Position numbers and translations under genes: made by a program. A DNA stretch of 38,877 nucleotides, taken from assembly GCA_013153515.1 (NCBI GenBank), contig JAADEI010000130.1, forward strand, positions 1 through 38,877, given 5' to 3'. The notes beneath the pieces were generated by a model. That model saw nothing but the letters and a program-made list of their open reading frames with translations. It did no database searches and was not told the DNA's origin. This document shows positions 1 to 38,877 of the stretch, one piece after another (positions within the stretch are counted from its first letter, which is position 1; the number at the start of each line of letters is the position of its first letter). The DNA is from Chlorobiota bacterium (GTDB lineage Bacteria > Bacteroidota > Bacteroidia > JAADEI01).

Positions 1-1958
1 ACAATAGGTGCATCAAGATATTCAAAGAGATTTTCGCTAATGAATGCGGACCATTCAGCACCCACTCCATAGGAAAGAGTGTCTTCATAGAGAATCAGCA
101 CCTTGCCTGTTTTCTTCACACTTTGTGCTATGGCTTCTTTATCATAGGGCAACAGGCTTCTCAGGTCTATGATTTCTGCGTCTATATTCAATTTGTCAAC
201 TGTTTCAAGGGCTTTGTGGACGCCCCAGCCATAGGTTATAATAGTCAGGTCATCCCCTTCCCTCACAATTCTGGCTTTCCCTATCGGAACAGTATAATAT
301 CCCTCTGGAACCTCCCCTTTCAGGCTCCTATACAGGAATTTGTGCTCATAAAACATAACTGGATTAGGGTCTTCAAAGGAAGCCAGCAGCAATCCTTTGG
401 CGTCATAGGGCGTTGAAGGATAGACTATTTTAAGCCCGGGAATATGAGCTAACCATCCTTCCGTGGATTGAGAATGAAATGGTCCGGCACCGACCCCTGC
501 TCCAGTAGGCATTCTGATTACCACATCGGCATTTTGTCCCCATCGCCAGTATATCTTAGCCAGATTATTTGCTATTTGGGTAAACGCATAAGTAACAAAG
601 TCGGAAAATTGCATTTCAACCATTGCTTTGCACCCTGCGATGGACAGTCCAAGGGCAGCCCCTACTATCCCCGATTCGCAAAGTGGCGTGTTGCGAACTC
701 GCTCCTTGCCGAATTCCTTGATAAACCCTTCGGTAATCTTGAAAACCCCTCCATATTCCCCGATGTCCTGACCCATTAAAATCAAGTTGTTGTGCCTTTT
801 CATTGCGATATATAGTCCTTCTTTGATAGCGTCAACATACCTTATCTCTCGTTTTTGAGCGTGTGGATCCGGTGGAATCCCCTTTGTTACCGATTCAGGT
901 GCGGGTGCATAAACTTCAAATAGTTTTTGTGTTTTGGCTTCGGGCGTTGAATCCTTCAATGCTTTGTTTAATGCGGCTTCTATCTCTTCTTTTAATTGTT
1001 TCTTTATGTCCTGAGCCTGTGTTTCAGATAGATAGCCTTTTTCCAGCAGCCACTTTTCATAAGTTATCACAGGGTCCCGTCTCTGCCAGTATTCAATCAG
1101 TTCCTTAGGGACATATTTAGTTCCGGAAGCCTCCTCGTGACCCCTCACCCGAAAGGTTACCCCTTCAATAACAACTGGTCCCTTGTTGGTTTCCCTAAGT
1201 TTCTTAGCCCATTCCTTGACTGTTGAATAGACCGCTAATACGTTATTGCCGTCAATAGTTATTCCCGGGACGTGGTATGCCTTGGCTCGCTCTGCAAAGT
1301 AATAGCCTTTATATTGCAGGTTTGAAGGCGTGGAAATAGCCCACCCATTGTTTTCTATAAAAATAATTACTGGCAATTCCCAAGATGCGGCTATGTTCAA
1401 AGCCTCATGGAAATCCCCTTCACTGGTTGCCCCTTCGCCTGTGAATGCAAGGGTTGCCTTCCCTGCTTTCCGTAATTGATTGGCAAGGGCTATTCCGTCG
1501 GCAACGGGTAGGTTGGCGGCAACATGGCTAATCATACCAACTATGTGGAATTGCTTAAGTCCAAAGTGGAAGGACCGTTCCCTGCCCCTCGTAAATCCAG
1601 TGTCTTTCCCCATTAATTGAGCGAATATTAAGTAGATAGGGACTCCTCGGGTAGTAAACACACCTATATTTCTATGCATAGTTAAGAGCCACTCATCTGG
1701 TAGCATTGCCCTTGTGGCACCCACTGAGATGGCTTCCTGCCCCCAAGCGGAAAACCACTTACTTATTTGACCTTTCCGTAGTGCCAAAAGCATTCTTTCC
1801 TCAATGAGTCTGGGCACCAGCAAATCACGATACAGTTGAATTTTCATCTTATCGTCAACCAAGTCGGCATATACGTCAAACTCTATTGGCTTTCTGGCTA
1901 TTGGCGGAATTCTGTCCTTTATGGATTCAGGAATTGTAAATTCGGCAAGTTCAGACAT
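1..1958 (-). CDS. 2-oxo acid dehydrogenase E1, fused alpha and beta subunits (partial, C-terminus beyond window)
   Basis: This thiamine-diphosphate E1 component oxidatively decarboxylates pyruvate or branched-chain 2-oxo acids and passes the acyl group to the E2 lipoyl domain. I translated it by hand because the ORF track omits open-ended frames. It starts at ATG 1958 (MSELAEFTIPES) and gives 652 codons before the left edge. The alpha half (about residues 1-340) contains the ThDP/Mg motif GEGATSEGDFHEALN near residue 173 and ENNGWAIST after it. The beta half (from about residue 365) has RYVDAIKEGL, LMGQDIGEYGG and FHSQSTEGWLAHIPGL. Single-chain alpha-beta E1 proteins are common in Bacteroidota. 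By comparison with E1-beta only a few dozen C-terminal residues are missing. Whether the substrate is pyruvate or a branched-chain keto acid cannot be told from this sequence. Confidence 0.93.
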   Translation of the reverse strand, partial: MSELAEFTIPESIKDRIPPIARKPIEFDVYADLVDDKMKIQLYRDLLVPRLIEERMLLALRKGQISKWFSAWGQEAISVGATRAMLPDEWLLTMHRNIGVFTTRGVPIYLIFAQLMGKDTGFTRGRERSFHFGLKQFHIVGMISHVAANLPVADGIALANQLRKAGKATLAFTGEGATSEGDFHEALNIAASWELPVIIFIENNGWAISTPSNLQYKGYYFAERAKAYHVPGITIDGNNVLAVYSTVKEWAKKLRETNKGPVVIEGVTFRVRGHEEASGTKYVPKELIEYWQRRDPVITYEKWLLEKGYLSETQAQDIKKQLKEEIEAALNKALKDSTPEAKTQKLFEVYAPAPESVTKGIPPDPHAQKREIRYVDAIKEGLYIAMKRHNNLILMGQDIGEYGGVFKITEGFIKEFGKERVRNTPLCESGIVGAALGLSIAGCKAMVEMQFSDFVTYAFTQIANNLAKIYWRWGQNADVVIRMPTGAGVGAGPFHSQSTEGWLAHIPGLKIVYPSTPYDAKGLLLASFEDPNPVMFYEHKFLYRSLKGEVPEGYYTVPIGKARIVREGDDLTIITYGWGVHKALETVDKLNIDAEIIDLRSLLPYDKEAIAQSVKKTGKVLILYEDTLSYGVGAEWSAFISENLFEYLDAPI

Positions 1959-1986
1959 ACTTATTTTGTTTGCTTTACAGTTATAA

Positions 1987-2017
1987 CAAAATTAGACGAA
2001 ACTTATTTCCCTTTCAA
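1987..2017 (-). promoter_or_regulatory. Bacteroidota-type promoter for the E1 gene
   Basis: On the minus strand a -7 box TAATTTTG (1994-1987) matches TAnnTTTG exactly. A TTG at 2017-2015 lies about 26 bases upstream centre to centre, the expected place of the -33 element. The promoter straddles the 3' end of the mlaF-like gene and precedes the E1 ATG by 28 bases. E1 can therefore be transcribed apart from the purD-mlaEF genes. Confidence 0.6.
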
Positions 2018-2752
2018 CTGACGGATAATTACCGATGACTCCAAGAACTCTTGTAATTCCTTGACATCTGCATGTAAAATGGTTGAACTATCTCCTTCCC
2101 ACCATTTGTGTCCTTTGTAAATGAACACTATTTTTTCGCCAATTGCCATTATTGAGTTGAGGTCGTGCGTGTTAATAACCGTTGTGGTGCCGAACTCCTT
2201 GGTTAATTCATAAATGAGGTCGTCTATGGCGGCGGCGGTCCGTGGGTCAAGCCCTGAATTAGGTTCATCGCAAAAGAGATATTTAGGGTTGTGGACGATA
2301 GCCCGGGCTAACCCAACCCTTTTCCTCATCCCTCCACTTAGTTCGGAAGGATACATGTGTTGGATTCCGGGCAGATGAACCCTTTCAAGGACATAAGCCA
2401 CTCGCTCCTCCTTCTCTTTCTCGCTCATATTGGTTAACATGTCAAGTGGGAAGCGGACATTTTCTCCCACTGTCATATAGTCAAACAGGGCGGTTCCCTG
2501 AAAAAGCATCCCTATCTCCCTGCGAATGAGTTTCCTCTCCTTAGCGGAAATGCTAAGGAATGGTCTCCCATCATAATAAACTTCGCCCTTAGTGGGCTTT
2601 ATTAGCCCAACCATACTTTTCATTAATACAGTTTTCCCGTGTCCACTGGAACCTATGACCAGATTTGTTTTTCCAGACTCAAAGACTACGTTAATATCAA
2701 ACAGAACCTGTTTGTCTCCAAACCAATGACTTAAGTTCTTCACTTCTATCAT
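2003..2752 (-). CDS. ABC transporter ATP-binding protein, MlaF-like
   Basis: This is the nucleotide-binding subunit of an ABC transporter of the Mla/MCE class, which moves phospholipid or other lipid between the membranes. The 249-residue protein has a Walker A GSSGHGKT, a Q-loop region (GMLFQGTALFD), signature ELSGGMRKRVGLARAI, Walker B YLFCDEPNSGLDP and an H-loop HDLNS. The GTALFDYMTVGENVRFPL stretch after the Q-loop is typical of MlaF. Its ATG overlaps the permease stop by four bases (ATGA), so the two are very likely translationally coupled. No MCE-domain (MlaD) gene follows; the next gene downstream is the E1 dehydrogenase. Confidence 0.9.
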   Translation of the reverse strand: MIEVKNLSHWFGDKQVLFDINVVFESGKTNLVIGSSGHGKTVLMKSMVGLIKPTKGEVYYDGRPFLSISAKERKLIRREIGMLFQGTALFDYMTVGENVRFPLDMLTNMSEKEKEERVAYVLERVHLPGIQHMYPSELSGGMRKRVGLARAIVHNPKYLFCDEPNSGLDPRTAAAIDDLIYELTKEFGTTTVINTHDLNSIMAIGEKIVFIYKGHKWWEGDSSTILHADVKELQEFLESSVIIRQLKGK

Positions 2753-3495
2753 GTCAGCAAAACTTCAGCGATAACGTAGTCAAACACAAGTATAATAAGG
2801 CTTGAAGCGACGACGGCGGTAGTGCTTGCCCTACCCACGTCAAGGGCTCCCCCCTCAGTATAAAACCCCACGTAAGACGACACACTGCCTATGATGAAAG
2901 AGAACACGTAAGCCTTTGTCAAGCAAATGATGACGTTCATTGGTCTGAATGTTTCCTGAGCCCCTTGAATGAAGTCGTGTATTGGGACTATGTCCGTGAA
3001 ATGTCCGATAAGCATGCCTCCAACTATTCCTATTATCGCAGCCAGAATAATAAGTATGGGAATAACGATTATTGCAGCCACTATCCTCGGCATCACTAAA
3101 AAGGCTTCCACATGAATCCCCATTACTTCAAGGGCATCTATCTGTTCTGTAACCCGCATAGTCGCCAGTTCACTGGCAAGCCGGGACCCTATTCTACCAG
3201 CCAGCACAACACTTGTTATGGTGGGTGCCAGTTCCAGAAGGGTTGAGTCAGCAACTATGGACCCGATGACTGAAACAGGGATTAGCGAACTGACCAATTG
3301 ATAAGCAGATTGGACAGTAGTAACTGCCCCCACAAAAATCGCAATAACAACAACTAACAATAGCGAGCCAATGCCCATCCATTCCAAGTTTCGCACAAAC
3401 TCACGCCAATAAACAGAGAATTTTTCAGGGCGTGCGATAGCCTTCTTTAGCATGATGAAGAACCGTCCAATATGAAAGAAAATTCCTTCTACCAC
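2749..3495 (-). CDS. ABC transporter permease, MlaE family
   Basis: This 248-residue integral membrane protein is the permease partner of the adjacent ATPase. MlaE-family hallmarks include SVIGSIVADSTLLELAPTI followed by VLAGRIGSRLASELATMRV and EQIDALEVMGI, the cytoplasmic coupling-helix region, plus several hydrophobic helices. The start is a GTG whose last-read base is shared with the purD TAG stop (one-base overlap), and the end overlaps mlaF as ATGA. The permease and ATPase would form the inner-membrane core of a lipid transporter. The substrate-binding MCE protein is not in this window. Confidence 0.9.
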   Translation of the reverse strand: MVEGIFFHIGRFFIMLKKAIARPEKFSVYWREFVRNLEWMGIGSLLLVVVIAIFVGAVTTVQSAYQLVSSLIPVSVIGSIVADSTLLELAPTITSVVLAGRIGSRLASELATMRVTEQIDALEVMGIHVEAFLVMPRIVAAIIVIPILIILAAIIGIVGGMLIGHFTDIVPIHDFIQGAQETFRPMNVIICLTKAYVFSFIIGSVSSYVGFYTEGGALDVGRASTTAVVASSLIILVFDYVIAEVLLT

Positions 3496-4775
3496 TATGC
3501 ATTCACTTTTTCCATAAGGTCAACTCCAATGTCTGTCCTGTAGAACTTGTTTTCAAAATTAATTTTCTCCACTGCTTCGTATGCCCTGTCCCTCGCTATT
3601 GACAGTCGTGGACCAAGGGCGGTAACTGCCAGAACCCTGCCTCCATTAGTAACAACTTCTCCTTTCTCATTGAGTTTAGTTCCTGCGTGGAAAACAAAAA
3701 TGTCTTTTTCCCGCCCCACATCTTCAAGACCCGTAATCACAAAGCCTTTTTCATACTTTTCGGGATACCCTTCCGATGCCAGTATCACTGTAACAGCATA
3801 ATCTGGTTTTTCTCGCATAGGAAAGGTGCCGTCACGCCACATTCCCAACCAGTCAACTTCCAACCTTGGCATTATTGCCTGAGTCTCCGGGTCTCCAAGC
3901 CTGACATTGTATTCCAGAACATAAGGGTCATCATTAACGAACATTAAGCCTATATACAAAAACCCAGTGTAGTGAATGTTTTTCTGCAATAACCCATCTA
4001 TTGTGGGCTCAATAATTCGGGATTTCACTTTTGCGATGTGATAGCCTGTTAGCCAGCCGGGACTCACTGACCCCATCCCGCCAGTGTTGGGACCTTTGTC
4101 TCCATCATAAGCCTTCTTGTAGTCCTTAGCAGTGGGCAGCAAAACATAACTATCTCCATCTACCCACAAGAAAACAGAAGCCTCCATTCCCGGAAGGAAT
4201 CTTTCAATAACTATTGATGCGGAAGCCTCTCCAAACCGACGATTTAGGACCATATCGGTGGCGATATCAAACAGTTCATTCTTATTGTCAACTATAATAA
4301 CTCCTTTTCCTGCCGCTAAGCCGTCTGCTTTCAAGACATAGGGTGGGTCCCACTCGTGGGCAACCCGTTCCACAACTTCATTCAAATTGCCTTCATCAGC
4401 CACATAGAACTCTGCCGTCGGAATTCCCATTTCTTTCATAAATCGTTTTGCCCATACCTTGCTACCCTCTAACTGGCTTCCTTCCTTGTCCGGACCAACA
4501 AACCAGATTTTATCTCCAAATCTTTCTTTTATAAAATTCCTCAGTCCAGCGACTAATGGTGCCTCGGGACCAACAACAATGCCCTCAATGCCAAGTTCCT
4601 CCACTGCCTTGGCAATCCCTTCAAAATCAAGTGGGTCAATGCTCAAATTGGTCCCAATTGAAGCGGTTCCCGCATTCCCCGGTGCTACATACAGTTCAAC
4701 CTCAGGATGGTTATGCTTTATCGACCAAGCCAAGGCATGCTCCCTTCCTCCACTTCCAATGACCAGTATTCTCAT
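3495..4775 (-). CDS. purD: Phosphoribosylamine--glycine ligase
   Basis: GAR synthetase performs the second step of purine synthesis, joining glycine to phosphoribosylamine with ATP in the cytoplasm. The 426-residue length is usual for PurD. Motifs seen are the N-terminal RILVIGSGGREHALAWSI, GPEAPLVAGL, the ATP-grasp segment YVLKADGLAAGKGVIIV, PNTGGMGSVSPG and EYNVRLGDPETQAIMPRL. It is first in a purD-mlaE-mlaF set, touching the permease gene. The functional link is not obvious and is probably only shared transcription. A -7 box lies just upstream, leaving almost no leader. Confidence 0.97.
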   Translation of the reverse strand: MRILVIGSGGREHALAWSIKHNHPEVELYVAPGNAGTASIGTNLSIDPLDFEGIAKAVEELGIEGIVVGPEAPLVAGLRNFIKERFGDKIWFVGPDKEGSQLEGSKVWAKRFMKEMGIPTAEFYVADEGNLNEVVERVAHEWDPPYVLKADGLAAGKGVIIVDNKNELFDIATDMVLNRRFGEASASIVIERFLPGMEASVFLWVDGDSYVLLPTAKDYKKAYDGDKGPNTGGMGSVSPGWLTGYHIAKVKSRIIEPTIDGLLQKNIHYTGFLYIGLMFVNDDPYVLEYNVRLGDPETQAIMPRLEVDWLGMWRDGTFPMREKPDYAVTVILASEGYPEKYEKGFVITGLEDVGREKDIFVFHAGTKLNEKGEVVTNGGRVLAVTALGPRLSIARDRAYEAVEKINFENKFYRTDIGVDLMEKVNA

Positions 4776-4783
4776 AGCACTTA

Positions 4784-4791
4784 CAAAGATA
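4784..4791 (-). promoter_or_regulatory. -7 box (TATCTTTG) upstream of purD
   Basis: The minus strand reads TATCTTTG, an exact TAnnTTTG match, ending only 8 bases before the purD ATG. The start of transcription should then lie within about five bases of the ATG. No TTG is found at the -33 position, so the call rests on the -7 box alone. Confidence 0.45.
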
Positions 4792-4901
4792 TGGCATAGA
4801 TATAATGTTTAAATGTAGCACACATTACAACTTCAATTTCCTAATATGCAACCTTTACGAATCAAAATGCATCTAATACAGGAAATCAAAATTTAATTAA
4901 C

Positions 4902-6653
4902 ATGAATAATAATAACATAATCATAGCGGTTTGTTTTTCTATCATTTCCCTATTTATTCCTCAATGGGCGAATGGACAATGTAGTGCGGATGCGGTCATT
5001 CAAGGTCCGGACTCCTGCAATCAAACTGTGTTTTTAGACCTAAATGGTCTTTCACCTGGATTTAGCTTTACAGTTAATTGGGGGGATGGTGTGATAGATA
5101 CAATGCCTTCATCGGGCTTATATTCTCATACATACCAATCCGGGGGGCTTTATTTTCCTTTCGTTGTAGTACATCCTTGTGGCGATACGATATACCCGAT
5201 GTCAATTAACTGCGTAATCCTTCCAGACTCCATCACTATGGTATGTGATACATCAACCAATGTATATATTCCTGATAGTTGCGGATCTATTTTGGGATTT
5301 GCTTATATAGACGTGAATGGTAATTGTTCCTTTGACAGTCTGGACATTCCCTTGCATGGATTACAAGCCTTAGCTTTGAGCAATAGCAACTACATAACAC
5401 ATGCTTTCGTTTCGCAAAGTGGATTTTTTGAATTATTTGTTTCTGCCACGGACACTTATACTGTTTTCATTGATTCTAACGCTATCGCAAACATGGGGCT
5501 TGTTCCGTCATGCGGTTATCCAAATGGTGTTCAAGCAACAACAAGGGACACTTTAGTATTCCCTTTCACTTGTAATAACTCTTATGACCTGACTATTAAT
5601 ATATTTACATCCCTATTCGCTCAAGTTGCTCCCCGTTGTTTGTATTTCACAGTAGGAAATAATGCTTGTTCTCCAATAACAGCAGATATAACTTTATCTT
5701 TGCCTCCTGAGCTTAATTTTACTGGAACCATATATACTCATTACAATAACACATCAATTCCCTTCACTGTCTCCGGTAATAACATTGTATTTAATAATGT
5801 TAATATGGACCCGTTCAGTAGCTTACATGGTTGCATAATGGTTCAGGCAGACTCATTATCTACATCTCTTGGGGACACACTATGTGTAACAGGAACTGTT
5901 GAACCTACTGCAGGTGATGCCGACACAACTAATAACACAGATGTAACATGTGGTGTTGTGGTAACTTCTTATGACCCGAACGACAAGCAAGTTGCAATAG
6001 AAGGTGTTAATGCCAATGGATTTGTAGAACCCAATAAAACCATGGAATATCTAATCCGATTCCAAAACATGGGAAGTTATTATGCTAAAAGAGTAATAAT
6101 AATTGATACCTTGTCCCCTCATCTCAACTGGCAATCCTTAAACTTGGTGAGTTCCTCCCATCCAGTCAGGATAATACAAGATAATTCTATTGTACACTTT
6201 ATCTTTGATAACATCTGGCTTGCGCCCAAAGACTCCGACGAAGCAGCCAGTCAAGGGTTTATATTCTTTACTATTGACCAAAAGCCGGATTTGACACCAG
6301 GAACAGAAATTACCAATTTTGCCGACATATATTTTGATTACAATCCCCCTGTCAGGACCAACGAAGTTATCAGCATAATTAGAGAGCCAAAGGGACCATT
6401 AGGGCTTGAAACATCTGAGCAATTGACGGTTAAGGTGTTCCCCAATCCAGCCTCTAAAAATATCCACGTTTTGCTTTCTAACTCAACAATGGCGGATGTT
6501 TCTCTTTATAACCTGAGCGGGCAAGTGGTGTTCAATACAAAAGGCTCTGGCAACGTAACTATTGGGGTCTCTAACCTACCCGCAGGAATATACCTATTGA
6601 TGATAACCACTAAGGATGGGCATCAAGAAACATACAAAGTAAAGATTAATTAA
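4902..6653 (+). CDS. Secreted protein with PKD-like, SdrD-B-like and DUF11-like domains and a T9SS sorting domain
   Basis: This 583-residue protein has an N-terminal signal peptide (hydrophobic residues about 7-20, cleavage near ANGQC). A PKD-like segment follows (NWGDG about residue 58, YSHTY about 72). Next is an SdrD-B-like start GFAYIDVNGNCSFDSLD near residue 130, which resembles Ca-binding Gram-positive stalk repeats. A C-terminal conserved region opens with SYDPNDKQV and contains IRFQNMGSYYA and FDYNPPVRTNEVI. The last roughly 80 residues are a type A T9SS sorting domain: VFPNPAS, SLYNLSGQVV, LPAGIYLLMITT. The protein is probably released or surface-anchored after T9SS export. Function is unknown, perhaps adhesion. 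The gene stands alone, with an A/T-rich leader and no Shine-Dalgarno sequence, and ends in a terminator. Confidence 0.85.
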   Translation: MNNNNIIIAVCFSIISLFIPQWANGQCSADAVIQGPDSCNQTVFLDLNGLSPGFSFTVNWGDGVIDTMPSSGLYSHTYQSGGLYFPFVVVHPCGDTIYPMSINCVILPDSITMVCDTSTNVYIPDSCGSILGFAYIDVNGNCSFDSLDIPLHGLQALALSNSNYITHAFVSQSGFFELFVSATDTYTVFIDSNAIANMGLVPSCGYPNGVQATTRDTLVFPFTCNNSYDLTINIFTSLFAQVAPRCLYFTVGNNACSPITADITLSLPPELNFTGTIYTHYNNTSIPFTVSGNNIVFNNVNMDPFSSLHGCIMVQADSLSTSLGDTLCVTGTVEPTAGDADTTNNTDVTCGVVVTSYDPNDKQVAIEGVNANGFVEPNKTMEYLIRFQNMGSYYAKRVIIIDTLSPHLNWQSLNLVSSSHPVRIIQDNSIVHFIFDNIWLAPKDSDEAASQGFIFFTIDQKPDLTPGTEITNFADIYFDYNPPVRTNEVISIIREPKGPLGLETSEQLTVKVFPNPASKNIHVLLSNSTMADVSLYNLSGQVVFNTKGSGNVTIGVSNLPAGIYLLMITTKDGHQETYKVKIN

Positions 6654-6684
6654 CAGATTCAAGTTAATGTGAACTATTGGAAAC

Positions 6685-6719
6685 GGGGGCTTGGCTTGGG
6701 CCGGTCCCCCTTCTTTTTT
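6685..6719 (+). terminator. Rho-independent terminator after the T9SS cargo gene
   Basis: The hairpin has an outer GGGGG/CCCCC stem, one mismatch, an inner TTGGC/GCCGG stem with two wobble pairs and a four-base loop, followed by TTCTTTTTTC. It lies between the convergent cargo gene and polA and is oriented for the plus strand. Confidence 0.7.
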
Positions 6720-6748
6720 CTCATTTCTAATTAGAGCATAGAGTAACC

Positions 6749-9538
6749 TCAATGAGCCTCTGCCCATGAGTCGCCGATGCCAACATCCACTTTCAGCGGA
6801 ACTCGTAATTGGACAGCAGTCTCCATTAACTCCTTGAGTTTGGGCACAATGTCTTCTTCGTCTTTGTGTAAATCAAAAATCAACTCATCGTGAACCTGCA
6901 ACAACAGTTTCGTTTTATAGCCTCCTTCTTTCAAGAACTTGTGAATCCTGTTCATTGCGGTTTTGATAATGTCTGCTGCGGACCCTTGGATAGGTGTGTT
7001 TATAGCATTTCGTTCGGCATGCCCCCTCACTGTTGGATTCCTTGACCATATATCAGGCAGGTATCTACGACGTCCCATAATGGTTTCCACGTAGCCGTGT
7101 TCCCTCGCAAAGGCAATAACTTCTTCAATATATTGTTTCACTTTCGGATATGCCTCAAAGTATTTTCTGATTATTTCATTTGCTTCTGTCCGTGAGATTT
7201 TGAGTTGTTCAGCCAAGCCGTGGGCACTAATGCCATAGATGATTCCGAAATTGATCGCCTTAGCCCTCCTCCTCAACTCAGGCGTTATCTCATCTGGTTT
7301 AACATTGAACATTTTCATGGCGGTCTCAGAGTGAATGTCTCTTTCATCAAGGAAAGCCTGAATGAGATTTTCATCTTCGCTCAAACTGGCTATAATCCTT
7401 AGTTCTATCTGTGAATAATCCATAGAGAGAATGTGATAGCCTTCTGAAGCGATGAAAGCCCTTCTAATTTCCCTCCCTCGTTCTGTTCTGACAGGAATGT
7501 TTTGGACATTAGGATTTGAACTGCTCAGCCTTCCAGTTACCGTCCCCGCTTGATTAAAATTTGTGTGCACTCTGCCATTGCGAACATGCTTCAAGAGTCC
7601 TGCAACATAGGTGCTTTTCAACTTGGACAATTCCCGATATTCAAATATCAGGTCAATTATCTCATGCTTTCCCCGCAATTTGTTGAGAATCTTTTCTGAA
7701 GTGGAATAAGCCCCTGTGCTTGTCGGCTTGCCCGGATAAGGCAGTTTCAAGTGTTTGAAAAGAATTTCTCCCAGTTGCTTAGGTGAATTGATATTAAATC
7801 TCGTTTTTGCGACGGAATAAATTTTTTCCTGCAAGTCAAAGAGTTCCTTGCCCCATTTGTCATCCAACTCTAAAAGCCATTTCGTATCAATAGCAATACC
7901 CGTCAGTTCCATCATTGTAAGCACTTCCAGCAATGGCATCTCAACTTCATAGAACAGCCTATCCAGTTTCTTTGTTTGCAATTCATAGATTAGTGGTTGA
8001 CGCAATTGCAGTGTTATGTCTGCATCTTCGGCAGCATAATCCTTGATTTGTTCTGGTGTTAGTTCAGCCATTGACTTTTGCCTTGACCCTTTTCGCCCTA
8101 TTAATGCAGTAATGGAAATAGGGTCATAATTAAGGTAGTGTCGTGCTAAGGCATCCATATTGTGTTTGCCCTCAGGGTCAATGAGCCAGTGTGCTATCAT
8201 TGTATCAAAAAAAGGACCTTTTACTGGAAAGCCGTGCCTGTGCAATACAACAAGGTCATATTTTATGTTTTGACCCACTTTTTCTTTATCGCTCTGCAAT
8301 AATGGCTCTAAAATCTTGTTGAACTCCTCTCTGTCCCTTGAATTGTCTGGATAAGCCACATACCAAGCCCTGCCTTTCCGGGCACATAGCGAAATGCCCA
8401 GAAGCCTTGCCTCATGCGGATTAATAGCGGAAGTCTCGGTGTCTATAGCAAAAACAGGATATTCCATTAATTCATTAATCACTTCTTGAAGATGGCTCGC
8501 ATCCTTAACCAGAAAGTATTCAACATTTTCGGTCTTTATTGTTCTCTTTGCCGTGAAAAGAGAAGGGTCAAAAAGTGTCCTTGATTTAAAAGAAGTAGTA
8601 TCACTTTTTTTTTCCGTGGACTGCTCGGATGATTCTTGCAGTTTGCTAAACAGGGAAGGCGTGGCGGATTCCCCTATCAGTCGTTCTTTAAGGCGTCGGA
8701 ACTCCAGTTCATCAAACAAGCGTGCTATTTCGTCCTTGTGGATTGGACCCCACGACAATGGTATTGAGTCTATCTCAACCTCATCATTTAGCAGAATAAG
8801 TTTTTTTGAAAGCAGTGCCTGTTCCTTATGTCCTTCCAGTTTCTTTCGCCATTTTTCGGGAATCCCATCCAAATTTTCATAAATGTCTTCAATGGTGCCA
8901 TATTGGGAAACCAATTGAACAGCGGTTTTTTTGCCTATTCCCGGAACCCCCGGGATATTATCCACTTTGTCTCCCATCAGTGCAAGCACATCAGGAATTA
9001 AATCTGGCTCAACTCCCCATTCCTCCTTGACTTTCTGTCTGTCCCAAACTTCATATCCTCCCCTGTTAGACGGTCTGTAAAGTTTTACTTTATCATTAAC
9101 AATCTGGGCTAAATCCTTATCGGAAGTAACAACATATACTAAATAGCCCTGTTTGGATAGTTTTTTAGCCAGCGTAGCAATCACGTCATCTGCTTCATAG
9201 CCCTCCACTTGAACAACTGGGATATTCATTGCTTTGAGAATCTGCAAAACGTAGGGAATAGCCACTTTGATTGCTTCCGGTGCTTCGGGACGTGTGGCTT
9301 TGTAGTCCCTGACCATTTTGTGTCTGAATGTTGGTGCTTCGCTCTCAAACACAGCAATTATCAAATCAGGATTCTCCCGGCGAATTAACTCAACCAGAAT
9401 GTTAACAAATCCATATATAGCGGAAGTGTCAAGCCCTTTTTTCGTCCGTAGCGGATTCCTAATAAAGGCATAATATCCACGGAACAGCAGGCTCATAGCA
9501 TCCAACAAAAAAGCCCGTTTAGGTTGTCCGTCCGACAT
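6749..9538 (-). CDS. polA: DNA polymerase I
   Basis: This 929-residue enzyme acts in repair and Okazaki-fragment maturation. It carries all three domains. The 5'-nuclease domain (about 1-300) has FESEAPTFRH, EGYEADDVIATLA, TSDKDLAQ and ALMGDKVDNIPGVPGIGKKTA. The 3'-5' proofreading exonuclease keeps its acidic residues: FAIDTETSA, GQNIKYDLV and YAAEDADITL. The polymerase domain has SSNPNVQNIPVR, motif A MDYSQIELRI, motif B RRRAKAINFGIIYGIS and motif C QVHDELIF. It begins 54-60 bases from the divergent obg start, so the two promoters must be packed in the same short gap. Confidence 0.98.
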   Translation of the reverse strand: MSDGQPKRAFLLDAMSLLFRGYYAFIRNPLRTKKGLDTSAIYGFVNILVELIRRENPDLIIAVFESEAPTFRHKMVRDYKATRPEAPEAIKVAIPYVLQILKAMNIPVVQVEGYEADDVIATLAKKLSKQGYLVYVVTSDKDLAQIVNDKVKLYRPSNRGGYEVWDRQKVKEEWGVEPDLIPDVLALMGDKVDNIPGVPGIGKKTAVQLVSQYGTIEDIYENLDGIPEKWRKKLEGHKEQALLSKKLILLNDEVEIDSIPLSWGPIHKDEIARLFDELEFRRLKERLIGESATPSLFSKLQESSEQSTEKKSDTTSFKSRTLFDPSLFTAKRTIKTENVEYFLVKDASHLQEVINELMEYPVFAIDTETSAINPHEARLLGISLCARKGRAWYVAYPDNSRDREEFNKILEPLLQSDKEKVGQNIKYDLVVLHRHGFPVKGPFFDTMIAHWLIDPEGKHNMDALARHYLNYDPISITALIGRKGSRQKSMAELTPEQIKDYAAEDADITLQLRQPLIYELQTKKLDRLFYEVEMPLLEVLTMMELTGIAIDTKWLLELDDKWGKELFDLQEKIYSVAKTRFNINSPKQLGEILFKHLKLPYPGKPTSTGAYSTSEKILNKLRGKHEIIDLIFEYRELSKLKSTYVAGLLKHVRNGRVHTNFNQAGTVTGRLSSSNPNVQNIPVRTERGREIRRAFIASEGYHILSMDYSQIELRIIASLSEDENLIQAFLDERDIHSETAMKMFNVKPDEITPELRRRAKAINFGIIYGISAHGLAEQLKISRTEANEIIRKYFEAYPKVKQYIEEVIAFAREHGYVETIMGRRRYLPDIWSRNPTVRGHAERNAINTPIQGSAADIIKTAMNRIHKFLKEGGYKTKLLLQVHDELIFDLHKDEEDIVPKLKELMETAVQLRVPLKVDVGIGDSWAEAH

Positions 9539-9598
9539 AATTGCAACTTCTTAATAACTGGAACACATTGCCTTCAATTTAGGTTCTCTGGGATGGAT

Positions 9599-10609
9599 AT
9601 GAGTTACTTTGTTGATTACGCAAAGGTTTGGTGTGAGTCTGGGAAGGGTGGTGATGGCTTAGTCCACTTCAGACGGGAAAAGTTTAGACCGAAGGGTGGA
9701 CCGGATGGTGGTTCAGGCGGCAGAGGCGGCAATGTGATAGTGAAAGGCGATGCGGGTCTAAACAGCCTCATCCATTTGAAATACAATAAGCATTTCAAAG
9801 CAGAGCCCGGTCAAAAGGGTGGTGTGAACAACAGGACTGGTGCTGCGGGAAAGGACGTAATCATAAAGGTTCCGCCCGGAACAGTGATTAAGGATGCCGA
9901 AACAGGCGAAGTGGTAGCGGAAATTCTGGAAGATGGACAGGAAGTCGTCTTGTTGAAAGGCGGGAAGGGTGGCAGAGGCAATTATGAATTCAGAAGCCCA
10001 ACAAACCAAGCCCCCCGGATAGCGGAACCCGGTGAGCCGGGCGTCGGCAAATGGTTCATATTTGAGTTAAAGACGATGGCGGACGTGGGAATAGTCGGCT
10101 TCCCCAATGCCGGCAAATCAACTCTTATCTCAAGGATTTCGGCGGCTAAGCCCAAAGTGGCGGATTACCCATTCACTACGTTAGAACCTCATCCGGGCGT
10201 TGTAAGGCTTGACCACGCTAAATCTTTCATAATCACAGACATTCCCGGGATAATAGAAGGTGCCCACAAAGGCAAAGGGTTAGGACACAAGTTTTTAAGG
10301 CACATAGAACGTTCTGGTTCCTTATTGTTTTTGCTTGCTCCCGACCTCGGCGACATTGAATATCAGTGGAAAACCCTTAGAAACGAATTAAAGCAATACG
10401 ACCCTTCGCTACTTGAAAGACCTTACTTAATAGCCATAAGCAAAGCAGACATCCTTTCCCCCGAAGAAAGAAGGGAAATAGCACAAAAGTTAAAGGATGA
10501 AAAAAATATCTTGTTCATTTCAAGCGTTACAGGTGAAGGGATAGATGAATTGAAATGGCGATTGTGGGAATTGGTTCAAAAGTCAAAGAATATGAAGCAA
10601 AACTCTTAA
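9599..10609 (+). CDS. obg: GTPase Obg/CgtA
   Basis: This ribosome-associated GTPase acts in 50S subunit maturation and stress control. The Obg fold is glycine-rich (GKGGDGLVHFRREKF, GGPDGGSGGRGG) over about residues 1-158. The G domain has G1 GFPNAGKST, switch I YPFTTLEPHPGVV, G3 DIPGI, G4 ISKAD and G5 ISSVTGEG. The ORF track extends to 9524, but that upstream part has no Obg similarity. I place the start at ATG 9599 (MSYFVDYAKV); ATG 9593, two codons earlier, is equally possible. The predicted product is 336 residues, without the extra C-terminal domain some Obg proteins carry. The next gene begins inside its 3' end. Confidence 0.96.
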   Translation: MSYFVDYAKVWCESGKGGDGLVHFRREKFRPKGGPDGGSGGRGGNVIVKGDAGLNSLIHLKYNKHFKAEPGQKGGVNNRTGAAGKDVIIKVPPGTVIKDAETGEVVAEILEDGQEVVLLKGGKGGRGNYEFRSPTNQAPRIAEPGEPGVGKWFIFELKTMADVGIVGFPNAGKSTLISRISAAKPKVADYPFTTLEPHPGVVRLDHAKSFIITDIPGIIEGAHKGKGLGHKFLRHIERSGSLLFLLAPDLGDIEYQWKTLRNELKQYDPSLLERPYLIAISKADILSPEERREIAQKLKDEKNILFISSVTGEGIDELKWRLWELVQKSKNMKQNS

Positions 10610-11763
10610 TTGCTCTTGTCTTTTTCCCGTCATTAATCGTTTCTCTTGTCCTCAATTGGCACACTGTCTCCGCCATAATAACTGTTTTGGGTTCTGTGAT
10701 AGCATTGTTTATCTCCCCTACGGCATACAAAAGACTCATCACTCCCTTCATAGGCACAGTGCTAATGTTCATTGCCTATTTGGTTGCCTACAGGCTTGAC
10801 CTAACCGCTTTGTCTCCCGCTTCGCTAATTCTCACTATCACTCCTTGGCTTCTCATAAGCCCCTATCTGAGAGAGCCTCGCTTGTGGCGAATCGTCCTTC
10901 TGGGCTTAACAACCTATGGCATTTTTCTGGCTATTACCCACTTGCCTTCTCAGGTAATTGAGTTCTATCGCCAAGGCAATGTATTGCAAACCCCCATTCA
11001 TCATGGAACTTGGTCTCTTCTTATTGGGCTTCCCTCGGTGTGGCTCCTGTGGACAGGCTACCGACGACGGAACCTCTTTGATGGATTAATTGGACTTTTG
11101 GGCATTGTGTATGTCCACGCCATAGGTAGCCGAATAGGAATTGTTGGGATATGGCTCGCAATCGCAATCTTCCTATGGCAATTCATTAAGAACAAAGGTT
11201 TTTTCACTAAGGCTTGGATATTAATAGCGATATGGTTCAGTGGACTGGCAATGTATTACACAATCCCGACTTTCCAGATGAGAGTTCGCTATGCGTTTTA
11301 TGACATAGGGCAAATAATGAACAATCGCAATGTTGTTGATTTTTCCGATTCCAAACGGATTGCCTCGTGGATAGCGGGACTAAATGCGTTGGAAGGAAAC
11401 TATCTTTTGGGAAACGGGCATCATAGTGCAAAATCAAAAGTTAACAAGTTTCTTATGGAAAATTTCGGGTTTTCCAGAGAACATCTAATTGTTCCTCATA
11501 ATGAGTTTTTATGGATGGTTGTTCGTGCGGGCTTTGTGGGTCTTGTTCTCTTCACGTTAGGACTATTCCTGTTTATAAACTCCACATGGAATGTGTTCAC
11601 TGCATCGGTTCATCTTGCCTATTTGATACGCATGCTTATTGACGTTCCCCTTGGAACCCAACATGGGATTCTGGGATACATAGTTCTTCTCACGTGGGCA
11701 ATGGCTATGCATAAATTCTTCTCCAATGGACACTTCAAACATGCAAGTTTACAAAATCAATAA
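10555..11763 (+). CDS. O-antigen ligase-like (Wzy_C) membrane protein
   Basis: This 402-residue polytopic protein has about ten to twelve hydrophobic segments. A long loop near residues 235-320 ends in HLIVPHNEFLWMVVRAGFVG. The H-N-x-x-L pattern followed by a G in the next helix is the signature of the O-antigen ligase/polymerase superfamily. HHGTWSLLIGLPSVW and GSRIGIVGIWLA also fit. By family it would join or polymerise glycans on undecaprenyl or lipid A-core at the periplasmic face; which of the two cannot be told. The ATG start overlaps the 3' end of obg by 55 bases, and GTG 10564 is an alternative. The gene overlaps sfsA at its end. Confidence 0.75.
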   Translation: MAIVGIGSKVKEYEAKLLIALVFFPSLIVSLVLNWHTVSAIITVLGSVIALFISPTAYKRLITPFIGTVLMFIAYLVAYRLDLTALSPASLILTITPWLLISPYLREPRLWRIVLLGLTTYGIFLAITHLPSQVIEFYRQGNVLQTPIHHGTWSLLIGLPSVWLLWTGYRRRNLFDGLIGLLGIVYVHAIGSRIGIVGIWLAIAIFLWQFIKNKGFFTKAWILIAIWFSGLAMYYTIPTFQMRVRYAFYDIGQIMNNRNVVDFSDSKRIASWIAGLNALEGNYLLGNGHHSAKSKVNKFLMENFGFSREHLIVPHNEFLWMVVRAGFVGLVLFTLGLFLFINSTWNVFTASVHLAYLIRMLIDVPLGTQHGILGYIVLLTWAMAMHKFFSNGHFKHASLQNQ

Positions 11764-12433
11764 CCCCGTCATTGCCAAATTCATCCGTCGGGACAGCAGG
11801 GTCTCTGCAACGGTAGAAATAGAAGGCAATCAGGTGAAAGCCCATTTGACCAACACAGGCAAATTGCTTGACATCTTGCAACCGTGTATAAGTCTTCTGT
11901 GCATGCCCATCAAGGCTCCCAAAACAAAAGTCAGAATCATTGGTTCCCAAGCAGGAAACCTGTTTTCCGTCATAGACACATTGACTCAGGAAAGAATAGC
12001 CAAAATTCTTTTTGAATCTGGGAATTTGCCCGGTTGGGAAGACTGGACTTTGGTCAAGACAAATCCTGCCATTGGAAACACTATATACGACTTCCTTGTG
12101 AAAGATTCCACTGGCAAGGAACGAATTGTTGAACTCAAAAGTGCAGTATACTATTTTCCCGAAGATGGCAGTGCCAGATATCCAGATACTATAACAACAC
12201 GGGCTCACAGACAATTCAAGATAATGCTTGAAAATCCAGACAAATTCGCTATTTTGTTTGTAACTGCCCATCCCCTCGCAAAAGTGTTCAAGCCATCGCA
12301 CGATGACCCAGAAGTGGTCGCACTGCTCAAAGAATTAAAAGACAAGCGGGTTCCTATGAATGCAATCAAGTTGTTTATGGATAAAGCAGGCAGGATTTTT
12401 GTTGAGACCAAGCCAATTCCAGTGATTGTTTAA
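11741..12433 (+). CDS. sfsA: SfsA family DNA/RNA nuclease
   Basis: This 230-residue protein matches SfsA from end to end. The N-terminal part ends in HLTNTGKLLDIL (compare CPNTGAM in the enteric protein). The nuclease-like core has IYDFLV, VELKSAVYYFPEDG (an ExK site) and the following YPDTITTRAHRQFKIM, and the tail has AILFVTAHPL. SfsA was named for sugar fermentation stimulation in E. coli and is now classed as a nuclease; its cellular role is uncertain. The start could be ATG 11741 (MQVYKINN) or ATG 11726. I prefer 11741, which still overlaps the upstream membrane protein by 23 bases. Confidence 0.88.
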   Translation: MQVYKINNPVIAKFIRRDSRVSATVEIEGNQVKAHLTNTGKLLDILQPCISLLCMPIKAPKTKVRIIGSQAGNLFSVIDTLTQERIAKILFESGNLPGWEDWTLVKTNPAIGNTIYDFLVKDSTGKERIVELKSAVYYFPEDGSARYPDTITTRAHRQFKIMLENPDKFAILFVTAHPLAKVFKPSHDDPEVVALLKELKDKRVPMNAIKLFMDKAGRIFVETKPIPVIV

Positions 12434-12476
12434 TTGGTTCACAGTAATAGTCATAAACTATTTAAATGCAGTTTCG

Positions 12477-12484
12477 TAACTTTG
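12477..12484 (+). promoter_or_regulatory. -7 box (TAACTTTG) for the small lipoprotein gene
   Basis: TAACTTTG is an exact match to TAnnTTTG and sits 21 bases before the lipoprotein ATG, in the only gap between sfsA and that gene. No TTG is present at the -33 position. The leader is A-rich, without a Shine-Dalgarno sequence. Confidence 0.5.
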
Positions 12485-12505
12485 TATTATCAAAATAAAA
12501 ATACA

Positions 12506-12721
12506 ATGAAGAAGGCACTAATTGTAATTGCGGTTTTGGGAACAATGGCATTGGTTGGTTGTAAGAAAGACTGGATTTGTGAGTGCGATGCCATGGGTTC
12601 AACAATTCAGGCAGAAATCCTAAATAGTACAAAGAAGACTGCAACTGCAGGATGCAAGGATATTGAAAGCAAATACCAACAAATGGATCCAAACGCAACA
12701 TGCACACTTAAGAGCAAATAA
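12506..12721 (+). CDS. Small secreted lipoprotein, function unknown
   Basis: The ORF in the track begins at 12434, but the real start is clearly ATG 12506: MKKALIVIAVLGTMALVGC is a textbook lipoprotein signal peptide with lipobox LVGC. The mature part is only about 53 residues, with three further cysteines after the lipidated one (CECDAM and a CKD segment, then NATCTL in the tail). I count four of them in CEC, GCK and TCT context, enough for disulfides in the periplasm. No family was recognised. It is a single-gene unit with its own -7 box and a strong terminator, suggesting high, independent expression. Confidence 0.75.
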   Translation: MKKALIVIAVLGTMALVGCKKDWICECDAMGSTIQAEILNSTKKTATAGCKDIESKYQQMDPNATCTLKSK

Positions 12722-12728
12722 TTGCGAC

Positions 12729-12754
12729 GGGGGGGGCAATGCCCCCCCTTTTTT
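12729..12754 (+). terminator. Strong rho-independent terminator
   Basis: A perfect 8-bp stem (GGGGGGGC with GCCCCCCC), a three-base AAT loop and six T residues directly follow the small lipoprotein gene. The T tract exists only on the plus strand, so it serves this gene rather than the convergent acetyltransferase. Confidence 0.88.
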
Positions 12755-12766
12755 ACTTCTGAAGTC

Positions 12767-13210
12767 TTACAGCCACACTTCGCACATCAACCATTCATCG
12801 CTTATCTCCGCCCCAAGTTTCTTGTATAGTTCAATAGCGTTTGTGTTCCAGTTAAGGACGTGCCATCTCACTCGTGTTGCCCCCCATTCTTTCGCTTTTT
12901 CAATAACACGTTTTATCAATGCAGTTCCAATTCCTTTGCCTCTGTAGGCAGGCTTGACATAAACATCGTCCAGATAGACAGCCCTGCCTGTCCAAGTGAA
13001 ATAAGCAGGGAAGAACAAAGCGAAGCCGACTGCCTTGCCTGAACCGTCCTCGGCAATAAGAAGATGGAAAAAGTCTTTGTCTTGTTTCATTCTCTCAATC
13101 GTGTTAGTAACCTTTTCGGGCGATTTCTCAAACTCAGCCAATTCCTTAATCATTTCAAGGACGGCAGGGAAATCTTTCTCTGTTCCTTCACGAATAGTGA
13201 ACTCTGCCAT
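12767..13210 (-). CDS. GNAT family N-acetyltransferase, diamine/thialysine type
   Basis: This is a 147-residue acetyl-CoA-dependent acetyltransferase. The pyrophosphate-binding motif is YRGKGIGTALI, preceded by YLDDVYVKPA. WHVLNWNTNAIELYKKLGAE closely resembles the spermidine/spermine and thialysine acetyltransferase (SSAT) group, which acetylates small amines. The exact substrate is inference. It is the last gene of the minus-strand run, only seven bases after the DUF255 gene. Confidence 0.87.
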   Translation of the reverse strand: MAEFTIREGTEKDFPAVLEMIKELAEFEKSPEKVTNTIERMKQDKDFFHLLIAEDGSGKAVGFALFFPAYFTWTGRAVYLDDVYVKPAYRGKGIGTALIKRVIEKAKEWGATRVRWHVLNWNTNAIELYKKLGAEISDEWLMCEVWL

Positions 13211-13217
13211 TAGTTTC

Positions 13218-15365
13218 TTATTTTGAACTGTTCAATTGTTCCAACGCCTCTTCAACAGAAGCGACAGGGTTGTGGCACACTCCACTTTCACAAACATAAA
13301 TTTTTAATTCTTCCGAATGTTTGTCTTTGCATAAAGGAATTTGCGTGTCTGGATATGCCACTCCAACAATTGCATTGGGCAAATAATGGCTATTTATTTG
13401 TCTCAAAAATGGTTCTTTGACAGTCAGAACAATCTCTTTAAGTGGGAATGCTAATGGTATGGATGCCGTGAGCCAAAATGTGTAGTCAATGGGATATTGT
13501 GAAGCGGCTTTAATCATTCTGCCTATTACCTGTTCATACACAGTGGCATATTGTGGTTCCAGCATGTAACTATGCATTATCCTGAGATTATATGCCATCA
13601 TACTGTTTGGCGATGGGAAGGGATGGTCATACAGTTCAACCTGTTTGTGATAGGGCTTGTCAGAACCCTTCCTTCCGACAGTAAATAGTCTTCGGGATTG
13701 GTTATAAAACTCATCAATAGCGAAGTGAGTTAATGAATCGGCAAGTAACAAAGCATCTTCCTTTCCTGTGGCAATGTAATAAGAAATGAGTGCGTTAATG
13801 AGCAGTGCTATATCTGATGAAGTTGCATCTCCCTCCACGCCAGTTGGGTAATAAACCTTAAAAATCTTGAATGTGCCTTTCTCTCGGTCAATAAACTCAT
13901 TTGTTAGGAACTCATACAATCTGTGCATTTCAGGGATTTCTATAATAGGGCTTGTCTTGGCTAAATTGCTTAGCAGAAGGCTATTCCAAGCCAGCAGGAT
14001 TTTAGTATCAATCCTTGGTTTCGCCCTTTTTCTGCGATAAATGGTTAGTTTCCTTATGCCTTCCTGTATTTTCTTTTTAACTATCGGTTCTGGAAGACCA
14101 TATTTCTTGCTTAACTCCTCAACTGTTGATTTTATATAAAGGACATTTTTGCCATTTTCCCAGTTGCCCCCTTTTGTTACGCCAAAGTAGTCGGCAAGCA
14201 ACTGTGCATCCTCCCCAAGAACTTGTTCCCATTCCTGCCAAGTCCAGACGTAATACTTTCCTTCCTCGCCTTCTGAGTCAGCGTCAATAGCCGAATAGAA
14301 CCCTCCTGTTTGTCTATCCAGCATCCAATTCCTAAGGAAATCAAGTGTATGAAGCAAATATCTCAAATAAATAGAATCTCCTGTTATCTTATATGCATCG
14401 GCAAGGACGCCTATCAACTGTGCATTGTCATATAGCATTTTCTCAAAGTGTGGTATATGCCAGTGCCTGTCAGTGCTATATCTTGCCAGTCCCCCCTCCA
14501 GATGGTCATAAATCCCCCCTTGCAACATCTTATCAAGGGAATTCAAAGATACCAAAATCAATTCATCGTTTCCTGTCAAAGTGCCATATCTAAGCAGGAA
14601 ATCAAGGACTGGGAACACAGGGAATTTAGGTTGAGACCCGAATCCGCCATGTTTGGAATCATATTGTTTCAAGATGCCTTCTGTTGCCTGTTCAAGCAAA
14701 GGCTTTATGTCTTCTCCCGATGGTTTGAGAATTATGTCCTGTGCTATGAATTCTTCTTCCCGCAGGATCGCCTCTTTTAGTTTCCGTGCCTGTTCTCTTA
14801 GTTCAGACTCTTTGGTCTTCCAAGCGTTGCTAATTGCCTGCAAAACATTCAACCAAGAAGGCATTCCGAACCGTGGCTCTGGCGGGAAATATGTTCCGCC
14901 ATAGAATGGGTCTCCTTCTGGCGTGCAGAACACGTTTAGTGGCCAGCCTCCCCGTCCGCTAAGCATTTGAACAGCCTTCATGTAGTATGCATCCACTTCT
15001 GGATGTTCCTCCCTGTCAACTTTTATGCATACAAAATTTTCGTTCATAAACCGTGCTACGGTAGTGTCCATAAAGGATTCCTCTTCCATCACGTGGCACC
15101 AATGGCAGGAAGAGTATCCTATGCTAATAAGAATCGGTTTGTTTTCCCGCTTTGCCTTCTCAAAGGCTTCTTCCCCCCACGGATACCAATCCACTGGGTT
15201 ATCGGCGTGCTCACGCAGATATAGGCTTTTAGCGTTTGCCAGCCTGTTCAATTGCCTATCTTGTGAATCATTTGTCATCTTACCCTCGCTTGGTTTCTCC
15301 GTAAAACAATGGGAACCTAATAGGATAATTCCCAACAGTAACAAAAAAACTCTATTCTTCGCCAT
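13218..15365 (-). CDS. DUF255/YyaL-like protein with N-terminal thioredoxin domain and export signal
   Basis: This protein is about 715 residues from ATG 15365 ([12 protein letters not shown]). The N-terminal DUF255 thioredoxin-like domain has [11 protein letters not shown], the CHWC redox site (Cys87/Cys90), the following HVMEEESF, and [10 protein letters not shown]. The remaining roughly 500 residues resemble the alpha/alpha-barrel of SPATA20/YyaL proteins ([42 protein letters not shown]). Biochemical function is unknown in the family. Unlike the cytoplasmic members, this one begins with a hydrophobic signal ending GSHC (Cys20), so it may be exported. The His just before the Cys is atypical for a lipobox. 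The start lies 14 bases inside hemD. Confidence 0.88.
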
Positions 15366-16263
15366 GTGCTTTATGCCACTGCTTGAGATATTCATCCAGA
15401 ATCATTGCCATTGAAGTGAACTTTCCAATGGGCACTTTAATATCAACTCTCAATCCCAAATTCTTTGCCTCTTCCTCAGTTCTCTTTCCGAAAGTGGCAA
15501 CCAGAATGTCGCCTTGATTCTGGATAAACTCAGGATAATTAGTTGCTATTGCTTGAACATCTTTGGGCGTGAAAAAGGCTATTATGTCCACATCTTGCGG
15601 TTTAACAGGCAACTCGCAATAGATTGTTCTATACATTGATGCGGGCACAACCTCAATTCCTCGTTTCTTAAAGGCTTCTATTAATGCCTCATTGGGTTTG
15701 TCGGAACAGGGATAAAGCATTGGTTGATGTTCAGCGAACCGTTCCTTGCCCACTTCAGCCATTGATTCCACGTCTCCCGTGCCCCATCCAATCCGTCGTT
15801 TCCTAAAAGGAATATACTTCTGCAAATAATAGGCTATCTGCTCGGTCAGACATAGATATTTTGTTTCGGCAGGCATCGGTTGATTCAACTTCTCGCTAAA
15901 TTGAAAGAAAAGGTCAACGGCAGTTCGGTTAGTGAATATGATTGTTGGATATTCGTTCAGTTTAATTTTCTGTCTGCGAAATTCTTTAAGAGAAAAGGGT
16001 TCTATATTGAGATATGGTTGGAATATGATTTCCACATCATACTTCTTTTCAAGGCTTTTATACGCCGATGCCCGCTCATCGCTCAATGGCAGTAGAATTT
16101 TTTTGATAGGCTTTTTTCGGTCTTCTGGCTTAATGCCTGTCCACAACTCAACATCTTTAATCTCTGATTCCTTATCTTTACCTTGTGGGATAGTGTTCTC
16201 TTTTTTTACCTGCTTTTTGGTTTTTGCCCTTGTAGTCCCTGTTTTCTTCTTGCTTCTTCCCAT
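15352..16263 (-). CDS. hemD: Uroporphyrinogen-III synthase with Lys-rich N-terminal extension
   Basis: HemD closes hydroxymethylbilane to uroporphyrinogen III for heme synthesis. Recognisable parts are [11 protein letters not shown] at the start of the fold, [13 protein letters not shown] in the first lobe, [23 protein letters not shown] and MYRTIY at the hinge, and [14 protein letters not shown] plus the C-terminal [17 protein letters not shown] choose ATG 16263 (MGRSKKK) because AAGGAG sits five bases upstream; the track's 16311 start lies inside DUF4271. This gives 303 residues, roughly 50 more than a typical HemD. The extra part is a Lys-rich, probably disordered N-terminus. It lies between DUF4271 and the DUF255 gene, an arrangement often seen in Bacteroidota for the first two. 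Confidence 0.85.
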
Positions 16264-16279
16264 AAGGCTCCTTGGATTT

Positions 16280-16873
16280 CTAAACATTAAAAGCGAAAAG
16301 GTCAGTAACAATGCTCAGACTCCATATTCCCAACAACGGATAAACTTCCACATTGCAAAGATAGATAAGATAATACAAATGATATTTAATCAGATAGGGC
16401 ACTGACTTAAACAATCCATTTAACCATCTTAATGCCCCGATGCCAAATGCCACATATATAAGCCCTTCCCTGATGGAACCCAGCAGGCTATCCGTTGGCA
16501 CAAGGCTCGGAAACATTCCAGCGAAACCAAGCCATATGATCGCTTGCCACTCCTCAGATAAGTATTTAAGTGGTTCCCGACTATCGCTCAGCCATCTGGA
16601 ATAGAGATGAGAGACGAGGCGATAGGCAAAAACCATTGGGACAGCGAGGGAAACCTCTGGACTATTAGGAAACAAATGCATAAACATGGACATTATTACA
16701 AGCAGAGACCCAATGACCAAGGGCAACACAGTGCCCAATTCAGCATAAGGGATTTCAATTATTTCTCGGATTCCACGGCGAAGCCATCGCCACACTCCCC
16801 GTTCAGCATTATATATCCCAAAAGCAATTAATCCAACGCCTATCCATCCAGTTATTAGCCCTACCTGTTCCAT
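16280..16873 (-). CDS. DUF4271 membrane protein
   Basis: This 197-residue integral membrane protein has about five to six hydrophobic helices. The C-terminal YLIKYHLYYLIYLCNVEVYPLLGIW matches the conserved end of DUF4271 proteins, which are nearly restricted to Bacteroidota and often sit next to hemD, as here. No function is established. The ATG start overlaps the upstream Omp85-like gene by 13 bases, suggesting coupled translation. Confidence 0.78.
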   Translation of the reverse strand: MEQVGLITGWIGVGLIAFGIYNAERGVWRWLRRGIREIIEIPYAELGTVLPLVIGSLLVIMSMFMHLFPNSPEVSLAVPMVFAYRLVSHLYSRWLSDSREPLKYLSEEWQAIIWLGFAGMFPSLVPTDSLLGSIREGLIYVAFGIGALRWLNGLFKSVPYLIKYHLYYLIYLCNVEVYPLLGIWSLSIVTDLFAFNV

Positions 16874-18357
16874 AGCCCGTAACTTATATGAACATAAATT
16901 CTACGCAATAAAGTTGCCTGTGCGGGATATGATGATATTGTCCAGATGAGCGAAATGTATGATTTTTCAAGCAAGAAATGAGTTTCCAAGCCTCCGCTAA
17001 TTACTCCTTTGATTGTTTGTTCTCCAGACAGATAAGTAGGTTGCACAAAAATTCCCGCAACTAAATCTTGCCAGTATTTACGGAAGGAAACGAAAGATGA
17101 GACCCAGTGGACAGCCCTAACCTCGCCATCTGGCATCCCTAAGATTGAACTGGTTCCGCCCACTGGATACGCCTCCTCGTTCGTTAGATTATCCCCGAAC
17201 AATGCCTGACCACGCAATTTAAGGAACAAAGCAGTTGTTTTGCGAACTGGAATAGCGATGGACATTTCGCCTTCCGTGGAATGCAAGAATCCCGTACCTA
17301 ATTCGGTCTCTCTGTTTCCCCCGCCATATACTAATTCCCCGTGATAGCCCCGAAAAGGGAAATATGGATTATCACTGCGATAGAGCCGTATTCTGATTCC
17401 GCCCATGAGTGTAGAGACAGCCTGTATGGTAGTGTCAAAAGCAGGCAATACATAATATCTTTCTATGAATGGATTAACGGTTATGTCGCTTGACCACAAC
17501 AAACCAAATCTATATCTCACTTTGACGAAGGAAGTGTCTTGCCTGTATATAGTTAAGAATCCAGCACTGCCAAGATTACTCACAATGAATGGCACGTCGC
17601 TTTTGAACTCCAGATTTTGTTGCCCGTTAGCCATCCCGTTCCATCGCACATGCACTTCTATCAATCGTTTGAACAGGTTTTTGAAGTCCAGCATAGCGAA
17701 TCCTGTCAGGATGATTCTGCCGTTCGGTTGTTGAGAGAAAGAGAGAGCCCCTTGCACATTAGTCGTAGTGTTTTCAGAAAGCGTCATTCTGACGGCGAAC
17801 CAATTAGCACGACCCCATTGATAGGTTTCTCCACTGAGCGAATCAACCCTCACTTGTGGAAGGGCTTGCAGTCGCCTATTAATAGCCTGCAAATCTCTAT
17901 ACCGAACTGGCTTGCCATATTTAATTCCCAGATAACGTTCCAGAACCTTTCTGTTGACGGGCAGTGGTCTGTAGTGCCTGATAGTGTCGTAGATAAACAG
18001 GTTTCCCGTGTCAACAGTCCAAATAGTGTTGATAAGAGTGTCTTTTGCAGTTGGCGTGATATAAATGGAATCCAGTTTTAGTTTAGCGTGCACATAGCCA
18101 CTATTCCCCCACGACTCAAGATATGCAACCAATTGTTTTCTTAGGCATTCCCAAGTTTTGCATTCCCCTGTTAGTTTTTGTTCCATTCGGTCTGGTTCCA
18201 CGATGGTTGGTTGGGCGAATATCCATCCGTCGGGCAATCTCCTTTGTAGCGATTGGTCTGTAATAATCCTGTTTTCTGGCGGGATAGTTACTTGTTGTGC
18301 TACTGTCCAGTGGCATATCAACCAACTAATCAGCATTGCTTTCCCTCGCCAGTTCAT
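16861..18357 (-). CDS. Omp85/TamA-like outer-membrane protein
   Basis: This 498-residue protein has a signal peptide ending near TVAQQ. Its N-terminal half contains a POTRA-like stretch: YLESWGNSGYVHAKLKLDSIYI, then VDTGNLFIYDTIRHY and DLQAINRRLQALPQV. The C-terminal half has alternating amphipathic strands typical of a 16-stranded barrel. The segment YPVGGTSSILGMPDGEVRA resembles the Omp85 lid-loop region (GG...LRGY). It is shorter than BamA and nearer TamA in length. By family it inserts or assembles outer-membrane proteins. A tamB-like gene begins only one gene away in the opposite direction, which supports a TamA-like role. The gene overlaps its upstream glycosyltransferase by 32 bases. 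Confidence 0.75.
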   Translation of the reverse strand: MNWRGKAMLISWLICHWTVAQQVTIPPENRIITDQSLQRRLPDGWIFAQPTIVEPDRMEQKLTGECKTWECLRKQLVAYLESWGNSGYVHAKLKLDSIYITPTAKDTLINTIWTVDTGNLFIYDTIRHYRPLPVNRKVLERYLGIKYGKPVRYRDLQAINRRLQALPQVRVDSLSGETYQWGRANWFAVRMTLSENTTTNVQGALSFSQQPNGRIILTGFAMLDFKNLFKRLIEVHVRWNGMANGQQNLEFKSDVPFIVSNLGSAGFLTIYRQDTSFVKVRYRFGLLWSSDITVNPFIERYYVLPAFDTTIQAVSTLMGGIRIRLYRSDNPYFPFRGYHGELVYGGGNRETELGTGFLHSTEGEMSIAIPVRKTTALFLKLRGQALFGDNLTNEEAYPVGGTSSILGMPDGEVRAVHWVSSFVSFRKYWQDLVAGIFVQPTYLSGEQTIKGVISGGLETHFLLEKSYISLIWTISSYPAQATLLRRIYVHISYGLWNR

Positions 18358-19072
18358 ATTTCAAAAATGTTTCCATTGATTGCATAAGATGGACGCACAG
18401 TCCGTCATAGCCATCTAAAAATCCCAGATTGAACACATAGCCTTTTAGGAAAGTCCATGTAGCAGACCCAATCACTTTGAGTTTAGACGGTTTGTTTTTA
18501 GTTTGACTTCCCGCAATGGCATATCTCCTTATTTTTTCAAGATGGTCATAAATGCTATCCACTGTGTAGTGCCTTATTTCTCCTTGGTTAATTTGTAATG
18601 TTTTTCCGTTTATGGTTAGTTGTTCGTGGACTGGTCTGTTGTCCCACGTGCATAGTTCCTTGTTGCAAAATCTAACTTTATGTATTGGTTTCCATACCCC
18701 AAATCTAAGTCTTCTGCCACGGTAGTAGTTGACCAGTTTGAACGAAGCGGATGCGTATGAATCATCCCAGATTTCCAACAGTGTGTTTAGGGCGTTGTCA
18801 GTGAACACTTCATCGGCGTCTGGGAACAGAACGTATTTATGTTTTGCCTCTGAGAATGCTATGTTTCGGGCGTGTCCGTAGCCCTGCCATTGGATATTGA
18901 TTATTCTGGCGTTGAATTGTCGTGCTATGTTTAGCGTGTTGTCTTGACTGCCACTGTCCACGATAACTATTTCGTCAACATAATTTTTAATAGCGTTAAG
19001 GACTTTGGATAGATGGCGTCCCGAATTAAAAGTTATAATTGCTCCAGAGATTTGAGTTTTGTGTATTGGCAT
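18326..19072 (-). CDS. Family 2 glycosyltransferase, LPS-core WaaE/KdtX-like
   Basis: The product is 248 residues from ATG 19072, chosen over the track's 19153 because GGAAGGAG lies a few bases upstream and MPIHKTQISGAIITF begins the GT-A fold. It contains VDSGSQDNT (nucleotide-binding Asp39), WQGYGHARNIAF and the metal-binding FPDADEVF (Asp85-Asp87). HYTVDSIYDHLEKIRRYA near the end is typical of WaaE-like enzymes that decorate the lipopolysaccharide inner core. Sugar specificity cannot be read. It is the first gene of the minus-strand run that continues to the acetyltransferase and diverges from the tamB-like gene. Confidence 0.87.
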   Translation of the reverse strand: MPIHKTQISGAIITFNSGRHLSKVLNAIKNYVDEIVIVDSGSQDNTLNIARQFNARIINIQWQGYGHARNIAFSEAKHKYVLFPDADEVFTDNALNTLLEIWDDSYASASFKLVNYYRGRRLRFGVWKPIHKVRFCNKELCTWDNRPVHEQLTINGKTLQINQGEIRHYTVDSIYDHLEKIRRYAIAGSQTKNKPSKLKVIGSATWTFLKGYVFNLGFLDGYDGLCVHLMQSMETFLKYELARESNAD

Positions 19073-19126
19073 GCCTTTCTCCTTCCGTAATTTGGTAGTA
19101 AAATTAAACGTTATAGTCAAGGAATT

Positions 19127-22100
19127 ATGGATAAGGGACAGGTAGAAGGGCAAGAGGGACGGGTTAAAAAGCCTTTATGGAAAAAATTGCTTATAGGCTT
19201 GGCTATTACTGTTGTTGTCCTCCTTTTGTCTCTTTTGCCTTTGTATTGGTTTGGGATGAAGCCACTCATCAACTATACCCTTTCGTTTCTGGAAACTCAG
19301 ATGAGTGAAGCGGGCTATGGATTCAGTCATTCTGGCGTCTCGTGGTATCCTCCCAGAACAATTGTTCTCCATAATGTTTTGATTACGACCGACGAAGAAG
19401 GGACTGACACACTTGCATTTGTGGAAGAGGCGGGCATTTCGTGGTCGCTAAGAAGCATCGTAATAGGGAATCCGAAACTCTATGGCATCTGGCTTAAAAA
19501 CGCTTATGTTAAATATGTTGACACGACTACTGTTCAGGAAGACACGACCGATTCATCTCTCGGTTCGGACACGTCAACGCAAGCCCTTAGCCTGCCAAAG
19601 TTCAGGATATCGCTCATAAGCCTTGAAAACGTTCGGTTTGATTACTTAACCTCTTCGCAGAAGGTTTCCATAGGGCTTGAAGAGTTGGAAATAGAAGACG
19701 TTGAAGCGATTGATGACAACATAAGCATTGAAGACATTTTGCTTAACAATACTGAAATTCTGATTTCCACTCTTGAAGTTGACACAGTCCCTTCGGACAC
19801 TCTGTTCTCTCGGGAAATGCTTGAAATCCCATTGGATATATACGTTGGCAAGTTTTCTGGGAATTCAATAGCCATTTTGCAAAACTCCATATCAGACACA
19901 TTCAAAACCACAGACACAATCCTGATTGAAAACCTTAATCTTGCTACCGTTCACTACACAGACTCGTTCAAATCACTGGTATTATTAGGGAAATTAAGCG
20001 ACCCAGAGCCTTTGTCGGTAACATTGTCTTTGTCCCTTTGGGACACTGTCCTGCGAATTAACGGTTTGAATTTTGAGCATTCCGACGTTTCGGGTTCTGT
20101 ATATGGCACAATTCCTGTTCCTGCATATTTGACCAATTCAACTCTTCCAGAGGGCGAACTGTTTGCAACATTTTCCAGTCGGGAACCCAGGTCCCAAGGC
20201 GTATTCCATGCCTTGCACTACGACAACAACTGGACTCTCTTTCTGAATGCTAAGTCTATGGCTTCCGACAGAGCCAAACTGCATGCCGAACTATCTTTTG
20301 ATGACCAATGGGAACGAACTTTGAGAATCAAACATCTCTCGGGACAAATTGCCCTGCAAGACTTAAACAAATATATGGAAATTTTCTATGGCACGGACAC
20401 TCTATTGCCCGATTCTTCATATATAATAGCGGACATTGAAGGGCGTGGCTATATTCAAGACACTATATTTGTAAATCTCAACATAACGGGTTTCCCTGTT
20501 ACCACGACGACCCGACTTCGTGGGTTCGCTACAGACTCGCTATCCACTATGATTGTTTCGGAAGGCTTTGCAGACTTAACGCATTGGACGGACACGGCAA
20601 CCTTTGTGCAATGGGACATTCTGGCAGAAGTGAACAGACTTTTAACAGACAAGCCTTTCTTGGATGCCGAAATAAACATTCCCTATGTTAAATATGAGCC
20701 TTATGAATTGAAAGATTTGTTTGTGCATTTCCACGGCGATGAGACGAAGGCGTCGATAGAGGTTAATTCCGATGATTCTCACTTGCAGATAAAGAATTTT
20801 ACTATTCTTGCGTCTTCTGGAAGGGAAACCAGAGTGTATGCCAACGGATTGGTTCCGAGGGTAGACTTGGCGTATTGGTTCCTTATGGATACTCTCTTTC
20901 TTTTGACCGACCTCAACTTTGAAGGTTCTTTGTTTCAAAAGGAAGAACATTCACATGCCACGGCAACCTTCTCAAACTTCTCTCTGTCCTATGGTCGGTC
21001 AACATCCACGTTCTCTGAGTTTTTCCTTGCTTATCACGGCGAAGGGAACAAGCATTCTGTTCTGGGCGATGCTCCTTGGATGAGCCTTAATGCCGAATTC
21101 ACTGAGCCAGAGTATGAAATTTCTCCGACGCTAATTGACTCCCTCCTTCTTGGCGGAACACTGCTCCTTCCTGAATCCTTCCTGCTTGTTCAGGTTGATT
21201 CCCTGCCTGTGGTTGGACAGGATTTATTGGGGATTGACCTGCCCAAGGGACTACTTTTTAAACTCAGAACAGACCAACGTTCATATAGTGCCTTTTTGGA
21301 TGTTCAGACAATTAAGGTAAAAGACGCAGACATAACAATACAAGACCTGTTTGTTACTGGTAATCAGGACACTCAAATCGTTTGGCAATTATACACGGGA
21401 CACATAACTTATCAGAACATTCTTGACCTGACCTATATTCAGACCAAATGGAAGGCGTTGAAGGGAATGGGCAAACTGATTTCAGTGGTCAAACCATCGG
21501 GATATCCACAGGTCTATTTTGCGGGTTCCGTAAAACGGAATAAAGATTTTTATGGCTTGGGAATTGATTCGTTCAGTTTCTGGTATGCCGATTCATGGTG
21601 GTTCGCCACTCCTTCCTACTGCGTTAATAATCCAGAGAATTCCAACTTTTGTGTTCCGCCGATAAAACTCAAATCAGAGGATGGGAAGCGGTATATAGAG
21701 ATAAACAATCAAGCCCAGTGGTGGTCTGTCCAAGCACATAATTTCCCACTGAGACCGATTCTTTTAGTTGCCCAAGCCTATTCTGGATATGAGTTAGATG
21801 CTACGCTTAACGCCGACGTCCGCTTTAATCAAGAAACCTATGAATTTGATTTTAACCCGCTTGAACTGGAAGACATATATCTTGATTCCTTTGCCCTTGG
21901 CACGTGGCAGTTCACAGGCAGTATGAAGAAAGACATTATCTCCACGACGTGGAAGATTAACGGTGAAAAGACTGCCTCTGTTTCTGGAAATGTGAATAAG
22001 ACAATGAGTTTGAACATCCATCATTTGCCCCTTTCCCTCGTGCAACCCTTCACGGTAGGAATAATAGATTCTCTGGATGGCTACCTAAAAACAGAGAATC

Positions 22101-23656
22101 CGCTTGTGTTTGCGTGGAAAGGTTATCCATCGCTCAAAGGTGCTATTTTGCTTAGGGATGGCAACCTGCATGTTGATTTCACTGGCGTGAGTTACAAAAC
22201 CGTGGGAACATTGAATTGCTTTGACGACAGTGTTGACCTAACTCTTGTGTTGAACGACAGGGAAGATGGCTTGGGCACAATGAAAGGGTTTGTGCTACTC
22301 AATCCAATTGATAATCCTCCATACAACCTGAACATAACCACAAACAAACTCAAGGCGATTAATACTGGTCCTGAACATAATCCTGATTACTATGGGAACG
22401 TAACCATCAAGGGCAAGGTGACCCTTCAGGGCGATGCAACAATTTTTAGAATCCTTATTAAGGAAGCCGAACCAATCCGACCTTCTGAATTCTATATGCC
22501 AATTTATTCTGGTCCATATGTTGACGACGAATCGGACTTCATAGTTTTTGTTGACAGGGACGAAATGCTAAGTGAACAAGGCGAATCTGACGATGAGGAA
22601 GAGAGAATTGAGAAATCCTCTGAATCGGACTTCGCTTTAGAATTTTATAGCAAATTGAATATGAACGATGGGCTCACGGTGGTCATTCCCTTTGACCCGC
22701 CAGTTGGCGACATTCTTGAGGTGGTTGGCGAAGGTCCTATCCAATTGCACTATACCCCAACAGGTGAATTCACGATGATGGGCGAATATGTTTTGACGGG
22801 CGGGTCATACACTTTTAATTTCAAAAACCTGCTAATAAGACGCTTTAACATTTCAGAAGGGTCTATTCGGTGGCTTGGAAGTCCCTATGACGGTGTTCTG
22901 GACATCCATGCTATTTACACTGTCAGAACCCCCGCTACCAACCTCCTGCTCTATACTGTCGGGACTGCCGATTCCTCCTTGGCAATTAAGTATGTAACTG
23001 CTCAGGTTCACATGTTTATGAAAGGAACCCTATCAAAGCCCGAACTCACTTTCAAAATAGACGTATTGGAAGCGGATAACATCCCCGAAATAAGGACAAT
23101 TATTAGGTTAATAAATGCCGACCCTTTGGAACGGGACTATCAAGCCTTCAGCCTGTTGGCAACCAACCAGTTTGCTCCGCCTCGGCAGGGTGGTGGTGGG
23201 ACTGTTAGTGGCGGTGCCCTCTATCATACGGTCAGTGAATTCATATCGCAACAACTAACCAGTCTTGCACAGGAAATGCTTGGTGCCCAAGACCTCCAAC
23301 TCCATCTTGGCTATCAAAGTGGGACAGGGTTGGAAGGAACCACTGCTAAGGAATTTCAAGTGGCGATAAACAAAGCATTTATGAACAAACGGCTCATAGT
23401 GGACGTGACTGGGAATGTTCTTGTTGGACAGGACGATACCCGCAGTGGTGGTCCCCTCTCTGGAAGCATGCAAATAGAATATCTTTTAACGAAGGATGGC
23501 AGGTGGCGTTGGCGGGTCTATAGTCAAGCATATCAGGACTTTGGTGCGGAACGGAACAAGGTTAGGACAGGGATGGGTATCCGATTCATTAAGCATTTTG
23601 ACTCTTGGGAAGAAATAATTCCTTTGACTCAGGACACGACCGAATCAAACGATTAG
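19127..23656 (+). CDS. TamB-like translocation/assembly protein (DUF490)
   Basis: This very long protein (1509 residues) has one N-terminal transmembrane helix (LLIGLAITVVVLLLSLLP, about residues 22-39). A long series of beta-rich, AsmA-like repeats follows, of the kind expected to form a hydrophobic taco-shaped groove across the periplasm. The C-terminal TamB/DUF490 domain is recognisable: TGGSYTFNFKNLLIRRFNISEGSIRWLG, MKGTLSKPELTF, DPLERDYQAFSLLATNQF and YHTVSEFISQQL. TamB proteins connect the inner and outer membranes and act in phospholipid transport and barrel assembly, often with TamA. The ATG at 19127 is 54 bases from the divergent glycosyltransferase start. Its TAG stop overlaps the stop of the convergent next gene. 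Confidence 0.9.
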   Translation: MDKGQVEGQEGRVKKPLWKKLLIGLAITVVVLLLSLLPLYWFGMKPLINYTLSFLETQMSEAGYGFSHSGVSWYPPRTIVLHNVLITTDEEGTDTLAFVEEAGISWSLRSIVIGNPKLYGIWLKNAYVKYVDTTTVQEDTTDSSLGSDTSTQALSLPKFRISLISLENVRFDYLTSSQKVSIGLEELEIEDVEAIDDNISIEDILLNNTEILISTLEVDTVPSDTLFSREMLEIPLDIYVGKFSGNSIAILQNSISDTFKTTDTILIENLNLATVHYTDSFKSLVLLGKLSDPEPLSVTLSLSLWDTVLRINGLNFEHSDVSGSVYGTIPVPAYLTNSTLPEGELFATFSSREPRSQGVFHALHYDNNWTLFLNAKSMASDRAKLHAELSFDDQWERTLRIKHLSGQIALQDLNKYMEIFYGTDTLLPDSSYIIADIEGRGYIQDTIFVNLNITGFPVTTTTRLRGFATDSLSTMIVSEGFADLTHWTDTATFVQWDILAEVNRLLTDKPFLDAEINIPYVKYEPYELKDLFVHFHGDETKASIEVNSDDSHLQIKNFTILASSGRETRVYANGLVPRVDLAYWFLMDTLFLLTDLNFEGSLFQKEEHSHATATFSNFSLSYGRSTSTFSEFFLAYHGEGNKHSVLGDAPWMSLNAEFTEPEYEISPTLIDSLLLGGTLLLPESFLLVQVDSLPVVGQDLLGIDLPKGLLFKLRTDQRSYSAFLDVQTIKVKDADITIQDLFVTGNQDTQIVWQLYTGHITYQNILDLTYIQTKWKALKGMGKLISVVKPSGYPQVYFAGSVKRNKDFYGLGIDSFSFWYADSWWFATPSYCVNNPENSNFCVPPIKLKSEDGKRYIEINNQAQWWSVQAHNFPLRPILLVAQAYSGYELDATLNADVRFNQETYEFDFNPLELEDIYLDSFALGTWQFTGSMKKDIISTTWKINGEKTASVSGNVNKTMSLNIHHLPLSLVQPFTVGIIDSLDGYLKTENPLVFAWKGYPSLKGAILLRDGNLHVDFTGVSYKTVGTLNCFDDSVDLTLVLNDREDGLGTMKGFVLLNPIDNPPYNLNITTNKLKAINTGPEHNPDYYGNVTIKGKVTLQGDATIFRILIKEAEPIRPSEFYMPIYSGPYVDDESDFIVFVDRDEMLSEQGESDDEEERIEKSSESDFALEFYSKLNMNDGLTVVIPFDPPVGDILEVVGEGPIQLHYTPTGEFTMMGEYVLTGGSYTFNFKNLLIRRFNISEGSIRWLGSPYDGVLDIHAIYTVRTPATNLLLYTVGTADSSLAIKYVTAQVHMFMKGTLSKPELTFKIDVLEADNIPEIRTIIRLINADPLERDYQAFSLLATNQFAPPRQGGGGTVSGGALYHTVSEFISQQLTSLAQEMLGAQDLQLHLGYQSGTGLEGTTAKEFQVAINKAFMNKRLIVDVTGNVLVGQDDTRSGGPLSGSMQIEYLLTKDGRWRWRVYSQAYQDFGAERNKVRTGMGIRFIKHFDSWEEIIPLTQDTTESND

Positions 23657-24333
23657 AGCATGAAGTAAACAGCCCCGACAAATCCCAATGGCACATAGGA
23701 AGGTGGATTGGTAATGGTTTGCCCGCTATACCGCCATTTTGTATGATATGTAACCGTAGCCCCCGCTTTAAATCCCCACATTGATTGGTCAGAACCCCAC
23801 AAGCCAAGATTTAGACCTAAGAAGATTGCCTGATTTGTTAAATTAAAACTTGCGAAGTTGTTAGTTGTGAGAAGGGTTGAAGTGAAGGTGTTAGGCACAG
23901 TTGCGGGTGGATTGTGGATATTTACCACTACATTATAAAATTGCCACTGACCATCAATAGCCATTCCAAATTTCTCTTTAATAATAAAGAAATATCCGCC
24001 TCCGAAAGCCCAGAGAACCCCCTGAGCATTAACTTTGCTTTCCGTGTTGACAGGTGCCCAAACGCCGTAGGAACCAACAAGTATGTAGAACTTGCCTAAA
24101 TATCCGACTATTTCCGTGCCAGCAGACATGTGTATAAACGGCAGGCGATTGGATACGCCAACAGAAGATAACGCTTGATTTATTTGTTTTGTCTTAAACT
24201 GCGTAATGCCTATATTAAAGTGAATCCCTCTGCCCCAAACTCCTTCTTTAATAGAATTTTCTTGTGCGTGACCAGAGCCCAAAGTCATTATTATCATGGC
24301 AGAAACGAACCCGATTCTCTTTAAACCTTGCAT
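23653..24333 (-). CDS. Predicted small outer-membrane beta-barrel protein
   Basis: This is a 226-residue protein from ATG 24333 (MQGLKRIGF); the track's 24381 start adds an unlikely leader. A signal peptide (VSAMIIMTLGSGHA) is followed by alternating hydrophobic and aromatic strands rich in Gly (FYILVGSYGVWAPV, WAFGGGYFFI, FLGLNLGLWG). It ends in GFVGAVYFML, the usual strand-like end of a barrel. No family was recognised. Its TAA stop overlaps the tamB-like TAG, so the genes are tail to tail. A TAGTATTTG about 20 bases upstream, with TTG 22 bases further, is a possible promoter with one extra base in the -7 box. Confidence 0.6.
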   Translation of the reverse strand: MQGLKRIGFVSAMIIMTLGSGHAQENSIKEGVWGRGIHFNIGITQFKTKQINQALSSVGVSNRLPFIHMSAGTEIVGYLGKFYILVGSYGVWAPVNTESKVNAQGVLWAFGGGYFFIIKEKFGMAIDGQWQFYNVVVNIHNPPATVPNTFTSTLLTTNNFASFNLTNQAIFLGLNLGLWGSDQSMWGFKAGATVTYHTKWRYSGQTITNPPSYVPLGFVGAVYFML

Positions 24334-24434
24334 TGCCTTTTTGTGAATACAAACAAATACTACGATACAGTTTGGTTCCAATAATTATAATTTAGCCTAA
24401 TGTGTTGTGTATGTCGTCTTAAACACTTCAGTGC

Positions 24435-25835
24435 TCACTTAGTGATAGCGATTTTTATGTTTATTGATTCTTCTCTTCCTGTTATCGTTACAACATAAAC
24501 TCCTGCAGGCAGGCTCAACAGGTCATACATTCCATTGCCCAACTGGACGGGAACGAAGGTTCTCCCCTTACTGTCAGTGATGGAAACAGCCTCGTGGTCT
24601 CCTTCAATAACCATAACATGATGCACTATGGACACTTTGAACCGACTTGTCAATGACCCTTCAATTCCCGTAACGCTTGCATAGAATTGGTCTCGTCGGT
24701 AGTTTTTCCTCCATTCTCCAGAGGCATCGTCCCAATTGAGTATGTGGAATCGGACTTCTCTGTCATAAGAATCGTAAGTGAATTCTTTCAATTCAACGTC
24801 TTTCCATTTGCTTTGGACGTTGTCCCAAGAGAACCTGTGTTCATAGAGCGGTTTCCCAGAGTTAGTGAAGCCATATAGAACCCTGCTTGTGTTTTGCCAA
24901 GTGGAAGATGTTGCGTCCCAAATCTGACTAAGCAGAGAAGAGAGGTTTCCAGACGTGTAGGAATACAATTCCCGTAAATTGTTTTCCCATTGGGAAGTTC
25001 CCACATTCCAAGTTTCCCACAGTTTAGTGTCAACAGTATTATTGGGATTAAGCGTTACTGAATACCTCTGGCTTGGTCTCCAACTTCCTCCATCCCATTG
25101 ATATTTAATTTGCTCTATTAAAACTCCATTGGCATTAAAGGAATAGGTTTCTCGCCTAATGTTCTCATAGGCAGAAAGAGTTGTGTTCCATCGTTTGTCT
25201 ATCCTTTCAATCATATTCCCATCAGGGTCATAGGAATATAGTTCTTTTCTGTCAGGACGCCAACTGGACGTCATCATGTCCCACAAGAAGAACTCAGTTG
25301 CATCCCTCAGTGCAGATGCAATATACGTCATGATTTTTCTGGATGAATTAACCCACTGGCTTGTGAGCGTGTCCCAAACCTGATATACTTCCTCAGTTAG
25401 GCTATCAACTGAATTGTAGGCATAAGTTCTTCTGGTTACAGGAACCCAACGTTGTTGAGTCCATCGCTCTGATTTAGTTTCTGTTAGCAATCCCTGTGTG
25501 TTATACGTCCTAATTGTTCGCCAAGAGTTTTGCCACGACCCGCCAACCCAAACTTGTTCAAAGTATTCAATTAATTCGCCGTTGGAATAAGTGTATTGAA
25601 TTTTCCTTTGATTATTCCAAGTGGTGCCATTCCACATTTGAACAGTGTATCCAGTAATGTTTCCATCGCTATCATAAGAGTAATCTCTCAATTTTGAATA
25701 ATACTCCCATTGGTTCAATGTGCTATTAACAGTGTATGAAATCACTGAATCCAGTTGAGTGGACACAGTTTGTGCAGTGGCAACAATACTACAAATTGCA
25801 AGCAACGTTCCCATTAAACTCTTCAAGCCATTCAT
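24435..25835 (-). CDS. Secreted T9SS protein with about twelve W/Y-rich 31-residue repeats (paralogue 1)
   Basis: This is a 466-residue protein with a signal peptide (residues 1-21, ending VATAQ) and a short lead TQLDSVISY. Then come about twelve tandem units of 28-32 residues from Trp43 to about residue 390. The consensus is roughly W-x-N-x-x-R-x-x-Y-x-Y-x(3)-G-x-L-x-E-x(4)-Q-x-W. The tail (KVSIVHHVMVIEG, LPAGVYVVTITG, IKIAITK) is a T9SS type A sorting domain. The repeats recall YD/RHS-like beta structure, but no toxin or core domain is present. It is probably a surface or released protein of unknown function. A paralogue lies 1.6 kb away in the same orientation. Confidence 0.75.
   Translation of the reverse strand: MNGLKSLMGTLLAICSIVATAQTVSTQLDSVISYTVNSTLNQWEYYSKLRDYSYDSDGNITGYTVQMWNGTTWNNQRKIQYTYSNGELIEYFEQVWVGGSWQNSWRTIRTYNTQGLLTETKSERWTQQRWVPVTRRTYAYNSVDSLTEEVYQVWDTLTSQWVNSSRKIMTYIASALRDATEFFLWDMMTSSWRPDRKELYSYDPDGNMIERIDKRWNTTLSAYENIRRETYSFNANGVLIEQIKYQWDGGSWRPSQRYSVTLNPNNTVDTKLWETWNVGTSQWENNLRELYSYTSGNLSSLLSQIWDATSSTWQNTSRVLYGFTNSGKPLYEHRFSWDNVQSKWKDVELKEFTYDSYDREVRFHILNWDDASGEWRKNYRRDQFYASVTGIEGSLTSRFKVSIVHHVMVIEGDHEAVSITDSKGRTFVPVQLGNGMYDLLSLPAGVYVVTITGREESINIKIAITK
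24666..25712 (-). repeat. Protein-coding tandem repeats (about 12 units of about 93 bases)
   Basis: Each unit encodes about 31 residues, beginning with a W-x-N segment and ending with a Q-x-W segment. Units are diverged at DNA level, with no two identical, so the array is old rather than recently expanded. Confidence 0.7.
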
Positions 25836-26059
25836 CTTTCCTTTATTTTATAAGGCTAAACAAACGTTGATTATATCGTATATGACAAACCAACGTTTCT
25901 CTAACCTTTGGTTTTTTGATAATGTAAAGATACAGAATTTTTGATATAAAGCAAAAAATTGATATTAACTCTGACTCATTAGTTTGGATTCAAATAGATA
26001 AGGCTACTATTATAATAAGTGCACATCAAGTATATTTACATCCATAAAAATTTTGAAAT

Positions 26060-26836
26060 ATGTCGGCTATTATTGATAAAGCAAACACTCTGTGGTGGTA
26101 TCTGTCCCGCCCACATTATTCAGTGCAGTTAATTCAATTGTTCAGACGATTTTTAAACAGGGAAAAAGAGCGGACACGGTTTGAAGCGACGCAGTGGTGC
26201 CAACAGGTGGCAATTCCAATGGAAGAAGTCTTACGCAAGTTGGGAATAGATAAAATTGAATACCCATGGGAAGTGTATCCTGACTACTGGCGTGAAGCGG
26301 AACGGCGTGCTAAACAGGTGCCTGTAGTGATGGGTGGTGCAGGTGCAGTAGAGTTTATATTCACGGCAACTCGGGCGTTCAAGCCCACACGATTGGTGGA
26401 AACGGGTGTTGCTTACGGGTGGTCAACCCTCGCCATGCTTCTGGGAACCTTAGAGAGAGAGTCGGCACGTGTGATTAGCACGGATATGCCCTATCCTAAG
26501 ATGGGTAATGAGCCATACGTGGGTTATGTTATCCCTGAAGACCTGCGTGAACGATGGATCCTCATCCGAAAACCAGATATTCTGGCAGTTCCAAAGGCAA
26601 TAAAACACTTTGGCGGGACGATAGATTTCGCCCATTATGACAGCGACAAGTCCTACACTGGACGCATGTTCACATACCCTCGGTTGTGGAAAGCCCTCCG
26701 CAACGACGGAATACTCATCAGCGACGACATTCAGGACAACATCGCCTTTAAAGAGTTTGCCCAACAGACAGGTGTTGAGCCTCTCGTGTTTGAATACAAA
26801 GGCAAATATGTGGGCGTGCTTAGGAAAGAACGCTAA
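26060..26836 (+). CDS. Class I SAM-dependent methyltransferase
   Basis: This 258-residue protein has a SAM-binding motif I of the form LVETGVAYGWST (residues 112-123). An acidic end of the second strand follows (VISTDMPYP). The motif FAHYDSDKSYTGRM lies before a post-motif GILISDDIQDN. This resembles Methyltransf_24-type enzymes found in cell-surface polysaccharide and natural-product loci. The acceptor is unknown. Upstream is a 224-base gap with a TATATTTA (26031-26038, one mismatch to TAnnTTTG). Four bases downstream of its stop begins the lipoprotein gene, so the two are likely co-transcribed. It is surrounded on both sides by the minus-strand repeat paralogues. Confidence 0.82.
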   Translation: MSAIIDKANTLWWYLSRPHYSVQLIQLFRRFLNREKERTRFEATQWCQQVAIPMEEVLRKLGIDKIEYPWEVYPDYWREAERRAKQVPVVMGGAGAVEFIFTATRAFKPTRLVETGVAYGWSTLAMLLGTLERESARVISTDMPYPKMGNEPYVGYVIPEDLRERWILIRKPDILAVPKAIKHFGGTIDFAHYDSDKSYTGRMFTYPRLWKALRNDGILISDDIQDNIAFKEFAQQTGVEPLVFEYKGKYVGVLRKER

Positions 26837-26840
26837 TATT

Positions 26841-27422
26841 ATGCGGGCGGTAGCACTCCTGTTGGTCTTCCTTCTAAGTTGCAAAACAAAGCATTATGTT
26901 TCCACAGGAAAAGCCGACAAGCCTGTGGCTTCAAGCCTCCATAATAATCTGGCATCAGGCAGTGCCAGTGCGAGTTTCGGATATGGCGGATTTCCGACAA
27001 GAAACAACTATCCCACAACAGCATCTGCAAAAGCATCCCTCCAACATGAATCTTCCCGTTATATTCCTAACATGCGAACTACCGAAAGCAACTCGCTCAT
27101 TGCCGAAACCCAAAAATTCACAAGCCCAGTTGACACTCCTCCCACACAAAACGCTCATCAAGACACGCTTTACAAAGCACAAAATGAAACTTCCCAACAA
27201 ACTGAAATTTTTAGCGACTACCGTTGCGGAATGATCCAATTAATCTTTGTGATAGGCTTGATTATGCTACTTCTTGGAAGCCTCTTTGCTTACTTGTTCT
27301 GGATTTCCAACGCCTTGGCACTAAAAATAATCTTCGGATTCATTGGCGGGACATTACTTCTGTTCGGTTTGCTTATAGTAATAATACACTTGTTGAGTTT
27401 TCTTATCTCACAAACCTCTTGA
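26841..27422 (+). CDS. Lipoprotein with two C-terminal transmembrane helices, function unknown
   Basis: The track frame opens at 26637 inside the methyltransferase, but the true start is ATG 26841: MRAVALLLVFLLSC is a lipoprotein signal with Cys14 at the lipobox. The product is 193 residues. The middle, about residues 20-125, is Ser/Thr/Asn/Gln-rich and low in complexity, probably disordered. Two adjacent hydrophobic helices follow (MIQLIFVIGLIMLLLGSLF and IIFGFIGGTLLLFGLLIVII). A lipidated N-terminus combined with C-terminal membrane helices is unusual and would place the linker in the periplasm. No family was recognised. Its end overlaps the convergent repeat protein by 20 bases. Confidence 0.65.
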   Translation: MRAVALLLVFLLSCKTKHYVSTGKADKPVASSLHNNLASGSASASFGYGGFPTRNNYPTTASAKASLQHESSRYIPNMRTTESNSLIAETQKFTSPVDTPPTQNAHQDTLYKAQNETSQQTEIFSDYRCGMIQLIFVIGLIMLLLGSLFAYLFWISNALALKIIFGFIGGTLLLFGLLIVIIHLLSFLISQTS

Positions 27423-28854
27423 CCAGCAACGGTTTTGAACTGGTCAGTGTGTTGATGGTAAGGACATACATTCCTGAAGGCAGGTTGGATATGTTGAGTT
27501 GAACCATTGGTTGGTTCTGGCATTCAGTAATTAGTTGTTGTCCTGTCGTGGAATGGATGGAAATGCACATTGGTTCGGTCAGTTGGTCATTGGCGACTAC
27601 TGAAATAAAGTCTTGTGAAATGAGGACGTTCACTGTTTCTGTCGGGTCGGGTAGATAGGAATGATTGGGCTGAGGCAGAGAGTAAAACAATTGATTTCGG
27701 GCATTTTTCTTCCATTTATATTCTGTTGTTGACCAAGTGAACTCTTGGTAATCTGAGATGAGTGTGTCGCCGATGTATTCAATGATTGTGCGTCTTTGGT
27801 TTTCCCATTGGTTCGTAGATGTTTCCCACTGCATTGAAATTTCATAGATTGGATTGTTTGCAGAATTGTATTGTGTTAATTTCAATGTGTTGTTTTGCCA
27901 TTGTCCAGAGGTTGGGTTCCATCTTTGCGACAGGTAATAGATATTGTTGCCGTTAGGGTCGTAGTTGTAAAAATACTTATAATATGTTTTCCATGTGTTT
28001 GATGATGTTTCCCACAATTCTTCATAACGTCGAATTAAGAGGTCTTCGCTGTCATATTCATAAAGGATTCTGGAATAGAAATCCCAAGTGGAAGTGGATG
28101 TGTTCCACGTTTGTTCAATCTGTGCCCGTTGTTTTCCAGTAATTGTGTATGAATATAAAGTTCGTTTGCTGTTTATCCATGCCGAAACAACCGAATTCCA
28201 AGTTTGCCTAACATTTTCTACAAGCAGAGTATCATTAGCATAAGTGTAGAGTATTCTACTAACATTCTTCCATGTGGATGTTGTGGCGTCCCATGTTTGG
28301 TAGACATACTCTGTCATGCGATGCAATGTGTTATAATAATAAATATGTTTAGTAAAGTTTTCCCAAGTTCCTGTGGTTATGTTCCATACCTGATATATCA
28401 TTTCTTGTGAATTGCCTGTATATGTCCACTGGTATCTATAGACATTCTCCCATTGTTGCGTGGTTGTGTTCCAATCTTGGCGAATTCGTTCAATAATTCT
28501 CCCTGTTGTAGAGGAATAGCGATAGTGAATCCTATAAGAAGGATTCCACATATTTGCAGATTTATCCCAAGTCTCCTGTAAGTGTTCGGTTATCTTGCCT
28601 TCGTTGTTATAAGATTGCAATGTACGAGCACTCAACTCCCACAAGCCCGAATATGAATAATAGTATGTCTCGGCAGGAAGCGAATCAAAGACTTTACGGA
28701 CATATACTGTTTTATAAGAAAATTCCCATAGAGACCCATCTGTGCTACCCTGATAACTAACAATGGAATCTAAATATGGATTCACTTGCCCTACAGCAAT
28801 TTGTAATAGCATTAGAATTGGCGAAGAACCTTTTAATAAGGCACGCTTCCGCAT
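27403..28854 (-). CDS. Secreted T9SS protein with about twelve W/Y-rich 31-residue repeats (paralogue 2)
   Basis: This 483-residue protein is a paralogue of the one ending at 24435. A signal peptide (ILMLLQIAVGQ) is followed by YLDSIVSY, which parallels QLDSVISY in the other copy. Repeats then start at Trp43, the same residue number in both. About twelve units run to residue 396. The last 87 residues form a T9SS sorting domain (CISIHSTTGQQLI, NLPSGMYVLTINT, LLVKRFVR). Typical units contain TWKNVSRILYTYAND and TWDFYSRILYEYDSE. Function is unknown; a surface binding or filament role would be inference. No promoter with a full -7 consensus was seen immediately upstream. Confidence 0.75.
   Translation of the reverse strand: MRKRALLKGSSPILMLLQIAVGQVNPYLDSIVSYQGSTDGSLWEFSYKTVYVRKVFDSLPAETYYYSYSGLWELSARTLQSYNNEGKITEHLQETWDKSANMWNPSYRIHYRYSSTTGRIIERIRQDWNTTTQQWENVYRYQWTYTGNSQEMIYQVWNITTGTWENFTKHIYYYNTLHRMTEYVYQTWDATTSTWKNVSRILYTYANDTLLVENVRQTWNSVVSAWINSKRTLYSYTITGKQRAQIEQTWNTSTSTWDFYSRILYEYDSEDLLIRRYEELWETSSNTWKTYYKYFYNYDPNGNNIYYLSQRWNPTSGQWQNNTLKLTQYNSANNPIYEISMQWETSTNQWENQRRTIIEYIGDTLISDYQEFTWSTTEYKWKKNARNQLFYSLPQPNHSYLPDPTETVNVLISQDFISVVANDQLTEPMCISIHSTTGQQLITECQNQPMVQLNISNLPSGMYVLTINTLTSSKPLLVKRFVR
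27667..28731 (-). repeat. Protein-coding tandem repeats (about 12 units of about 93 bases)
   Basis: This is the same repeat type as in the paralogue at 24666-25712: W-x-N near the start of a unit and Q-x-W at its end, with a Y-x-Y pair between. Units differ throughout in DNA, so the two genes diverged long ago. Confidence 0.7.
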
Positions 28855-29272
28855 GACAAAACATTTTTATATTTTGAAGATAGCAACAAAAAGAAAGCGA
28901 ATATATGAATAAAGTCAATAAAATAGCCTATCTTCGTATGGATAATGCAAATGTACATTGCCATAAAGTTAAGTTTTCGTTATTAGAGCGAGCATACTGG
29001 TCTACAAAAGCTCGGGATCGTTATTTTTCAAAATTCTCCGTGTAATGAATTTTTCTTTTCTCTTTTCTGCCATTTTAATAAATAACAGAACAATACAACT
29101 CTGACTCTGCCCACTTCTGAACATAATTAGCCATTGCAATGCCTCGCCGAATTAAGAAGCAAAGGCTCTATTTCCCTTTGTGATCCATTCCAATTCAAAC
29201 TGTCGTCCGTATTTCCTTTTTTGTTCACTTCAATTGATTGTTTGTTATGTTCAAAACTCCATAACTTTGCTA
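28855..29272 (+). other. Intergenic region of 418 bases between divergent genes
   Basis: This is the only gap over 300 bases. It is A/T-rich and holds the peroxiredoxin promoter at its right end. I saw no tRNA, no convincing hairpin and no small ORF with a plausible start. The 61-residue minus-strand ORF at 29127-29312 runs back across the promoter and the peroxiredoxin start and looks like chance. Confidence 0.5.
29238..29269 (+). promoter_or_regulatory. Bacteroidota-type promoter of the peroxiredoxin gene
   Basis: TTG at 29238-29240 and TAACTTTG at 29262-29269 match the -33 and -7 elements with the expected spacing of about 26 bases between centres. The -7 box ends three bases before the peroxiredoxin ATG, so transcription should begin at or next to the A of the ATG, giving a leaderless message. 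Confidence 0.65.
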
Positions 29273-29884
29273 ATGGAAAAATCAAGAGCGATGCTACAAG
29301 TAGGTAAACCAATTCAGGATTTTGAATTTCAGTATTACGACCCTAAGACAGACCAATGGGGCAGAATGAGGCTCTACGACATTTTGAAAGAAGGCAAGTG
29401 GGTAATTATGTTCTGGTATCCCGCTGACTTCACCTTCGTTTGCCCTACTGAACTGGCTGACCTCGCTGCCTTCGCAGAGGAGTTTGACAAATACAACACA
29501 GAAGTGATTTCTTTCAGTACGGACACACCTTATGTCCACAGGGCTTGGAGGCAAACAGAGCCTCTCTTGAAGGACTTTAATTTCCTGATGGGCAGTGATG
29601 CCAGTTGCCGAATATCCAGAGACCTCGGGATTTTCTCTGAGGAAGAGGAAGTGGCATATAGGTCAACTATTATCATTGACCCAGAAGGGACTGTTAGAGG
29701 GGTTGAAGTGATCCAAAACAACATTGGTAGGTCTGCCAAGGAGTTAGTCAGGAAACTGGCTGCATTCATCTATGTTGACCAACACCCAGAAGAGGTTTGT
29801 CCTGCTGAATGGGAACCCGGCAAGGAAACGCTGAAGCCGGGAGCCGAACTCGTTGGTAAGGTTGGAGAGGTTTGGCATCTGTGA
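29273..29884 (+). CDS. Peroxiredoxin, AhpC/typical 2-Cys class
   Basis: This thiol peroxidase reduces hydrogen peroxide and organic hydroperoxides. The 203-residue protein from ATG 29273 has the peroxidatic Cys57 in ADFTFVCPTE and the resolving Cys176 in EEVCPAEW, plus the conserved Arg in YRSTIIIDPEG. The track's 29180 start would put the promoter inside the gene, so I reject it. ATG 29291 is a second possibility. It is the first gene of a plus-strand run, and its TGA overlaps the GTG of murF-alr. No OxyR-like site was recognised. Confidence 0.93.
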   Translation: MEKSRAMLQVGKPIQDFEFQYYDPKTDQWGRMRLYDILKEGKWVIMFWYPADFTFVCPTELADLAAFAEEFDKYNTEVISFSTDTPYVHRAWRQTEPLLKDFNFLMGSDASCRISRDLGIFSEEEEVAYRSTIIIDPEGTVRGVEVIQNNIGRSAKELVRKLAAFIYVDQHPEEVCPAEWEPGKETLKPGAELVGKVGEVWHL

Positions 29885-32328
29885 AGTGGTCATTAAAAGA
29901 GATTGCCGAGTATTGTGGGGGGGTCGTCCATAAGGGCGATCCCTCTTTTTTTATTTACAAACTCTATTACGACACCCGACGAATACTGCATGGAGAAGGA
30001 GGATTGTTCATTGCCTTACGCACCAGAGCAAATGACGGACACCAGTTCATTCAGGATGCTATTAACAAAGGCATTTCCGCTCTGCTTGTAAGCAAATTGC
30101 CACAAAACGTAAGTATTCCAGAGCATGTTGGCGTAATCGTCGTTCCAGACACTTGGGAGGCACTGCGAAACTGGGCAAAGGCAAACAGAAAGCATTTCCA
30201 AGGGAGTGTAATCGGGATAACAGGGAGTTGGGGGAAGACCACCGTTAAGGAGTGGCTGTTTGAAATCTTATCCGAAAAATACGCTGTTTATAGGAGCCCT
30301 CGGAGTTATAATACCTTTCTTGGCGTTAGCCTGTCGCTAATTAACATGCCACCGAACAATGATTTTGCTCTTATTGAAGCGGGGATTTCGGCACCTGATG
30401 AGATGACACCATTGGAAGATATGATTAAGCCCGAAGGGGGCATTTTTACGGCATTCGGCATCCCGCACCAACAAAATTTTGCATCCCTTCAAGAGAAACT
30501 CTTTGAAAAACTGAGGCTTTTTGTTGGAAGCAAGTGGCTCGTAGCACCATTAAACGCCATTTCCAAAGAGGGAATCGCTTGGTTGAAAACCCAAAACCCA
30601 AACATAGAACTGTTCCTATGGACTACCGAACCGAACGAAGAAAACGCATTTATTAAAGTTACTGACATCAACAGAGGGAACAACGGAACATCAACTCTCA
30701 GAATTGAGGAAGGACTTGAACGCTGGGAAATAACAGTGCCTTTCGTTGACAGAGCGAATATAAATAACATAATCACGGTTATTACTGTCCTGCGAAAATT
30801 AGGGTATGAACCTTCAGAAATCGTTTCCAAAATAAGCCAGTTCAGACCGCTGTCATTAAGACTTCAACTATACAACACCCGCAACAGGTCTATCGTTGTG
30901 GAGGACACCTATTCGGCAGATATATCTTCCCTTGAAACGGCTATTGAATATCTCAACATGCAATCTGGACTTCGCAAAAAAGCACTTATCATTTCAGATA
31001 TGGAAGTTATGACCGACACCATCATAACAGAATTAATATCCCTTATTAATTCAAACCAGTTCCACAGGATAATCCTTCTTGGGGAGAGGCTTGCAGGCTT
31101 ATCAAACAGGTTCCAAGCAAATGAAGTATATGCCTTTGAAAACGTTGATGATTTAATCAATTTCGTAGGAACGCTTAATTGGGAAAACTTTGCCATATTA
31201 ATCAAGGGGTCACGGAGGCACAGGCTGGAAAGACTGAAATACTGGTTTCACACTTCGCTTCATCCCGCAAAAATGGAAATAAATCTGCACGCTCTAATCA
31301 GTAACGTCAACAGGTTCAGACAGATAATTAACCCTACGACAGGCATCATTGCAATGGTTAAAGCCCTTGCTTATGGCAGTGGGGACATACAGATAGCCAA
31401 CACGCTACAACGAATGGGTATCCAATATCTGGCAGTTGCCTATCCAGAAGAGGGCAGGAGGCTTCGGGAAGGCGGAATCTCAACACCCATAATCATCATG
31501 AACCCGTATGGCATCACACCAGAAGACATAAAAGATTACGCACTGGAACCAGTCCTGCATTCCTTCCATCAACTATGGCTCTGGAACCAATGGGGAATAA
31601 GCATTCCTGTTCATGTGGAGATGGACACTGGACTGGGCAGGCTGGGATTCAAACAAGATGAACTTGAAGAATTAATGAAAGCCTTGAAGGAGTCCCGCTC
31701 TGTGCGACCAGTAAGCGTTTTTTCCCACCTTGCCAGTGCCGATGACCCTTCGCAAGACACCTTCACTTTCCAACAATTGAACCTTTTTGAAAACATAGCC
31801 CGTCGGTTCAGTAAGAGTTTCCCAGACATAAAAAGGCACATTTTGAACACCGCTGGAACAATCCGATTCCCAGAATATCAATATGACTTTGTCAGGCTGG
31901 GCATCGGGCTCTATGGCATTGACCCAACGGGAATATTCACGGGATTAGAGCCAGTCCACACCCTTAAAGCATCGGTCATCCAAGTCAAGACCCTACGGGA
32001 AGGCGAAAGCGTGGGCTACAACAGACAATTCATAGCAACTAAACCAACCAAGATAGCCATAGTGAGCATTGGATATGCCGATGGACTGCCATATAGCAAT
32101 AACTTATACGCCTTCGTTAATGGACGAATTGTCCCTGTCCTTACAAAACCATTTATGGACTTATGCATTATTGACGTTAGCGAAGTGGATGTTGTAGTGG
32201 GCGATGAAGTGGTCTTTTATGGCGAAGAGATCAGGCTTGAGGAGGTCTCGCAGAACGTCGGCGAATCACCCTACACGCTCATAAGCAAAGTGTCGCAACG
32301 AATCCCAAGGGTCTACGTTTATGAATAA
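29881..32328 (+). CDS. Bifunctional UDP-MurNAc-tripeptide:D-Ala-D-Ala ligase / alanine racemase
   Basis: This is a fusion of MurF (about residues 1-460) and Alr (about 465-815), an arrangement known in Bacteroidota. The MurF part has the P-loop GSWGKTT, RSPRSYNTFLGVSLSL, a VEDTYSADISSLETAI segment equivalent to the usual DxYNANPxS, and IKGSRRHRLE. The Alr part has the PLP lysine in AMVKALAYGSG, MDTGLGRLGF, RLGIGLYG, the catalytic Tyr in VGYNRQF, and SIGYADGLP. One chain thus makes D-Ala from L-Ala and adds D-Ala-D-Ala to the peptidoglycan precursor in the cytoplasm. I prefer GTG 29881, which overlaps the peroxiredoxin stop as GTGA; the track uses TTG 29872. Confidence 0.94.
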   Translation: MKWSLKEIAEYCGGVVHKGDPSFFIYKLYYDTRRILHGEGGLFIALRTRANDGHQFIQDAINKGISALLVSKLPQNVSIPEHVGVIVVPDTWEALRNWAKANRKHFQGSVIGITGSWGKTTVKEWLFEILSEKYAVYRSPRSYNTFLGVSLSLINMPPNNDFALIEAGISAPDEMTPLEDMIKPEGGIFTAFGIPHQQNFASLQEKLFEKLRLFVGSKWLVAPLNAISKEGIAWLKTQNPNIELFLWTTEPNEENAFIKVTDINRGNNGTSTLRIEEGLERWEITVPFVDRANINNIITVITVLRKLGYEPSEIVSKISQFRPLSLRLQLYNTRNRSIVVEDTYSADISSLETAIEYLNMQSGLRKKALIISDMEVMTDTIITELISLINSNQFHRIILLGERLAGLSNRFQANEVYAFENVDDLINFVGTLNWENFAILIKGSRRHRLERLKYWFHTSLHPAKMEINLHALISNVNRFRQIINPTTGIIAMVKALAYGSGDIQIANTLQRMGIQYLAVAYPEEGRRLREGGISTPIIIMNPYGITPEDIKDYALEPVLHSFHQLWLWNQWGISIPVHVEMDTGLGRLGFKQDELEELMKALKESRSVRPVSVFSHLASADDPSQDTFTFQQLNLFENIARRFSKSFPDIKRHILNTAGTIRFPEYQYDFVRLGIGLYGIDPTGIFTGLEPVHTLKASVIQVKTLREGESVGYNRQFIATKPTKIAIVSIGYADGLPYSNNLYAFVNGRIVPVLTKPFMDLCIIDVSEVDVVVGDEVVFYGEEIRLEEVSQNVGESPYTLISKVSQRIPRVYVYE

Positions 32329-32337
32329 TTAAGTTCA

Positions 32338-32345
32338 TAACTTTG
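32338..32345 (+). promoter_or_regulatory. -7 box (TAACTTTG) before the YbhN-type gene
   Basis: This exact TAnnTTTG match lies in the 50-base gap after murF-alr, 33 bases before the next start. Only a TTT is near the -33 position. It may be an internal promoter for the rfaE2-acd-ostA genes. Confidence 0.4.
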
Positions 32346-32378
32346 CAAAACGTGGGTTTACTTAAAATTTAGGCTACG

Positions 32379-33371
32379 TTGAAGTATGTGAAATATCTGA
32401 TATTTCTGGCTATTGGGTTATTTTTCTTATGGCTTGCATTCCGAAACGTTGACCTACAGGAGTTCATAAGTGGGTTTCGGGAGGTCAACTGGACGCCCGT
32501 CGTCCTTTCTATGATAGTGGCAGTGATTAGCCATTGGTTCAGGGGCTTGAGATGGCGACTGCTCATCCGTTCTCAGGGAAACTACAACCTTTCCAGAATG
32601 GACGCTTTCTCAGGAGTGATGGTTGGCTACCTATCTAACCTTGCCCTGCCCAGAATGGGGGAGGTAATCCGATGCACCATAGTGGGTAAATACACTGGCA
32701 TTCCCGTGTCTTTCCTGTTCGGAACGGTCGTTCTGGAACGGATTATTGACCTGCTCATTCTTATTATCCTGCTTGCTATGGTTATTCCTTTGCAGATTAA
32801 TGTCTTGGGAGATTTCATCAGGGAACACTTGCTTTCTGGACTTCCAGATTCAAAGACCATTACTATCATAGCCATTATCGTTGTTCTGGCTGTTCTTCTT
32901 GCCATATTGTTCCTATACTTTGGGTTTGTTATGTGGGTCAGGAACGCACCGTTCTCGCAAAAAAGGTTAGCAGTTCGCATCAGGGCAATGGTCAGGAACC
33001 TAATCAACGGTTTGAAAACAGTATTTAAATTGCCTGTTCGTGTGCAGGTATATTTCTGGACTTACACACTTCTGATTTGGGTTCTCTACATCGTTATGAC
33101 GTGGCTTCCCGCTCTGGCTATGCCCACCACCCAAAACATGTCTTTCGCTGAATTGATGGGAATGTTTGTGATGGGGTCGTTGGGCATCGTGGCACCTGTG
33201 CAGGGAGGCATTGGAACGTATCATTGGCTTGTCCAACAAACTCTTATGCTATATGGCTATGATGCAACCACTGGGCTTCAACTGGCTACGCTAATCCACA
33301 CTTCACAGACCTTAATGGTTATCATCGTCGGTTTTCTCGCTTTTCTTTACTTTGCAATAAGGAAAAAATGA
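32379..33371 (+). CDS. YbhN/UPF0104-type membrane protein (lysylphosphatidylglycerol synthase TM domain family)
   Basis: This 330-residue polytopic protein has about eight hydrophobic helices. Family signatures are [13 protein letters not shown] near the second helix, [35 protein letters not shown] and the later [16 protein letters not shown]. By family it resembles the flippase-like membrane domain of MprF. Stand-alone members are proposed lipid or polyprenol translocators, without firm proof. The start is TTG 32379 or GTG 32388; I see no ATG. The stop overlaps rfaE2 as ATGA, linking it to LPS precursor synthesis. Confidence 0.82.
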
Positions 33372-33904
33372 GAGGGGATAAAACACCAACTGGGGCAGGA
33401 AAGTTAGAACGGAAGCCATGGCTGGACATAGCCAAGGGAAAGATTTTAGATGATGTTTCTCTGTCCAGACATCTGGCTATATGGAAATTCTTCAAGAAAA
33501 AGATTGTGTTTACCAACGGTTGTTTTGATATTTTGCATGCTGGACACATATCTCTGCTTGCCAAGGCTCGGGATTTGGGCGACGTGCTCATTGTGGGCAT
33601 CAACAGTGATGAATCAGTGAAGAGGTTAAAAGGAGAAGATAGACCGATCAACGGGATTGAAGACAGGGCTTTAATGCTGGCAAGCCTACTGTTCGTTGAT
33701 GCAGTGGTCGTCTTTGATGAAGACACACCAGAGAACTTAATAAAAAAAGTCAAGCCCGACGTTCTCGTGAAAGGGGCTGATTACAAAGAATCAGAGATAG
33801 TGGGGGCTGAATTTGTCAAGTCATACGGCGGGGAAGTGGTTAGGATACCGCTTGTGGAGGGGCTGAGCACTTCTCAAATAATTGAAAAAATCAAAAGGAT
33901 ATGA
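33368..33904 (+). CDS. rfaE2: D-glycero-beta-D-manno-heptose 1-phosphate adenylyltransferase
   Basis: This enzyme makes ADP-heptose precursor for the LPS inner core from heptose-1-phosphate and ATP. The 178-residue cytidylyltransferase-fold protein corresponds to the C-terminal half of E. coli HldE. It contains [14 protein letters not shown] with the HxGH site, [16 protein letters not shown], and [13 protein letters not shown] toward the end, then [11 protein letters not shown]. About 40 N-terminal residues precede the core. It is coupled by ATGA overlaps on both sides. No separate kinase half (RfaE1) is in the window. Confidence 0.93.
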
Positions 33905-35061
33905 CACAAGAACTGCTAATGGATTTTGATTTAAGCGAAGAACACCAATTGATAAGGGAAGCCACCCGGGAGTTTGCCGAACAGGTCTTGGCACCGGGAG
34001 TGATAGAACGGGATGAGAAAGCAGAAACACCGAAGGAAATCCTTGATGCCCTTGGTCAACAGGGCTTAATGGGGCTAATGGTTAAGCCTGAATATGGGGG
34101 TTCTGGACTGGATAACATTGCCTATGCCATTGTGATGGAGGAGATAGCCCGTGTGGATGCTGGCGTGTCGGTATATGTAACTGTTCAGAATTCGCTTGTC
34201 AACTGGGGAATTCAGGAGTATGGCACCGAAGAACAGAAGAAAAAGTATTTGCCCTTGTTGGCTTCTGGAGAATGGATAGGAGCATTCTGTCTTTCTGAAC
34301 CTGAGGCGGGTTCCGACGCCACCCACCAGAGAACAACCGCCATAAAGAAAGGAGACCACTATGTTCTCAATGGTATTAAAAACTGGATTTCCAGTGCTGG
34401 AAAGGCATCTCTCTTCGTCGTCATTGCTCAAAGCGACCCTTCAAAGGGCTACAAAGGCATCAACGCATTCATCGTTGAAAGGGACTGGAAGGGAATAACC
34501 ATTGGTCCCAAGGAGAACAAGATGGGCATCAGGTCTTCCGACACTCATTCCGTCATCTTTGAAGACGTTATTGTTCCAGAGGAAAACCGCATTGGACCCG
34601 AAGGCTTCGGGTTCAAATTTGCTATGAACGTTTTGAATGGCGGACGGATTGGGATTGCTGCTCAGGCAGTTGGGATAGCACAAGGGGCTTATGAGCGGGC
34701 TCGGCAATATGCTACCGAAAGGATTGCCTTTGGAGTGCCCATCGCTGAGCATCAAGCCATCAGGTTCAAACTGGCGGATATGGCTACTCGGATTGAAGCC
34801 GCAAGACTGCTAACATGGCGTGCCGCTTGGCTAAAAGACCAACACCTGCCCTACGCCAAGGAATCCGCAATGGCTAAACTATTCGCTGCCGACACCGCTA
34901 TGTTCGTAACACGGGAAGCAGTCCAGATCCACGGGGGATATGGCTACGTCAGGGAATACCACGTTGAAAGAATGATGAGAGACGCTAAAATTACTGAGAT
35001 ATACGAAGGAACATCAGAAATTCAAAAAATAGTAATATCAAGAAGCGTTTTGAAAGAATAG
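33901..35061 (+). CDS. Acyl-CoA dehydrogenase
   Basis: This is an FAD enzyme for alpha,beta-dehydrogenation of acyl-CoA. The 386-residue protein, of usual length, has [12 protein letters not shown], the WISSAGKA segment, [21 protein letters not shown] and [16 protein letters not shown]. It ends with [11 protein letters not shown], which holds the catalytic Glu of short/medium-chain members. The substrate chain length is not determinable, though the short-chain (butyryl-CoA) type is likely. ATG 33901 overlaps the rfaE2 stop as ATGA; a second ATG (MDFDLSEEH) six codons in matches the usual N-terminus. Its setting between two LPS genes appears to be operon sharing only. Confidence 0.93.
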
Positions 35062-35081
35062 AATTTTCAAAGGCGTTCAGG

Positions 35082-36590
35082 CTGGCAATCAAAACCATAT
35101 TACTTATTGGGCTGGTAATTACCTTGCCTTATTTTTCTTTCGCTCAACATACCATAACCATAGAGAACGCTGAGCAGGTAATTATCTTAGACGACCCAGA
35201 ACCTACTAAAATCCTTAAGGGAAATGTTCATATCAGACACAAACAAACACATCTTTGGGCTGACTCAATAGTTCTGTTTGGAAAAGACAGTGCCATAGCA
35301 ATTGGAAACGTTAGGTTTTCCGTTGGCGATACGATATTCGGTTCAGGGGCAAATAGGCTCACATACAATAGAAACCTTCTGATTGCAACAGGAAACATTA
35401 CTGTGTCATCAAAGCAAAGCACAATAATAACTTCCTATTTCACCTATGACCTGCGTTCCCAAAGGGCTTCGGCAATAAACATCACTTGGACAACGCAGTC
35501 TGGACAGATTTCGGCTAAGCACCTATTCATCTCTGGAAACACATTCATATTCACCGATTCAGTGAAAGCACGACGAAATGGGACATATTCCCTTAGTGAT
35601 ACGCTTGTTGTTAATGAAAAAACAAACAAATATGTTTTTTCTGGAAATGTTCTCATTATTCAAGATGGCGATTCAATCAAAGCCCGACGGGTAGTAGCCC
35701 TTCCCGACAAACAGGAAATATACATTGGTTTAGGCATCCACGCTGATTCCCTTATCTGGATTGCCGACACTGTAATCATAGAAGCAAACAGACAGACCTT
35801 AAAAAATGCATTGATAAAGCGGGATTCCCTATTGCTGGCTGGAAAACAGATACATTTTTACAACAACCAACTGGACATCACAGACACCTTCTCATTATTG
35901 ATTTGCCGTTCCAACGACGCTTCTATTCTCATCTCAGGCAAACGGCTCAACTTGGATTCTTCTCAACAAAATGGCTTCCTGTTCAAAGGGATTATTAAGC
36001 AAGGGGAATCGTCTATGTGGGCGGATTCCATTCACATGATTGATTCAGTGATTGTATTGCGACGCAATGGCTGGATATCTCTTAATGAGTGGTTCATCAC
36101 TGGCAATGAAATAATTATCCACAAGACAGATTCACCAGATAACAAACAATTTGATTCTGTGGTTGTTTATGGGAACGCTTGGATGCTCAAACCCATTGAT
36201 TCCATCCGCACCAACCAACTCACTTCACCCAAGATAATCATTCGCTTTTTTGAAAACGATTCAATAACTATCCTTGCCTGTTGCCCTGTCAAAACAGTGT
36301 TTTACAACACCAACGACAAAGGCGAAATAACCAGTGTTAACTACACCGAAGGCGACAGGCTAACCGCTCTGTTCATTAACGACTCTCTGCGAAACATTAT
36401 CATGCATAAAAATCTTTCTGGATACATAGAGGAAAACGCCACTGCCAACCTGAAAGGACTGCCTGAAATCCCTATTCGTTCCGCTTCAACACCAATAAAA
36501 TTCTGGACTGAAACACTAAAGCCTTTGAGCAAACAGTTCATAGACCAAATTGCTAAGCGACTGGTTTGCGTTCGGGAAGAAAAGCAATAA
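35082..36590 (+). CDS. OstA/LptA-like periplasmic protein (start codon non-canonical or uncertain)
   Basis: The protein is about 490-500 residues. It has OstA-type beta-jellyroll segments (KILKGNVHIRHKQTHLWADS, IGNVRFSVGDTIFGSGANRLTY, VFSGNVLIIQDGDSIKA) like the LptA/LptD N-terminal fold that shuttles LPS across the periplasm. The track starts at TTG 35124, which would leave just seven residues of signal peptide. In-frame upstream sequence encodes a complete one (AIKTILLIGLVITLPYFSFAQ) but offers no ATG, GTG or TTG back to the stop at 34995. CTG 35082 with AAAGG eight bases upstream, or ATA 35058 overlapping the acd stop, are the candidate starts. There is no LptD barrel domain. The family call rests on repeat pattern and envelope context. 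Confidence 0.72.
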   Translation: MAIKTILLIGLVITLPYFSFAQHTITIENAEQVIILDDPEPTKILKGNVHIRHKQTHLWADSIVLFGKDSAIAIGNVRFSVGDTIFGSGANRLTYNRNLLIATGNITVSSKQSTIITSYFTYDLRSQRASAINITWTTQSGQISAKHLFISGNTFIFTDSVKARRNGTYSLSDTLVVNEKTNKYVFSGNVLIIQDGDSIKARRVVALPDKQEIYIGLGIHADSLIWIADTVIIEANRQTLKNALIKRDSLLLAGKQIHFYNNQLDITDTFSLLICRSNDASILISGKRLNLDSSQQNGFLFKGIIKQGESSMWADSIHMIDSVIVLRRNGWISLNEWFITGNEIIIHKTDSPDNKQFDSVVVYGNAWMLKPIDSIRTNQLTSPKIIIRFFENDSITILACCPVKTVFYNTNDKGEITSVNYTEGDRLTALFINDSLRNIIMHKNLSGYIEENATANLKGLPEIPIRSASTPIKFWTETLKPLSKQFIDQIAKRLVCVREEKQ

Positions 36591-36643
36591 AAACTTTATA
36601 TTTACACTGTTATTGGTCTAAACCAATCAAACTAAAAAGCCTA

Positions 36644-37831
36644 ATGAACAAGAAATTAAGGATTGAATTAAAAGATTTTGGGCAGATAAAGGAAGGGCAG
36701 GTCCAAATCGGCGACTTAACTGTATTAGTGGGAGAACAAGCCAGTGGTAAAACATTATTTCTTGAACTGTTCAAGTTTATCCACGATAGGCATTTCATTA
36801 AGAAAGTCTTTCAGGAAAAAGGATTCACCATTGACTCAATAGAAGATTTATTTTCGCTTTATTTCGGATGTTCCAAGGAATTAATTCCCGTCAAAGAAGG
36901 CTCAGAGATAAGACTTAACGGAAGGGCAATAAACTTACGCAACCTTAAAGGAAGAGGAAGCAAGAATTTAAGGGAAAAAGAATCTGTGTTTTACATTCCT
37001 GCACAAAGGATTTTAACCCTTGCTGATGGATGGTTCAAAGATTTCAACGCCTTCAGTTTAGAAACGCCCTTTGTTGTAAGGCACTTTAGTGAAACAATGC
37101 GTATTGTAACAGAGCAGTTAATTAGGGCACAACGACAAGAACCAATCCTGTTCCCGCATCCCAAGAGATTAATCTCAGAACTAAAAGACAAACTGCAACA
37201 GACTGTCTTCAAAGGTTGGAAGTTAATGTATAAAGCAGAAGGATTTAGGAAACATCTTGTTTTAACAGACCCTTCACAACAAAACGTGTCTTTATCCTTT
37301 TTCAGTTGGTCAACTGGACAACGTGAATTTGTTCCGTTATTATTGGGGCTTTATTGGTTGAGTCCATCTGCTAAAAAGAGTAAGAGAAATTTTGATTATG
37401 TGGTCATTGAAGAGCCAGAGATGGGGCTTCACCCTCACGCCTATCTGGATGTTATCTTAATCTTGCTAACTCTGTTAGAGCGAGGATACAAAATCCTTAT
37501 CAGTTCGCATTCGCCCGCAATTTTAGATGTCATTTGGGTTCTTAGAAATCTGTTCCGCTTGCAAGACACTACTACCCAGACAAAATTGTTTATGCAATTT
37601 TTCGGCTTGAAGAAGAAGCATCCTTGGGTATATAAACTCATTAAATCATTAAGGAATAAGGATATGAAGGTATTTTATTTCAAGACAAATAACAACTATC
37701 AAACAATCATCCAAGACATTTCTGAACTGGAAAATTTTGAAGAAGAATCCATTCAAAATTGGGGCGGATTACTGAGCATTGCCGACAAGGCATCAGAAGT
37801 GGTTAGCACTATATCAAGGAAGTTAAAGTGA
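36644..37831 (+). CDS. ABC-type AAA ATPase (AAA_15/21-like), possible defence ATPase
   Basis: This 395-residue protein starts at ATG 36644 (MNKKLRIELKDFG); the track extends to 36566 without support. Walker A is GEQASGKT (residues 30-37). The signature-like SWSTGQREFVPLLL is followed by Walker B DYVVIEEPEMGLHPHA and the H-loop SSHSPAIL. The insertion between Walker A and the signature is about 190 residues, without coiled-coil heptads long enough for an SMC hinge. Such stand-alone ATPases (OLD, PARIS AriA, PtuA groups) often work with a second effector gene. No TOPRIM or nuclease domain is fused here. A TATATTTA lies at 36597-36604. The small Cys-rich gene follows after six bases. Confidence 0.8.
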   Translation: MNKKLRIELKDFGQIKEGQVQIGDLTVLVGEQASGKTLFLELFKFIHDRHFIKKVFQEKGFTIDSIEDLFSLYFGCSKELIPVKEGSEIRLNGRAINLRNLKGRGSKNLREKESVFYIPAQRILTLADGWFKDFNAFSLETPFVVRHFSETMRIVTEQLIRAQRQEPILFPHPKRLISELKDKLQQTVFKGWKLMYKAEGFRKHLVLTDPSQQNVSLSFFSWSTGQREFVPLLLGLYWLSPSAKKSKRNFDYVVIEEPEMGLHPHAYLDVILILLTLLERGYKILISSHSPAILDVIWVLRNLFRLQDTTTQTKLFMQFFGLKKKHPWVYKLIKSLRNKDMKVFYFKTNNNYQTIIQDISELENFEEESIQNWGGLLSIADKASEVVSTISRKLK

Positions 37832-37837
37832 GGCAAG

Positions 37838-38275
37838 ATGAGCAAAAAGTGTCTTGCTATTTGTTGTGAAGCAATAAGCCCTAATATGCTTAATTATGTT
37901 AAAGATGGTCTACAAGCACTTCCTAAAAGCCACAAAGCATGTATTAAAACTTCCAAATGCAAAAAGTATTGTAGTATTCAACTTGACGGGGGCTTCTGCA
38001 CTTCTGGAACTTTTGATTATTTGATAATATGTTATGACCGTCAAAACACCCAATGCATTGCTTTAGAAATCCATCCTGCCGACACTTCCGAAGTTACAAC
38101 CATAAAACAAAAATTTCACAGGACAGAAAAGTGCAGGAAAAAACACAACTGCCAAAATTGGGATTATTACTGGGTTCCACCCAGAAGAAAGGGAATTAGT
38201 ATCAAGAAGGATTCAAGAAAATGGAAGGAACTTGCTCAATTGGGCATACAAATTCGCAGGCAGGTTGAAATATAG
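37838..38275 (+). CDS. Small Cys-rich protein, partner of the AAA ATPase, function unknown
   Basis: This 145-residue protein contains eleven cysteines (5, 9, 10, 35, 41, 45, 54, 65, 73, 99, 105), no signal peptide and no membrane helix. The central FDYLIICYDRQN, then CIALEIHPADTSEV, resembles a beta hairpin with Asp60, Glu77 and His79, vaguely like a PD-(D/E)xK nuclease core, but the match is too weak to name. The tail is basic (RKKHN, PPRRKGISIKKDSRKWKEL). GAGG sits five bases before its ATG, which is six bases after the ATPase stop, so the genes are surely co-transcribed. The first full line of the gene (37861-37920) counts 20 G+C of 60, well below the acyl-CoA dehydrogenase. Confidence 0.7.
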   Translation: MSKKCLAICCEAISPNMLNYVKDGLQALPKSHKACIKTSKCKKYCSIQLDGGFCTSGTFDYLIICYDRQNTQCIALEIHPADTSEVTTIKQKFHRTEKCRKKHNCQNWDYYWVPPRRKGISIKKDSRKWKELAQLGIQIRRQVEI

Positions 38276-38448
38276 CAGTTTTAGCCATTTTCCCTCATAA
38301 CACGTTCCTGCTGAAATGTATGCAAACCGCTTGAGATAAATACAATAACATAAGAAGACCTTTTTTAATCACTGCGTAGCATTGGATTCAAGTTCCGAGA
38401 TACATAACGGAAAACCTATTCCTTTATGCCATCACACATTATGACACC

Positions 38449-38877
38449 CTATCTAATTTGTTGCTTTTTTGATTTTCCAACGAACAAGAGATAACTTACT
38501 AAGCCTGCCAGTGTCCACACAATGCCAGTGATAATTCCAGAGGCACCAGTCCAGAGAGTATCGCTAATGAAGTAGTCTGCGACGAGTCCCATGGACATTG
38601 TCATTCCGTGCAAGAGAGCGGTTGGGATAATGGAATTGGTAGCATAGCGAAGGGGCATCATGGTTAGGGTCATACCGAGAGTTACGAGAGCCGAGGCGAG
38701 TATTACCAATGGCAAAGGGGCGTCATGGGGATATTTATACTGCAACAGGGCAGTGAGGGGCAAGTGCCATAAAAACCAGAATAGCCAAGACAAAAATGTG
38801 GCATAGAAAAATTTATATCTCAATCCGAGCAATGTGGGGATTAGTCCACGCCATAGGATTTCTTCACCGAGGGCAAA
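38449..38877 (-). CDS. CPBP family intramembrane protease (partial, N-terminus beyond window)
   Basis: The frame is open to the right edge; the track's 38832 TTG start is internal. The first residues read FALGEEILWRG, the EExxxR motif. FWFLWHLP and LLHGMTMSMG follow, giving the FxxxH and third His motifs of CPBP (Abi/CAAX-like) glutamate proteases. Four or so hydrophobic helices are present and the tail is short and basic (GKSKKQQIR). Substrates are unknown in most bacterial members. It is convergent with the ATPase/Cys-rich pair across a 173-base gap in which I saw no clear terminator. Confidence 0.85.
   Translation of the reverse strand, partial: FALGEEILWRGLIPTLLGLRYKFFYATFLSWLFWFLWHLPLTALLQYKYPHDAPLPLVILASALVTLGMTLTMMPLRYATNSIIPTALLHGMTMSMGLVADYFISDTLWTGASGIITGIVWTLAGLVSYLLFVGKSKKQQIR

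Follow-up and report, generated by a model that had tools for sequence, protein, structure and literature searches.

Genes at the locus

The DNA analysed here, referred to as the window, comprises 38,877 nucleotides from a Chlorobiota bacterium (assembly GCA_013153515.1, contig JAADEI010000130.1, positions 1-38,877 of the forward strand), an uncultured member of the Bacteroidota placed by GTDB in the lineage Bacteria; Bacteroidota; Bacteroidia; JAADEI01. Two minus-strand genes, designated gene A (24435..25835, 466 aa) and gene B (27403..28854, 483 aa), encode proteins of the same organization, consisting of a signal peptide, a lead strand, 12 predicted β-hairpin units and a T9SS type A sorting domain. 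This annotation is based on the open reading frames, profile matches to DUF3836 and TIGR04183, and the 24 strands of the AlphaFold2 models. In A, the repeat domain, formed by the lead strand and the 12 units, spans 24639..25760 (residues 26 to ~399; predicted strands 26-387) and the T9SS C-terminal domain 24435..24614 (approximately residues 408-466). In B, the corresponding regions are 27640..28776 (residues 27 to ~405; predicted strands 27-392) and 27403..27612 (approximately residues 415-483). As the preliminary description had noted, the two proteins share the lead strand and the C-terminal domain, and in each the array's first tryptophan is residue 43.

Between A and B, on the opposite, plus strand, lie a class I SAM methyltransferase (PF13578; 26060..26836) and a lipoprotein (26841..27422) with the lipobox LLSC and two C-terminal hydrophobic stretches. 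The most likely lipoprotein start is at 26841 (MRAVALLLVFLLSC), 4 bp past the methyltransferase stop codon, and the two genes are likely co-transcribed. The convergent 3' ends of the lipoprotein gene and gene B overlap by exactly 20 bp (27403..27422), in agreement with the overlap first described.

Family assignment and export signals

Both proteins belong to DUF3836 (PF12930), with scores of 39.6 bits for A and 59.6 bits for B against a Pfam cut-off of 25, and the solved DUF3836 structures (3MSW, 4R03 and 4R8O) were also matched by sequence. All 18 aligned relatives carry the DUF3836 match and 16 of them Por_Secre_tail. Across the class, DUF3836 was matched in 26 of 198 genomes. The full-profile members found are single-domain frames of 132-217 aa, from which A and B differ in combining 12 units with a T9SS sorting domain.

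A has a marginal sorting domain and B a good one: TIGR04183 (NCBIfam) scored 23.7 and 29.5 bits, respectively, against a cut-off of 23, and PF18962 scored 15.3 bits in A, below its cut-off of 27, and 27.3 bits in B, above it. The same genome encodes T9SS machinery, as indicated by an SprA_N match of 503 bits in a 2375-aa frame, and contains 40 sorting domains above cut-off. A and B thus resemble T9SS type A cargo in their C-terminal domain and in the presence of SprA, but their passenger is a repeat sheet without a recognised catalytic domain.

Repeat units of A and B

When cut at the tryptophan of each turn, A and B each comprise 12 units with a modal length of 31 aa and a range of 24-32, and a unit hidden Markov model likewise recovered 12 domains in each. 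The earlier count of about twelve 31-residue units is therefore accurate, apart from the spread in length. The mean BLOSUM score of unit pairs was 32.9, compared with 8.2 +/- 7.2 for shuffled units, and the repeat is therefore genuine. At the DNA level, Tandem Repeats Finder detected no array in either gene, and aligned units were 37-42% identical, against 26% after shuffling, which upholds the proposal that the units have diverged in DNA.

Units at equal positions in A and B do not correspond preferentially to one another. In permutation tests that treated units as exchangeable except for fixed end units, the diagonal mean was no better than permuted orders for all 12 units (p 0.23) or for the inner 10 (p 0.66), and the register was equally indistinct with the caps held fixed (p 0.63) or with one skip permitted on each side (p 0.53).

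Predicted fold

AlphaFold2 models of A and B, built on 18-row alignments, reached a mean pLDDT of 88.4 for each protein. Ten-residue blocks of the repeat region mostly scored 90-98, with minima of 78 in A and 72 in B, and values below 50 occurred only in the signal peptide and in the linker preceding the sorting domain. DSSP assigned 24 strands ahead of the sorting domain in both models. The first hairpin pairs the lead LDS(V/I) strand with the W43 strand and is followed by eleven more. Both proteins are accordingly predicted to form 12 successive hairpins in one 24-strand antiparallel meander, followed by the sorting domain. One hairpin turn carries the conserved W..W pair and the next the YD/NG motif.

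Foldseek retrieved DUF3836 structures at E-values of 1.3e-7 to 2.2e-4, with TM-scores normalized by target of 0.73/0.70 for 3msw, 0.78/0.68 for 4r8o and 0.60/0.63 for 4r03, so that the hairpin unit of A and B matches this family both by sequence and by fold. Among BFVD viral models, MORN-repeat proteins of giant viruses recurred as fold matches. MORN-repeat proteins are built of serial hairpins and share this feature with A and B; however, the unit of A and B is longer and has the W..W turn, TM-scores were low, and no MORN family was matched in Pfam.

The preliminary description had proposed a defined fold such as a propeller or solenoid. A defined, regular fold is borne out by the confidently predicted meander, but in the form of a DUF3836/Rhs-type sheet. 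A β-propeller, with four-stranded blades in a closed ring, was rejected on the two-strand units in a 24-strand series, and propellers appeared only as weaker Foldseek matches with low TM-scores. The meander is not a classical solenoid either. Also rejected were the β-flower folds (PMC10584680), which comprise 8-12 strands and often enclose a helix, unlike A and B.

Unit number and register across relatives

Five other long members of the genus, one on another contig of this genome and two in each of two other species, contain 13 hairpins each. Their 13-hairpin register is kept across the five paralogues and three species (leave-one-out p <= 0.0004). Allowing for one skipped unit, B also follows this register (p 0.007) and would seem to be a 12-hairpin form derived from it, whereas the fit of A was not significant (p 0.10). 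In the third species, tandem 13-hairpin genes (L130:339-1958 and 2096-3745, minus strand) are 56% identical and retain the full unit register; judged from this alignment, they are a gene duplication without unit change.

Beyond this branch, unit number varies. Complete members across the class have approximately 6-14 units, with counts of distant members taken by profile and possibly off by one, and relatives as a whole, at unrelated loci, have about 3-14. The lower extreme is a 234-aa three-hairpin gene of the sister species (L128:5421-6122, plus strand), which carries a signal peptide and a comparable C-terminal tail of its own; it matches the last three hairpins of a 13-hairpin protein at 44.7% over 188 aa. 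This gene, whose longer match lies on another contig, is by all appearances a naturally shortened version. Among relatives, mean unit identity within a protein lay between 0.26 and 0.65 and the best pairs reached 0.92; the mean for A and B was 0.31 by the same measure. The near-identical units therefore point to recent expansion in some relatives, but not in A or B. Several relatives in one genome (G027; L013, L023 and L028) have near-identical 29-aa units, and one relative from G027 contains ambiguous bases within its repeats, which may reflect strain variation or a problem in assembly.

These comparisons divide the earlier proposal of a fixed unit number without expansion and contraction. 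Constancy holds within the main genus branch, with 13 hairpins in five paralogues, but A and B have 12, one relative has three and the family as a whole varies widely. Likewise, the diverged units of A and B speak against recent expansion in these two genes, while the near-identical units of several relatives speak for it elsewhere.

One might suppose that selection acts on hairpin number in the genus, a sheet of set length being needed, with A and B as derived forms one hairpin shorter. The register shared by the 13-hairpin paralogues, the fit of B to it and the presence of exactly 24 strands in both A and B are consistent with this idea. It has to be set against the non-significant fit of A, the three-hairpin member and the range of unit numbers in the wider family, some with near-identical units, and we regard it as a tentative possibility on the unlikely side.

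Comparison with Rhs/YD shells

The top PDB matches of both models were Rhs effectors, Tc BC complexes and teneurins, at E-values down to 8e-14 for A and 3e-12 for B. With the shells of these proteins (T6SS Rhs effectors, Tc BC complexes and teneurins), A and B share serial antiparallel hairpins in one meander. They differ in having few hairpins and neither Rhs core nor cargo, and the whole-chain TM-scores normalized by query were 0.07-0.37, so that the established likeness is that of the unit. By sequence, RHS_repeat matched 7 of the 18 relatives; A reached only 12.3 bits with TIGR01643 (cut-off 15.8), and PF05593 was absent from A and B.

An evolutionary reading of this likeness is that Rhs/YD shells have open, uncapped relatives in the long T9SS-exported DUF3836 proteins, whose hairpin number (13, or 12 here) is set in this genus because sheet length matters. 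We consider this improbable, but if it were true, long DUF3836 proteins would show how hairpin-repeat sheets became closed cages. Another reading, in which A and B are small Rhs/YD toxin relatives whose meander curls into a cargo cage, would account for the shells being the best PDB folds and for the RHS_repeat matches among relatives. It is very improbable, given that the repeats run directly into the sorting domain with no cargo or toxin domain, that no RHS-associated core or toxin family in NCBIfam matched at E-values up to 1, and that only 12 hairpins and low global TM-scores were obtained.

Genomic neighbourhood

Two segments of the window, 13938-24367 and 26022-27384, are collinear with the sister species (L033/L131), with ~82% DNA identity. 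This species retains the methyltransferase (89% identical) and the lipoprotein (63%), with neither repeat gene beside them; as the relatives come from incomplete draft genomes, this absence applies to these sites. At the gene A site, the stretch 24368..26021 measures 1654 bp in the window and is replaced by 136 bp in the sister (L131 10497-10632), where the site is contiguous within the contig, consistent with presence or absence of the whole gene. When the flanks of gene A were compared, neither a clear target-site duplication nor terminal repeats emerged. On the other side, homology ends just inside the lipoprotein end, and other secreted-protein genes occupy the place of B. No remnants of A or B were detected in the sister contig, where tblastn gave only matches with E-values of at least 0.05, the best of them in the sorting domain.

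In the third species, the methyltransferase has neighbours different from those in the window, and the methyltransferase, a lipoprotein relative (37%) and the repeat genes lie on different contigs from one another. The other repeat genes of the genus have unrelated neighbours. Relatives of the methyltransferase occur in several phyla, including Pelagibacteraceae, Sphingomonadales, cyanobacteria and Chryseobacterium, and no sequence relative was present in the PDB. Confident relatives of the lipoprotein were confined to this genus among the 21 genomes searched. The preliminary description was correct that the repeat genes flank the methyltransferase-lipoprotein pair, but this arrangement is not a conserved block: the sister keeps the pair without the repeat genes, the third species has differing neighbours, and the repeat genes occur at unrelated loci. 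The position of A and B around the pair appears incidental, and the two intervening genes are bystanders.

Presence or absence between sister species, together with diverged units, could also be read as the mark of decaying, non-functional copies. Both frames are, however, open and complete with signal peptide, lead and C-terminal caps and sorting domain, and both proteins are confidently predicted to fold, which leaves decay with only a slight chance. Adjacency and the 20-bp overlap suggest a functional module of all four genes, with the repeat proteins modified or surface-anchored by the methyltransferase-lipoprotein pair. This reading is largely refuted by the sister and third-species loci, the broad distribution of the methyltransferase and the opposite strand of the pair, and we give it hardly any credence.

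Proposed role and significance

We favour, with a probability of roughly 0.55, the interpretation that A and B belong to a DUF3836-type T9SS-exported family that presents a hairpin sheet as a binding or adhesion surface and evolves by duplication, movement and loss of whole genes. Judging from the signal peptide, the sorting domain and SprA, the proteins would most likely be carried across the outer membrane by the T9SS and then either stay anchored to the cell surface or be released from it. The remaining chain is predicted to fold as 12 hairpins into a continuous 24-strand antiparallel meander. Since the sheet is rich in aromatic residues and no catalytic, toxin or other recognised domain is present, this long surface is most likely the working part, and A and B probably serve in binding or adhesion. 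This role is proposed by analogy, because the literature searched contained no functional work on DUF3836, nor any paper naming or treating the family or its PDB entries. Family genes within the genus duplicate, move and are lost as wholes. The best reading of A and B is thus as ordinary members of a known, uncharacterised T9SS family.

These results place widespread, unstudied exported proteins of the Bacteroidota in a family and supply a predicted fold for them. They also provide a case in which whole-gene gain and loss, with a unit register long kept, can be separated from unit expansion, and in which neighbouring genes are not to be taken as a module.

Two further observations concern surrounding genes. 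A 1509-aa gene is a single frame in the window (19127-23656) but two adjacent frames in the sister species (L033:2523-7064, plus strand), through either a frameshift or a mistake in the assembly. This genome's third repeat gene (L125:4877-6406) lies between two genes (L125:2708-4378 and 6478-9297, minus strand) whose long products carry NVGIG(T/A) motifs near their start and look like tail-fibre-type surface proteins.

Follow-up and report, generated by a model that had tools for sequence, protein, structure and literature searches.

A divergent member of the candidate defence system PDC-M56: an OLD-like ABC ATPase paired with a small, probably PD-(D/E)XK-fold, partner protein

The locus and its catalogue status

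The window analysed here is the whole 38,877-nucleotide stretch of contig JAADEI010000130.1 from a Chlorobiota bacterium. Direct reading of the sequence near its 3' end located two genes on the forward (+) strand. The first, which runs from an ATG at 36644 to a stop at 37831 (36644..37831), encodes an ABC/OLD-like ATPase of 395 aa. It is followed, after a six-base intergenic gap (37832..37837, +), by a gene for a small protein of 145 aa, which begins with an ATG at 37838 and stops at 38275 (37838..38275, +) and is referred to below as the partner. An earlier note on this DNA had described these genes as a two-gene unit, and its coordinates, motifs and gap, together with the 145-aa length, 11 cysteines and E77-I-H79 segment of the partner, were all found as described. 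Since homologous gene pairs overlap or abut, most commonly with a 4-base overlap (32 loci), we infer that the two window genes are co-transcribed.

The gene directly upstream of the pair encodes an LptA/OstA-like protein (35124-36590; 41% G+C) and is not acd, which the earlier note had placed beside the pair. Just downstream lies a CAAX-protease-like (Rce1) gene on the minus strand (38449-38877), which runs off the contig end; the window and the contig both end 602 bases 3' of the pair, and the downstream context is seen only that far. The pair proved richer in A+T than its neighbours, as had been suggested from counts of single lines. In a comparison made within the window, its G+C content was 37.5% versus 43.1% for positions 1-36540 and 48% for the acd gene, and the ATPase ORF was the most A+T-rich of the 26 large ORFs. 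Comparison with a same-genus genome (G001) placed a synteny break just 5' of the pair (36546..36643), with 92% identity up to window position 36546 and divergence thereafter. Synteny with G001 extends through the LptA/OstA-like gene and no further, and the G001 contig itself ends ∼440 bases further on. No homologue of the window pair was detected in two same-genus genomes, one of which is G001; both are draft MAGs, so this absence is uncertain.

The window ATPase contains the Walker A motif GEQASGKT (residues 30-37), STGQRE (223-228) and the segment VVIEEPEMGLHPHA (253-266). Its key residues are the Walker A lysine K36, R122 of a PAQR motif, the Walker B glutamates E256-E257 and the H-loop histidine H289, and the signature reads W222-S-x-G-Q-x-E-F229. 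An alignment of 81 ATPases revealed that the Walker A lysine, P-A-x-R, W-S-x-G-Q-x-E-F, the Walker B glutamates and the H-loop histidine are invariant; judged by these motifs, the ATPase looks active. The closest solved structures by sequence were an OLD-family enzyme (6p74) and PtuA of Septu/retron Ec78, and in Pfam the protein matched only AAA_15/AAA_21. OLD carries a C-terminal TOPRIM domain. PDC-M56A proteins, the catalogue family to which the window ATPase belongs (see below), are 374-427 aa long (81 proteins), which leaves no room for such a domain.

Searches against PADLOC-DB revealed that the two-gene unit is not new, given that both proteins are already modelled there as the candidate defence system PDC-M56. 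The ATPase matched model PDC-M56A with an E-value of 1.3e-117 over residues 6-391 of 395, and the partner matched PDC-M56B, alone among the PADLOC models, with an E-value of 1.3e-14 over residues 15-144 of 145. The gene order and same-strand adjacency of PDC-M56 were both present in the window pair, the genes of which lie six bases apart. The weak PDC-M56B score of the window partner (52 bits versus 130-191 bits for typical relatives) is explained by its divergence, the match being supported by the five invariant residues described below, and the window pair is a divergent member of PDC-M56. For the Septu- or PARIS-like layout of ATPase plus effector that the earlier note had recognized, the PADLOC entry is an independent listing as a defence candidate. 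The PDC entries are candidates that were identified via guilt-by-embedding and are either unpublished or not validated (PMC11811056, PMC12988326), and PDC systems have been described as largely unvalidated (PMC12988326). In the literature searched, no paper was found under the name PDC-M56 and no published experiment on any of its members. The window partner gave no match in Pfam, NCBIfam or PHROG. What the present analysis adds is a predicted and probable identification of the partner as a nuclease whose active site would be rearranged, evidence that ATPase and partner are paired almost obligately in many phyla, and the reassignment of the cysteines from a family feature to a subgroup trait.

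Fold, putative active site and cysteines of the partner

Alignment of 77 partner proteins, in which mean column identity was 30%, revealed five invariant residues, S46, D60, E77, H79 and K92 (window numbering). The Glu77-x-His79 segment singled out in the earlier note is therefore kept in 77/77 homologues. Both members of the D...E acidic pair expected of PD-(D/E)XK motifs II and III, D60 and E77, were present in every sequence (77/77), and the ExK element was replaced by E-x-H in all 77. K92 is carried by the following helix and lies 15 residues C-terminal to the glutamate in 67/77 partners.

AlphaFold models were obtained for the window partner (pLDDT 93.2) and for a Pseudanabaena homologue with 28% identity to it (pLDDT 96.8). 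In the window model, the loop preceding strand 61-66 ends with D60, the next strand (71-78) ends at E77-x-H79, and K92 lies within the helix that follows (83-102). Foldseek searches of the PDB with the window partner returned Mus81-Eme1, PaqCI, Card1, FokI, BamHI, Nt.BspD6I, Cap4 and Avs4, and those with the Pseudanabaena partner returned Cdn1, Avs3, AF1548, Can2, Nt.BspD6I, a bunyavirus cap-snatching endonuclease, Mus81 and Hjc. A viral structure library yielded ERCC4, VRR-NUC, Mrr-like, restriction endonuclease and endonuclease I proteins. Every one of these matches was weak when taken alone (best E 0.003-0.013 over the three lists; best E 0.008-0.013 and TM about 0.4 or less for the two PDB lists), and the lower ranks included unrelated folds such as beta-lactamases. 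The assignment draws instead on the convergence of all three lists on a single superfamily, single matches not being significant, and on this basis the partner probably belongs to the nucleases with a PD-(D/E)XK fold. No meaningful match was obtained when the partner sequence profile was compared with PDB chains.

The predicted fold matches no single housekeeping family; a match of that kind is what the earlier note had named as counting against its proposal. Of the three folds that the note had put forward for structure prediction, namely nuclease, zinc finger and TA, the models point to the first, albeit through weak matches, and zinc finger fails as a family feature. Its statement that the partner lacks the TOPRIM or HNH domain of comparable modules was right, in that neither domain is recognizable, but its reading was incomplete, the partner being itself a predicted nuclease of another fold. 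TOPRIM, HNH, HEPN and known toxin domains were each considered and rejected, with only scattered sub-threshold Pfam matches among the 77 members.

The arrangement of D60, E77-x-H79 and a lysine, K92, apparently shifted to the next helix looks like an active site. An hhalign comparison with PD-T4-4_B placed D60, E77, H79 and K92 on D78, E95, K97 and Q110, respectively, although the alignment was not significant (E = 0.02, probability 2%). In this pairing, the usual ExK lysine corresponds to the histidine of the partner, and the lysine of the partner stands at the helix position. Several PD-(D/E)XK families are on record in which the motif III lysine has moved to motif IV (PMC1913061).

The high cysteine content that the earlier note had read as an effector trait turned out to be a local trait that the window copy has in common with its nearest relative, from a MAG of Saprospiraceae (L009). 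The median number of cysteines per partner was 2 in the 77 homologues, compared with 11 in the window partner and nine in that of L009. A zinc-finger or other cysteine-based effector as a family feature was rejected, given that most homologues have ∼2 cysteines and that, outside the closest relative, no conservation above chance was seen at any of the 11 positions. Window and L009 proteins are 54% identical for the ATPase and about 40% for the partner; their partners have cysteines in common at positions 35, 45 and 105 and near the N terminus, and both lack the family motifs R58-W59 and W95-L96. In the ATPase tree, the two form a pair with 100/100 support on a long stem (1.5 changes per column) that is separate from the main Bacteroidota clade, and their attachment point is unsure because long branches meet there. 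A subgroup-specific metal site is possible in these two partners.

Pairing, distribution and genomic neighbours

A scan of GTDB with five ATPase queries and one genome per species yielded 404 ATPase relatives, the best 80 of which were kept; these span roughly fifteen phyla. Among these best 80 of 404, a profile search located the partner directly downstream of the ATPase and on the same strand in 76 cases, three of which had a split or short partner (L068, L075 and L088). The ATPase lacked the partner at the other four loci (L035, L036, L066 and L087, the last retaining only an N-terminal remnant), so relatives with the ATPase alone are the exception (4/80) and not the majority against which the earlier note had cautioned. 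Given the matches of both proteins to curated models and their side-by-side recurrence in 76/80 loci, the pairing is beyond chance. Distribution was sparse, with the system present in 6/396 Bacteroidota.

The neighbours of the relatives include HsdS, HsdM, HsdR, type IIG, GajB, AbiD, DRT and mads genes. These restriction and defence neighbours were absent among the 25 families listed for a control set of 112 randomly located genes; most of those families were generic helicases and sigma-54 regulators, along with a few isolated PDC, PsyrT or Dodola-like matches. The PADLOC tallies count proteins per family rather than per locus, so that they show enrichment in defence islands qualitatively. On one viral contig (L103), the ATPase and partner genes lie at 4890-6616 on the plus strand, flanked by genes for a major head protein and scaffold/portal proteins, all on the minus strand. 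This copy is a moron-like insertion, in a place typical of accessory phage genes. A separate viral contig of 187 kb carries an ATPase relative without partner (L105:4980-6203).

The direct neighbours of the pair are mostly housekeeping genes. In Poribacteria (L036, L053, L058, L059, L066, L085 and L088), the usual order is NUDIX hydrolase, ATPase, partner and Gfo/Idh oxidoreductase; L036 and L066 have no partner gene, and that of L088 is split, which indicates that the ATPase can outlive its partner. In Pseudanabaena, the pair likewise occupies a fixed position (aminotransferase, ATPase, partner). In both groups, the pair behaves as if vertically inherited. Fixed context of this kind and the many housekeeping neighbours would suit a chromosomal pair for DNA repair or genome maintenance, in which an OLD/RecF-like ATPase guides a structure-specific, Mus81/Hjc-like nuclease to damaged or branched DNA with no role against phage, and Mus81 and Hjc are indeed among the closest folds of the partner. 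Such a role is nevertheless unlikely, in that sparse spread (6/396 Bacteroidota), absence from same-genus genomes, decayed partners, a copy among phage head genes and restriction-modification neighbours are all unusual for repair genes.

Loss and decay were observed on both sides of the pair. The partner was lost or decayed while the ATPase stayed in L007, L035, L036, L066 and L087, and in both cases in which a partner was seen with no ATPase nearby, it was itself decayed, by an in-frame stop (G084) or a truncated N terminus (L006). Taken together, the decayed partner genes (L002 and L101 in G084, L006, L007 and L087) comprise an in-frame stop, a truncation, a frameshift and a remnant. Searches by tblastn with the window partner gave no match in phage or plasmid records, and two partner homologues used as queries gave one match among 72,556 plasmid records.

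These observations bear on whether the pair serves addiction or the maintenance of a plasmid or other element in the manner of a toxin-antitoxin system, the partner being a toxic nuclease restrained by the ATPase and any defence incidental. Overlapping genes, patchy spread and partner loss or decay in the five ATPase-keeping loci would all fit, as would the toxicity of PtuAB alone once released from its retron (PMC11555353) and of WonB when overproduced (PMC12137116). We nonetheless consider such a function rather improbable. Plasmid records returned the single match above and none with the window protein, the ATPase of WonAB is required for toxicity and does not neutralize it (PMC12137116), and an ATPase without partner or a decayed partner without ATPase is also expected from the turnover of defence genes.

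We infer a defence function from the PADLOC listing, the patchy distribution (6/396 Bacteroidota), the absence from sister genomes, the presence of some defence neighbours and the copy among phage head genes. Weighed against the housekeeping neighbours and fixed positions, this evidence makes an anti-phage role of the pair somewhat probable.

Proposed mechanism and comparison with known systems

The preferred reading, which we regard as fairly probable, is that the pair constitutes a two-component sensor-effector module, most likely anti-phage, in which a PD-(D/E)XK-fold nuclease is docked on an OLD-like ATPase. The following minimal model can be proposed. The ABC ATPase would dimerize around ATP, and the small nuclease would dock on it and be held or activated by it. 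An infection signal would alter the state of the ATPase, upon which the nuclease would cut nucleic acid, with host RNA or phage nucleic acid a more likely target than the host chromosome, and phage production would stop. That the ATPase may sense infection and license the nuclease is proposed by analogy with WonAB, the best guide, and with PtuAB. Within the nuclease, Asp60 and Glu77 would bind metal, His79 would replace the usual ExK lysine, and Lys92, one helix later, could provide the missing positive charge. The model builds on the observed operon, residue conservation, predicted fold, intact ATPase motifs and patchy, mobile distribution; complex formation, catalysis, target, trigger and defence itself are its predicted parts.

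A more specific version of this model is put forward tentatively and is doubtful as a whole. Here, the partners would form a distinct PD-(D/E)XK family with a rearranged site (D, E-x-H and a moved lysine) that cuts RNA such as tRNA when the ATPase senses infection, and the cysteine-rich subgroup would have gained a metal-binding site that changes target or trigger. That the partner instead has a nuclease fold but is catalytically inactive, with histidine for the ExK lysine, and acts as a nucleic-acid-binding specificity subunit of the ATPase is very improbable: the canonical ExK is absent in all 77 sequences (E-x-H), but D60, E77, H79 and K92 are all invariant at 30% column identity, as expected of an active site that selection maintains, and lysine migration is a known working variant (PMC1913061).

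The closest characterized systems of the same kind as the proposed sensor-effector module are WonAB, PD-T4-4 and Septu, but the pair lacks features by which these are defined. WonAB, from the WASA-1 prophage of Vibrio cholerae, combines an OLD-like ABC ATPase with a ∼16-kDa PD-(D/E)xK nuclease in one operon, and both proteins are needed (PMC12137116). It has been shown experimentally to provide abortive defence, in which translation stops and the chromosome stays intact, and the toxicity of its nuclease requires the ATPase (PMC12137116). PDC-M56 resembles it in consisting of two genes in an operon, an OLD-like ABC ATPase and a small nuclease of PD-(D/E)xK fold, predicted in the case of PDC-M56. 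WonAB is set apart by the motif spacing of its ATPase, the distance from Walker A K34 to Walker B E300 in WonA being 266 residues compared with 209-232 in 81 PDC-M56A proteins. An operon designated "OLD-ABC ATPase + novel REase" in Anaerovibrio lipolyticus is cited in PMC12137116, and PDC-M56 could be part of that set.

In PD-T4-4, an ATPase is likewise followed directly by a small PD-(D/E)xK protein. However, the PD-T4-4 A model matched the window ATPase with an E-value of 1.3e-15, against 1.3e-117 for PDC-M56A, and the PD-T4-4_B model was silent on the window partner and in the window's genome. PD-T4-4_B also has E-x-K where PDC-M56B has E-x-H. Septu and the PtuAB proteins of retron Ec78 share the combination of ABC ATPase and small nuclease, and PtuA is among the closest solved ATPases. 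By contrast, PtuB is an HNH nuclease, whereas no HNH match was found in any of the 77 PDC-M56B members and their predicted fold differs; PtuA, at about 460-550 aa, also has extra regions. Some PtuAB versions cut tRNA-Tyr (PMC13096335, PMC11555353), and others act on DNA (as stated in PMC11555353).

PARIS (AriA-AriB) also consists of two genes, for an ATPase and an effector, and the window ATPase matches (5e-19) the generic AAA models grouped under AriA in PADLOC. AriB, however, is a TOPRIM nuclease (PMC12409363), whereas no TOPRIM match was found in the 77 PDC-M56B members, the predicted fold of which differs from that of AriB. Many of the candidate systems in PADLOC have no assigned mechanism, and for PDC-M56B the nuclease reading and the five invariant residues would define a testable enzyme. 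So read, PDC-M56 would add another independent nuclease to the growing set of immune pairs of ABC ATPase and nuclease represented by Septu, WonAB and PD-T4-4, which points to a single sensor design combined with HNH, TOPRIM and several PD-(D/E)XK effectors.
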